Part shown: positions 1 through 64,000 of the stretch, piece by piece
Position numbering within the stretch: the stretch's first letter is position 1
Layout: each line of letters begins with the position of its first letter
Position numbers and translations under genes: made by a program
Notes under the pieces: model-generated
The model's input: the letters and a program-made list of their open reading frames with translations, nothing else
What the model was told of the DNA's origin: nothing
Database searches by the model: none
NCBI GenBank assembly: GCA_037833965.1
Contig: AP031357.1
Span: 4,236,001-4,300,000, forward strand
Origin: Marchantia polymorpha subsp. ruderalis
Taxonomy: Eukaryota > Streptophyta > Marchantiopsida > Marchantiales > Marchantiaceae
Length of the DNA: 64,000 nt
Direction: 5' to 3'

Positions 1-230
1 AAAGTTATGAGTGATCTACCGCCGAAGGTGCTCAAAGCGGATCCTGTAGCATGAACCGCCCGTTCCGTCCCAAGCGTCCCATTGTGGCCTAAGCCCAAAA
101 CCCCTTGACTGTCCTCCATCCTCTTTTTACTCTGGTTTCGCGTACCGATTACTATTTACAGCTGCTACCGCGGTACTTACTATCCAAAAATGTTTAAGTT
201 CCGACGAAAAACAAAAAGTGGGTTACCACA
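1..230 (-). mobile_element. D-type LTR, 5' terminal fragment
   Basis: The block ends at 230 with GGGTTACCACA, which on the minus strand is the LTR start TGTGGTAACCC. Read on the minus strand, the T-rich start, the CCGCGGTA segment and the GGTACGCGAAACCAGAG segment match the first ~230 bp of the complete D solo LTR at 52275. The rest lies outside the window. It abuts the coiled-coil coding part of an A LTR at 231, so it probably inserted into that LTR. No gene is seen in it. Confidence 0.8.
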
Positions 231-844
231 AGACTGGAAGAGCTCACCAAGGATCTGGTGAAGGCCACGGAAGCACTGATTTCTGAGAAGACGCAGAATC
301 AGGTGCAGTCAGAGGAGCTAGTGCGACAGACGCGGTTGTTGGAGCAGCATCAGCTCGCACGACAGGCGGATGAGGAATTAATCCGCAGGCTGTAGTCGGA
401 GGGCGGAGAATTGAGAGCACAGCGTGCGGAGGCCGAATCGCTGCTGGTAGTAATTGAAGACGATCGCCGGCGAGAGGCAGATCGCACGAAGGAAGAGATG
501 GCGAGGCGAGTCGCCCACTGTCTCAAGGGCTACGCCCACAAGGAAGTGGCGGCGCAGGAGAAACTCACACTGCGTGAGTTAGAGCTTCGTGCAACCGGGT
601 TGTTGGCAGGTGACAGTCGTAGTCGGCGGCGGGTAGCAAAGAAGCTGGATTCTTTTCTATCGAAGGCGCGGACACCATGTCCACCCTTGAAACGGAGGTT
701 TCCGCGGTGTTGCGGCGTTTGGGACTGCGCAGTCGAGCTGAGGACTGGCAGGGTAGGGAGTTAGAGCGCGGCAGTCCGTCGCGCAGGAGGCGAAGCACAA
801 GTTTCGCGGAGTGTAGTGTAGCGTGGTTCCGTGCCGGCGTGTAG
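231..844 (+). pseudogene. C-terminal remnant of A-type LTR-encoded coiled-coil protein
   Basis: The remnant encodes the last ~200 residues of the protein seen intact at 19825-22944: the Gln/Glu/Arg-rich coiled coil and the conserved tail ending near WFRAGV. It is broken by a TAG (Gln position) at about 392-394. A 1-nt loss near 668 shifts the frame before the tail. The C-terminus again ends about 37 bp before a TATA box, as in every A and B copy. Not expected to be functional. Confidence 0.8.
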
Positions 845-880
845 CGTAGTGCAGTGTAGTGCTAGTTAGGACTTAGAAGG

Positions 881-888
881 TATAAAGT
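881..888 (+). promoter_or_regulatory. LTR TATA box (A-type)
   Basis: TATAAAGT lies 37 bp after the stop of the LTR-encoded ORF. It is followed by a short inverted repeat, CAAGGC-GTCTT-GCCTTG (893-909). The same arrangement recurs at 15583, 22981, 40571, 46381, 53800 and 58428. It marks the likely U3/R boundary some 25-35 bp downstream; the actual start site is inferred. Confidence 0.7.
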
Positions 889-1639
889 AGTTCAAGGCGT
901 CTTGCCTTGGGATTTTTTCCAGTTTTGGAAGTGCAGATGAGGAACTCATTTTCTCTGCGTGTTTGTGTCCTTAGTTCTGTTTCCACGCAAGAGGAGCTAC
1001 AACTTGGCGTTCCGCATTTTGTAGCTGAAGGCCTTCGGCCGAATGTTCAGAGCTAGTACATTAGTTAGAGACTTGAGTAGTTCGGATCTACACCTGCGGC
1101 TGATTGCCGATGCTCAGAGCCAGTGACGAGTTAGATACTTGAACATTTTCCCCCTTACACCTTTGAGTGGTTGTTTCTGATTGTACTCCTTCGAGATTTT
1201 TCCCCTGAATGCCAAAGTGAAGTTTTGCTACTTCGTGTAAGCCTTGGTTGTAAATTCAGGTTACGCTGCAGCAGGTGCCTTCAGGGTAACCCCTCTAGTA
1301 TTTCTGGGAATGACAAGTGCCTAAGAATTCAAACTCTTCAATAGACTGTTATGGTGTGTTATTGGAATATTTCTCAGTGAGTCCTTCCGTGCGGACCTGT
1401 GTTCTCTGCGCGTTTTGTGAGTTGAGAGTGTTGTTCACCGCGTATGAGTGACTTCGATCCGAAGTAGGAAGTCCAAACCGGATTTCCTACGCTAGCAGAC
1501 AACTAGTGGAAGGGTTGTAAAAGCCGGAGTTGGGAGTCACTACCCGCAGCTTTGCTGAGTGTACTCTCGAGAGACTTTCCCCGTGAAATCTTGAGTAGAG
1601 GTCCTAACCAATCTCTGGGTTGTGTTTCTATAGTTTCAG

Positions 1640-1670
<31 letters not shown>

Positions 1671-1864
1671 GCTGCACTGTGCGACCTCTGAGTGAGCTCC
1701 GAGTGAACACTTGCAGTATTTCTGGGAGTGACAGTCGCCTGAGAATTCAAACTCCTCAATAGTCTGTTAAATGTGACACTTTGTACCCTGTGTGTTCCTC
1801 TGTCCCTGTGGGTTCGACCTTTCTACCACTATATTGCAGTTTTAGCCTTTAGTGGGTTATTACA

Positions 1865-3212
1865 GGATTACAAACGCTGAAGGGTGGGAAGGTTTGGCTC
1901 ACATTCTCAATAGTTTATTCAATCCTCTTTCTATTTCAGATTCATGTTTATTATTAGCCTTCAGCACAAATTGCCGATTGACCTCTTGACCGATGAACGG
2001 CCGCAAAAAATCCTACCTTGATATTTTGAAGTGTTCTAAGACATTGTTTACATTGAAAACGATCACCTTCAATATTTTCAGGTTGCCTTCGGAGGATGAT
2101 AGGTTCAGGGAAGCAGACCAAGTCGCATCAAAGGGCTCACTCTCAATATTGTAAGGTTTGCTAACAAAGTGATTCTTGACCAAAACATATCACCGTCCAT
2201 CCTCAAGACAAACGAGTACCACAAACATTTAATAGGCATTCATGATAATCTTAGCACTTCAAGCAGTCGTGTAGCTCGATAATCCACACCACTAAAAATT
2301 ACGTTGACTATGTTTGGTAATTGTCATTTAACGTAAGGAAAATGTTTGAAGTGTCTAACGGCGAAATTATTTGAGATCATGCTAAAATCAGACGAGGCAT
2401 TTAAGATAGAAAAAGATGGAAGATTCCAACACCTGTTTACAGACAAAAAAGCTCCCACATTATCAACCCATATGTAAAGTGCACATCGCCATCAACTTGG
2501 AATGTTCACGAGCCAAAAAACCCTTCGTTTTAAAGGAATAATGTTTTCCTCCCTCGTCTGTTCAACAGCTAAATTGTATTTTGAAAATCACTAGAATGTT
2601 GGTATCTTGATACCAAAATTTTGGAGTAGGTATCTCAGCCCGCTCCGAATACATCGCGAGGCTTTCTTGAAATCCTACCGCAATCACAAGTGAAAATCAC
2701 TAAAATTTTGGGAAGGGAGGTCAAGTTTGTTTCCTCGACCTAACAAAAGGCCAAAAACTTGTGATCTTACTTTGCGCTCACTTCCGCAACTCTTCAGGCT
2801 TATTTTGAAAACTCAGGCTAAAAGCTCTCTCCTTTTGACGACAGAATTGGCCGGTCAACTCAAACAACTTCAGCTAGTGCTGATGAAGGTGTATAAATAT
2901 TCTAAACTAGGGAAACTTTCTACCACAGTTTGCTTCTCCGTCATCGCATTTTGAACAGCTTCTCCAAGCAAACGATTAGCTTCAGTATGAAATTTTGTAT
3001 TCATCCCCGTTTGACCTGCCATTCCTGTACGGCCAACTCTGTGTAGAAAATCCACAACTGATGAAGCAAACTTGTGTGTGATTCAAAACAAATCAAATCA
3101 AAAAACGGCTTCATTCTCCCGATATTCTTGGACGTGAGTTCATAGTAATAAACACAGTTTGTAAAGTTTGAACCAGTGAGAGAGAGTTAGTGATAACTTT
3201 CAGGAAAGGTTC
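1865..3212. other. Unique AT-rich DNA, left half of the host insertion site
   Basis: This stretch lacks LTR sequence and is much richer in A/T than its surroundings. It ends with GGTTC at 3208-3212, the left copy of the target duplication of solo LTR #1. The original sequence therefore continued at 28392. Apart from the helicase remnant near 2870-3080 I recognise no gene. It resembles intron or intergenic DNA of a former host locus. Confidence 0.7.
2870..3080 (-). pseudogene. DEAD-box RNA helicase exon remnant (plant RH22-like)
   Basis: The minus-strand translation contains VVDFLHRVGRTGMAGQTG, the C-terminal helicase motif VI (HRxGRTGRxG family), then a segment with TEANRLLGEAV close to the stretch that follows motif VI in plant DEAD-box helicase 22. 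An AG just before the first codon (about 3057) could be a splice acceptor. The expected downstream basic tail and the upstream helicase motifs are missing nearby. The second Arg of motif VI's GRTGR is replaced by Met. This fits a single exon or captured fragment of a nuclear helicase gene, probably dead. The family call is firm; the subfamily is from memory of RH22-like sequences. Confidence 0.6.
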
Positions 3213-4216
3213 TGTAATAACCCACTAAAGGCTAAAACTGCAATATAGTGGTAGAAAGGTCGAACCCACAGGGACAGAGGAACACACAGGGTACAAAGTG
3301 TCACTTTTAACAGACTATTGAGGAGTTTGAATTCTCAGGCGACTGTCACTCCCAGAAATACTACAAGTGTTCACTCGGAGCTCACTCGGAGGTCGCACAG
3401 TGCAGCGTAACACACACACACACACCTGAAACTACAGAAACACAACCCAGAGATTGGTTAGGACCTCTACTCAAGATTTCAGGGGGAAAGTTTCTCGCGA
3501 ATACACTCAGCAAATCTGCGGGTAGTGACTCCCAACTCCGGCTTTTACAACCCTTCCACTAGCTTTCTGCTAGCGTGGGAAACCCGGATTGGACTTCCTA
3601 CTTCGGATCGAAGTCACTCACACGCGGTGAACAACACTCTCAACTCACAAAACGCGCAGAGAACACAAGTCCGCAAGGAGGGACTCACTGAGAAACGTTC
3701 CAGTAACACACCATAATAGTCTATTGAAGAGTTTGAATTCTTAGGCACCTGTCATTCCCAGAAATACTACAGGGGTTACCCTGAAGGCACCTGCTGCAGC
3801 GTAACCTGAATTTACAACCAAGGCTTACACAAAGTAGCAAAACTTCACTTTGGCATTCAGGGGAAAAATCCCGAAGGAGTACAATCAGGAACAGTCACTC
3901 AAAAGGGTAAGGGGGAAACTGTTCAAGTATCTAACTCGTCATTGGCTCTGAGCATCGGCAATCACCCGCAGGTGTAGATCCGAACTACTCAAGTCTCTAA
4001 CCAATGTACTAGCTCTGAACATTCGGCCGAAGGCCTTCAGCTACACAATGCGGACCGCCAAGGTGTAGCTCGTCGTGCGTGGTTACAGAACTAAGGACAC
4101 AAACACGCAGAGAAAATGAGTTCCTGATCTGCACTTCCAAAACTGGAAAAATCCCAAGGCAAGACGCCTTGAACTACTTTATACCTTCTAAGTCCTAACT
4201 AGCACTACACTGCACT

Positions 4217-6369
4217 ACGCTACGCGCCTGCACGGAACCACGCTACACTACACTCCGCAGAACCTGTGCTTCGTCTTCTGCGCGACGGACTGCCGCGCAC
4301 TAACTCTCTACCCTGCCAATCTTCAGCTCGACTGCGCAGTCCCAAACGCCGCAACACCGCGGAAACCTCTGTCTCAAGGGTAGCCATGGTGTCCTGCGCC
4401 TTCGACAGAAAAGAGTCCAGCTTCTTCGCCACTCGCCGCCGACTCCGACTGTCACCCGCCAACAACCCGGCTGCACGAAGCTCTAACTCACGCAGTGTGA
4501 GTTTCTCAAACGCCGCCACTTCCTAGTGGGCGTAACACCTGAGGCAGTGGGTGACTCGCCTCGCCATCTCTTCCTTCGTGGGATCTGCCTCTCGCCGGCG
4601 ATCGTCTTCAATTACTACCAACTGCGATTCGGCCTCCGCACGCTGTGCTCTCAATTCTCCGCACTCGGATTGCAGCCTGCGGATTAATTCCTCATCCGCC
4701 TGTCGTGCGAGCTGACACTGCACTAACAACCGCGTCTGTCGCACGATCTCCTCTGAAAAAATTCGATTCTAAGCCTGCTCTGAATCCAGTGCTTCCGTGA
4801 GCTTCACCTTCTCCTTGGCGAGCTCTTCCAGTCTCCCATCCTTCACCTTGTCGAAGTGTTTGTACAATTTTTGATTGAGGTTGTACTGACCCCACAAGCA
4901 TTCATGCTTCTCCCGCAGATCCTTAAGTTCCCGGTCCACCCGGGCTAGCAACTTGCTGGTGTGGATTTTAGTGCGAGTTTGCCTGCGCACTAACTCGACG
5001 TAGGACCCAGGCTGGCGAGGATCCGCGTATTTCTCCATCTTGCGATCCAAGTACCTCAGCAGAGGTACTACCTGCTCACAGAGCGCCGCCGCCGGTGCTC
5101 CAATTAATTCCTCCTCCTCGTCCTCGGTGGATCCCGATCCCGACACTGATTCCGTGGACCCTCCTTCTTCATCATCCTCCGATTGGAGGATTTCGGTCGC
5201 CATTGATTGCGTCGACAACTGGCCTAAGTCGGGCTGCGAGATGTCTGCGTGTTCTGCCGCCGATGGCGCTCCTGCAGCCTCGCTGCTCCCTGCTAAAATG
5301 TCCAAGGCGGTGGGTGAATGCGGCCGTGCCACATCCCCATCGTCCGCCTGTCGTGCCGCGACTGTAACTTCTTCGCCGCCGGCGTCTACCGCCGAAGGCG
5401 ACCAGGCGGAATGCACCTGCGCGGGGTGTAATTGTGCATCGCGCGCACAAATTTCATCCTGCGGACAGACAATCCGCTCCTCCGTTAGGTCCCGCTCCAC
5501 CGATCGGTCCTGCGCGAGAAATGCGTCCGGCCTACGCGTAGACGCAATTCCCGGCGCCTCATCCGCCGAAGGCGGGAGAGCCGAAGGCGGCCGGCCCGAT
5601 GTCCCTTGGCCCGAAGGCCCTTCCGCCGAAAGCGCAGCTTCCGCCGGCTCTCTGGTTGTAACTCGCTGGCTCGAAGGCCCTGGCGCCGAAGCCGCAAATC
5701 CCGGCGCTCTTTCCGCCGGAGGGCCTTGTCCCGAAGGCCCTTGAGCCAAAGGCGGATCTTCCGCAGGCTCCTTCCCCTTCCTGCGTTGTACCGGGGGTGA
5801 GTCCTGCCTATGCGTAGGCGGCCGCCTATGCGTAGGCAAACTTTCTCTGCCTATGCGTAGGCACAAATCCACGTCCGCAAGGGGTCGCCTATCCACAGGG
5901 AGTCGCCTATGCGTAGGCGGCACACTCATCTGCGCCGCACGTGGTAGCTCCTGACCCGAAGGCCGTCTCTCTTCCGCCGAAGGCGTAGTGTGGTCTAGTG
6001 CCCCTTCGACCGTCCGCGTAGTCCCATCCTTCTCCGGGGACGGACTTCCTTTCTCTGTGGCGATCGTCGCCGTTTCCGCGCTGCTGGTCGGTAACAAAAG
6101 CCTGCGCGCCTTCTGCTTCGGCCGGCTGCAGACTTCGTGCAGTGGCCGCTTCCGAGTGAGAGCAGCTGATTCTTGATGTCGCTCCTTCTCCGGTTCCTCT
6201 CTCCATCTTCGTTTCTGCGGCACTCGCGCTGCGGGTGTGTCTCTCCCCGCATCCTGTTGAGTCGGCGGAGTGGAAGTCGGCGAATCCTCCGCGTCGGTGT
6301 CTACCTCGTTATCCCGCACATACCTCCCGGGATGGTCGACTGACAATGGTGGAAATCGAGCACGCTCGG
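4217..6369 (-). pseudogene. LTR-encoded coiled-coil protein, C-terminal two thirds (LTR #1)
   Basis: On the minus strand this encodes, from 6369 down, the end of the N-terminal domain (around FPPLSVDHPG), the Pro/Arg-rich linker with repeated THRR motifs, an acidic patch, and the coiled coil with the GSAECSVAWFRAGA tail. The frame is broken by stops near 4770 and 4520-4522. The apparent Met start at 6382 is an artefact of the inserted LTR end at 6370. The linker contains several near-palindromic CCTATGCGTAGG units. The N-terminus continues at 9089-9785. Confidence 0.75.
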
Positions 6370-9088
6370 TGTAATAACCCACTAAAGGCTAAAACTGCAA
6401 TATAGTGGTAGAAAGATCGAACCCATAGGGACAGAGGAACACACAGGGTACAAAGTGTCACGTTTAACAGACTATTGAGGAGTTTGAATTCTCAGGCGAC
6501 TATCACTCCCATAAATACTGCAAGTGTCCACTCGGAGCGCACTCGGAGGTCGCACAGTGCAGCGTAACACACACACACACACACACACCTGAAACTACAG
6601 AAACACAACCCAGAGATCCGTTAGGACCTCTACTCAAGATTTTAGGGGGGAGGTCTCTCAAGAGTACCCTCAGCGAAGCTGCGGGTAGTGACTCCCAACT
6701 CCGGCTTTTACAACACTTCCACTAGCTTGCTGCTAGCGTAGCAAACCCGGTTTGGACTGCCTACTTCAGATCGAAGTCACTCATACACGGTGAACAACAC
6801 TCTCAACTCACAGAACGCGTAGAGAACACAGGTCCGCACTGAAGGACTCACTGAGAAACATTCCAGTAACACAATAACAGTCTATTGAAGAGTTTGAATT
6901 CTCAGGCACTTGTCATTCCCAGAAATACTACAGGGGTTACCCTGAAGGCACCTGCTGCAGCGTAACCTAAATTTACAACCAAGGCTTACACGAAGTAACA
7001 AAACTTCACTTTGGCATTCAGGGGAAAAATCCCGAAGGAGTACAACCAGAAACAAACACTCGAAGGTGTAGGGGCGAAACTATTCAAGTATCTAACTAGT
7101 CACTGGCTCTGAGCATCAGCAGTCACCTGAAGGTGTAGATCCGAACTACTCAAGTCTCTAACCAATGTACTAGCTCTGAACATTCGGCCGGAGGCCTCCT
7201 GCTACAAAATGCGGAACGCCAAGTTGTAGCTCCTCTTGCGTGGTGACAGAACTAAGGACACAAACACGCAGAGAAAATGAGTTCCTGATCTGCACTTCCG
7301 AAATTGGGAAAGAACCCAAGGCAAGACGCCTTGAACTATTTTATACCTTCTAAGTCCTAACCAACACTACACTGCACTACACTATGCGCCGGCACGGAAC
7401 CACGCTACACTACACTCCGCAGAACCTGTGCTGCGTCTCCTGCGCGACGGACTGCCGCGCACTAACTCCCTACCCTGCCAGTCCTCCGCTCAACTGCGCA
7501 GTCCTAACCGCTGCAACACCGCGGACACCTCCACTTCGAGGGTGGACATGGTATCCCGCGCCTTCGACAGAAAAGCGTCTAACTTCTTCGCCACCTTCTG
7601 CCGACTCCTGCACTACTGTACCGCGGTTCAGCTTCGACATTGCGTTCTTGGAATTCGCTTGCTCGCTAATTCTCTCTCTGCTCCGCTCGAGCTCCTTGCT
7701 CCCTCGGCAAACTCTAATCTCACTCAATTCCAAATCGCGCGCACTCAATTCTCTCTCAATCAACAAGTAATCCTCTGCGCGGCGATGTCGGGAATGCTTA
7801 GCAGCTAGCAGATGGACGCGCGCAGCTCGCACTAGAAAATGGAATCGCGAATTCAAGAATGGGGCGCTCTCCGTCTCTCGGTCGAGGGTCATGGTCGGCT
7901 CTTGATCGTGAGGGTCGAATCACTTGATGGCCGCGCCGGCTCTACGCTAAAACGGTCTCCGCTCTCACGCGCGGCTTCACGCTCCGCCGACGCCAATTTA
8001 ACTCACACGCTCGAATTGGCGAATTTGAACTCCGCGAGCGTACTACGCCGCGGACATAGGTGCGCACCGCCGAAGGCGTCTTTTCCGCCTTGCGTAGTAC
8101 ACTCGTTCGTACCGCTCCTCGGCCAATCCTCCTCCGCCTAAGGCGATCGTCCGCGCATCGAACAAAAGTTAAACTCCCGCCTGTGCGCAGGCGGAATCCC
8201 CGGCGGAATCTCCGCCGACGCGGAACTTCACCCGCCTGTGCGTAGGCGCTCGCCTGCGCGTAGGCGAATTCCGTCCGCGCTGCTGCGCTGGCGCGGAAGG
8301 CGTTGACCGCGGTCAACAGACTCCGTCCAGACTGTCCGTCTCTTGTCTCTCCGTCGGCGCTCTCGCCGCCGCAACTCCGTCCGACCAAGAGCGCATCCAT
8401 CCGTCCCGTCCGTACAGTCCGTACGGTCCGTACGGATTTTACTACTCCGGCGGTTCCTCGCCCGTTCGCGCTGTTGCGCTGGCGCGGAAGGCGCCGTACA
8501 ATTTCTACCTCCGAAGGCGCATTTCTAGGGCTGAAGGCGGATTTCCCGCCGACGCCTTAGCGCTTGTGCGCAGGCGACCGCCTGTGCGTAGAGAAACTTC
8601 GCTCGTCCGCCTGGGCAGAGGTTTCCTCGCCTATGCGTAGGCAACATTCGCGCCTACGTCAAAACCCTATTTCGCCTATGCGTAGGCGAACTGCTTTCGT
8701 CCGCGCATAGGACAAAACTTTCTTCGCTTGTGCGCAGGCGGAAAGCTGAGTATCTTGCGACCTTCATAACTCCCGGAGTCCTCATCCGTTTGTGGCGTTC
8801 TTGGGCTCGTTGGAATCAACGCGTCGAGCTCTTTCCAACAAGACCCTAACCAAGTCGAGGCGTTAGGGCCTTGACCCAATTCTGAAGGATTCCTCTAGCG
8901 CCGAAGACGGATTTTGCGCCTTGCGCCGAAGGGATCATACCTTCAGAGCTCGCAGGGAGGGCGGTGTCCGCCCCTGACGTTGCACCCTACTCCTCGATCC
9001 TACGAGCTCCCGTGAGAATCTCTGCGATCTTCCGAATTCACTATGTTTTGATGCACCGAAGGCTATTTACACTGCTGCCGCGGTACAG
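6370..9088 (-). mobile_element. Internally deleted A-type LTR (minus)
   Basis: It starts at 6370 with TGTAATAACCC, inserted in the ORF of LTR #1. It has the full R/U5-like tail and TATA region (to ~7360), then an ORF reduced to its two ends (7384-7892). The non-coding 5' third of an A LTR follows, with the 37-bp inverted-repeat module near 8800 and many CCTATGCGTAGG-like palindromes. It stops at about 9088, some 60 bp short of the expected LTR start, where LTR #1 ORF sequence resumes. A deletion spanning the junction removed both edges, so no target duplication can be tested. Confidence 0.75.
7386..7892 (-). pseudogene. LTR-encoded protein with central deletion
   Basis: On the minus strand, the N-terminal ~90 residues (starting MTLDRE, then FLNSRFHFLVRAARVHLLA) join directly to the last ~70 codons in a shifted frame. 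About 850 codons are missing: the conserved domain, linker and most of the coiled coil. The start context ACCATGACC matches the intact A copy at 19825, supporting that Met as the family's normal start. Confidence 0.75.
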
Positions 9089-9785
9089 GATACGCGACCA
9101 GTGAACTGGAGCTCCGGCCAATATGAGCTCTACAAAGGACACCTGCCACAACGTGATGTACGTAGTGTGGTGCGGCTACAACAATTGCAGCAGCGCCATC
9201 GCTACGGTTCTGCGGAAACGATCTTTGTAGTCGCGGATCCTGTACCCGTTCTTGGAAGACCTCTCCCGCTTGAATAATTCCACGAAGGAGGCTTCATCCT
9301 GCTTCGTTACCTTGACGCTCTCACTGTCGAACGGAAGGTACCCGTCCTCACCTGCGCACCTCCCCAATGCCTGTTCCCAATCGCGGACAGTCCATCTATC
9401 TACGTGCGGACGTTATCCGCTCGTAGGTGGTCGTTCCTCGTCCAGCCATTCGCCCACCATGTCTGCGCACACGTAATTCCATCCCCACAGCAAGAACTCG
9501 AGTTTCCTTGTAATCAGCCGGTCCTCAAAGGCACGCAACCCATTCTGCGGGAGCTTGAGTGGCACCATCTGCAACCTCATCGATTTCGACATTGCGTTCT
9601 TGAAATTGGTTTGTGCAACTCTCTCTCTGCTTTGCCCGAGCTTCTTGCTCGCGATTCTGTTTCCTCTACAAACTCTAATCTCTCTCAATTCCAAATGTCG
9701 CGCACTCAATTCTCTCTCAGCCACCGAGTAACTCTCCGCGCGGTGATGTCTAGAACGTCTCTCAGCTAGAACGTGGACGCGCGCA
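9089..9785 (-). pseudogene. N-terminal remnant of LTR #1 ORF
   Basis: The minus-strand translation carries the conserved N-terminal domain (LPQNGLRAF..., FLLWGWNYVCADMV, then the LGRCAG and RIRDYKDRFRR regions). It reads downward into the break at 9088. The first ~20 codons and the start are replaced at 9786 by plus-strand LTR #2 sequence. Some residues differ from the intact copy (for example GEWLDEERPP), showing that A copies have diverged. Confidence 0.7.
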
Positions 9786-9818
9786 GCGGCAGAACCCGCA
9801 GACATCTCGCAGCCCCAC

Positions 9819-12800
9819 TGTGGTAACACACTTTTTTGTTTTTTTTGCAGAATTTAAACAATTTTAGAAAACTAGTACCGAAGCAGTGTTTGTAGTTAGA
9901 AAAGGGTATGTTAAATAGAGTGGATTGAGGAGATCGTCACGAGGACACAAAGAATCGCAAAGTCGGATGTACCAGCGCCAAATGTCTTCGGCGCCTTCGG
10001 CAAAAGCTCCGTTTCTGAGGTGTCTCTACTCACGCGCTTCCAGCGTTTAAGGAAGCTACGCTTCCGGCGCAGACACCTCCGGAGGAGATTTTGCTAAAGC
10101 CGTCAGAAGAATGGCACGGACCTTTGAAGGCTTCCGACCATGAGTGCGCCTTCGGCGATGCGCCGCTAGCACGGAAAGGGAAACCTTCCTAACGATCGGA
10201 ATACACGGTAGTTCCAGTTGGTTGAAAATGCATTAGAAAGAGCTCGGGACGCTCGTCCTAACGAGCCCAAGAGCGTTGGAGATGGATCAGGGACGAAGAA
10301 GTTATGAGCGTCGGAAAACTCGTAGCCGGACATGCGCCGTTCGCGCTAGGGTTCACAGTCGCAAAGGACTCCCGTTCGCCTTCGGCGATGCGCCTTCGGC
10401 GGAATCACGCGCTCATGGAAGGAAATCAACTCAGAGTCGGAAGCGCCTTTGGCGGCTGCGCAACGGAAGGAAAGCGCCGGCCGGATGTACGCCTCCGACG
10501 TGGCGCTGATAGGCGGATGCGCTGGCATGATTTGCGCCAGCGGGATATGCGCCGTCAGTAATGGACGAGGCAGAACGGACAAAACAAGCGGTACGAATAC
10601 GCGCCGGCGTAATTCGCGCCGACTGGATGTGCGCCTCCAGCAAGGCGCCGACGGATAAGGAACACGCCAGCGGCGACACGCCTCCGGTGATGGACGGGTT
10701 AGGAAAAAACAACATAGCCGACGTATACACTGCGGCGAACTCGAGTCCGGAAGACGGTGGCGGCGGGAGAATTCAACATTCACGCATGCGAATGCGCGCA
10801 GTGCGGAGACGTGAATTCGAGCATGCAAGGGCGAACCGTTAGGCCGTATAGCTGGCTGCGTAAATTGTAGCCAGTAAGAACGTTGGACGATCTTGAATTC
10901 GGAGAAGAAAAGACTGCTCTCCAGTCTCATTCTATCATTCTTGATTCTGCAATTTCCAGCTTCCAAGATTACGCGCAAGGGCCGAGAGACCTGCGGTGAG
11001 AGGAGAGAGTGCGGAGGCGAGTTGCGCAAGGATCTTGACAGACCTTGGAGAGAATTGCGAGTAACGAACTTGAGCGTGAGAGAAGAGAGAGTGATAGCAG
11101 TCAGTGCTTGAGCAGCCGACTCGCAGTGGCGATTGTGAGAGAGCGAGCGGAAGGGAGAACGTTTGTGTGTGCAGGAAACGCAATGTCGAAGGTCCCCCAG
11201 CTGCGAGTGTCTCCACTCCGAGTGCCGCAGATCGGTCTACGCGCATTTCAAGATGTGCTGATAGGGCTGAAGCTCGATTTCCTCCTGTGGGGATGGAACT
11301 GGACATGTCCGGAGATGGTGCGCGAGTATCTGCAGGAGAGGCACAAGCCCTCACGCGGGTTCCGTCCACATCCAGAGAGGTGGGACATTTGTGACTGGGC
11401 GCAGGTGTTGGGCAGGTGTGCCGGCGAGGAAGGGTATCTCCTCTTCGAGGCCGACAGCGTGAAGGTGTCCCAGGAGGAAGAAATCTCCTACAATGAGCTT
11501 TTCAAAGTTGCCAGGCATCCCAAGAACGGTTTCCGGACACGGGATTACAAAGATCGATTGCGGAGAAATGTCGCGACTGCATTATTGCAGATATTGCAGC
11601 CGACCAAGACCGCTTACATGCATGGTTGGCAAGTAGGATTTGTGGAGCTAGTGTTGTCAGGAGCTCCAGTGCATTGGGCACGACTCCTGTGGAAAGTGAC
11701 GCGCCAACATGCGCAAGAAGAGAGAGGGGGAACCCTCAATCATCTTTTGCCTTACCTGATTGTGTTTTATCGGGCGATGGGATGTTTGACAAACTCAGAG
11801 CGGACACGGTTTCCGCTGTTGACCCGGAGCTATCCAAGTAGATACTCACGGGAGGCCGAAGTAGACACGGATCCGGACGAGGCACCTGCCAGTCCGCCTC
11901 CGGCTCCGCCCCCAGCAAGAGCAGCAGAAGAACGTCGAAGTGAGCGCGTTCCGCGAAAGCGGAAGTGGGATGAGAGACCTAAGGACAGGCAGCCGGAAGC
12001 GCCAGCTGCGCCGACTCGTAGTCGGCCAACCAACGAGCCTCACAGCCGACCAAAACAGAGGGCACGCAAAATGCCAACTAGTACTGAGGAGACCGGGCGT
12101 ACTCCGGTTCGGCGGAGTAACCTGCCCACGCAGGAGGATATAATCGCGCAGATTCTGGGGTAGTCGGCAAATATCTCTGCACAGAAGGCACCGATGCCTT
12201 CGGAAGAAGACGGACGGACTGACAGTCGGCCGACTACGAGTCGGGCGACTAAAGGTCGACAAACGGAAGAAAGGCCAACTGAGCGGCGCGTTGAACCGGA
12301 CAGCAGGCCGGAAGCAGAAGAGAGTTTGGCTGACGAGCCAACAACCCTCAGAGGGTCGTCTTCGGCGGAAGGCACTTCTGGGAAAACGCTGCCTGCAAGC
12401 AGGCCAAGTGGAGTGAAGACGCGCAGGGTGTATCCGACTGCCAGTCGGACAACTGCTAGTCGGCCGACTGCGAGTCGGTCAACAGAGAGTCGGCCAGATT
12501 CGCCGACTGCGAGACGGACAGGGCCGGCGACCAGTGTGCGGACGCCTTCGGCGGACGCACCTCCAGCGAAGACACCTTCCGCGCAGGTCGCGCCGGAAGG
12601 GCAGGCAGCAGAAGCGGGCGGTGCAAAGGTGACAAAAGTCACTACGGCGTCGACCCCTTCGGAGACCGAAGATCGAGCCGGAACAGGGGCTCAAGCAGTG
12701 GGATCCCCCACTGCCTTGGATATTTTAGCAGGTAGTGGAGCGGCAGTCGCGGCGGAAGCTGCAGCGCGCCACAGTTCCAGGGAGTCGCCAAGGGATTCGG

Positions 12801-14525
12801 TGGTGACTGAAATCCTCGAAACGGAGGATGAGACGAGCTCGGAAGAGCAGGAAGCGGACTCTGTGCAGAAAACGCCAACAGGGATGTTGTGCGAGCAGAT
12901 AGTCCCACTCCTGCGATATCTGGATCGCAAGACATCCAAGTACTCGGGTACCGGAAAACCGCAGTCTTATGTGGAGACTGTTAAGCGCAGGACGAGGAGC
13001 AAGGTGGCCACTTGGGCCTCTAGGTGCCAAGTATTGCAGGATAGGAACACTACCCTCCGACAACACCTGGCGGTCACACAGAAGCTATACCAAACCTTGC
13101 AGCAGCAGAGGGAGGATGCGGCGACGAAAAACCAGGCGGATGCCGAGCTAATACGTGCAAAGATCGAGTCGGAATTGCAGGAAGAGCGGAGACAAAACCG
13201 CATCTTAGCAGTAGAGCTTGCGCGCCAGACGCGCGCCTTAGAAGAAAGTCAAAGAACACGCAAGGAGGATGAGGAGTTGTTGCGCAACTTGCAATCCGAG
13301 TGCTCGGATTTGAGGGCGCAGCGCGCGGATGCGGAAATGCAGCTAGCAGAGGTGGAAGAATCCTTCTTGTCGGGTGCGCGCGACACTATGGCGCACTTGG
13401 AGTCGGAAGTGACTACAGCCCTCCGACGTTTGGGGTTGCGCAGCCGGTCGGAAGATTGGCCAGGTAGAGATAGAGAGCGAGGCAGTCCGGCGCGTAGGAG
13501 GCGCAGCACCGGATCTGCAGAGTGCAGTAGTGTAGTTTGGTTTCGTGCAGGTGTTGCGAGTAGTAGATAGGATAGCGTAGTGTTAGTTAGGACCTTTGAG
13601 GGTGTAAAGTAGATCAAGGCTTTTTGCCTTGGGACTCTTCCAGTTTCGGAAGTGCAGATCAGGAACTCACTTTCTTGGCGTGTTTGTGCATTTTGGTCCT
13701 GGCACCACGTAGAGAAGCTGCAGCATAGCGAAGTTACCGTATGTTGTAGTTGAAGGCCTTCGGCTGAATGTTCAGAGCTAGTACCCGGTTAGAGACTTGA
13801 GTAGTGCGGATCTGCACCTGCGGGTGATTTCTGATGCTCAGAGCCGGCTGCGAGTTAGATACTTGAACAGTTCCCCCTTACTCCTTCGAGTGACATATCC
13901 TGATTGTACTCCTACGGGAAGTTTCCCCTGAATGCCAAAGTGAAGTTTTATTACTTCGTGTAAGCCTTGGTTTGCAATTCAGGTTGTGTGTGTGTTACTG
14001 GATTGTGTCTTAGTTAAGTTCTCAGTCGGGCCTGTACTCCCTGCGTTTGGTGTGAGTCGAGGGTGACGTCCACGGCGTATGAAGAGGCTTCGTTCCGAAG
14101 TGAGAAGTCCAGTCCGGGTACACTACGCTAGTTCTTGGCGGAAGGGCAGTAAAAGCCGGAGTGGGAGTCACTACCTGCAGAACCTCTGAGTGAACTTTTG
14201 AGACACTTTCCCCCTGAATTTGAAGCGGAGGTCCTGACCGACCTCCGAGTTGTGCTTTTGCCAGTTTCAGGTGTGTGTGTGTGCGTGTTGAGTGACTACG
14301 CTGTACTGTGCATCCTCCGAGCATCCTCCGAGTCGAGATCCTCCTCCGAGTCGAGCCTCTGAGTCGAGCACTGCAGTATTTCTGGGAGTGACAGTCGCTT
14401 GAGAATTCAAACTCTACAAAAGTCTGTTAAACGTGACACTTTTTACTCTGTGTGTTGCCTCTGTCCCTGTGGGTTCGATCTTTTTACCACCATACTGCAG
14501 TTTTAGCCTTTGGTGGTTTATAACA
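9819..14525 (+). mobile_element. B-type LTR (4.7 kb) with internal stub
   Basis: It begins TGTGGTAACACAC and ends GGTTTATAACA, a mutated form of GGGTTATTACA. It contains a ~1.3-kb non-coding leader, the B-type ORF (11183-13570), a degenerate TATA (TGTAAAG near 13603), a tail with a short TG tract, and the end at 14525. The next 15 nt (14526-14540) match the spacer that precedes the PBS in complete elements. Host LTR #2 then resumes at 14541. This is therefore the 5' LTR of an element whose internal region and 3' LTR are gone. Confidence 0.85.
11183..13570 (+). pseudogene. B-type LTR-encoded coiled-coil protein (broken)
   Basis: The start is placed at ATG 11183 (MSKVPQLRVS...), the Met shared by B copies and aligned with an internal Met of the A protein. 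The domain order is: an N-terminal conserved domain (WGWNWTCPEMV, LGRCAG, RTRDYKDRLRR, GGTLNHLLPYLI); a basic Ser/Arg/Pro/Thr linker built on AGTCGGCCGACTG-like units; CEQIVPLLRYLDRK; the coiled coil; the SAECSSVVWFRAGV tail. A TAG at 12161 interrupts the frame. An in-frame deletion of about 65 codons near 13360 removes part of the coiled coil present in other B copies. Function unknown. Confidence 0.8.
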
Positions 14526-14540
14526 TAAGGAGCCGACAAC

Positions 14541-15546
14541 ACCCAGGCCAGTCGCCGACGCAATCAATGGCGACCGAAATCCTCTATTCGGAGGATGACG
14601 AGGAAGGAGGGTCCACGGAATCAGTGTCGGGATCGGGATCCACCGAGGAGGAGGAGGAGAAATTAGTTGGTGCGCCGGCGGTGGCAATCTGTGAGCAGGT
14701 AGTACCTCTGCTGAGGTACTTGAATCGCAAGATGGAGAAATACGCGGATCCTCGCCAGCCTGGGTCCTACGAGTTAGTGCGCAGGCGAACTCGCACTAAA
14801 GTCCACACCAGCAAGTTGCTAGCTCGGGGGACCGGGAACTTAAGGATCTGCAAGAGAAGCATGAATGCTTGTGGGGTTAGTACAACCTCAATCAGAAATA
14901 TTACAAACACTTCGACAAGGTGAAGGATGGGCGACTGGAAGAGCTCACCAAGGAGCACGTGAAGCTCACAGAAGCACTGATTTCTGAGCAGACTCAGAAT
15001 CGGATTCTGTGAGAGGAGCTCGTGCGACAGACGCGGTTGTTAGAGCAGTGTCAGCTCGCACGACAGGCGGATGAGGAATTAATCCGCAGGCTGCAATCCG
15101 AGTGTGGAGAATTGAGAGCACAACGTGCGGAGGCCGAATCGCAGTTGGTAGTAATTGAAGACGATCGCCGACGGGAGTCAGATCGCACGAAGGAAGAGAT
15201 GGCAAGGCGAGTCACCCACTGCCTCAGGGGCTACGCCCACTGGGAAGTGGCGGCGCAGGAGAAACTCACACTGCGTGAGTTAGAGCTTCGTGCAGCCGGG
15301 TTGGTGACAGGTGACAGTCGGAGTCGGCCGAGAGTGGCGAAGAAGCTGGATTCTTTTCTGTCGAAGGCGCGAGACACCATGACCACTCTTGAGACGGAGG
15401 TTTCCGCGGTGTTGCGGCGTTTGGGACTGCGCAGTCGAGTTGAAGACTGGCAGGGTAGAGAGTTAGTGCGCGGCAGTCCGTCGCGCAGGAGGCGAAGCAC
15501 AGGTTCTGCAGAGTGTAGTGTAGCGTGGTTCCGTGCAGGCGCATAG
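14541..15546 (+). pseudogene. C-terminal part of LTR #2 ORF
   Basis: This continues the ORF of LTR #2 after the B insertion: PTQSMATEIL, an acidic patch, the LLRYLNRKMEKYADP block, then the coiled coil ending GSAECSVAWFRAGA. A frameshift near 14770-14830 and a TGA near 15010 break it. It is otherwise close to the intact A copy at 19825. The TATA box follows 37 bp after the stop. Confidence 0.75.
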
Positions 15547-16148
15547 CATAGTGCAGTGTAGTGCTAGTTAGGCCTTAGAAGGTATAAAGTAGTTCAAGGC
15601 GTCTTGCCTTGGGATTTTTCCAGTTTCGGAAGTGCAGATCAAGAACTCATTTTCTCTGCGTGTTTGTGTCCTTAGTTCTGTCACCACGCACGAGGAGCTA
15701 CACCTTAGCAATCCGCATTGTGTAGCTGAAGGCCTTCGGCCGAATGTTCAGAGCTAGTACATTGGTTAGAGACTTGAGTAGTTCGGATCTACACCTGCGG
15801 GTGATTGCCGATGCTCAGAGCCAATGACGAGTTAGATACTTGAACAGTTTCCCCCTTACACCTTTGAGTGATTGTTTCTGATTGTACTCCTTCGGGATTT
15901 TTCCCCTAAATGCCAAAGTGAAGTTTTGCTACTTCGTGTAAGCCTTGGTTGTAAATTCAGGTTACGTTGCAGCAGGTGCCTTCAGGGTAACCCCTGTAGT
16001 ATTTCTGGGAATGACAAGTGCCTAAGAATTCAAACTCTTCAATAGACTATTATGGTGTGTTACTGGAACGTTTCTCAGTGAGTCCTTCCGTGCGGAGCTG
16101 TGTTCTCTGCGCGTTTTGTGAGTTGAGAGTGTTGTTCACCGCGTATGA

Positions 16149-16170
16149 AAAAGAAGTTGTCGGCTTCTTA
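16149..16170 (-). other. 22-nt LTR-PBS spacer stub of LTR #3
   Basis: Immediately outside the 3' end of minus LTR #3 lie 22 nt equivalent to the spacer found between LTR and PBS at 47359-47380 and 59353-59374. The stub stops exactly where the PBS (TGGCGCC...) would begin, and LTR #2 sequence resumes. It shows that LTR #3 was the 5' LTR of a fuller element, later truncated at the PBS boundary. Confidence 0.75.
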
Positions 16171-17182
16171 TGTAATAACCCACTAAAGGCTAAAACTGCA
16201 ATATAGTGGTAGAAAGGTCGAACCCACAGGGACAGAGGAACACACAGGGTACAAAGTGTCACGTTTTAACAGACTATTGAGGAGTTTGAATTCTCAGGCA
16301 ACTGTCACTCCCAGAAATACTGCAAGTGTCCACTCGGAGCGCACTCGGAGGTCGCACAGTGCAGCGTAACACACACACACACACACACACCTGAAACTAC
16401 AGAAACACAACCCAGAGATCCGTTAGGACCTCTACTCAAGATTTCAGGGGGGGAAAGTCTCTCGCGAGCACACTCGGCGAAGCTGCGGGTAGTGACTTCC
16501 AACTCCGGCTTTTACAACACTTCCACTAGCTTGCTGCTAGTGTAGGAAACCCGGTTTGGACTGCCTACTTCGGATCGAAGTCACTCATACGCGGTGAACA
16601 ACACTCTCAACTCACAAAACGCGTAGAGACACAGGTCCGCACTGAAGGACTCACTGAGAAACATTCCAGTAACACAACAACAGTCTATTGAAGAGTTTGA
16701 ATTCTCAGGCACTTGTCATTCCCAGAAATACTACAGGGGTTACCCTCAAAGCACCTGCTGCAGCGTAACCTGAATTTACAACCAAGGCTTACACGAGGTA
16801 GCAAAACTTCACTTTGGCATTCAGGGGAAAAATCCCAAAGGAGTACAATCAGAAAGAAACACTCGAGGGTGTAGGGGCGAAACTGTTCAAGTATCTAACT
16901 AGTCACTGGCTCTGAGCATCGGCAGTCACCCGCAGGTGCAGATCCGAACTACTCAAGTCTCTAACCAATGTACTAGCTCTGAACATTCGGCCGAAGGCCT
17001 TCAGCTACAAAATGCGGAACGCTAAGTTGTAACTCCTTGTGCGTGGTGACAGAACTCAAGGACACAAACACGCAAAGGAAATGGGTTTCTGATCTGCACT
17101 TCTGATGGGAAAGAACCCCAGGCAAAACGCCTAGAACTATTTTATACCTTCTAAGTCCTACCTAGCACTACACTGCACTACG

Positions 17183-18577
17183 CTACACGCCTGCACGGAA
17201 CCACGCTACACTACACTCCGCGGAACCTGTACTACGTCTCCTGCGCGGCCGACTGCCGCGCACTAACTCCCTACCCTGCCAATCTTCCGCTCGACTGCGC
17301 AGTCCCAAACGCTGCAACGCCGCGGTCACCTCCACTTCGAGGGCGGACATGGTATCCTGTGCCTTCGACAGAAAGGCATCGAGCTTCTTTGCTACCTTCC
17401 GCCGACTCCTACTGTCGCCTGACAACAACCCGGCTGCGCGCAATTCAAACTCACGCAGTGTGAGTTTCTCCTGCGCCTTCACTTCCCAGTGGGCGTAGCC
17501 CTTGAGACAGTGGGCGACACGCCTCGCCGTCTCCACCTTCGTGCGATCCGCCTCCTTCCTGCGATCCTCTTCAATTATCACTAATTGCGATTCGGCTTCA
17601 GCACGTTGCGCTCTCAATTCGCCACACTCTGACTGTAACCTGCGGATTAACTCTTCATCCGCCTGCCGTGCGAGCTGACATTGTTCCAACAACCGCGTCT
17701 GTCGCACGAGCTCCTCTGACAAAATCCGATTCTGGGCCTGCTCAGAAATGAGTGCTTCCTTGACCTTCACTTGCTCCTTGGTGAGCTCGTCTAGTTTCTC
17801 ATCCTTCATCTTCTCGGAGTGCTTGTAGAATTTCTGATTAAGCTTATACTGACCCCACAAGCATGCATGCTTCTCCTTCAATTCCCTCAACTCCTGGTCC
17901 ACTCTAGCTAACAGCTTGCTGGTGTGGACTTTAGTGCGAGTCCGCCTGCGCACTAACTCGATGTAAGATCCCGGCTGGAGTGGGTCGGCGTATTTATCGA
18001 CCTTGCGATCCAAGTACCTCAGCAACGGAATCACCTGCTCAGAGAGCGCCGCCGCCGGCGCTCCAACAATTTCCTCGTCCTCCTCCTTGGTGTCTTCTGC
18101 TCCTGACATTTCTTCCGTGGAGCCTCCGTCGTCATCATCCGAGTGGAGAATTTCAGTCGCCATTGATTGCGTCGGCGACTGCCCTGAGTGGGGCTGCACG
18201 TCATTAACGTGTGCTGCCTGCGAAGGCACGGCTGCAGCCTCGCTGCTCGTCGCCAAAATGTCTAAGGCGGAAGGCGAATGTACCCGTGCGGCATCCCCGT
18301 CGTTCGCTTGTTGGTTGTCTACCGCGTCCTCTCTGCCGCCGTCGCCCGCTGCCGAAGGCGATCGAGCGGAGGGTGGCTGCGCGGGGTTTGATTGCGCATC
18401 GCGCATCGAAATTTCATCCCGCGGACAGTCACTCCGCTCCACCGTCTGTTGCTGCTCCCTTGATCGGTCCGTGGGGGCTGTGCCCGGCCCGTGCGCAAGC
18501 GCAATTGCCGGCGCCTTGTCCGCCGCAGGCGTAGCGCCGCGGACATCCATCGCCGAAGGCGACATGGCCGGGGGCCG
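17183..18577 (-). pseudogene. LTR #3 ORF, C-terminal half
   Basis: On the minus strand from 18577 down: the end of the Pro/Ala-rich linker (RPPAMSPSAMDVRG), an acidic patch, the EQVIPLLRYLDRK block, a long coiled coil and the SAECSVAWFRAGV tail, all open to the stop at 17183. It is nearly identical to LTR #4, suggesting that #3 and #4 are recent relatives. It is separated from its own N-terminal half (23963-25723) only by LTR #4. Confidence 0.8.
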
Positions 18578-19824
18578 TGTGGTACCCCACTTTTGGCAAT
18601 TTTGAGGAAATTAAAACATTTTTGGAAAACTGTACCCTGGCAGCATTGTAAATAGCCTTCGGTACATCAAAACAGAGTGAATCCGGAAGATCGCGGGGAT
18701 TCTCGAGGGATCTTGTAGAATCTGGGATTTGGGGTGCAGCAGTAAGGAGAGGCACCACCCTCCCTGCGAGCTCTGCAGTTAGGATCTCTACGGCGCAAGG
18801 CGCAAAACCCGCCTTCGGAGGTTGCGTCCGCGGCTGTAGGGAAACCCTCCATAGTTAGGTCAACCCTCGGGCGCCTTGACCAAGTTGGGATCCCGTTGGA
18901 AAGAGCTCAACGCACTGATTCCAACGAGCCCAAGAACGCTTGGAACGGATGAGGACTTAGGGAGTTATCGCTATTGGAAGAAACGGAGGCGGTCGCCTAC
19001 GGCGGAAGGAGTTCGCCACCGGCGCGAATTCCGCCTACGCGGAAGGGGGAATCAAGTTTTGTCCTATGCGCGGACGAAGGCGTTCGCCTGTGCACAGGCG
19101 AAGTAGGGTTAGGGAAGGCGCGAAGTCCGCCTACGCACAGGCGTTCGCCTGTGCACGGGCACTTCGGCGTCGGCGGAAAATCCGCCTTGGGCCCTAGAAA
19201 TGCGCCTTGTGAGGTAGAAAGTGTACGGCGCCTTCCGCGCCAGCGCAGCGCCGCGTACGACGGAAGAGCCGCCAGAGTAATCAAATCGGTACGGACCATG
19301 CGGACGGCACGGGTGGATGCGCTCTTGGACGGACGGAGTTGCGGCGGCGGAAGCGCCGACGGAGAGACAAGGAACGGACAGACTGGACGGAGACGGCTGA
19401 CCACGGTCAACGCCTTCCGCGCCAGCGCAGCGCCGCGGACGGAATGCGCCTGCGCACAGGCGAACGCCTGTGCACAGGAGGATGTTCAAGTTCCGCGCCG
19501 GCGGAGAATCCGCCGAGGCTCCTGCCTGCGCACAGGCAGGAGTTGAATTTTTGTCCGACATGCGGACACACGCGTCAAGGCAGAGGGGGATTGGCCGAGG
19601 GGCGGTACGAACAAGTGTACCGCGCAAGGCGGAAAACTCGCCTTCGGCGCTACGCCCCCATGTCCGCAGGGTAATACGCTCGCGGAGTTCAAATCCGCCA
19701 ATTCGAGCGTGAGAGTTTAATCGACGACGGCGGAGCGTGAAGCCGCGCGTGAGAGCGAAGACCGTTCCAGCGTACAGCCGGCGCGGCCATCAAGTGAGAC
19801 GTTCTTCACGACCAAGAGCCGACC

Positions 19825-22800
19825 ATGACCTTCGACCGGGCGGCGGAGAACGTCCCATTCTTGAATTCGCGATTCCAATCTCTTGTGCGCGCTGCGCGCA
19901 TCCATCTGCTGGCTGCGGAACACTCTCGACGTCGTCGCACAAGAGATTTCTTGTTGATTGAGGGAGAAGTGAGTGCGCGTGATTTGGAATTGAGGGCGAT
20001 TAGAGTTTGCCGAGAGAGAAAGAAACCCGGGCGGTGCGGAAGTAGAATGAGCGGGCGAGCGAACCCCAGGAACGCAATGACGAGACCGAGCAGATTGCGG
20101 ATGGTGCCACTTCGCCTACCGCAGAACGGGCTGCGCGCTTTTGAGGAGCGCTTAATAGCAAGAAAGCTCGATTTCTTGCTATGGGGATGGAATTACATCT
20201 GTGCGAATATGGTGCGCGAGTGGCTAGAGCCACAGGGACCACCCTCGCGCGGATTGCGTCCGCATGTTGACCGGTGGACAGTCCAAGATTGGGCGCAGGC
20301 GTTGGGAAGATGTGCTGGCATGCCTGGGCATCTCCTTTTCGACAGTGAGAGCATCAAGGTGACCAAGCAAGAAGAGGCGCAATTTGTGGAGCTGTTCAAA
20401 ACCGGGAGGTCTACCAAGAATGGGTACAGGACCCGTGATTACAAGGATCGATTTCGCCGGACTTTGTCCGCGGCGCTGATGCAATTACTGCAGCCGCACC
20501 GCGCCTGCTACATCACATTGTGGCAGGTCTCTTTTGTGGAGTGCGTCACCGAGGGAACTCCAATTCACTGGGCGAGCATCCTGCACAGGGTGATGCGACA
20601 GCACGCGTTTGAGGAAAAGGGGGGAACTCTAAACCATCTTTCTCCTTTCCTCATCAATTTTTATCGACAGCGAAATTGTTTGACAGCGGCGGAGCTTGAA
20701 CATTTTCCGCCATTGTGCATCGACCATCCCGGGAAGTATGTGCGGGAGAACAAGGTCGACACTGATGCAGAGGAGTCACCGACTTCTACCCCATCAAGAC
20801 GGAGGGACGAAGGGAGACACACTCCTGCAGCGCGAGTGCCGCGGAAGCGGCGATGGAGGGAAGAGTCTGAAGAGGAGCAGCATCAAGAACCCTCTGCTCC
20901 CATTCGACCGCGGCCGCTGTGCGAGCCATACAGCCGGCCGAAGCAGAAGGCACGCAGACTGGTGTTACCAGCTGACAGTGCGGACACGGCGACAATTGCG
21001 ACGGAGCAAGGAAGTGCGTCGCCAGAGAGGCATGAGGAAGCGCGGACGACCGCAGGAGCGACGGGCCACGCTGCAACCTCGACGGGAGAAAGGCCGCCTA
21101 CGGGCCAAGGGCCTCCGGAGTTACCACATGCGATGCGGACAGATGTTCCGTTTGCGCATAGACGAGCCTCCGCGGATGGACGAGCCTCCGCGGACCGGCG
21201 AACACAAGTGGACGTGGATCTACGCTTACGCGTGGGAAGGAGCAGTCCGCCTGTGCACAGGTCGCCTGTGCACAGGACACCTCCACAAGTGCCGCCTGTG
21301 CACAGGCAAGAATCACCCCCGTTCCAACGGAGGAAGGGGAAGGAGCCGGCGGAAGAACCGCCTACGAGACACCGGCCCTCGGGGCCAGACCCTTCGGCGC
21401 ACCACGCGCCGCAATTTGCGCCTTCGGCGCCAGGGCCTTCGAGCCGAGGAGATACGAGCAGAGAGCGTGCGGAGGCCGCACCATCGGCGGGAAGTCCGCC
21501 GATAGATGCGCCTTCGGCGGTAGGGCCTATAGGCCAAGGAACATCGGGCGTGCGGCCCCCGGCCATGTCGCCTTCGGCGATAGATGTCCGCGGCGCTACG
21601 CCTGCGGCGGACAAGGCGCCGGCAAATGCGCCTGCGCACGGGCCGGGCACAGCCCCCACGGACCGATCAAGGGAGCCGCAGACGATGGAGCGGAGTGACT
21701 GTCCGCGGGATGAATTCTCGATACGCGATGCGCAATCCAACCCCGCGCAGCCACCCTCCGCTCAATCGCCTTCGGCGACGGACGTCGGCGGCAGAGAGGA
21801 TGCGGTAAACAATCAACAAGCGAGAGACGGGGATGCCGCACGGGTACATTCGCCTTCCGCCTTAGACATTTTGGCGACGAGCAGCGAGGCTGCAGCCGTG
21901 CCTTCGCAGGCAGCACACGTCGACGACGTGCAGCTCCACTCGGGGCAGTCGCCGACGCAATCAATGGCGACTGAAATTCTCCACTCGGATAATGACGACG
22001 GAGGCTCCACCGAAGAAATGTTAGGAGCAGAAGACACCGAGGAGGAGGAGGAGGAAATTGTTGGAGCGCCGGCGGCGGCGCTCTCTGAGCAGGTGATTCC
22101 GTTGCTGCGGTACTTGGATCGCAAGGTCGATAAATACGCCGACCCACTCCAGCCGGGATCTTACATCGAGTTAGTGCGCAGGCGGACTCGCACTAAAGTC
22201 CACACCAGCAAGCTATTAGCTAGAGTGGACCAGGAGTTGAGGGACTTGAAGGAGAAGCATGCGTGCTTGTGGGGTCAGTACAAGCTTAATCAGAAATTCT
22301 ACAAGCACACCGAGAAGATGAAGGATGAAAAACTGGGCGAGCTCACCAAGGAGCAGGTGAAGGTCAAGGAAGCACTCATTTCTGAGCAGGCCCAGAATCG
22401 GATTTTGTCAGAGGAACTCGTGCGACAGACGCGGTTGTTGGAACAATGTCAGCTCGCACGGCAGGCGGATGAAGAGTTAATCCGCAGGTTACAGTCAGAG
22501 TGTGGCGAATTGAGAGCGCAACGTGCTGAAGCCGAATCGCAATTAGTGATAATTGAAGAGGATCGTAGGAAGGAGGCGGATCGCGCGAAGGTGGAGACGG
22601 CGAGGCGAGTCGCCCACTGTCTCAAGGGCTACGCCCACTGGGAAGTGAAGGCGCAGGAGAAACTCACACTGCGTGAGTTTGAATTGCGCGCAGCCGGGTT
22701 GTTGTCAGGCGACAGTAGGAGTCGGCGGAAGGTAGCGAAGAAGCTCGATGCCTTTCTGTCGAAGGCACAGGATACCATGTCCGCCCTCGAAGGGGAGGTG

Positions 22801-22944
22801 TCTGCGGCGTTGCAGAGGTTGGGACTGCGCAGTCGAGCGGAAGATTGGCAGGGTAGAGAGTTAGTGCGCGGCAGTCGGCCGCGCAGGAGACGTAGTACAG
22901 GTTCCGCGGAGTGTAGTGTAGCGTGGTTCCGTGCAGGCGTGTAG
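19825..22944 (+). CDS. LTR-encoded coiled-coil protein, A type, intact (1039 aa)
   Basis: The only fully open copy of the A-type LTR gene. The start ATG at 19825 sits in ACCATGACC and is shared by several copies; an internal Met at residue 85 aligns with the start of the B protein. Order: basic N-terminus (1-84); conserved domain (about 85-300; FLLWGWN, LGRCAG, TRDYKDRFRR, GGTLNHLSPFLI); disordered Pro/Arg/Ala linker (about 300-735) with repeated PVHR motifs; acidic run (near 739); LLRYLDRK block (near 750); coiled coil (about 796-1000); Arg-rich end and SAECSVAWFRAGV. There is no signal peptide, membrane segment, zinc finger or enzyme motif. It lies in U3, 37 bp before the TATA box. The N-terminal domain distantly recalls domains annotated as putative plant transposon protein, but I cannot confirm this. 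Function unknown; DNA or RNA binding and self-association are guesses from charge and coiled coil. Confidence 0.88.
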   Translation: MTFDRAAENVPFLNSRFQSLVRAARIHLLAAEHSRRRRTRDFLLIEGEVSARDLELRAIRVCRERKKPGRCGSRMSGRANPRNAMTRPSRLRMVPLRLPQNGLRAFEERLIARKLDFLLWGWNYICANMVREWLEPQGPPSRGLRPHVDRWTVQDWAQALGRCAGMPGHLLFDSESIKVTKQEEAQFVELFKTGRSTKNGYRTRDYKDRFRRTLSAALMQLLQPHRACYITLWQVSFVECVTEGTPIHWASILHRVMRQHAFEEKGGTLNHLSPFLINFYRQRNCLTAAELEHFPPLCIDHPGKYVRENKVDTDAEESPTSTPSRRRDEGRHTPAARVPRKRRWREESEEEQHQEPSAPIRPRPLCEPYSRPKQKARRLVLPADSADTATIATEQGSASPERHEEARTTAGATGHAATSTGERPPTGQGPPELPHAMRTDVPFAHRRASADGRASADRRTQVDVDLRLRVGRSSPPVHRSPVHRTPPQVPPVHRQESPPFQRRKGKEPAEEPPTRHRPSGPDPSAHHAPQFAPSAPGPSSRGDTSRERAEAAPSAGSPPIDAPSAVGPIGQGTSGVRPPAMSPSAIDVRGATPAADKAPANAPAHGPGTAPTDRSREPQTMERSDCPRDEFSIRDAQSNPAQPPSAQSPSATDVGGREDAVNNQQARDGDAARVHSPSALDILATSSEAAAVPSQAAHVDDVQLHSGQSPTQSMATEILHSDNDDGGSTEEMLGAEDTEEEEEEIVGAPAAALSEQVIPLLRYLDRKVDKYADPLQPGSYIELVRRRTRTKVHTSKLLARVDQELRDLKEKHACLWGQYKLNQKFYKHTEKMKDEKLGELTKEQVKVKEALISEQAQNRILSEELVRQTRLLEQCQLARQADEELIRRLQSECGELRAQRAEAESQLVIIEEDRRKEADRAKVETARRVAHCLKGYAHWEVKAQEKLTLREFELRAAGLLSGDSRSRRKVAKKLDAFLSKAQDTMSALEGEVSAALQRLGLRSRAEDWQGRELVRGSRPRRRRSTGSAECSVAWFRAGV

Positions 22945-22980
22945 CGTAGTGCAGTGTAGTGTTAGGTAAGATTTAGAAGG

Positions 22981-22988
22981 TATAAAAT
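22981..22988 (+). promoter_or_regulatory. TATA box of solo LTR #4
   Basis: TATAAAAT lies 37 bp after the ORF stop. A 6-bp inverted repeat with a 5-nt loop follows at 22993-23009 (CTAGGC/GCCTGG). Transcription would be expected to start near 23006-23016, leaving the ORF upstream, in U3. A separate promoter or a transcript from a 5' copy would be needed to express the ORF. Confidence 0.7.
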
Positions 22989-23962
22989 AGTTCTAGGCGT
23001 TTTGCCTGGGGTTCTTTCCCATCAGAAGTGCAGATCAGGAACCCATTTCCTTTGCGTGTTTGTGTCCTTGAGTTCTGTCACCACGCACGAGGAGTTACAA
23101 CTTAGCGTTCCGCATTTTGTAGCTGAAGGCCTTCGGCCGAATGTTCAGAGCTAGTCCATTGGTTAGAGACTTGAGTAGTTCGGATCTGCACCTTCGGGTG
23201 ACTGCCGATGCTTAGAGCCAGTGACTAGTTAGATACTTGAACAATTTCGCCCCTACACCTTCGAGTGTTTCTTTCTGATTGTACTCCTTGGGATTTTTCC
23301 CCTGAATGCCAAAGTGAAGTTTTGCTACTTCGTGTAAGCCTTGGTTGTAAATTCAGGTTACGCTGCAGCAGGTGCCTTGAGGGTAACCCCTGTAGTATTT
23401 CTGGGAATGACAAGTGCCTGAGAATTCAAACTCTTCAATAGACTGTTGTTGTGTTACTGGAATGTTTCTCAGTGAGTCCTTCAGTGCGGACCTGTGTTCT
23501 CTGCGCGTTTTGTGAGTTGAGAGTGTTGTTCACCGCGTCTGAGTGACTTCGATCCGAAGTAGGTAGTCCAAACCGGGTTTCCTACACTAGCAGCAAGCTA
23601 GTGGAAGCGTTGTAAAAGCCGGAGTTGGGAGTCACTGCCCGCAGCTTTGCCGAGTGTGCTCGTGAGAGACTTTCCCCCTGAAATCTTGAAGTAGAGGTCC
23701 TAACGGATCTCTGGGTTGTGTTTCTGTAGTTTCAGGTGTGTGTGTGTGTGTGTGTGTGTTACGCTGCACTGTGCGACCTCCGAGTGCGCTCCGAGTGGAC
23801 ACTTGCAGTATTTCTGGGAGTGACAGTCGCCTGAGAATTCAAACTCCTCAATAGTCTGTTAAAACGTGACACTTTGTACCCTGTGTGTTCCTCTGTCCCT
23901 GTGGGTTCGACCTTTCTACCACTATATTGCAGTTTTAGCCTTTAGTGGGTTATTACAGGCCG

Positions 23963-25723
23963 CTCGCCCGATGTCCCTTGGCCTATAGGCCCTACCGCCG
24001 AAGGCGCATCTATCGGCGGACTTCCCGCCGATGGTGCGGCCTCCGCACGCTCCCTGCTCGTATCTCCTCGGCTCGAAGGCCCTGGCGCCGAAGGCGCAAA
24101 TTGCGGCGCGTGGTGCGCCGGAGGGTCTGGCCCCGAGGGCCGGTGTCTCGTAGGCGGTTCTTCCGCCGGCTCCTTCCCCTTCCTACGTTGGAACGGGGGT
24201 GATTCTTGCCTGTGCACAGGCGGCACGTGTGGAGGTGTCCTGTGCACAGGCGACCTGTGCACAGGCGACCTGTGCACAGGTGAGCGCCTGTGCACAGGCG
24301 GACTGCTCCTTCCCACGCGTAAGCGTAGATCCACGTCCACTTGTGTTCGCCGGTCCGCGGAGGCTCGTCCGTCCGCGGAGGCTCGTCTGTGCGCAAACGG
24401 AACATCTGTCCGCATCGCACGTGGTAACTCCGGAGGCCCTTGGCCCGTAGGCGGCCTCTCTCCCGTCGAGGTTGCAGCGTGGCCCGTTGCTCCTGCGGTC
24501 GTCCGCGCTTCCTCATGCTTCTCTGGCGACGCACTTCCTTTCTCCGTCGCAATCGTCGCCGTGTCCGCACTGTCGGCTGGTAACACCAGTCTGCGTGCCT
24601 TCTGCTTCGGCCGGCTGTATGGCTCGCACAGCGGCCGCGGTCGAATGGGAGCAGAGGGTTCTTGATGCTGCTCCTCTTCAGACTCTTCCCTCCATCGCCG
24701 CTTCCGCGGCACTCGTGCTGCAGGAGTGTGTCTCCCTTCGTCCCTCCGCCTTGATGGGGTAGAAGTCGGTGACTCCTCTGCATCAGTGTTGACCTCATTC
24801 TCCCGCACATACTTCCCGGGATGGTCGATGGACAATGGCGGAAAATGTTCAAGCTCCGCCGCTGTCAAACAATTCCGCTGTCGATAAAAATTGATGAGGA
24901 AAGGAGAAAGATGGTTTAGAGTTCCCCCCTTCTCCTCAAACGCGTGCTGTCGCATTACCCTGTGCAGGATGCTCGCCCAGTGAATTGGAGTTCCCTCGAT
25001 GACGCACTCCACAAAAGAGACCTGCCACAATGTGATGTAGCAGGCGCGGTGCGGCTGCAGTAATTGCATCAGCGCCGCGGACAAAGTCCGGCGAAATCGA
25101 TCCTTGTAATCACGGGTCCTGTACCCATTCTTGGTAGACCTCCCGGTCTTGAACAGCTCCACGAATTGCGCCTCTTCCTACTTGGTCACCTTGATGCTCT
25201 CACTGTCGAAAAGGAGATGCCCTAGCATGCCAGCACATCTTCCCAACGCCTGCGCCCAATCTTGGACTGTCCACCGATCAACATGCGGACGCAATCCGCG
25301 CGAGGGTGGTCCCTGTGGCTCTAGCCACTCGCGCACCATATTCGCACAGATGTAGTTCCATCCCCATAGCAAGAAATCGAGCTTTCTTGCTATTAAGCGC
25401 TCCTCGAAAGCGCGCAGCCCGTTCTGTGGTAGGCGAAGTGGCACCATCCGCAATCTGCTCGGTCTCGTCATTGCGTTCCTGGGGTTCGCCCGCCCGCTCA
25501 TTCTACTTCCGCACCGCCCGATCTTCCTTCTCTCTCGACAAACTCTAATCGCCCTCAATTCCAATTCACGCGCATTCACTTCTCCCTCAATCAACAAGAA
25601 ATCTCCTGTGCGACGACGTCGAGAATGTTTAGCAGCCAGCAGATGGATGCGCGCAGCGCGCACAAGAGATTGGAATCGCGAATTCAAGAATGGGACATTC
25701 TCCGCCGCCCGGTCGAAGGTCAT
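23963..25723 (-). pseudogene. LTR #3 ORF, N-terminal half
   Basis: On the minus strand from ATG 25723 (MTFDRAAENV...): basic N-terminus, conserved domain, and the linker with an expanded run of SPVHR repeats, up to the LTR #4 insertion at 23962. A TAG at 25178-25180 interrupts the conserved domain after SIKVTK. Downstream it reads on in frame. The PVHR run (24208-24302) has more CCTGTGCACAGG units than LTR #4, so the array varies in copy number. Confidence 0.8.
24208..24302 (-). repeat. Palindrome array encoding PVHR repeats
   Basis: Several copies of CCTGTGCACAGG, mostly as GCGACCTGTGCACAGG or CGCCTGTGCACAGGCG (a perfect 16-bp palindrome), lie head to tail inside the linker of the LTR #3 ORF. 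They translate as repeated SPVHR. LTR #4 has three units at the same place (about 21248-21306). The same palindromes also occur in the non-coding leader (for example 19080-19160, 19445-19545). Confidence 0.8.
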
Positions 25724-27379
25724 GGTCGGCTCTTGCTCGTGAAGAACGTCTCACTTGATGGCCGCGCCGGCTGTACGCTGGAACGGTCTTCGCTCTCACG
25801 CGCGGCTTCACGCTCCGCCGTCGTCGATTAAACTCTCACGCTCGGATTGGCGGATTTGAACTTCGCGAGCGTATTACCCCGCGGACATGGGGGCGTAGCG
25901 CCGAAGGCGAGTTTTCCGCCTTGCGCGGTACACTTGTTCGTACCGCCCCTCGGCCAATCCTCCTCTGCCTTGACGCGTGTGTCCGCATGTCGGACAAAAG
26001 TTCAACTCCTGCCTGTGCGCAGGCAGGAGCCTCGGCGGATGCTCCGCCGGCACGGGACTTCATCCTCCTGTGCACAGGCGGTCGCCTGTGCGCAGGCGAA
26101 TTCCGTGCGCGGCGCAGCGCTGGCGCGGAAGGCGTTGACCGTGGTCAGCCGTCTCCGTCCAGTCTGTCCGTTCCTTGTCTCTTCGTCGGCGCTTCCGCCG
26201 CCGCAACTCCGTCCGTCCAAGAGCGCATTCACCCGTTCCGTCCGCATGGTCCGTACCGATTTGATTACTCTGGCGGCTCTTCCGCCGTACGCGGCGCTGC
26301 GCTGGCGCGGAAGGCGCCGTACACTTTCTACCTCACAAGGCGCATTTCTAGGGCCCAAGGCGGATTTTCCGCCGACGCCGAAGCGCCTGTGCACAGGCGA
26401 GCGCCTGTGCGTAGGCGGACTTCGCGCCTCCCCTAACCCTACTTCGCCTGTGCACAGGCGAACGCCTTCGCCCGCGCATAGGACAAAACTTGATTCCCCC
26501 TTCCGCGTAGGCGGAATTCGCGCCGGTGGCGAACTCCTTCCGCCGTAGGCGACCGCCTCCGTTTCTTCCAATAGTGATAACTCCCTAAGTCCTCATCCGT
26601 TCCAAGCGTTCTTGGACTCGTTGGAATCAGTGCGTCGAGCTCTTTCCAACGGGACCCTAACTTGGTCAAGGCGCCCGAGGGTTGACCTAATTATGGAGGG
26701 TTTCCCTACAGCCGCGGACGCAACCTCCGAAGGCGGGTTTTGCGCCTTGCGTCGTAGGGGTCCTAACTGCAGAGCTCGCAGGGAGGGTGGTGCCTGTCCT
26801 TACTGCTGCACCCCAAATCCTAGATTCTACAAGATCCCTCGAGAATCCCCGCGATCTTCCGGATTCACTCCGTTTTGATGTACCGAAGGCTATTTACAAT
26901 GCTGCCAGGGTACAGTTTTCCAAAAATGTTTTAATTTCCTCAAAATTGCCAAAAGTGGGGTACCACAGTGACTTTGATCCGAAGTAGGAAGTCCAACCCG
27001 GGTTCCCTACGCTAGCAGAAAGCTAGTGGGAGGGTTGTAAAAGCCGGAGTTGGGAGTCACTACCCGCAGCTTCGATGAGTGCTCGCGAGAGACTTTCCCC
27101 CTGAAATCTTGAGTAGAGGTCCTAACCGATCTCTGGGTTGTGTTTTTGTAGTTTCAGGTGTGTGTGTGTGTGTTGAGTGAATTACTCTGCACTGTGCGAC
27201 CTCCGAGTGAGCTCCGAGTGAACACTTGCAGTAAATCTGGGAGTGACAGTCGCCTGAGAATTCAAACTATTCAATAGTCTGTTAAATGTGACACTTTGTA
27301 CCCTGTGTGTTCCTCTTCCCCTGTGGGTTCGACCTTTCTACCACTATATTGCAGTTTTAGCCTTTAGTGGGTTATTACA

Positions 27380-27652
27380 ACCTCGCCGTAGGCGCAGCGC
27401 CGAAGGCGGCTGTGCCGAAGGCGTTGATCGCGGTCAACGGACTCCGTCCAGTCTGTCCATCTCTCTCGCCTCTCCGTCGGCGCTCTTGTCTCCGTAACCC
27501 CGACCGGCCGAAGGCGCACTCGTCCGTTCCGTCTGTACAGTCCGTACGGTCCGTACAGATTTTACTACTCCGTTGGGTCCTCACCTAACCGTGATGCGCT
27601 GGCGCCGATGGCGCCGTACAAGTTCCAACCCCGAAGGCGGATTTCTAGGGCC
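27380..27652 (-). mobile_element. Leader fragment of LTR #1
   Basis: This is minus-strand A-type leader sequence (the palindrome-rich region upstream of the ORF), continuing LTR #1 after the LTR #2 insertion. It reads GCCGAAGGC-type repeats and the TCCGTACGGTCCGTAC block also seen at 8411 and 33690. It stops at 27652, where a 361-bp foreign segment begins. No gene. Confidence 0.7.
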
Positions 27653-28013
27653 GAAGTCTTTGTCTTTGTTAGTTTCACATTGAGACCCTTCGAACTATTT
27701 GCGTGTGAAGCCCTTGAAGAAACTGTTTAGTTCACTCCATAAGCTTGCATTCAGAAGTTTTATTGATACTTTGTATCTAAGTAGGAGTATCATATTCGGA
27801 GAAAAATGTGCGAATCTATTATAAGATAGATAACCAAAGCCATTACCATCCTTCAGAGTGGCTTTCATTCCTCCCAGTGGACTGTCCGCACCCACTAGAA
27901 GAGAATGATCACCATGTCGTGATGCAAGCAATTCTAATGATTTATCGGTGAGAACTGAAGAACGAACCGCAGGAACCATCTGCTGTAGCCACATCAACAG
28001 CAGATGGTTCCTG
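27653..28013. repeat. Filler segment duplicated from 29481-29830
   Basis: About 350 bp (27653-28000) are nearly identical to 29481-29830 in the unique DNA on the other side of the LTR. Differences are few (for example CCTTCAGAG versus CCTCCAGAG). The segment ends with a short inverted copy of its own sequence, making a perfect 17-bp inverted repeat (27970-27986 with 27997-28013). It splits the leader of LTR #1. This looks like patch DNA copied in during break repair. Confidence 0.75.
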
Positions 28014-28386
28014 AGTTCCTTAGAGGCGTTCTTGGGCTTGTTAGAACTAGCGTGTCGAGCTCTTTCCAACGAGACCCTAACCAAGTCAAGGCGTTGTGAA
28101 TTGAGAAAGTTATGAGGGATTCACTCTTCCGCCGAAGGCGTAGCGCCGAAGGCGGATTATGCGCCTTGCGCCGAAGGGGGTACTCCTTCAGAGCCCGTCG
28201 TTTAGGGCGGCGTCTGTCCCAGACGTTGCGCCCAACTCCTGGATTCTACGAGATTCTTTGAGATTCTCCGAGTTCATCCAGTTTCACTCTATTTTGATGC
28301 ACCGATGGCTATTTACACGGCTGCCGCGGTACAGTTTTCCAAAAATGTTTTAAATTCCGCAAAAATACCAAAAGTGGGGTACCACA
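28014..28386 (-). mobile_element. 5' end of LTR #1
   Basis: This is the first ~370 bp of an A LTR on the minus strand: the 37-bp module near 28035-28070, the GCCGAAGGCG-rich block, the CCGCGGTACAG segment, and the terminal GTGGGGTACCACA ending at 28386. GGTTC follows (28387-28391), the right copy of the target duplication. Confidence 0.8.
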
Positions 28387-29849
28387 GGTTCCATCGTCAA
28401 TAAAGCGAGTAAGCGTGACAAGGATTGGAGAATTTCCAAATAAGACACGTAAGAGAAAGTTATGCACAACACTGGTAGTTGTTTTCAGATCATTCCACTT
28501 TGAAGTCAAAGGAATGATAAGCAAGGTAAATTTTTTCTATATTTTAGTCCATCCATGAGTCAAAGTTGTTCACAAATTCCTTCGAATCATTTGCTTTGTT
28601 GTTGTTTTATATAAAATTTTCCGTTTTTTCGTAATATCTTTAGTTCTCCTCTCCACCCAGTCTCAACAATCTTACTTTTCTCCAACATTATGCGAATTTC
28701 AGATCTTTCCACTTGTACAAAATTACAAACAATATAAATCTTGTTGAACGCAAGTCAGTCGATATTCTGATTCCAGTTAGCATCACTTGAGCCTCTGTAT
28801 CTATCGAACTTCACATCATCAACCTCCTGTAAAATAAACTGCCTAGAAGAATCTGTATCGACATAGAATTGGAGAGGTAAAAAACATGAGAAAACTATAT
28901 ATTTTAAACTAAAAAACAGTACAGGAAACGTTTTAAAGTTCAAATAGAGAAGAAGTAAGCATGATAAAATTTTTGGAATATAAAACCGGCAGGAATGGAA
29001 AAAGAGAGGAGTTGTAATTAAATTATTGGGACTAGATTTAGGGGTTGCAAGAGAGCTGTGCAAATGAAGTTCAGCATCATGAAGAAAAAACTGCGATTCT
29101 AAGCCACAGCAACCTCCTTGTTCGTGTTGAAGATGCTCAACCATATTCGACTAATTTTTTGTTGGATTCTGAATCCACCCAGCTTCTCTATCTTCTCTGT
29201 CTTTGTTTCTCACTTGTACTCACACCAAAATTTTTTCCTAATTTCGGGGGAATTCTTTGTGAAGTTTTCATGAATAGTTTTCATGGTATTGATGTAGTGT
29301 TGTGGGGGCCCAGAAATCTTTATATTTCATCGCTTCCTTCGCGTTGCAGGATAAATCAAGGCATAAAGTCCGGAAGACCGGGCGTGTTGAGCAGAGGTCC
29401 TTTCATGGTATATATGTCAGCTTTGATCGAATGTGGAATCGTCTTAAATAGATTTGTGGTGGTATATGATAGTTGTCCTGATTTGTCTTTGTTAGTTTCA
29501 CATTGAGACCCTTCGAACTATTTGCGTGTGAAGCCCTTGAAGAAACTGTTTAGTTCACTCCATAAGCTTGCATTCAGAAGTTTTATTGATACTTTGTATC
29601 TAAGTAGGAGTATCATATTCGGAGAAAAATGTGCGAATCTATTATAAGATAGATAACCAAAGCCATTACCATCCTCCAGAGTGGCTTTCATTCCTCCCAG
29701 TGGACTGTCCGCACCAACTGGAAGAGAATGATCACCATGTCGTGATGCAAGCAATTCTAATGATTTATCGGTGAGAACTGAAGAACGAACCGCAGGAACC
29801 ATCTGCTGTAGCCACATCAACAGCATCAACAGATGACAGATACTGATCC

Positions 29850-29878
29850 CACGGACACTTTTCTTGAAAGTGTCCGTG
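29850..29878. repeat. Perfect 12-bp hairpin
   Basis: CACGGACACTTT and AAAGTGTCCGTG are perfect inverted repeats around a 5-nt loop. It lies just after the 29481-29830 duplicated block. It may be a transcription or repair product. No T-tract typical of a Pol III terminator follows. Confidence 0.7.
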
Positions 29879-30442
29879 AGATATATTGTCCGAGGTATAG
29901 TTATGACGAGAAGATTGCTGGGCATGGTTTATGACCGCCTGAGAAGAAAATGTGAAGTACATTATAGATTTGCAGCAGCTGTAGGAATTGCGAGCTCAGC
30001 AACGATAATTCGTATTGGAAACTTTGGGAGTACTCTCTGCTGGAATTCAAGCCTTTATACGGCTCCCTGATCTCGAAAACATCAGTGAAGAACATTCTTT
30101 GAAAGACACGGTGCCTTCATCTGTCTTCAATCTTCTCCAGCAACCTCCACATTCAATAAGTCCTTTATATTCTGCTGGGCAAGCATCTGGCTTGAGTTCT
30201 GGATAAATGCATCCATCCGTCTCTAATTTCAAAAGACCCACTGGACCTGTGAATTCTAGTCATGTGCACGGCCCGATGTCAAATCCACATAGTGATCAGC
30301 TGATGGACAAGAGTTCAAGTTCGACTGTCTTCTGTGGTAATGATATATCAGCTCCTAAAGTGACATATCCATGGCCTTTAATCAAGCTCGTAATTTCCAA
30401 CACTGTTCCAGGTGGTATCCGAGGCTGGAAATGACAAATGAA

Positions 30443-30509
30443 ATGTTTTCGGTGCTGGCTCAAATGACAGCACCGTCTAGTGCTGTCATTTGAGCAGCAC
30501 CGAAAACAT
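30443..30509. repeat. 30-bp hairpin with one bulge
   Basis: The left arm (30443-30473) and right arm (30480-30509) pair over 30 bp with a single bulged G and a 6-nt loop. The arms read ATGTTTTCGGTGCTG...CAGCAC and its complement. It could be a very young inverted duplication or a hairpin-forming transcript such as a small-RNA precursor, though the loop is short for a plant miRNA. It lies about 80 bp before the LTR junction at 30587. Confidence 0.8.
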
Positions 30510-30586
30510 CATTAAGCTACTCATTATGACCACAATCTAGCTGCAGAAGATAAAAAATGTGTTGTCGAGAAAACCAAGGGCCACAG

Positions 30587-31263
30587 CGTGAAGCCACGCG
30601 TGAGAGAGAAGGCCGTTATACCTCGGAGCCGGCGCAGCCATCAAGTGATTCGGCTTTCACGACCGAGAGCCGACCATGACCCCCTGCGAGCGGACAGAGG
30701 ACACCCCATTCTTGAATTTGTGATTTCAATTCCTTGTGCGAGCTAGGCGCGTCCACCTTCTAGCTGAGAGACGTTCTAGACACCACCGCGCGGAGAGTTA
30801 CCCGGTGGCAGGGAGAGAATTGAGTGCGCGACATTTGGAATTGAGAGAGATTAGAGTTTGCAGAGGAAACAGAACCGCGAGCAAGAGGCTCGGGCATAGC
30901 AGAGAGAGAGGTGCGCAAACCAATTTCAAGAACGCAATGTCGACATCGGTGAAGCTGCGGATGGTGCCACTCAAGCTCCCGCAGAATGGGTTGCGTGCTT
31001 TTGAGGACCGGCTGATTGCGAGGAAACTCGAATTCTTGCTGTGGGGGTGGAATTACTTGTGCTCAGACATGGTGCGCGAATGGCTGGACGAGGAACAGCA
31101 ACCTACGCGCGGATTCCGTCCGCACGTAGATCGATGGACTCTCCGCGATTGGGGACAGGCATTGGGAAGGTGTGCAGGTGAGGACGGGTACTTACTGTTC
31201 GACAGTGAGAGCGTCAAGGTATCAAAGTCGGACGAAGGCCTCCTTTGTGGAATTGTTCAAGCG
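30587..31263 (+). mobile_element. A-type LTR fragment with ORF start
   Basis: It begins abruptly within the A leader (CACAGCGTGAAGCC...), passes the start region GCCGACCATGACC (ATG about 30676) and the N-terminal domain (LPQNGLRAFEDRL, LLWGWNYLCSDMV, LGRCAG). At 31264 a new LTR start cuts it. Early frame damage separates the ATG from the open stretch at 30736. It is a dead fragment; both its 5' part and its continuation are missing from the window. Confidence 0.75.
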
Positions 31264-32994
31264 TGTGGTACCCCACTTTTGGTATTTTTGAGGAATTTTA
31301 AACATTTTTGGAAAACTGTACCGCGGCAGCAGTGTAAATAGCCATCGGTGCATCAAAATAGAGTGAAACTGGAGGATCTCGGAGAATCTCGAAAGATCTC
31401 GGAGAATCTCAAAAGATCTTGTAGAATCCAGGAGTTGGGCGCAACGTCTGGGACAGGCGCCGCCCTAGATACGGGCTCTGAAGGAGTAACCCCTTCGGCG
31501 CAAGGCGCGTAATCCGCCTTCGGCGCTGCGCCTTCGGCGCTAGAGAAATCCTTCAGAACCTGGTCAATTCCCAAACGCCTCGACTTGCTTAGGGTCTCGT
31601 TGGAAAGAGCTCGACGCGCTGATTCTAACGAGCCCAAGAACGCCACGAACGGATGAGGACTCTGGGAGTTATGAAGGTCCCAAGATACGCAGATTCTCGC
31701 ATACGCGTAGGCGAGGAAAGTTTGTCCTATGCGCGGACGAGGGAAGTCCGCCTACGCGTAGGAGAAATGGGGTTTGACGTCGGCGGGATGTCCGCCGCGA
31801 ATGTCGCCTACTCGTAGGCGGGGAGGAATGACACCTATGCACAAGCGGACGCGAAGGCCACCTACGCACAGGCGCTTCGGCGTCGGCGGGAAGCCCGCCT
31901 TCGGCCCTAGAAATGCGCCTTCGGGGTTGGAAATTGTACATCGCCTTCAGCGCCAGCGCATCGCAAACGGGCGAGGATCCAACGGAGTGGCAAAATCTGT
32001 ACGGACTGTACGGACGGAACGGACGAGTGCGCCTTCGTCCGGTCGGGGTTACGGGGACAAGAGCGCCGACGGAGAGGTGAGAGAAATGGACAGACTGGAC
32101 AGAGTCCGTTGACCGCGGTCAACGCCTTCGGCACAGCCGCCTACGGCGAGGGACCTGCGCGGACGAACGTCTGATACGCGGACGGAATTCGCCTATGCGT
32201 AGGCGAGCGCCTACGCACAGGCAGATGAAGTTCTGCGCCGGCGGAGATTCCGCCGGGGATTCCGCCTAGGCAGAAGGGAGTTCGATTTTTGTCCCATGCG
32301 CAGACGATCGCCTTTGGCGGAGCGGGACTGGCCAAAGATAAGTACGAACGAGTGTAGCGCGCCGGCAAGAAATTTGCCTTCGGCGCTGCGCACCCATGTC
32401 CGCGGCGTAGTACGCTAGCGGAGTTCAAATTGCCAATTCGAGCGTGTGAGTTAAGTCGGCGTCGGCGGAGCGTGAAGCCGCGCGTGAGAGAGGAGGCCGT
32501 TATAGCGCGGAGCCGGCGCGGCCATCAAGTGATTCGACCTTCACGACCGAGAGCCGACCATGACCTTCAACAAGGAGACGAAGGACGCCCCATTCTTGAA
32601 TTCGCGATTTCACTTTCTAGTGCGAGCTGCGCGCGTCCACCTGCTAGCTGTTAGACACTCTAGACATCGCCGCGCGGAGAATTACTCGGTGGCTGAGAGA
32701 GAATTGAGTGCGCGAGAGTGGGAATTGAGAGAAATTAGAGTTTGCAGAGGAGGCAGAAGCGCGAGCAAGAAGCTCGAGCAGAGCACAGAGAGAGTTGCTG
32801 CGCAAGCTAATCTCAAGAACGCAATGTCGAGGATGAACAGGCTGCGGATGATGCCACTCCGGCTTCCACAGAACGGGTTGCGGGCTTTTGAGGAACGGCT
32901 GATTGCAAGAAAACTTGATTTCTTGCTGTGGGGGTGGAATTACTTGTGTGTAGACATGGTGCGCGAATGGCTGGATGCGGAGCGACAACCTACG
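31264..32994 (+). mobile_element. A-type LTR, 5' portion, cut by the next LTR
   Basis: It starts TGTGGTACCCCAC at 31264 inside the ORF of the preceding fragment. It contains the leader with CCTACGCGTAGG and GCCTTCGGC palindromes, the 37-bp module near 31600, and the ORF start at 32560. At 32995 another A LTR start interrupts it inside the ORF. Its 3' part is not in the window. Confidence 0.8.
32560..32994 (+). pseudogene. LTR-encoded protein, N-terminal 145 codons
   Basis: Starts MTFNKETKDAPFLNSRF, matching the intact A start at 19825, and runs openly through the basic N-terminus into the conserved domain (LPQNGLRAFEERLIARK, FLLWGWNYLCVDMVREWL). It is cut at 32994 by a new LTR. Apparent residues after that are read-through into the inserted LTR. 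The open frame suggests decay began only with the insertion. Confidence 0.8.
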
Positions 32995-35552
32995 TGTGGT
33001 ACCCCACTTTTGGTATTTTTGAGGAAATTAAAACATTTTTGGAAAACTGTACCGCGGCAGCAGTGTAAATAGCCTTCGGTGCATCAAAACAGAGTGAAAT
33101 TATAAGATCGAAGAGATTCTCGAGAGAACTTGTAGAATCCAGGAGTTGGGTGCGACGTCGGGGACGGACACCACCCTACATGCGGGCTCTCAAGGAATAA
33201 CCCCTTCGGCGCAAGGCGCAAAATGCGCCTTCGGCGCTAGAGGAATCCTTCAGAATTTGATCAATTCCCTAACGCCTTGACTTGCTTAGGGTCTTGTTGG
33301 AAAGAGCTCAACGCGCTGATTCTAACGAGCCCAAGAACGCCACGAACGGATGAGGACTCCGGGAGTTATGAAGGTCGCAAGATACTCAGCTTCTCGCCTA
33401 CGAGTAGGCGAGGAAAGTTTGTCCTATGCGCGGACGAAGGCAGTTCGCCTACGCGTAGGCGAAATAGGGTTTGACGTCGGCGCGATGTCCGCCGCGAATG
33501 TCGCCTACGCGTAGGCGAGGAAACCTCTGCCCAGGCGGACGAGCGAAGCCCGCCTACGCACAGGCGCTTCGGCGTCGGCGGGAAATCCGCCTTCGGCCTT
33601 AGAAATGCGCCTTCGGGGTTAGAAATAGTACGGCGCCTTCCGCGCCAGCGCAGCAGCGCGGACGGGCGAGGAACCACCGGAGTAGTAAAATCCGTACGGA
33701 CCGTACGGACTGTACGGACGGAACGGATGGATGCGCCTTCGGTCGGACGGAGTTACGGCGGCGAGAGCGCCGACGGAGAGACAAGAAATGGACAGACTGG
33801 ACGGAGCCTGTTGACCGCGGTCAACGCCTTCGGCGCCAGCGCAGCAGCGCGGACACGGCGACGATCGTCACGGAGAAGGGAAGTGCGTCGCCGGAGAGGA
33901 TCGAGAGAGCGCGGACGTCCGCAGGAGCGGCGGACCACGCTACACCTCCGACGGACGAGAGGCGGCCTTCGGGCCAAGGGCCTCCGGAGTTACCACGTGC
34001 GATGCGGACGAGTGTTCCGCCTACGCACAGGCGAATTTCAGCGGAAAGGCGTCCTCAAGCGGACGTGGACCTCTGCCTACGCGTAGGCAGAGAAAGTTCG
34101 CCTACGCACAGGCGGCCGCCTACGAATAGGCAGGAGTCACCCCCGATACAACATAGGAAGGGGAAGGAACCGGCGGAAGATCCGCCTTCGGGTCAAGGGC
34201 CTTCGGGACGAGACCCTCCGGCGTATAACGCGCCGCGATTTGCGCCTTCGGGTCAACGAGTTTTGAGCAGGGAGCGTGCGGAGACCGCACCTTCGGCGGG
34301 TAATCCGCCGGCAGATGCGCCTTCGGCGGTAGGGCCTTCGGGGCCAAGTACATGTGGTAACACACTTTTTGTTTTTTTTGCAGAATTTAAACAATTTTAG
34401 AAAACTAGTACCGAAGCAGTGTTTGTAGTTAGAAAAGGGTACGTTAAATAGAGTGGATTGAGGAGATCGTCACAAGGTCATTAAGGATCGCGTAGTCGGA
34501 TGTACCAACGCCAATGTCTTCGGCGCCTTCGGCAAAAGCTCCTTTTCTGAGGCGTCTCTACTCACGCGCTTCCAGCGGTTAAGGAAGCTACGCTTCCGGC
34601 GCAGACACCTCAGGAGGAGGTTTTGCTAAAGACGTCAGAAGAAGGGCCCGGACCTCTGAAGGCGTCCGACCATGAGTGCGCCTTCGGCGATGCGCCGCTA
34701 GCGCGGAAAGGGAAAACCTTCATAACGATCGGAATACACGGTAGATCCAGTTGGTTGAAGTCGCATTAGAAAGAGCTCGGGACGCTCGTTCTAACGAGCC
34801 CAAGAGCGTCGGAGATGGATCAGGGACGGAGAAGTTATGAGTGTCGGCGAACTCGTAGCCGGACATGCGCCGTTCGCGCTAGACTTCACAGCCGGAAAGG
34901 ACTCTCGTACGCTCTCGGCGATGCGCCTTTGGCGGAATCGCGCGCTCATGGGAGGAAACCAACTCAGAGTCGGAAGCGCCTTTGGCGGCTGCTCATGGAA
35001 GGAAAGCGCCGGTCGGATGTACGCCTCCGACGTGGCGCTGATGGCCGGATGCGCTGGCATGATTTGCGCTGGCATGGAGTCCATGGAATGACGTCCATTG
35101 CCGTCAGCAATGGACGAGGCATAAAGGACAAAATAAGCGGTACGAATACGCGCCGGCGTAATTCGCGCCGTGTGAGCCTAAACTCCCCACCCTTCAGCGT
35201 TTGTAGTCCAGGTGGGGGTTCGAGCTCCCATAATCTAACTTCTCTGATCTCAACCATGTGGTCAATGTGTATTCAAGACAATGAGATCATGAACACTTGC
35301 TCTCTCACAGACAAATTATCCAGAACTAAAAATAATAACTTGCTGTCTGCTATCTCCACAAGAGCAGCAGACAAGCTCTTTGTTACATAAAGATCTAACC
35401 CAACTCTGGGTAACTTTCTCAATACCACAGCCGCTGTGGTCTATCCTAGCTCCGAGTTCCACTACCAATTCCTACTCAGATTCCACTCTCCCTTTTCAGT
35501 TTCAAATTCAGATCCCGACTGTCAGATTTCGGTCTCAGATTTCGCTTCACTC

Positions 35553-35655
35553 TCAGCTCCCACTCACAGATTACACTTCAATCTCAGATCCCACTCACAG
35601 ATTACACTTCAATCTCAGCTCCCACTCATAGATTACACTTCAATCTCAGATCCCG
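35553..35655. repeat. 31-bp tandem repeat in C LTR
   Basis: Three 31-bp units, starting at 35553, 35584 and 35615, each contain CCCACTCA(C/T)AGATTACACT, with a partial fourth at 35646. They are not a multiple of three and no ORF is convincing here. Confidence 0.8.
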
Positions 35656-36164
35656 ATCTAATTTCACACTCAGATACAACTCTCCACCCACGAGAGTTTG
35701 CTTCCTCTTCCTTCGAACTCTCCACACTCTATCCTCCTACCGATCCCACCCGCGTCTCCGCACAATGGCACACCACGCGATCCAGCTCGCGCACACTGGT
35801 ACACTGGTACACTACAAGCTCTCCGCCCCAAGGCCGAACTCCCCACCAGGTCTCAGCTTCCAGGCCGAACACACCACAGCCCGCCTGAATGCCCCACCCG
35901 CAATGATGGATCACACCTACTTCCCATGCGCGACTTTATGCCCCGCCGTCTCTGCCACACCAACTTGACTTCACGCCGCCGCCACTGCCACACCTGAACA
36001 TTCTACATTCATGACCACCCGATCCTCGCCGGAGGAAATCTCCTTCCGCGCACCGCCGAATGCGTCCAACCGCCAAAGACGCACTTCCACACCTTGTCAA
36101 TCTCTAACGGTCACCCCGACGCCCATAACTCACGGATCCCTGCTTCGTTTGCAACGTTCTTGGG

Positions 36165-37139
36165 CTCGTTGGAACGAGCGTGTTGTGCTCTTTCCAACGA
36201 GCCCCTAACCAAGTCAAACGGATAAGAATTGAGAAAGTTATCACTGTTTTACTCTTCCGCCGAAGGCCTGCAACCGCCGAAGGCGTCCGTCCGCGCATCG
36301 GACAAAAGTTGAACTCTCTACCTCCGAAGGCGGAATTCCCGGAAGCGTAACCCCGAAGGCGAACATCTAGGGCCGAAGGCGGATTTTCCAAAAGTCATAA
36401 CTCCCTAAATTCCCATCCGTTCCAGGAGTTCTTGGGCTCGTTGGAACGAGCGTCGCGAGCTCTTTCCAACGAGACCCTAATCACCGCAAACCATTAAAAA
36501 TTGAAAACACTATGTCGATTTTACCCTTCCGCCGAAGGCCTGCCTGTGCACAGGCTGCCTACTTGCAACCCGCCTGTGCACAGGCCGTCCGCCTGTGCAC
36601 AGTGTCCGTCCGTCGAGGCTCGCCCGTCCGTCGAGGCTCGTCCGCCTCTTCCGCCGAAGGCCTGCCTGTGCACAGGCCGCCTACTTGCAACCCACCTGTG
36701 CACAGGCGTCCGCGTCGTCAGCCGTCCGCGTCGTCAGCCGCCCCTCTAACTGTTAACGCCGAAGGCCCCTCTAAATGTTAGCGCCGAAGGCCCTCCATAT
36801 CAGAAACTTCCGCCGCTCCTAACTCGGTGATGCCTCATCCGTTTCAAGAGATCTTGGTCTCGTTGGAACCAGCTCGTCGAGTTCTTTCCAACGAGACCCG
36901 AATCAAGTCAAACCGCTAAGAATTGAGAAAGTTATGAGCGTCCGCGTCCGTGCGCAGGTGTCCGTCCGTCGAGGCTCGTCCGCCCTGCGAGGCTCGCCCG
37001 TCCGTCGAGGCTCGCCCGTGCACAGGCCGAAGGCCCCTCTATATCAGAAACTTCCGCCACTCATAACTCAGTGACCTCTCATCCGTTTCACAAGTTCTTG
37101 GGCTCGTTGGAACGAGCGTCGCAAGGTCTTTCCAACGAG
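36165..37139. repeat. Four 37-bp inverted-repeat modules in C LTR
   Basis: Each module is CTCGTTGGAA, 17 nt, TTCCAACGAG. The four lie at 36165-36201, 36437-36473, 36858-36894 and 37103-37139. All arms are perfect and every spacer is exactly 17 nt, while spacer sequence varies. The surroundings repeat too (TTCTTGGG before, ACCCTAA or ACCCGAA after three of the four; GAAAGTTATGAG or similar further out). This is the clearest set of the module. Confidence 0.85.
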
Positions 37140-37982
37140 ACCCTAACTGAGTTGAGGCGTCACACATTGAAAACGTTATGAGAGTTTCACTCCTTCGCCG
37201 AAGGCCTTTCCCCGAAGGGATTTCACCGAAGGCACTTCGCCGAAGACCTTGCCCCGAAGGCCTCCTTCCGCACCTCTTGCCCCGTAACCATCACACCAAC
37301 TCCTAATCTTGCAGAAACTTTCACAAAACCCCAAGCATAATGTTGCAAGAGCTTAAATCCAAACTTTTAACTCTCATAAGGGTAAAAAGACATGTGAGCA
37401 CAGTTTTTGTGCTCACACGCCGACTGGATGTGCGCCTCCAGCAAGGCGCCGACGGATAAGGAACACGCCAGCGGCGACGTGCCTCCGGTGATGGACGGGT
37501 TAGGGAAAGACAACATAGCCGACGTATACCCTACGGCGGACTCGAGTCCGGAAGACGGCGGCGGCGGGAGAATTCAACATTCACGCATGCGAATGCGCGC
37601 AGTGCGGAGACGTGAATTCGCGCATGCAAAGGGCGAACCGTTAGGCCGTATAGCCGGCTGCGTACGTTGTAACCAGTAAGAACGTTGGACGTTCTTGAAA
37701 TCGGAGAAGAAAAGACTGCGCCCCAGTCTCATTCTCTCATTCTTGATTTTGCGAGTTCAAGCTTCCAAGATTACGCGCAAGGGCGGAGAGACCTGCAGTG
37801 AGAGGAGAGAGTGCGGAGACGAGTTACGCAAGGATCTTGACAGACCTTGGAGAGAATTGCGAGTAGCGAACTTGAGCGTGAGCGAAGAGAGAGTGAGCAG
37901 TCAGTGCTTGAGCGGCCGACGCGCAGTGGCGATTGTGAGAGAGCGAGCGAAAAGGAGAACGTTTGTGTGTGCAGGTAACGCA

Positions 37983-40538
37983 ATGTCGAAGGTTCCCCAG
38001 CTGCGAGTGTCTCCCCTAAGGGTGCCGCAGATCGGTCTACGCGCATTTCAAGATGTGCTGCTGGGGCTGAAGCTCGATTTCCTCCTGTGGGGGTGGAACT
38101 GGACATGTCCGGAGATGGTGCGCGAGTATCTGCAGGAGAGACACAAGCCCTCACGCGGATTCCGTCCACATCCAGAAAAATGGGACATTTGTAACTGGGC
38201 GCAGGTGTTGGGCAGGTGTGCCGGCGAGGAAGGGGATCTCCTCTTCGAGGCCGATAGCGTGAAGGTGTCCCAGGAGGAAGAAATCTCCTACAATGAGCTC
38301 TTCAAAGTTGCCAGGCATCCCAAGAACGGTTTCCGGACACGGGATTACAAAGATCGATTGCGGAGAAATGTCGCGACTGCATTGCTGCAGATATTGCAGC
38401 CGACCAAGACCGCTTACATGCATGATTGGCAGGTAGAATTTGTGGAGCTAGTGTTGTCAGGAGCTCCAGTGCATTGGGCACGACTCCTGTGGAAGGTAAC
38501 GCGCCAACATGCGCAAGAAGAGAAAGGAGGAACCCTCAATCATCTTTCGCCTTACTTGATTGTGTTTTATCGGGCGATGGGATGTTTGACAAATTCAGAG
38601 CGGACACGGTTTCCGCTGCTGACACGGAGCTATCCAGGTAGATACTCACGGGAGGCCGAAGTAGACACGGATCCGGACGAGGAACCTGCCAGTCCGCCTC
38701 CGGGTCCGGCCCCAGCAAGAGCAGCAGAAGAACGTCAAAGTGAGCGCATTCCGCGAAAGCGGAAGTGGGATGAGAGACCTGAGGACAGGCAGCCGGAAGT
38801 GCCAGCTGCGCCGACTCGTGGTCGGCCCACCCACGAGCCTCACAGTCGACCAAAACAGAGGGCACGCAAAATGCCAACTAGTACTGAGGAGACCGGGCGT
38901 ACTCCGATCCGGCGGAATCCCACACAGGAGGAGATAATCGCGTAGATTCTAGGGAAGTCGACAAATACCTCTGCGCAGAAGGCACCAATGCCTTCGGAAG
39001 GAGATGGACGGACTGACAGTCGGCCGACTACGAGTCGGGCGACTGAAGGTCGACAAGCGGAAGGAAGGCCAACTGAGCGGCGCGTTGAACCGGACAGCCG
39101 GCCAGAAGTAGAAGAGAGTTTGGCTGACGAGCCAACAACCCTCAGAAAGTCGTCTTCGGCGGAAGGCACTTCTGGGAAAACGCCGCCAGCAAGTAGGCCA
39201 AGTGGAGTAAAGACACGCAGGATGTATCCGACTCCCAGTCGGACAACTGATAGTCGGCCGACTGCGAGTCGGTCAACAAAGAGTCGGCCGGATTCGCCGA
39301 CTGCGAGACGGACAGGGCCGGCGACCAGTGTGCGGCCGCCTTCGGCGGACGCACCTTCAGCGAAGACACCTTCCGCGCAGATTGCGCCGGAAGGGCAGGC
39401 AGCAGAAGCGGGCGGTGCAAAGGTGACAAGAGTCACTGCGGCGTCGACCCCTTCGGAGACCGAAGATCGAGCCGGAACAGGGGCTCAAGCAGTGGGATCC
39501 TTCACTGTCCTGGATATTTTAGCAGGCAGTGGTGTGGCAGTCGCAGCGGAAGCTGCTGCGCGCCACAGTTCCAGGGAGTCGCCAAGGGATTCAGTGGCGA
39601 TTGAAATCCTCGAAACTGAGGATGAGACGAGCTCGGAAGAGCAGGAAGCGGACTCTGTGCAGAAAACGCCAACAGGGGTGGTGTGCGAGCAGATAGTCCC
39701 TCTCCTGCGATATCTGGATCGCAAGACATCCAAGTACTCGGGTACTGGAAAACCGCAGTCTTATGTGGAGACTGTCAAGCGCAGGACGAGGAGCAAGGTG
39801 GCCACTTGGGCCTCTAGGTGCCAAGTATATGTGGAAAGGAACACCGCCCTCCGACAACACCTGGCGGTCACACAGAAGCTATACCAAGCCTTGCAGCAGC
39901 AGAGGGAGGATGCGGCGACGAAAAGTCAGGCGGAGGCCGAGCTAATGCGGGCAAAGATCTAGTCAGAATTGCAGGAAGAGCGGAGACAAAACCGCATCCT
40001 AGCAGCAGAGCTTGCGCGCCAGACGCGCGCCTTGGAAGAAAGTCAAAGAGCCCGCAAGGAGGATGAGGAGTTGTTGCGCAATTTGCAATCCGAGTGCTCG
40101 GATTTGCGGGCGCAGCGTGCGGAAGCGGAAATGCAGCTAGCAGAGGTGGAAGGCAGCTGCCGGGCGCGAGAAGAGTTGGCGACGCGGGTGACTCACTGTC
40201 TAAAAGGATACGCCCATTGGGAGATGGCAGCTCAAGAGAGGATCACACTCAAGGAGTTTGAGCTTCGGGCGGCGGCTTTGACGGAGGGTGACAGTCGGAG
40301 TCGGCGGCGAGTAGCGAGGAAATTAGAAACCTTCTTGTCGGGTGCGCGCGACACTATGGCGCACTTAGAGTCGGAAGTCACTGCAGCCCTCCGACGCCTG
40401 GGGTTGCGCAGCCGGTCGGAAGACTGGCAAGGTAGAGACAGCGAGCGGAGCTGTCCGGCGCGCAGGAGGCGCCGCACCGGATCCGCCGAGTGCAGTAGTA
40501 TAGTTTGGTTTCGCGCAGATGTTGCGAGTAGTAGATAG
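37983..40538 (+). pseudogene. B-type LTR-encoded coiled-coil protein, two stops (851 codons)
   Basis: One continuous frame from ATG 37983 (MSKVPQLRVS) to the TAG ending at 40538, interrupted only by TAG at 38943 (Gln position) and TAG at 39960 (Glu position). Domains: conserved N-terminal domain with WGWNWTCPEMV, LGRCAG, RTRDYKDRLRR and GGTLNHLSPYLI (about 1-210); Arg/Pro/Ser/Thr linker with repeated SRPT units; CEQIVPLLRYLDRK near 555; coiled coil; SAECSSIVWFRADV tail. Homologous in order and motifs to the A protein but with an unrelated linker sequence. Confidence 0.85.
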
Positions 40539-41550
40539 CATAGCGTAGTGTTAGTTAGGACCTTTGAGGGTATAAAGTAGATCAAGGCGTTTTGCCTTGG
40601 GACTCTTCAAGTTTCGGAAGTGCAGATCAGGAACTCACTTTCTTGGCGTGTTTGTGCATTTGGTCCTGGCACCACGTAGAGAAACTGCAGCATAGCGAAG
40701 TTACCGTATGTTGTAGTTGAAGGCCTTCAGCTGAATGTTCAGAGCTAGCACCCGGTTAGAGACTTGAGTAGTGCGGATCTGCACCTGCGGGTGATTTCTG
40801 ATGCTAAGAGCCGGCTGCGAGTTAGAGACTTGAACAGTTCCCCCTTACTCCTTCGAGTGACATATCCTGATTGTACTCCTACGGGAAGTTTCCCCTTAAT
40901 GCCAAAGTGAAGTTTTATTACTTCGTGTAAACCTTGGTTTGCAATTCAGATTGTGTGTGTGTTACTGGATCGTGTCTCAGTTAAGTTCTCAGTCGGGTCT
41001 GCACTCCCTGCGTTTGGTGTGAGAGTCGAGGGTGACGTCCACGGCGTATGAAGAGGCTTCGTTCCGAAGTGGGAAGTCCAGTCCGGGTACCCTACGCTAG
41101 TTCCTGGCGTAAGGGCAGTAAAAGCCGGAGTGGGAGTCACTACCTGCAGAACCTCTGAGTGAACTTTTGAGACACTTTCCTCCTGAAATCCGAAGCGGAG
41201 GTCCTGACCGACCTCCGAGTTGTGCTTTTGCCAGTTTCAAGTGTGTGTGTGTGTGTGTGTGTGTTGAGTGACCACGCTGTACCGTGCATCCTCCGAGCAT
41301 CCTCCGAGTTGAGATCCTCCTCCGAGTCGAGCCTCCGAGTCGAGCACTGCAGTATTTCTGGGAGTGACAGTCGCCTAGAATTCAAACTCTACAAAAGTCT
41401 GTTAAACGTGACACTTTTACTTTGTGTGTTGCCTCTGTCCCTGTGGGTTTGATCTTTTTACCACCATACTGCAGTTTTAGCCTTTGGTGGGTTATTACAG
41501 TACATCGGGTGAGCGGCCTTCGGCTATGTCACCTTCGGCGATAGATGCCT

Positions 41551-44500
41551 TGTAATAACCCACCAAAGGCTAAAACTTACAGTATGGTGGTAAAAAGATC
41601 GAACCCACAGGGACAGAGGCAACACACAGAGTAAAAGTGTCACGTTTAACAGACTTTTGTAGAGTTTGAATTCTAGGCGACTGTCACTCCCAGAAATACT
41701 GCAGTGCTCGACTCGGAGGCTCGACTCGGAGGAGGATCTCAACTCGGAGGATGCTCGGAGGATGCACGGTACAGCGTGGTCACTCAACACACACACACAC
41801 ACACACACCTGAAACTGGCAAAAAGCACAACTCGGAGGTCGGTCAGGACCTCCGCTTCGGATTTCAGGAGGAAAGTGTCCCACAAGTTCACTCAGAGGTT
41901 CTGCAGGTAGTGCCTCCCACTCCGGCTTTTACTGCCCTTCCGCCAGGAACTAGCGGGGGTACCCGGACTGGACTTCCCACTTCGGAACGAAGCCTCTACA
42001 TACGCCGTGGACGTCACCCTCGACTATCACACCAAACGCAGGGAGTGCAGACCCGACTGAGAACTTACTGAAACACGATCCAGTAACACACACACAACCT
42101 GAATTACAAACCAAGGTTTACACGAAGTAATGAAACTTCACATTGGCATTCAGGGGAAACTTCCCGTAGGAGTACAATCAGGATATGTCACTCGAAGGAG
42201 TAAGGGGGAACTGTTCAAGTATCTAACTCGCAGCCGGCTCTGAGCATCAGAAATCACCCGCAGGTGCAGATCCGCACTACTCAAGTCTCTAACCGGGTGC
42301 TAGCTCTGAACATTCAGCCGAAGGCCTTCAACTACAACATACGGTAACTTCGCTATGCTGCAGCTTCTCTACGTGGTGCCAGGACCAAAATGCACAAACA
42401 CGCCAAGAAAGTGAGTTCCTGATCTGCACTTCCGAAACTGGAAGAGTCCCAAGGCAAAACGCCTTGATCTACTTTATACTCTCAAAAGATCCTAACTAGC
42501 ACTACGCTATCCTATCTACCACCCGCAGCATCTGCGCGAAACCAAACTATTCTACTGCACTCAGCAGATCCGGTGCTGCGCCTCCTGCGCACCGGACTGC
42601 TCCGCTTACTATCTCTACCTTGCCAGTCTTCCGACCGGCTGCGTAACCCCAGGCGTCGGAGCGCTGTGGTGACTTCCGACTGCAAGTGCGCCATAGTGTC
42701 GCGCGCACCCGACAAGAAGGTTTCTAATTTTCTCGCCACTCGCCGCCGACTCCGACTGTCACCCTCCGTCAATGCCGCCGCCCGAAGCTCGAACTCCCGG
42801 AGTGTAATCCTCTCTTGAGCTGCCACCTCCCAATGGGCGTATCCTTTTAGACAACGAGTCACCTGTGCCGCCAACTCTCCTCGCGCCCTGCAGCTGCTCT
42901 CCACCTCGGCCAGCTGCATTTCTAATCCCGCACGTTGTGCCCTCAAATCCGAGCACTCGGATTGCAAGTTGCACAACAACTCCTCATCCTCCTTGCGGGC
43001 TCTTTGACTTTCTTCTAAGGCGCGCGTCTGGCGCGCAAGCTCGGCTGCTAGGACTTGGTTCTGTCTCCGCTCCTCCTGCAATTCCGACTCGATCTTTGCC
43101 CGTATTAGTTCGGCATCCGCCTGACTTTTCGTCGCCGCATCCTCCTTCTGCTGCTGCAAGGCTTGGTATAGCTTCTGGGTGACCGCCAGGTGTTGTCGGA
43201 GGGCGGTGTTCCTATCCACATATACTTGGCAACTAGAGGCCCACTTTGCCACCTTGCTCCTCGTCCTTCGCCTGATAGTCTCCACATAAGACTGCGGTTT
43301 TAAGGCACTTGCGTATTTGGATGTCTTGCGATCCAGATATCGCAGGAGTGGAACTATCTGTTCGCACAGCACCCCTGTTGGCGTTTTCTGCACCGAATCC
43401 GCTTCCTGCTCTTCCGAGCTCGTATCATCCTCAGTCTCGAGGATTTCAGTCGCCACCGAATCCCTTGGCGACTCCCTGGAACTGTGGCGCGCAGCAGCTT
43501 CCGCTGCGACTGCTGCTCCACTGCCTGCTAAAATATCCAGGGCAGTGGGAGATCCCACTGCTTGAGCCCTTGTTCCGGCTCGATCTTCGGTTTCTGAAGG
43601 GGTCGACGCCGCAGTGACTTTTGTCACTCTTGAACCGCCCGCTTCTGCTGCCTGTCCTTCCGGCGCAATCTGCGCGGAAGGCGTCCTTGCTGAAGGTGCG
43701 TCCGCCGAAGGCGTCCGCACACTGGTCGTTGGCCCCATCCGTCTCGCAGTCGGCAAATCCGGCTGACTCTCTGTTGTCCGACTCGCAGTCGGCCGACCAG
43801 CAGTTGTCCGACTGGGAGTCGGATACACCCTGCGCGTCTTGACTCCACTTGGCCTGCTTGCTGGTGGCGTTCTTCCAGAAGTGCCTTCCGCCGAAGACGA
43901 CCCTCTGAGGATTGTTGGCTCGTCAGCCAAACTCTCTTCTGCTTCCGGCCTGCTGTCCGGTTCAACGCGCCGTTCAGTTGGCCTTCCTTCCGCTTGTCGA
44001 CCTTCAGTCATCCGACTCGCAGTCGGCCGGCTGTCAGTCCGTCCATCTCCTCCCGAAGGCCGTGGTGCCTTCTGTGCAGAGGTATCTGCCGTCTTCCCTA
44101 GAATCTGAGCGATTATCTCTTCCTGTGTGAGATTCCGCCGGGTCGGAGTTCGCCCGGTCTCCTCAGTACCAGTTGGCATTTTGCGTGCCCTCTGTTTTGG
44201 TCGACTGTGAGGCTCGGGGGTGGGCCGACCACGAGTCGGCGCAGCTGGCACTTCCGGCTGCCTGTCCTCAGGTCTCTCATCCCACTTCCGCTTTCGCGGA
44301 ATGCGCTCACTTCAACGTTCTTCTGCTGCTCTTGCTGGAGCCGGAGCCGGAGGCGTACTGGCAGGTTCCTCGTCCGGATCCGTGTCTACTTCGGCCTCCC
44401 TCGAATATCTACCTGGATAAGTCCGGGTCAGCTGCGGAAACCGTGTTTTCTCAGCATTTGTCAAACATCCCATCGCCCGGTAAAACACGATTAAGTAAGG

Positions 44501-46351
44501 CGATAGATGATTGAGGGTTCCTCCCTTCTCTTCTTGCGCATGTTGGCGCGTCACCTTCCACAGGAGCCGTGCCCAATGCACCGGAGCTCCTGACAACACT
44601 AGCTCCACAAACTCTACCTGCCAACCATGCATGTAAGCGGTCTTGGTCGGCTGCAATATCTGCAGCAATGCCGTCGCGACATTTCTCCGCAATCGATCCT
44701 TGTAATCCCGTGTCCGGAAACCGTTCTTGGGATGTCTGGCAACTTTGAAGAGCTCATTGTAAGAGACTTCTTCCTCCTGGGACACCTTCACGCTATCTGC
44801 CTCGAAGAGGAGATCCCCTTCCTCGCCGGCACACCTGCCCAACACCTGCGCCCAATTGCAAATGTCCCATCTCTCTGGGTGCGGGCGAAATCCGCGAGAA
44901 GGCTTGTGTCTCTCCTGCAGATACTCGTGCACCATCTCCGGACATGTCCAATTCCACCCCCATAGGAGAAAATCGAGCTTCAGCCTCAGCAGCACATCTT
45001 GAAATGCGCGTAGACCGATCTGCGGCACCCTGAGTGGAGACACTCGCAGCTGGGGAACCTTCGACATTGCGTTGCCTGCACACACAAACGTTCTCCCTTT
45101 CGCTCGCTCTCTCACAATCGCCACTGCGCGTCGGCCACTCAAGCACTGACTGCTCACTCTCTCTGCGCTCGTTCAAGATCGCTACTCACAATTCTTTCAA
45201 GGTCCGCCAAGATCCTTGCGCAACTCGTCTCCGCACTCTCTACTCTCACTGCAGGTCGCTCCGCCCTTGCGCGTAATCTTGGAAACTGGAAATCGCAAAG
45301 TCAAGAATGAGAGAATGAGACTGGAGCGCAGTCTTTTCTTCTCCGATTTCAAGAACGTCCAACGTTCTTACTGGTTGCAACGTACGCAGCCGGCTATACG
45401 GCTTAACGGTTCGCCCTTTGCATGCGCGAATTCACGTCTCCGCATTGCGCGCATTCGCATGCTTAAACGTTGAATTCTCCCGCCGCCGCCACCTTCCGGA
45501 CTCGAGTCCGCTGCAGGGTATACGTCGGCCCTGTTGTCTTTTCCTAACCCGTCCCTCACCGGAGGCGTGTCGCCGCTGGTGCGTTCATTATCCGTCGGCG
45601 CCTTGCTGGAGGCGCACATCCAGTCGGAGCGAATTACGCCGGCGCGCAGTCGTACCGCCTATTTTGTCCTTTATGCCTCGTCCGTTGTTGCCGGCGCATA
45701 TCCGTCAGCGCAACTCATGCCAGCGCATCCGGCCGTCAGCGCCACGTCGGAGGCGTACATCCGACCGGCGCTTTCCTTCCATGAACAGCCGCCAAAGGCG
45801 CTTCCGACTCTGAGTTGGTTTCCTCCTATGAGCGCGTGATTCCGCCGAAGGCGCATCGCCGAGGGCGTACGGGAATCCTTTCCGGCTGTGAACCCTAGCG
45901 CGAACGGCGCATGTCCGGCTACGAGTTTTCCGACGCTCATAACTTCTCCATTCCTGATCCATCTCCAACGCTCTTGGACTCGTTAGAACGAGCGTCCCGA
46001 GCTCTTTCTAATGCATTTTCAACCAACTGGATCTACCTTGTATCTCGATTGTTATGAAGGTTTCCCCTTTCCGCGCTAGCGGCGCTTCGCCGAAGGCGCA
46101 CTCATGGTCGGACGCCTTTAGAGGTCCGGGCCCTCCTCCTGACGTCTTTAGCAAAACCTCCTCCTGAGGTGTCTGCGCCGGAAACGTAGCTTCCTTATAC
46201 GCTGGAGGCGCGTGAGTAGAGACACCTCAGAAAAGGAGCTTTTGCCGAAGGCGCCGAACACGTTGGCGTTGGTACATCCGACTACGTGATTCCTTGTGCC
46301 CTCGTGACGATCTCATCAATCCACTCTATTTAGCGTACCCTTCTCTAGCTA
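41551..46351 (-). mobile_element. B-type LTR (minus), 5' end lost
   Basis: The 3' end is at 41551 (TGTAATAACCCACC on plus), inserted in LTR #8. It runs through the tail, the TATA near 42470-42477, the ORF (45067-42512) and the leader. It stops near 46351 about 80 bp short of the usual B start, where LTR #8 resumes upstream of its TATA. The missing edge removed the target duplication and the LTR #8 coiled-coil codons. Internal sequences are absent. Confidence 0.8.
42512..45067 (-). pseudogene. B-type LTR-encoded coiled-coil protein, single stop (851 codons)
   Basis: The best-preserved B copy: 2556 nt, the same length as 37983-40538, from ATG 45067 to the stop at 42512. The only break is a TGA at 44312-44314 (Arg position, just after the conserved N-terminal domain). 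Linker units of the type SRPTASR come from AGTCGGCCGACTGCGAGTCGG-like DNA (near 43770-43820 and 44000-44040). Equal length in two independent copies supports 851 aa as the normal B protein size. Confidence 0.87.
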
Positions 46352-46380
46352 CAGTGTAGTGCTAGTTCGGATTTAGGAGG

Positions 46381-46388
46381 TATAAAAT
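46381..46388 (+). promoter_or_regulatory. TATA box of LTR #8
   Basis: TATAAAAT is followed by the CAAGGC-GTCTT-GCCTTG inverted repeat. It is the likely promoter for the gag-bearing element whose PBS lies at 47381. The ORF normally ending 37 bp upstream has been deleted here. Confidence 0.65.
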
Positions 46389-47380
46389 AGTTCAAGGCGT
46401 CTTGCCTTGGGTTCTTTCCCAATTTCGGAAGTGCAGATCAGGAACTCATTTTCTCTGCGTGTTTGTGTCCTTAGTTCTGTCACCACGCAAGAGGAGCTAC
46501 CACTTGGCGTTCCGCATTTTGTAGCTGAAGGCCTTCGGCCGAATGTTCAGAGCTAGTACATTGGTTAGAGACTTGAGTAGTTCGGATCTACACCTGCGGG
46601 TGATTGCCGATGCTCAAAGCCAGTGACTAGTTAGATACTTGAATAGTTTCGCCCCTACACCTTCGAGTGTCTGTTCCTGATTGTACTCCTTCGGGATTTT
46701 TCCCCTGAATGCCAAAGTGAAGTTTTGCTACTTCGTGTAAGCCTTGGTTGTAAATTCAGGTAACACTGCAGCAGGTGCCTTCAGGGTAACCCCTGTAGTA
46801 TTTCTGGGAATGACAAGTGCCTGAGAATTCAAACTCTTCAATAGACTGTTGTTGTGTTACTGGAATGTTTCACAGTGAGTCCTTCAGTGCGGACCTGTGT
46901 TCTCTGCGTGTTTTGTGAGTTGAGAGTGTTGTTCACCGCGTATGAGTGACTTCGATCCGAAGTAGGCAGTCCAAACCGGGTTTCCTACGCTAGCAGCAAG
47001 CTAGTGGAAGTGTTGTAAAAGCCGGATTTGGGAGTCACTACCCGCAGCTTCGCTGGGTGACTCTTGAGAGACCTTCCCCCCTGAAATCTTGAGTAGAGGT
47101 CCTAACGGATCTCTAGGTTGTGTTTCTGTAGTTTCATGTGTGTGTGTGTGTGTGTGTGTGTTACGCTGCACTGTGCGACCTCCGAGTGCGCTCCGAGTGG
47201 ACACTTGCAGTATTTCTGGGAGTGACAGTCGCCTGAGAATTCAAACTCCTCAATAGTCTGTTAAACGTGACACTTTGTACCCTGTGTGTTCCTCTGTCCC
47301 TGTGGGTTCGACCTTTCTACCACTATACTGCAGTTTTAGCCTTTAGTGGGTTATTACATATGAAGCCGACAACTTCTTTT

Positions 47381-47398
47381 TGGCGCCGCTGCCGGGGA
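47381..47398 (+). other. Primer-binding site (tRNA-Asp)
   Basis: TGGCGCCGCTGCCGGGGA lies 22 nt after the LTR end. It complements the 3' end of plant tRNA-Asp apart from one position (usual PBS TGGCGCCGTTGCCGGGGA), as in Tat/Athila-type Ty3 elements. A 22-nt gap between LTR and PBS is longer than usual. Confidence 0.9.
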
Positions 47399-47444
47399 CA
47401 GTTGCGTCAACACCGGGGTTTTTACGAGCAGCCATGCTCGGTGA

Positions 47445-49774
47445 ATGTCGACTGGAGCTAGTGGGAGCAACGTAAGTGCGAGAGCTGCCCGCAAGTTCCG
47501 ATGAGGTTCAGAGAAGGCCGTGGAAGAGACACGGCGTCAAAACAAGAAAACACCAAAAAGAGTACCTAAGCCTAGTTCGGCCGACATCCTTGGAGAAACT
47601 ACCCCCAGTGACTCGGAACCAAACCTGGTGCTTACAGTTCTACTAGATATTTCTGGCACGGACCCCCCTCGTGATTTAGAACCGACCGCCCGAGAAACGT
47701 CGACAAACACACCGATGGCGGACGGACAAGCCAATGCGCGACTACCTTAGCCGATTACTAAGCACTCCTATCCAAAGTATAAAGGGAGTGGGGATGATGA
47801 CGATGCAGATTCCTACATCAAGTTGTTCAAATCAGTGTCCATTGCTAATCGCGAGATCCACGACGAGGACCGACTACGGATCTTTCCAAGTCTTCTACGG
47901 AAGAAGGCACGAAGTTGGTACAATCACGAGAGTATCGATCCGAATGGATTGACAACATGGGCTCAACTGAAGGAGAAGTTCCTTCGACGCTTTCGCGAGC
48001 TAGGCTATGACAGTCGGGTATTGACAAAGTTGCGTAACCTGCAGCGGGAGAAGAAGGAGAGTCTGCGTGACTACACCGAGAGATTTCTGGATCTCCTTGA
48101 CAGAATACCAAAAACGGGACCAGGGTCCCCCTTCTCGGTACAGCAAGCTGTGGATTGGTACGTGACCGGCTTAACTCGGGAGATGGAGACTTTTTGCCGA
48201 CGCAGTAAGTGCGATACTATCGAGGACGTGATTGCATCGGCCGAAGCCTTCGAAACTTCCACTCTCAACCGAAGAGGGAGAGAGAGACGGGAGTCAAAGG
48301 AGCGAAAACCGAAGGGAGGGCGAAGACGACACAGAGGTGCAACTCCGTCATCGGAAGAACAGTCCTCGGACGAGAACCGTTCCTCATCCTAAGAAGAAGA
48401 AACCTCCTGGTCGGAGGAAGAGAAGAAGAGAAAGAAGCATGGGGCAGCGAAGAAGAAGGGCCCCCGACGAGCGACTATGGACAGAGCGCCGGGAGACATA
48501 GCCCCGAAGATGGAGACCCTTGTGAAAGACTTCGCCGACCTCAAAGTTCAAGTGGTAGGCGGCCAGGATCGACGAAAATCACCCGGGAGAGTGCGAGCGA
48601 ACTTGTGATGCACTACGTGCAGAGCGGTGGGACATGCGAACAACGAGTGTCTTACCAACCGTCCGTCATATCCAGTCAACGCAGTGGAGTGGGCACAACC
48701 GTACTATGGGGAAACCCCCCAGTACTATGGAGAGGCGAGCGAAGAGACAGCCTACGCCGTCCAGTCGGTCCCCGCCCCTACTGCAGTTACAGCAATGCAG
48801 GTCCCCCGGTATCATCCGGTAGATCGGGCCACTACGGTACCCGTGAGGCGAAGGGCACCTCCAGGGACGTTTGATCCACCGCCACCGCGAGCTTGTTATA
48901 ATTGTGGGGAAGTGGGACACTTCTCACCTTAGTGCCCCCATCCCAAAAGGCAAACCAGTTATGTCCCGACATGTAGTAACTGCAAGAAGTCCGGGCATAC
49001 TGCGCCAGAGTGTGATCAGCCGCCAGTTCCTCGGCCAACGGTACGATTTGTGACCACCCCTGCCAAGGAGGACGTCCAAGTTAACCAGGTCGAAGTAGGT
49101 TCGGACAGAAATGACAAAGACGAAGAATGGCCGGCGGAAGAAGTTATGTGCGCACGAGTCGAAACTCGTAGTTCCAAGAAATCGAAGGAACAAGAACGCG
49201 ACACTCGCAAGCACGAACGGAGAACCAACGACCGGAGGGGAAAAGGGAAAGAGAAGGCATCCAGCAAGTCCGACTTGTGACCTGCACGAAAGCCTTCGGT
49301 TACGCGAGAAGCACCAGCAGTGCGCACCCAGACAGCGGTCGAAGATGAGCCAGTACGCTTGCTGAAACGGGACTATGCCCCGGATATCAGAGAGGAGGTA
49401 ACGAACTTGTTGAAGGAAGCGACCCGCAACCAAAAAGGACCACAGCGGGAAGACTTGTCACCCTTCTTTGGTGTGAAGATGGCAGCAACTTTGGAACCTC
49501 GCAGGGCGTCGTCTCCAACCCGACGCGTCCACTATGACTTAGTCGAAGATCTCGGGAATCGGCAAGTGAACATCACGTTCAACCAGCTTCTTGAGGACAA
49601 CAAGACGTATTGGAGGATGTTGATGCTTTCGTTACGACGTCCGCGGAAGCCGTGCACATCCAAAGCCTCTCAGGTGTACCAAGTGGCCAGCGAAGACCAA
49701 GGACCCCCAAAGATCGATGTGGAAATAGCAGGGTGTTGTGTACGCAAGGTACCAGTAGACTCTGGATCAGGAGT
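47445..49774 (+). pseudogene. Decayed gag-protease of the A-type element
   Basis: The ATG at 47445 (MSTGASGSNV...) matches the B-element gag start. The capsid-like core is open at 47823-48392 (RLRIFPSLLRKKARSWYNHES, FLRRFRELGYDSRVL). Frameshifts follow, then zinc-knuckle remnants (CYNCGEVGHFSP near 48895), the spacer, and the protease start (VPVDSGSGVS) at about 49750-49774. It is broken by an early TGA, a TAG at about 47748 and several indels. It ends inside the protease where a B LTR fragment begins (about 49775). RT and later genes are absent. Confidence 0.85.
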
Positions 49775-52186
49775 CAGCGCCTTCAGCGGTTGTGCGGCGG
49801 AAGAGAAGCGCCGACCTGATGTACGCCTCCGACGTGGCGCGGACAGGCGGGTGCACTGGCATAATTCGCGCCGGCGGGATACGTATAGCCGGCTGCGTAA
49901 TCAAGTTTGACTGAACCCACTGCCGACGAAGAGCGTTGGGCGATCTTGAATTCGGAGAAGAAAAGTCTGCTCCCCAGTCTCATTCTCTCATTCTTGATTG
50001 CGAGTTTTCCAGCTTCAGAGCTTGAGATGTGCAGCTCAATCAGGCGGAGAGACCTTCAGTGAGTTGGAGAGAGTGCAGGAATCAGTGAGCAGGAAGGAGT
50101 GCGTAGCAACCAGGCGCGCGGGGACGAGTTGCGCGAGGATCTTGACAGACCTTGCAGAGAGTTTGCGAGTAGAGAAATTGAGAGCGCAAGGGAGGAGAGA
50201 GCGATTTCAGTTAGTGTCTGAGCGGCCGACGCGCAGTGGCGATTGTGAGAGATCGAGCGGGAGGGAAGAACGTCTGTGTGTGCAGGGAGAGCGAGCAATA
50301 TGTCGAAGGTCCCCCAGCTGCGAGTGTCTCCACTAAGAGTGCCGCAGATCGGTCTGCGCGCATTCCAGGATGTGTTGACAAGGTTGAAGCTTGATTTCCT
50401 CCTATGGGGATGGAATTGGACGTGTCCGGAGATGGTGCGCGAATACTTGCGGGAGAAACACCAGCCCTTGCGCGGATTCCGCCCCCACCCCGAGAGGTGG
50501 GACATTAGTCACTGGGCGCAGGTATTAGGAAGGTGTGCCGGCGAGGAAGGGTATCTCCTCTTCGAGGCCGAAAGCGTGAAGTTGTCGAAGGAGGAAGAGA
50601 ACTCCTACAATGATCTTTTCAAGGTTGGCAAGCATCCCAAGAACGGTTTCCGGACGCGGGATTACAAAGATCGATTGCGGAGAAATGTCGCGACTGCATT
50701 ACTTCAAATATTGCAGCCGACCAAGACCGCCTACATGCATGGTTGGCAAGTGGAATTTGTGGAGCTAGTGTTGTCAGGAGCTCCGGTTCATTGGGCACGG
50801 CTCCTGTGGAAGGTGACGCGCCAACATGCGCAAGAAGAGAGAGGAGGGACCCTCAATCATCTTTCGCCTTACCTGATCGTGTTCTATCGAGCGATGGGAT
50901 GTTTGACAGCTTCAGAGCGGGCGCGGTTTCCGCTGCTGACCCGGAGTAATCCGGGTAGATACTTGCGGGAGGCTGAAGTGGACACAGATCCGGACGAAGC
51001 ACCTGGCATTCCAGCTCCAGCTCCGGCTCCGGCAAGAGCAGAAGAAGGGGATCTAAGTGAGCGCGCACCGTGGAAGCGGAAATGGGACGAGAGACCAGAA
51101 GACAGGCAGCCGGAAGCTCCCGCTGCGCCGACTCGGAGTCGGCCAACCCACGAGCTTCACAGCCGACCGAAACAGAGGGCACGTAAGATGGTGTTGCCAA
51201 CTAGCAGTGAGGAGACCGGGCGTACTCCGGTCCGGCGGAATGTCCTGCCCACGCAGGAGGAGATAATCGCGCAAGTTCTAGGGAGGTCGACGAACCCCTC
51301 TGCGCAGAAGGCGCGGATGCCTTCGGAAGAAGTCAGGCGGACTGAGAGTCGGCCGACTGCGAGTCGGGCGACTGAAGGTCGGCCAACTGTAGGTCGGCAA
51401 GAACAGCGTGTTGAACCGGACAGCAGGCCGGAAGCAGAAGAGAGTTTGGCTGCAGAGCCAACGACTCTCGGAAAGTCGTCTTTGGAAGAAGACGCTTCTG
51501 AGGAAGCGCCTTCAGCAAAGCGACCAAGTGTTGTAAAGACGTGCAGAGTGGATCCGACTGCCAGTCGGACAACTGCTAGTCGGACAACTGCTAGTCGGCC
51601 GACTGCGAGTCGGTCAACTGAGAGTCGGCCAGATTCGCCGACTGCGAATCGGACAGGACCGGCGACCATTGTGCGGGCGCCTTCGGCGGACACACCTCTG
51701 GCGAAGACACCTTCCGCGCAGATAGCGCCGGAGAAGCAGGCAGTAGAAGTGGGCGGTGCAGAGGCAACAAGAGTGACCGCGGCGCCGACCCCTTCGAGAA
51801 CCGAAGATCGAGCCGGAGAGGAGGCTTAGGCAGTGGGATCCCCCACTGCCTTGGATATATTAGCTGGGAGTGGAGCGGTAGTCGCGGCAGAAGCTGCCAC
51901 GCGCCACAGTTGCAGGGAGTCGCCAAGAGCTTCTGTGGCGACTGAAATCCTCGAAACAGAGGATGAGACGAGTTCGGAAGAGCAGAAAGCGGACTCTGTG
52001 CGGGGGACGCCAACAGGGGTGCTGTGCGAGCAGATAGTGCCACTCTTGCGATATTTGGATCGCAAGGCAGCAAAGCACGCGAATCCCAGAAAACCGCAGT
52101 CTTATGTGGAGTTAGTCAGGAACAGGACGAGGAGCAAGGTGGCTATTTGGGCCACTAGGTGCCAAACGTTGGAGATGAGGAATACG
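49775..52186 (+). mobile_element. B-type LTR fragment, both ends missing
   Basis: It starts mid-leader (AGCGCCTTCAGCGGTTGTGC...), has the leader end and ORF start, and stops at 52186 where a new B LTR begins in the ORF. No terminal sequences remain. It is more diverged from the other B copies (for example GKSSLEEDASEEAPSAKRP in the linker), suggesting an older copy. Confidence 0.8.
50300..52186 (+). pseudogene. B-type LTR-encoded protein, N-terminal ~630 codons, one stop
   Basis: Open from ATG 50300 (MSKVPQLRVS) through the conserved domain and the SRPTASR-type linker to a TAG at 51827. It then continues in frame through the acidic segment and CEQIVPLLRYLDRK until the LTR insertion at 52187. 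The divergent linker with a conserved N-terminal domain and LRYLDRK block suggests selection on the ends of the protein rather than the middle. Confidence 0.8.
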
Positions 52187-52527
52187 TGTGGTAACACACT
52201 TTTTGTTTTTTTGCAGAATTTAAACAATTTTAGAAAACTAGTACCGAAGCAGTGTTTGTAGTTAGAAAAGGGTATGTGGTAACCCACTTTTTGTTTTTTA
52301 TCGGAACTAAAACATTTTTGAATACTAAGTACCGCGGCAGTAGCTGTAAATAGTAATCGGTACGCGAAACCAGAGGATCGAGGACAGTCAAGGGGTTTTG
52401 GGCTTAGGCCACAGTGGGACGCTTGGGACGGAACGGGCGGTTCATGCTGCAGGATCCGCTTCGAGCACCTTCGGCGGTAGATCACTCATAACTTTTTCAA
52501 TTCGAAACGCTTTGAGTTGCTTAGGGT

Positions 52528-53312
52528 CTCGTTGGAAAAAGCTCGACGCGCTGGTTCTAACGAGCCCAAGAACTTGTGAAACGGATGAGAGATCACTGAG
52601 TTATGAGTGTCTGAAGTTACTGATGGGGGGCCTTCGGCGGTAGAGCGACTTTGGCGGTACGCCTTCGGCGGAAGAACCGCCGGAAGATGCGCCTTGGGCG
52701 GTAGACGCCTTCGGTCAACGCCTTCGGGTCAACGCCTTCGGCGATGCGGGAGAGTGCATTCGGCGGAAGAGTGAATCTCTCATAACTTTCTCAATTCGCA
52801 ACGCCTCGACTTGGTTCGGATCTCGTTGGAAAAAGCTCGACGCGCTGATTCTAACGAGCCCAAGAACGCCACGAACGGAGGAGAATTCCGGATGTTATGA
52901 AGGTCGCAAGATACTCAGCTTTCCGCCTGCGCACAGGCGAAGAAAGTTTTGTCCTATGCGCGGACAAAGGAAGTTCGCCTGCGCACAGGCGTTCGCCTAT
53001 GCACAGGCGCTTCGGCGTCGGCGGGAAATCCGCCTTGGGCCCTAGAAATGCGCCTTGTGAGGTAGAAAGTGTACGGCGCCTTCTGCGCCACCTCAGCGCC
53101 GCGGACGGACAGGTCGGCGCAGCGGACGGACAGCTCAGCGCCGCGGACGGCCAGGTCATCGCCGCGGACGGACAGCTCAGCGCCGCGGACAGACTGTGGA
53201 TAGGCGAACGCCTTCGGCGGAAGAGTAAAACCGACATAACTTTCTCAATTCTTAGCGTTTTGACTTGATTCGGGTCTCGTTGGAAAGAACTCGACGAGCT
53301 GGTTTCAACAAG
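52528..53312. repeat. Three 37-bp inverted-repeat modules in D LTR
   Basis: Left arms CTCGTTGGAA at 52528, 52822 and 53276. Right arms end at 52564, 52858 and 53312 (TTCTAACGAG twice, TTTCAACAAG once). The spacer is 17 nt in each, as in C. Orientation is judged by the flanking AACGAGCCCAAGAAC and is opposite to C. Confidence 0.8.
53097..53200. repeat. 21-bp tandem repeat in D LTR
   Basis: Five units of 21 bp start at 53097, 53118, 53139, 53160 and 53181, each near CGCCGCGGACGGACAG(C/G)TC. The period is exact. No coding role is evident. It sits between the second and third 37-bp modules. Confidence 0.8.
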
Positions 53313-55770
53313 ACCAAGATCTCTTGAAACGGATAAGGCGTCAATGAGTTATGAGCGTCGAAAGCGGCTGTCATGGTTAGGCGTGAGGCCTTCGGCGTTA
53401 ACAGTTAGAGGGGCCTTCGGCCCAAGGCGGCCTGCGAGTAGGCGGCTTGCGTGTAGGACGCGTGGGACCCACAGTCCTCGGATTTTGGAGAAGGAATTTT
53501 GGACTAGGTTCAGAGATCTTGCGGGGCCCATATCTTTGCGATGGACGGTCGGATGGATCTGAAATTTTGTGGGGCCGTTGATCTCGGCCGGCCACGCATG
53601 CCTGCAAATTTTCAGCCTCAGATCTTGGATGGTAAGGCGCTGGCGGCTCTGTACAGTAGGCTAAGGATTCAGATTTAGGGTTAGGGTTAGATTTAGGTTG
53701 TAAGTTAGAGGGGAAGGCAGCCGCCGACTCCTCAGGTGTAGGATCTGTTGCGGCTCGCACCATGGTAGTGCGGTGTAGTGTTAGGTAGGACTTAGAAGGT
53801 ATAAAATAGTTCCAGGCGTTTTGCCTGGGGTTCTTTCCCATCAGAAGTGCAGATCAGGAACCCATTTCCTTTGCGTGTTTGTGTCCTTGAGCTCTGTCAC
53901 CACGCACGAGGAGTTACAACTTAGCGTTCCGCATTTTGTAGCTGAAGGCCTTCGGCCGAATGTTCAGAGCTAGTCCATTGGTTAGAGACTTGAGTAGTTC
54001 GGATCTGCACCTGCGGGTGACTGCCGATACTCAGAGCCAGTGACTAGTTAGATACTTGAACAGTTTCGCCCCTACACCTTCGAGTGTTTCTTTCTGATTG
54101 TACTCCCTTGGGATTTTTCCCCTGAATGCCAAAGTGAAGTTTTGCTACTTCGTGTAAGCCTTGGTTGTAAATTCAGGTTACGCTGCAGCAGGTGCCTTGA
54201 GGGTAACCCCTGTAGTATTTCTGGGAATGACAAGTGCCTGAGAATTCAAACTCTTCAATAGACTGTTGTTGTGTTACTGGAATGTTTCACAGTGAGTCCT
54301 TTAGTGCGGACCTGTGTTCTCTGCGCGTTTTGTGAGTTGAGAGTGTTGTTCACCGCGTATGAGTGACTTCGATCCGAAGTAGGCAGTCCAAACCGGGTTT
54401 CCTACACTAGCAGCAAGCTAGTGGAAGCGTTGTAAAAGCCGGAGTTGGAAGTCACTACCCGCAGCTTCGCTGAGTGTACTCTTGAGAGACTTCCCCCCTG
54501 AAATCTTGAGTAGAGGTCCTAACGGATCTCTGGGTTGTGTTTCTGTAGTTTCAGGTGTGTGTGTGTGTGTGTGTGTTACGCTGCACTATGCGACCTCCGA
54601 GTGCGTTCCGAGTGGACACTTGCAGTATTTCTGGGAGTGACAGTTGCCTGAGAATTCAAACTCCTCAATAGTCTGTTAAAACGTGACACTTTGTACCCTG
54701 TGTGTTCCTCTGTCCCTGTGGGTTCGACCTTTCTACCACTATATTGCAGTTTTAGCCTTTAGTGGGTTATTACAGGGTACGTTAAATAGAGTGGATTGAT
54801 GAGATCGTCACGAGGTCACGAAGGATCGCGTAGTCGGATGTACCAACGCCAATGTCTTCGGCGCCTTCGGCAAAAGCTCCGTTTCTGAGGTGTCTCTACT
54901 CACGCGCTTCCAGCGTATAAGGAAGCTACGCTTCCGGCGCAGACACCTCAGGAGGAGGTTTTGCTAAAGACGTCAGAAGAAGGGCCCGGACCTCTGAAGG
55001 CTTCCGACCATGAGTGCGCCTTCGGCGATGCGCCGCTAGCGCGGAAAGGGGAAACCTTCATAACGATCGGAATACATGGTAGATCCAGTTGGTTGAAGTC
55101 GCATTAGAAAGAGCTCGGGACGCTCGTTCTAACGAGCCCAAGAGCGTTGGAGATGGATCAGGGACGGAGAAGTTATGAGCGTCGGAAAACTCGTAGCCGG
55201 ACATGCGCCGTTCGCGCTAGGGTTCACAGCCGGAAAGGACTCCCGTACGCCCTCGGCGATGCGCCTTCGGCGGAATCGCGCGCTCATGGGAGGAAACCAA
55301 CTCAGAGTCGGAAGCGCCTTTGGCGGCTGGAAGGAAAGCGGCTGGAAGGAAATGGAAGGAAAGCGCCGATCGGATGTACGCCTCCGACGTGGCGCTGATG
55401 GCCGGATGCGCTGGCATGATTTGCGCTGGCGGATATGCGCCGTCAGCAATGGACGAGGCATAAAGGACAAAATAAGCGGTACGAATGCGCGCCGGCGTAA
55501 TTCGCTCCGACTGGATGTGCGCCTCCAGCAAGGCGCCGATGGATAAGGAACACGCCAGCGGCGACACGCCTCCGGTGATGGACGGGTTAGGGAAAGACAA
55601 CATAGCCGACGGCGGACTCGAGTCCGGAAGGCGGCGGCGGCGGGAGAATTCAACATTCACGCATGCGAATGCGCGCAGTGCGGAGACGTGAGTTCGCGCA
55701 TGCAAAGGGCGAACCGTTAGGCCGTATAGCCGGCTGCGTACGTTGTAACCAGTAAGAACGTTGGACGTTC

Positions 55771-58395
55771 TTGAATTCGGAGAAGAAAAGACTGCGCTCC
55801 AGTCTCATTCTCTCATTCTTGATTTTGCGATTTCCAGCTTCCAAGATTACGCGCAAGGGTGGAGAAACCTGCCGTGAGAGGAGAGAGTGCGGAGACGAGT
55901 TGCGCAAGGATCTTGACAGACCTTGGAGAGAATTGCGAGTAGCAAACTTGAGCGTGAGCAAAGAGAGAGTGAGCAGTCAGTGCTTGAGCGGCCGATTCAC
56001 GCGGATTCCACGCGGATTCCGTCCACGCGGATTCCGTCCACATCACTCACGCGGATTCCGTCCACATCCAGAAAGATGGGACATTTGTAATTGGGCGCAG
56101 GTGTTGGGCAAGTGTGCCGGCGAGGAAGGGGATCTCCTCTTCGAGGCCGATAGCGTGAAGGTGTCCCAGGAGGAAGAAATCTCCTACAATGAGCTCTTCA
56201 AAGTTGCCAGGCATCCCAAGAACGGTTTCCGGACGCGGGATTACAAAGATCGATTGCGGAGAAATGTCGCGACTGCATTGCTGCAGATATTGCAGCCGAC
56301 CAAGACCGCTTACATGCATGGTTGGCAGGTAGAATTTGTGGAGCTAGTGTTGTCAGGAGCTCCAGTGCATTGGGCACGGCTCCTGTGGAAGGTGACGCGC
56401 CAACATGCGCAAGAAGAGAGAGGAGGAACCCTCAATCATCTTTCGCCTTACCTGATTGTGTTTTATCGGGCGATGGGATGTTTGACAAATTCAGAGCGGA
56501 CACGGTTTCCGCTGCTGACACAGAGCTATCCAGGTAGATACTCACGGGAGGCCGAAGTAGACACGGATCCGGACGAGGAACCTGCCAGTCCGCCTCCGGC
56601 TCCGGCCCCAGCAAGAGCAGCATAAGAACGTCGAAGTGAGCGCATTCCGCGAAAGCGGAAGTGGGATGAGAGACCTGAGGACAGGCAGCCGGAAGTGCCA
56701 GCTGCGCCGACTCGTGGTCGGCCCACCCACGAGCCTCACAGTCGACCAAAACAGAGGGCACGCAAAATGCCAACTAGTACTGAGGAGACCGGGCGTACTC
56801 CGCTCCGGCGGAATCCCACGCAGGAGGAGATAATCGCGCAGATTCTAGGGAAGTCGACAAATACCTCTGCGCAGAAGGCACCAATGCCTTCGGAAGGAGA
56901 TGGACGGACTGACAGTTGGCCGACTACGAGTCGGGCGACTGAAGGTCGACAAGCGGAAGGAAGGCCAACTGAACGGCGCGTTGAACCGGACAGCAGGCCG
57001 GAAGCAGAAGAGAGTTTGGCTGACAAGCCAACAACCCTCAGAAGGTCGTATTCGGCGGAAGGCACTTCTGGGAAAACGCCACCAGCAAGCAGGCCAAGTG
57101 GAGTGAAGACGCGCAGGGTGTATCCGACTCCCAGTCGGACAACTGCTGGTCGGCCGACTGCGAGACGGACAGGGCCGGCGACCAGTGTGCGGACGCCTTC
57201 GGCGGACGCACCTTCAGCGAAGACACCTTCCGCGCAGATTGCGCCGGAAGGGCAGGCAGCAGAAGCGGGCGGTGCAAAGGTGACAAGAGTCACTGCGGCG
57301 TCGACCCCTTCGGAGACCGAAGATCGAGCCGCAACAGGGGCTCAAGCAGTGGGATCCCCCACTGCCCTGGATATTTTAGCAGGTAGTGGTGTGGCAGTCG
57401 CAGCGGAAGCTGCTGCGCGCCACAGTTCAAGGGAGTCGCCAAGGGATTCGGTGGCGACTGAAATCCTCGAGACTGAGGATGAGACGAGCTCGGAAGAGCA
57501 GGAAGCGGATTCTGTGCAGAAAACGCCAACAGGGGTGTTGTGCGAGCAGATAGTCCCACTCCTGCGATATCTGGATCGCAAGACATCCAAGTACTCGGGT
57601 ACTGGAAAACCGCAGTCTTATGTGGAGACTATCAAGCGAAGGACGAGGAGCAAGGTGGCCACTTGGGCCTCTAGGTGCCACGTATATCAGGAGAGGAATA
57701 CCGCCCTCCGACAACACCTGGCGGTCACACAGAAGCTATACCAAGCCTTGCAGCAGCAGAGGGAGGATGCGGCGACGAAAAGCCAGGCGGAGGCCGAGCT
57801 AATGCGGGCAAAGATCGAGTCGGAATTGCAGGAAGAGCGGAGACAAAACCGCATCCTAGCAGCCGAGCTTGCGCGCCAGACGCGCGCCTTAGAAGAAAGT
57901 CAAAGAGCCCGCAAGGAGGATGAGGAGTTGTTGCGCAACTTGCAATCCGAGTGCTCGGATTTGAGGGCGCAGCGTGCGGAAGCAGAAATGCAGCTGGCAG
58001 AGGTGGAAGGCAGCTGCCGGGCGCGAGAAGAGTTGGCGACGCGGGTGACTCACTATCTAAAAGGATACGCCCATTGGGAGGTGGCAGCTCAAGAGAGGAT
58101 CACACTCAGGGAGTTCGAGCTTCGGGCGGCGGCATTGACGGAGGGTGACAGTCGGAGTCGGCGGCGAGTAGCGAGGAAATTAGAAACCTTCTTGTCGGGT
58201 GCGCGCGACACTATGGCGCACTTAGAGTCGGAAGTCACTGCAGCCCTCCGACGCCTGGGGTTGCGCAGCCGGTCGGAAGACTGGCAAGGAAGAGACAGCG
58301 AGCGGAGCAGTCCGGCGCGCAGGAGGCGCAGCACCGGATCCGCCGAGTGCAGTAGTATAGTTTGGTTTCGCGCAGATGTTGCGAGTAGTAGATAG
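55771..58395 (+). pseudogene. B-type LTR-encoded protein with N-terminal deletion and one stop
   Basis: The segment that should carry the ATG and the first ~60 codons is replaced near 55995-56065 by four imperfect repeats of CACGCGGATTCCGTCCACA. Beyond this the frame is open through the conserved domain to a TAA at 56623 (Glu position). It is then open from 56626 to the natural stop ending at 58395 with linker, LRYLDRK block, coiled coil and SAECSSIVWFRADV tail. The repeats derive from the coding sequence just downstream, suggesting repair slippage at the deletion. Confidence 0.8.
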
Positions 58396-58427
58396 GATAG
58401 CGTAGTGTTAGTTAGGACCTTTGAGGG

Positions 58428-58435
58428 TATAAAGT
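58428..58435 (+). promoter_or_regulatory. TATA box of the B-type 5' LTR
   Basis: TATAAAGT lies 32 bp after the ORF stop. It is followed by the CAAGGC-GTTTT-GCCTTG inverted repeat. It is the likely promoter of the gag-pol transcript. R/U5 would then be about 900 bp. Confidence 0.7.
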
Positions 58436-59374
58436 AGATCAAGGCGTTTTGCCTTGGGACTCTTCCAGTTTCGGAAGTGCAGATCAGGAACTCACTTTCT
58501 TGGCGTGTTTGTGCATTTTGGTCCTGGCACCACGTAGAGAAGCTGCAGCATAGCGAAGTTACCGTATGTTGTAGTTGAAGGCCTTCGGCTGAATGTTCAG
58601 AGCTAGCACCCGGTTAGAGACTTGAGTAGTGCGGATCTGCACCTGCGGGTGATTTCTGATGCTCAGAGCCGGCTGCGAGTTAGATACTTGAACAGTTCCC
58701 CCTTACTCCTTCGAGTGACATATCCTGATTGTACTCCTACGGGAAGTTTCCCCTGAATGCCAAAGTGAAGTTTTATTACTTCGTGTAAGCCTTGGTTTGC
58801 AATTCAGGTTGTGTGTGTGTTACTGGATCGTGTCTCAGTTAAGTTCTCAGTCGGGTCTGCACTCCCTGCGTTTGGTGTGAGAGTCGAGGGTGACGTCCAC
58901 GGCGTATGTAGAGGCTTCGGTCCGAAGTGGGAAGTCCAGTCCGGGTACCCTACGCTAGTTCCTGGCGGAAGGGCAGTAAAAGCCGGAGTGGGAGGCACTA
59001 CCTGCAGAACCTCTGAGTGAACTTTTGAGACACTTTCCCCCTGAAATCCGAAGCGGAGGTCCTGACCGACCTCCGAGTTGTGCTTTTGCCAGTTTCATGT
59101 GTGTGTGTGTGTGTGTTGAGTGACTACGCTGTACTGTGCATCCTCCAAGCATCCTCCGAGTCGAGATCCTCCTCCGAGTCGAGCCTCCGAGTCGAGCACT
59201 GCAGTATTTCTGGGAGTGACAGTCGCCTGAGAATTCAAACTCTACAAAAGTCTGTTAAACGTGACACTTTTACTCTGTGTGTTGCCTCTGTCCCTGTGGG
59301 TTTGATCTTTTTACCACCATACTGCAGTTTTAGCCTTTGGTGGGTTATTACATAAGGAGCCGACAACTTGTTTT

Positions 59375-59392
59375 TGGCGCCGCTGCCGGGGA
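59375..59392 (+). other. Primer-binding site (tRNA-Asp), B element
   Basis: TGGCGCCGCTGCCGGGGA, identical to the PBS at 47381, begins 22 nt after the LTR end. Identical PBS and spacer length in A- and B-type elements shows that they share the same internal region family despite different LTRs. Confidence 0.92.
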
Positions 59393-59435
59393 AAGTGCGT
59401 CAACACCAGAATACTTGAGCAGCAATGCGCGGTGA

Positions 59436-62243
59436 ATGTCGACGAGCGATAGTGTGGGAAACCTTAGTGCGAGAGCCACACGAAAACTCCGTCGAGATTC
59501 AGAAAAAGCCGTAGAAGCAAAACGGCGAACTAAAAAGAAGACTCCCGGTGAGGACTCTGCAGAAAGATCGCCATCACCGACTGCTGGAAGACAAAGGCGT
59601 TCCAATTCACCTACCGCGAGCATTGAGCTAACAGTTCTATTTGAAATTCCTCCGACAGAAACTCTTCCTGAGTTTGGCCAACCTAGGATCAGTCCGTTGA
59701 CAGGATCACCAATGGCAGACGATCAAGCCAATCTCCGCCAGGTGTTTTCCCAACCTATCACAAAACATTCGTATCCAAGATACACGGGAACGGGCGACGA
59801 CGATGATGCAGATTCATATATAAAGCTCTTCGAGTTTGTCTCCATCGCCAATCGTGAGACCAGTGATGAAGACAGACTGCGAATCTTTCCTAGCCTGCTA
59901 CGCAGGCGAGCTCATAGCTGGTACAATCATGAGAGCACCGACCCCACTGGCATCCGGACCTGGGCTCAGCTCAAGGAAAAGTTTCTGAGGCGGTTTTGCG
60001 AACTCGGATATGACAGTCGAGTACTGACCCGGCTTCGAAATCTTCGACGCGAGCGGAAGGAGAATCTTCGAGACTATACTGAGAGATTCCAAGACCTCCT
60101 AGATCGAATTCCGAAGACATGCCCAGGAGAACCATTTTCGGTACAACAAGCAGTCGATTGGTATGTGACAGGGCTCTCAAGAGAAATGGAGACCTTCTGT
60201 AGGAGAGGCAAGACTGACACAATCCAAGATGTGATAGCTTCCGCGGAGACCTTTGAGACGTCAACCCTTGACACTCGAAGACGCGACCGACGGTCGACGA
60301 AGAAGAAATCGCAAGGCGGACGTCGGAAGAGAAGGAACTCGCCTTCCTCAACAGAAGAATCAAGCTCCTCCGAATCAAGTTCTTCCTCGGAAGAGGAAGA
60401 GGACTCGTCATCTTCAGAAGAAGAAAGACGGAAGAAGAAACGCAGTACGATCAAGAAGAAGGATCGAGGTAGGGGAATCCCAGTGAAGAGTCAAGGGGAC
60501 ATCGCAGCCAAGGTAGACAACCTGGTGAAGAATTTTGCGGACCTGAAAGTTCATGTAGTGGGAGGCCAAGACCGACGTAAATCACCTGCGAGACAGCGAG
60601 CGAATCTCTGGTGTACTACGTGCGGACAGGTGGGACATGCCAACACGGAGTGCATGTCCGCTCGCCCAACTTACCCAGTGAATGCGGTCGAATGGGTACC
60701 ACAGTGGGAGAATCCCATGTATTATGCTGAGCCGGTTGAGGACACCGCCTACGCGGTGCAGACAGCTCCAGCTACACCTCCGAACCCACCTGTGCATATA
60801 CCGCGCTTTGTTCCGAGAGAAATGGCGGGTACGCTCCCACCGAGACTCATGGCACCTCCAGGCAATTACAACCGACCTCCACCACAATTCAATGGTTGCT
60901 ACAACTGCGGGGACATGGGACATTACGCGCCAAGCTGTCCCCACCCGAGGAAGCAAATGGGGTATGCACCGTTGTGCAGCAATTGCAAGAAGTCTGGACA
61001 TACGGCAGCCGAATGTGATCAGCCACCAGTCCCCAGGCAAGCCGTGCGTTTCGTATCGACGCCTGGCAAGGAAGAAGTGCAGGTCAACCAGGTAGAACTG
61101 AGCCCGGACCCAGCTGAAGAAGACGAAGTATGGCCGGAAGAAGAAGTAATGTGCGGACGGGTAGAGACCCGAAGTTCGAAGAGGAGGGGAGAGGACCACG
61201 AGGACACTCGCCGCCTCGAGCGCAGGGAAGAGAGGAGGAAGTCTAAAGAAGTTAGAGAAGGCCGAAGGAGAAGGCCGGGTACACCTCCGGCGATGCGGAA
61301 CATCCAGCCGGAGCAGACCTCAGAGAAGGCGGACAGGTCTTCGAAAGAGTTCCGGACCCGAGACTACCTTCCGGACATCAAAGATGAGGTGAGTCACCTC
61401 ATCAAGGAAGCACTGGGCGCCGGAACGATATCCGACGACCGGAAGGCGGCTAGGCCCCCTACGCCACTTCCGACCGCGAGTACAGAGAGAGTGGCAGCTG
61501 TGACTTCCAACACTTCCTACGACATAGTGGAGGACATAGGGAGTTAGAGGGCAAATATTTCCTTCCACCAGCTGTTGGAGGACAATAAGACGTACAGAAG
61601 GATGCTGATGCTTTCGTTGCGCCGACCACGCAAACCCCGAAAAGGGAAACTTCCGGCTGTGTACAGAGTGGAAGGAGGAGACCTAGGACCTCCAGAGATC
61701 GAAGTAGAGATCGGAGGCTGCGTCATACAGAAGGTACCAGTGGACTCCGGCTCGGGCGTGAACATCATGACCGAGGAGACAGCGAACTCCTTGGGGTTCC
61801 AGACCTTCGAGCCTACATCCCGAGTGTTGCGACTGGCCGATCAAACGCGCAGAATGCCGCTCGGAATGTTGAGCAATGTGAGAACCAACATTGGAGGAGT
61901 GGACTTTCAACTGTCCTACATAATATTGCAACCTCTAATGAAGAAAGGTTATGATGTGCTGCTTGGCAGACCGTGGCTATACGATGCCAAAGCAAGGTGT
62001 GACTGGAGGAGGAAGAGATTACAGTTCCGGAACCCTGCGGACCCTCCGACTGTCATTACCGTACCATGGACCAAGGTACCACACGAGGGCGAAACACCTT
62101 CCACCACCTCCGGTTACACGACTGGAGGGGAGACCAGCTCGTCATGCACTTCAGAGACAGAAATGTCGGATGAGTTTGTGGGTTACGTCACTTGCTGCTC
62201 CATTGAGGAGGAAGGAGACGATGTGCATCCGGATGACGAATAG
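59436..62243 (+). CDS. gag-pro: Gag-protease of Ty3/gypsy element (TAG interrupted)
   Basis: The start ATG 59436 is out of frame with a small upstream ATG at 59424. Gag (about 703 codons): basic N-terminus, retrotransposon gag core (RLRIFPSLLRRRAHSWYNHE, LREKF-like region), a Ser/Glu run near residues 305-330, and three zinc knuckles of CX2CX4HX4C form near 393-406, 488-501 and 514-527. A TAG at 61545 interrupts the same frame; the A-type copy has a sense codon (CGG) there, so it is probably a mutation. The protease follows with VDSGSGVNIM (active-site DSG at 61743-61751) and GYDVLLGRPWL. The frame ends at TAG 62241-62243, in context UAG CAA CUA. Particle assembly, RNA packaging and polyprotein cleavage are the expected roles. 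Confidence 0.85.
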
Positions 62244-63975
62244 CAACTAGCAGCCGGACTGGGCAGAAGCGAGATCAGTCACACAGAGGGGATTGTCGAC
62301 CCAAGTGACTGCTGCGAACTGCAGCTCAGTCCAGATAAATGCTTGAAGGTGTCAAGCCAGGTACAAGGAGAAGAGTTGAACAGGGTACAGGCGTTTCTTC
62401 GCCAGTATGAGGATGTCTTCGCATGGAAGATTGAAGACATGAAAGGCATACCTGCAAGGTATGGGGAGCACAGGATCGACTTGTTGGACGAGGCAGTTCC
62501 GGTTTGCCAACGCCAATACAGGCTCAACCCAAAATATTCATTATTGGTGAAGGACAAAATCGATAAGTACCTGAGCGCAGAAATCATCTACCCGGTACTC
62601 AGTAGCGAGTGGGTGTCGCCTATCGTAATCGTGCCCAAGAAACTGACGGGTAAGATCCGGGTGTGCTAGGACTTCCGAAAGCTGAACGCAGCAACAAGGA
62701 AGGACCATCACCCTCTTCCTTTCACGGACTCTATTTTGGACCATGTCGCCGGGCATGAATGCTACAGTTTCCTAGACGGATTCTCCGGCTACAACCAGGT
62801 GTCCATCAGAGAGCAGGACAAGGACAAAACAACCTTCACGACCGACTAGGGAACCTATGCTTATCACAAGATGCCGTTCGGGCTGTGCAACGTGCCAGCA
62901 ACGTTCCAGAGGATGATGACAAACATCTTCCAAGAGCACCTGAGGAAGTTCCTGGAAATTTTCATCGACGACTTTTGTGTCTTCGGTAAGAGGTCGGAGC
63001 ACCTTAACCATCTTCGGCAGACGTTTGACAGATGTAGGGAGAGCAGCTTGTCCTTGCACCCTGAGAAGTGTTTTTTCTTCATGACCAGCGGAATCCTGCT
63101 GGGGCACCGAGTTTCGTCCGATGGCATTGCAGTGGATGTAGAGAAGGTGAAGATTATTCTCAAACTTCAGCCGCCGACGAACCTGCGTGAGTTGAGGGCC
63201 TTCCTTGGCCATGTAGGCTATTACAGAAGGTTCATAAATATGTACGCCATCTTGGCAGCCGATCTGACGAAGCTGATTAAGAAAGAGGAACCCTATGTGT
63301 GGGGCAAGGAGCAACAGCTAGCCTTTGAAACACTCAAAGCCAAACTGACGACTGCTCCGGTTCTGAGAAGTCCGGATTGGAACAGACCTTTCCATGTCTA
63401 TGTAGACACGTCGGCATTTGCAATCGGAGTGGTTCTCAATCAGAAGGACGACAACAAGAAAGACTATCCGATTTACTTTGCGAGCCGTCAGTTGTCAGCA
63501 GCAGAGAAGAAGTACACGACAACTGAGAGGGAGGCGTTGGGAATGGTGTACTCCTGTAAGAAGTTCAGACATTATTTAATCTGCTACGAGTTCGTGTTTC
63601 ATGTGGATCATTACGCCTTACAGCACCTGGTGAAGAAGGCGGATCTGTCCGGACGAATTGCCAGGTGGGTACTACTGCTACAGGAATTCACCTACACTGT
63701 GCAGACTAGGAAAGGCGTTCACCATGAGAACGCGGACTACCTCTCCCGACTATGGACCGAACCCATAGAAGAGGAAGTAGTGGATGATTTTCCCGACGAA
63801 CAACTTTTTCAGTTGTCCGCCAACCATGAGTCCAGGTACGCGGACTTATACAGGTTTCTGCTCACACTCCAATGTCCGGAAGGATTGGATGCGGAGCAGC
63901 GCACAGTCTTCGTTCATAAAGCAGGACCTTACCAGCTCCAACAGGGGGTCTTATTCAAGAAAATGGCAGACGAGA
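62244..63975 (+). pseudogene. pol: Reverse transcriptase-RNase H of Ty3/gypsy element (interrupted)
   Basis: In frame with gag-protease. RT motifs: VSPIVIVPKK; FLDGFSGYNQ (62769-62798) with a catalytic Asp; MPFGLCNVPATFQ; FIDDF (62961-62975), the equivalent of YxDD; LGHRVSSDGI. RNase H follows: DTSAFAIGVVLNQ (Asp at 63405), YTTTEREALGMVYSCKKFRHYL, VDHYALQHL, ENADYLSRL. TAGs at 62667 (after RVC) and 62847 (after TFTTD) break it; both sit in CTAGG. After RNase H the sequence reaches the pre-integrase region, and at 63976 a new LTR interrupts it, so integrase is not visible. Closest layout: plant Tat/Athila-like Ty3 elements. Confidence 0.85.
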
Positions 63976-64000
63976 TGTGGTACCCCACTTTTGGCAATTT
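63976..64000 (+). mobile_element. Start of a further A-type LTR
   Basis: TGTGGTACCCCACTTTTGG, identical to the start of LTR #4, begins inside pol and runs to the window edge. It is another same-strand insertion into a B element. Confidence 0.85.

Follow-up and report, generated by a model that had tools for sequence, protein, structure and literature searches.

A Ty3/gypsy lineage of Marchantia probably carries an accessory protein gene that lies wholly within the U3 region of a long LTR, as judged from sequence comparisons in one 64-kb window of Marchantia polymorpha subsp. ruderalis (AP031357.1, 4,236,001–4,300,000, forward strand; all positions below are those of the window). The gene or a homologue is present in the LTRs of at least two subfamilies, and one copy is joined to PBS-gag-protease-RT.

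A solo LTR and its open reading frame

LTR A is the solo LTR of a Ty3/gypsy retrotransposon, nested in a related LTR (A2). It has the features of a solo LTR: TG...CA ends (5' TGTGGTAC, 3' TTATTACA), a perfect 5-bp duplication (GGCCG) on both sides, and no internal region. When its flanks were joined with one copy of the duplication, they aligned end to end with an A-family LTR (606 columns, 95.4%), and we therefore conclude that LTR A was inserted as a single unit. The initial annotation had proposed these ends and this duplication, and had placed the end of the ORF 37 bp before a TATA box. Both proposals were borne out, as TATAAAATAG starts at 22981, 37 bp past the end of the stop codon.

The ORF (19825–22944) runs for 1039 codons without a stop. 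The longest stop-free run in LTR A is 1048 codons, compared to a maximum of 385 when the 3-kb stretch 19978–22977 was mononucleotide-shuffled 500 times; a chance ORF was ruled out by these shuffles together with the codon-position tests below. The gene had been annotated as encoding 1039 residues. While the frame is indeed open over this length, comparison of copies places the start most likely at the ATG at 20077 rather than at 19825, giving a predicted product of 955 residues. Over codons 1–83, five copies were compared, and the four divergent ones showed no third-position excess (p 0.66–0.92); the fifth, A2, is closely related to A. The AACGCAATG context at this ATG is kept in eight of nine lined-up copies, and its Met is the first residue in 26 of the 32 database proteins that reach that end. 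Because codons 1–83 have a dN/dS of 0.36 against A2, sequence upstream of 20077 may still be coding in recent copies. A splice acceptor conserved across families was not found just upstream of the ATG in the nine lined-up copies. Before the ATG, ...GTGTGTGCAG is present in three B copies and the C copy and absent from five A-type copies; the stretch that precedes it is purine-rich.

Table 1. Features of the window, with the evidence for each where given
Feature	Position	Strand	Evidence or remark
LTR A, 5380 bp, U3-R-U5, TG...CA, solo	18578–23957	+	duplication, empty-site alignment, nesting in A2
Target-site duplication GGCCG, left of LTR A	18573–18577	.	
Target-site duplication GGCCG, right of LTR A	23958–23962	.	
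U3 leader including codons 1–84 of the 1039-codon ORF, probably non-coding	18578–20076	+	flat codon-position pattern in 4 of 5 copies (the divergent ones)
U3 gene, 955 aa + stop (corrected start)	20077–22944	+	
N-terminal domain, conserved, no Pfam match, no reliable fold prediction	20077–20814	+	dN/dS 0.06–0.24
Middle region, low complexity (PSA/PSGQ-like), partly from palindromic DNA motifs	20815–22059	+	dN/dS 0.21–0.71
C-terminal domain, predicted 165-residue helix, probably coiled coil	22060–22941	+	AF2; dN/dS
TATA-like box TATAAAATAG, putative LTR promoter	22981–22990	+	pattern in 11 places, A- and B-type
R-U5, approximate	23010–23957	+	start inferred from TATA box; homologous 1-kb ends
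A2 (host LTR), 5' part, ORF split by insertion of A	23958–26967	-	
A2 (host LTR), 3' part; end 22–23 nt past TTATTACA, reaching PBS edge	16148–18577	-	no duplication seen
B-family solo LTR, ORF homologue with 2 stops, duplication GTACA	34353–41499	+	own insert ~35171–37417
B-family LTR directly before PBS, interrupted by LTR D; ORF homologue 56047–58380	52187–59352	+	
LTR D, 2500 bp, A-like last kilobase, duplication GGGTA, no ORF match	52275–54774	+	
Primer binding site TGGCGCCGCTGCCGGGGA, 22 bp past LTR end	59375–59392	+	second copy 47381–47398
gag: Retrotrans_gag, CCHC zinc knuckles, Ty3 capsid-like	59436–61547	+	
Aspartyl protease	61548–62243	+	
RT + RNase H, 2 stops in frame; cut by A-type LTR start at 63976	62244–63975	+	

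Could the true LTR be only the last ~1 kb, so that the ORF would be an extra ORF of the internal region, placed after pol and before the 3' LTR as plant elements are known to have? Two 1-kb A-type ends (46352–47358 and 53765–54774) seem isolated, and the plant extra ORFs on record in the available text of PMC7264820 lie in the internal region. However, the second of these ends belongs to the 2.5-kb LTR D, which bears its own duplication, and the first abuts B-family LTR sequence at 46352, which we read as a truncated LTR. Moreover, three units (A, B and D), each with a perfect 5-bp duplication and an empty-site alignment, start at TGTGGTA, far upstream of the 1-kb ends (1.5 kb in D, 4.4 kb in A and ~6.2 kb in B, of which ~2.2 kb is a later insert). 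Because of these duplication-flanked units, and because an ORF-bearing LTR stands directly before PBS-gag-protease-RT, we place the ORF inside the LTR and regard a 1-kb LTR as extremely improbable. This upholds the proposal that a solo LTR carries a protein gene located entirely in its U3.

The B-type element with this PBS (59353–63975) has gag, protease, RT and RNase H in Ty3/gypsy order, and the best PDB match of its RT/RNase H piece is Ty3. Its pol is cut at 63976 by the start of another LTR, before any integrase, close to the end of the window. The PBS, TGGCGCCGCTGCCGGGGA, may be of the tRNA-Asp type. In non-chromovirus gypsy elements of plants, the PBS pairs with a non-Met tRNA, for example tRNA-Asp (PMC6317226). 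Within the 64-kb window there was no complete two-LTR element, and Rfam at gathering thresholds gave no match.

Remnants of the ORF lie at 16 places in the window (22 tblastn pieces, grouped by hand). Only the copy in LTR A is complete and free of stops; the other 15 are fragments, split or contain stops, the remnant at 45130–42533 having a single stop over aa 57–1037. A tblastn search with the ORF gave no hit in LTR D at E 1e-5, yet the final kilobase of this LTR shares 97.3% identity with A, and the gene would therefore not be needed in cis. The claim that every solo LTR keeps a copy of the gene does not hold, given LTR D and the 15 incomplete or interrupted places.

Constraint on the U3 protein

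Comparisons between copies indicate that the sequence of the U3 protein has been under purifying selection. The initial annotation had named dN/dS between copies as a check, and it proved to be far below 1 in both conserved domains: 0.06–0.24 in the N-terminal domain (aa 84–330, nine copies) and 0.07–0.34 in the C-terminal domain (18 rows anchored on A or B, of which two were saturated and gave no value). For the C-terminal domain in A comparisons alone, seven of eight gave 0.08–0.22 and one was saturated. Values for the other two frames were both ≥1.0 in 23 of 27 rows (range 0.72–6.52). A third-position excess was seen in two divergent comparisons (p 1.5e-8 and 5.4e-9, 11 comparisons tested). 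Constraint on the middle region is weak: its dN/dS reaches 0.71 in comparisons with A, and over residues 1–300 of the B ORF a third-position excess was absent between the B 5' LTR and the B solo LTR (p 0.5). The gag gene of the same window behaved like the U3 ORF, with a third-position excess and saturated dN/dS, and a 59-codon piece of the protease gave 0.11.

LTR A and its host copy A2 bear on whether the host has taken over the gene, or whether selection acts on solo-LTR copies as independent genes. Between them, dN/dS was 0.12 in the N-terminal and 0.14 in the C-terminal domain, with a third-position excess in each (p 0.0047 and 0.0038, respectively), which would fit such a takeover, as would the intact state of gene A in a solo LTR. 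However, two pieces of the middle region gave 0.21 and 0.71, A2 is now split by A, and a single place of the 16 is intact. At codon positions 1, 2 and 3, respectively, polarised changes in the C half numbered 9, 6 and 13 for the A branch and 3, 2 and 10 for the A2 branch (0, 3 and 4 unassigned), a weak excess. Differences between A and A2 may also predate the insertion, as argued for MMTV sag (PMC4667437). There, in the available text, solo LTRs made up 490 of 527 sag contigs and dN/dS was 0.289 overall, yet none of 25 orthologous Pteropus LTRs had a dN/dS significantly different from 1 (PMC4667437). By analogy, sag would serve as a warning precedent that overall constraint need not mean selection on solo-LTR copies, and we consider both takeover by the host and selection on solo-LTR copies as such unlikely.

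It is somewhat less unlikely, yet still doubtful, that the ORF has no present role and hitch-hikes, once useful and now copied along with the LTR. LTR D inserted without the ORF, and the 15 incomplete or interrupted places are as expected for a passenger, but constraint on two domains, both within and between subfamilies, argues against it.

Predicted protein and possible role

The ORF protein (P0001) matched no Pfam family, and no PDB match was found for the U3 protein. Ten family members together matched 14 Pfam families, each in one or two members; the best of these weak matches were Extensin_1 (E 1.9e-4, one member) and CENP-K (0.0018, two members), and we put all of them down to low-complexity sequence or coiled coils. 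PF04195, PF10536 and PF03078 had no match among 10 + 7 family proteins with E up to 10 allowed, a scope in which HMMER filters drop most matches above ~0.1. The AF2 model of the N-terminal domain was unusable (mean pLDDT 40.7). That of the C-terminal domain (mean pLDDT 78.7) is a long helix, which is probably a coiled coil; its best PDB match had an E of 2.8.

These features make an env-like or movement protein very unlikely: there is no family match, a single long helix is predicted for the C-terminal part, and the most hydrophobic 19-residue stretch from residue 85 on has a mean Kyte-Doolittle value of 0.99, which is low for a membrane span (the usual cut-off is near 1.6). The ORF does come close to the place of env-like genes in plant elements, as it is in sense and would lie towards the 3' end of genomic RNA (PMC7264820, available text).

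What might an accessory protein encoded in U3 do? By analogy, the gene most likely specifies an accessory factor that resembles MMTV sag in position and the extra ORFs of plant elements in general build. In reverse transcription, the 3' LTR is the template for the U3 of the 5' LTR. The gene would therefore occupy the 3' end of genomic RNA and be doubled at each new integration; the initial annotation had put it beside the 3' LTR in full-length RNA, whereas it would lie within that LTR. The protein could be made from a subgenomic or U3-initiated RNA. Because it combines a conserved N-terminal domain, a low-complexity middle and a long C-terminal helix, we infer that it may act in trans as an oligomeric accessory factor, in replication or in evading silencing.

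Solo LTRs, which can retain the gene when gag-pol is lost, could serve as a reserve of it, if only a transient one. As DNA, the gene is able to survive this loss, its copy in LTR A being intact, and we limit the claim to the DNA copy. A bolder possibility, which we put forward tentatively, is that the LTR is a gene cassette, in which the solo LTR retains the full gene for a trans-acting factor that helps both ORF-less and gag-pol-bearing relatives to move. If so, recombination that deletes gag-pol would raise the relative supply of the factor, and the family would outlive its internal regions. The proposed arrangement would double the gene in each element and make it the part that survives solo-LTR formation, and it has implications for the way in which selfish elements safeguard accessory genes. 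Marchantia, in which it occurs, is a genetic model.

Known systems and database relatives

LTRs are ordinarily non-coding (PMC4667437). The present ORF has its coding region in U3 and so falls under the definition of a U3-encoded gene given in the available text of that paper. The sag gene of MMTV lies mostly in U3, whereas here the entire ORF does, upstream of the TATA box of the LTR. Further differences from sag are the plant host, the absence of a family match, the predicted long C-terminal helix and the lack of anything superantigen-like; the likeness drawn here is one of position.

Among plant elements, the extra ORFs of Retand, RIRE2 and Grande (Transposase_28, gene23) likewise encode a Ty3/gypsy accessory protein of obscure role (PMC7264820), sometimes with SMC-like domains (PMC7264820, PMC11963269). 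In the available descriptions these ORFs lie between pol and the 3' LTR in antisense, whereas the gene here is in sense and inside U3. A Transposase_28-like origin was rejected, as the Pfam scans of the family proteins gave no PF04195 match. Ogre (plant mobile domain) and Athila (ORF-1), of the OTA group, are non-chromovirus gypsy elements of plants with extra ORFs (PMC6317226), a kind to which the present element may belong; the U3 protein matches neither PF10536 nor PF03078, the families of Ogre and Athila. LTRs of up to ~5 kb are described for non-chromoviruses (PMC6317226). Plant aORFs and eORFs are defined by a place in the internal region between the LTRs, and the present ORF, which sits in an LTR, falls outside that class. 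The plant survey places extra ORFs relative to the polyprotein, and its available text contains none in an LTR (PMC6317226). Nor was a gene inside a plant LTR found in the available text of PMC7264820, PMC6317226, PMC11963269, PMC5408684 and PMC9985172, or a plant element with such a gene in the literature searched, which was mostly free of subscription papers.

A large, constrained U3 gene without a Pfam match could escape surveys of extra ORFs (compare PMC6317226), with its Marchantia relatives filed as 'hypothetical proteins'. Database relatives of the U3 protein numbered at least 38 in one search and 82 in another; the search with 38 and one more scored the best 7989 and 7988 word-sharing candidates. 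All relatives reached in three protein searches were Marchantia polymorpha 'hypothetical proteins' or contig proteins. The AXG93 proteins (for example P0002, P0021 and P0028) are clear homologues that were deposited as hypothetical proteins. P0021 is up to 95% identical to the U3 protein over 174 residues of the C-terminal domain.

LTR units and the ORF they carry

The window is made up of LTR retrotransposon pieces nested in one another. The Ty3/gypsy solo LTR A begins with TGTGGTAC, ends with TTATTACA and has GGCCG on either flank. It is enclosed by A2, a host LTR of the same family that was split by the insertion of A. When the flanks of A were joined with a single GGCCG copy, they aligned end to end to the A LTR over 606 columns. 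Perfect 5-bp duplications also border two other units, the solo LTR of a second ORF-bearing family (B) and the 2.5-kb LTR D, whose flanking sequences likewise join into related sequence.

Main features of the window and the evidence for each
Feature	Position	Strand	Evidence or remark
Putative U3 gene	20077-22944	+	955 aa; codon pattern, ATG context, database starts
Solo LTR A	18578-23957	+	GGCCG duplication, joined-flank alignment
LTR A2	26967-23958 + 18577-16171	-	96-97% identity to A
LTR B (solo)	34353-41499		duplication GTACA
Nested insert in B	about 35171-37417		
LTR D	52275-54774		duplication GGGTA
B-family LTR before PBS	52187-59352		ORF homologue 56047-58380, split by D

The 3′ end motif GGNTTATNACA occurs at 12 places, and at two of these (47358 and 59352) an identical 18-base PBS lies 22 bp beyond. 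This spacer (47359-47380 and 59353-59374), present in both PBS-bearing elements, exceeds the 0-5 bp range scanned in one plant survey (PMC6317226). Downstream of 59375 are, in order, gag with zinc knuckles, an aspartyl protease and RT/RNase H, the last with Ty3 as its top PDB match. The LTR preceding this PBS belongs to the B family and contains a homologue of the ORF with one stop. Therefore, an ORF-bearing LTR occupies the 5′ position in a gag-pol element. Stops occur in the pol region, and a further A-type LTR start truncates it at 63976; no 3′ LTR of a complete element lies in the window, and hence no LTR pair was seen there. The initial annotation had proposed a protein gene wholly inside the U3 of an LTR and carried by a solo LTR. 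In agreement with this, the three duplication-flanked units and the B-family 5′ LTR show that the LTR includes the ORF.

Selection and the extent of the gene

We compared copies by simple Nei-Gojobori counts, using our own script on BLAST alignments, with gapped and stop codons removed and frameshifted pieces kept where codons align (residues counted from 19825). The N-terminal domain (residues 84-330) gave dN/dS of 0.06-0.24 against nine copies, and the C-terminal part (746-1039) 0.08-0.22 in seven of eight copies, the eighth being saturated. B-anchored C-terminal comparisons gave 0.07-0.34 in 9/10, with one saturated. Thus, in these two domains the proposed check of dN/dS between copies returned values far below 1. 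The other two frames of the same 27 N- and C-terminal rows gave 0.72-6.52, both being at least 1.0 in 23. Values for the middle of the ORF were 0.21-0.71 (B-anchored, 0.38-0.48).

Differences between A and A2, whose ORF has one stop, were distributed over codon positions one, two and three as 2, 3, 12 in the N domain (p 0.0047) and 5, 2, 14 in the C domain (p 0.0038). With copy b (minus strand, 4222-5574) used to polarise changes in the C half, the A branch had 9, 6, 13, the A2 branch 3, 2, 10, and 0, 3, 4 were unassigned. These sequence counts fit selection in active lineages, and do not demonstrate selection after insertion. Five of the 11 codon-position tests gave p > 0.05: four on residues 1-83, and the middle-region comparison of the B 5′ LTR with the B solo LTR (p 0.5). 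For gag in the window, third positions were again in excess and synonymous sites were saturated; over 59 codons of the protease, dN/dS was 0.11. For sag, the superantigen gene in the U3 of MMTV, one study reports an overall dN/dS of 0.289, although a value different from 1 was found for none of the 25 Pteropus LTRs compared as orthologues (PMC4667437).

The reading frame 19825-22944 is indeed open for 1039 codons, as first described, but the gene probably starts at 20077. For residues 1-83, four divergent copies gave dN/dS of 0.57-0.74, similar to the other frames (0.43-0.75), and a flat codon-position pattern (p 0.66-0.92); A against its close copy A2 gave 0.36. The context of the ATG at 20077, AACGCAATG, is kept in 8/9 aligned copies, and this ATG is the start of 26 of the 32 database proteins that extend to this end. 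Because of the flat codons, the conserved context and these starts, we take the gene to encode 955 aa.

The protein, its relatives and its proposed role

The N-terminal domain of the protein is conserved, and its middle is of low complexity. For the C-terminal part, a 165-residue helix is predicted (mean pLDDT 78.7), which is probably a coiled coil. A structure search with this helix, as suggested at the outset, gave no meaningful match; the N-terminal model was unusable (mean pLDDT 40.7). Pfam searches with the protein itself and with seven further sequences, including a composite, gave zero matches, while other family members gave weak, scattered matches only; a PDB sequence search with the protein found no match. 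Three protein database searches returned 4, 38 and 82 relatives; 32/38 and 63/82 are listed as Marchantia polymorpha subsp. ruderalis hypothetical proteins and the remainder are contig proteins, among them P0014, 98% identical to the N-terminal domain. Judging by these relatives, Marchantia or a close relative is the probable source of the window. In the M. polymorpha model P0082, an integrase-like stretch (assigned by eye and UniRef name; a Pfam search of P0082 found nothing) and the N-terminal domain are fused in the same orientation, and tentatively this might be a gene-caller product of pol then 3′ LTR.

In the portions of the literature available, extra ORFs of plant elements lie in the internal region (PMC7264820) or are placed relative to the polyprotein (PMC6317226), Retand elements have antisense Transposase_28 ORFs (PMC11963269), and sag lies mostly within U3 (PMC4667437). 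The A-family gene shares its U3 position with sag and its general build with the plant extra ORFs, although it matches none of their Pfam families.

How might such a gene be expressed? In LTR elements, the genomic RNA starts in R of the 5′ LTR and extends into R of the 3′ LTR; a gene in U3 is thus present once, near the 3′ end. As reverse transcription also copies the U3 of the RNA 3′ end to the 5′ side, a new insertion contains two gene copies and a solo LTR one. In both A and B, the gene is closely followed by a TATA-like box, a pattern that occurs at 11 places, and because of this position the main LTR promoter would initiate transcription downstream of the gene. Its mRNA would then need splicing of genomic RNA, a promoter in the 1.5-kb U3 leader or an origin outside; several promoters are described for sag (PMC4667437).

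The last 1 kb of D is 97.3% identical to A, its U3 has only short matches to A, and it has no match to the ORF. U3 and R-U5 may therefore be exchanged as modules. Since D was nonetheless inserted with a perfect duplication, the gene is dispensable in cis. The simplest reading is that its product is a trans-acting accessory protein, for which replication, nuclear entry and escape from silencing would be candidate tasks.

Further observations on the nested insertions

The insert in B has inverted ends (GTGTGAGC...GCTCACAC) and is perhaps a DNA transposon. A large inverted repeat at 34353-46353 consists of two B-family LTRs tail to tail, with ~51 bp of A-like ORF sequence between them. On the A-coordinate map, three LTR insertions (18573-18577, 34348-34352 and about 41500-41550) cluster at about 21528-21586, where the middle of the ORF is rich in palindromes, either by chance or as a preferred target. 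At its minus-strand end (16148-16170), A2 extends 22-23 nt beyond TTATTACA, up to the edge of the expected PBS start, and no target duplication was seen at A2. It seems that a cDNA end was integrated here without processing, which suggests that the integrase would ordinarily remove about 22 nt on the U5 side. The palindromes GCCTTCGGC/GCCGAAGGC occur 72 times in the whole window and CCTGTGCACAGG 17 times, compared to about 1.2 and about 0 expected under a second-order Markov model, at sites that include U3 leaders and the low-complexity middle of the ORF.
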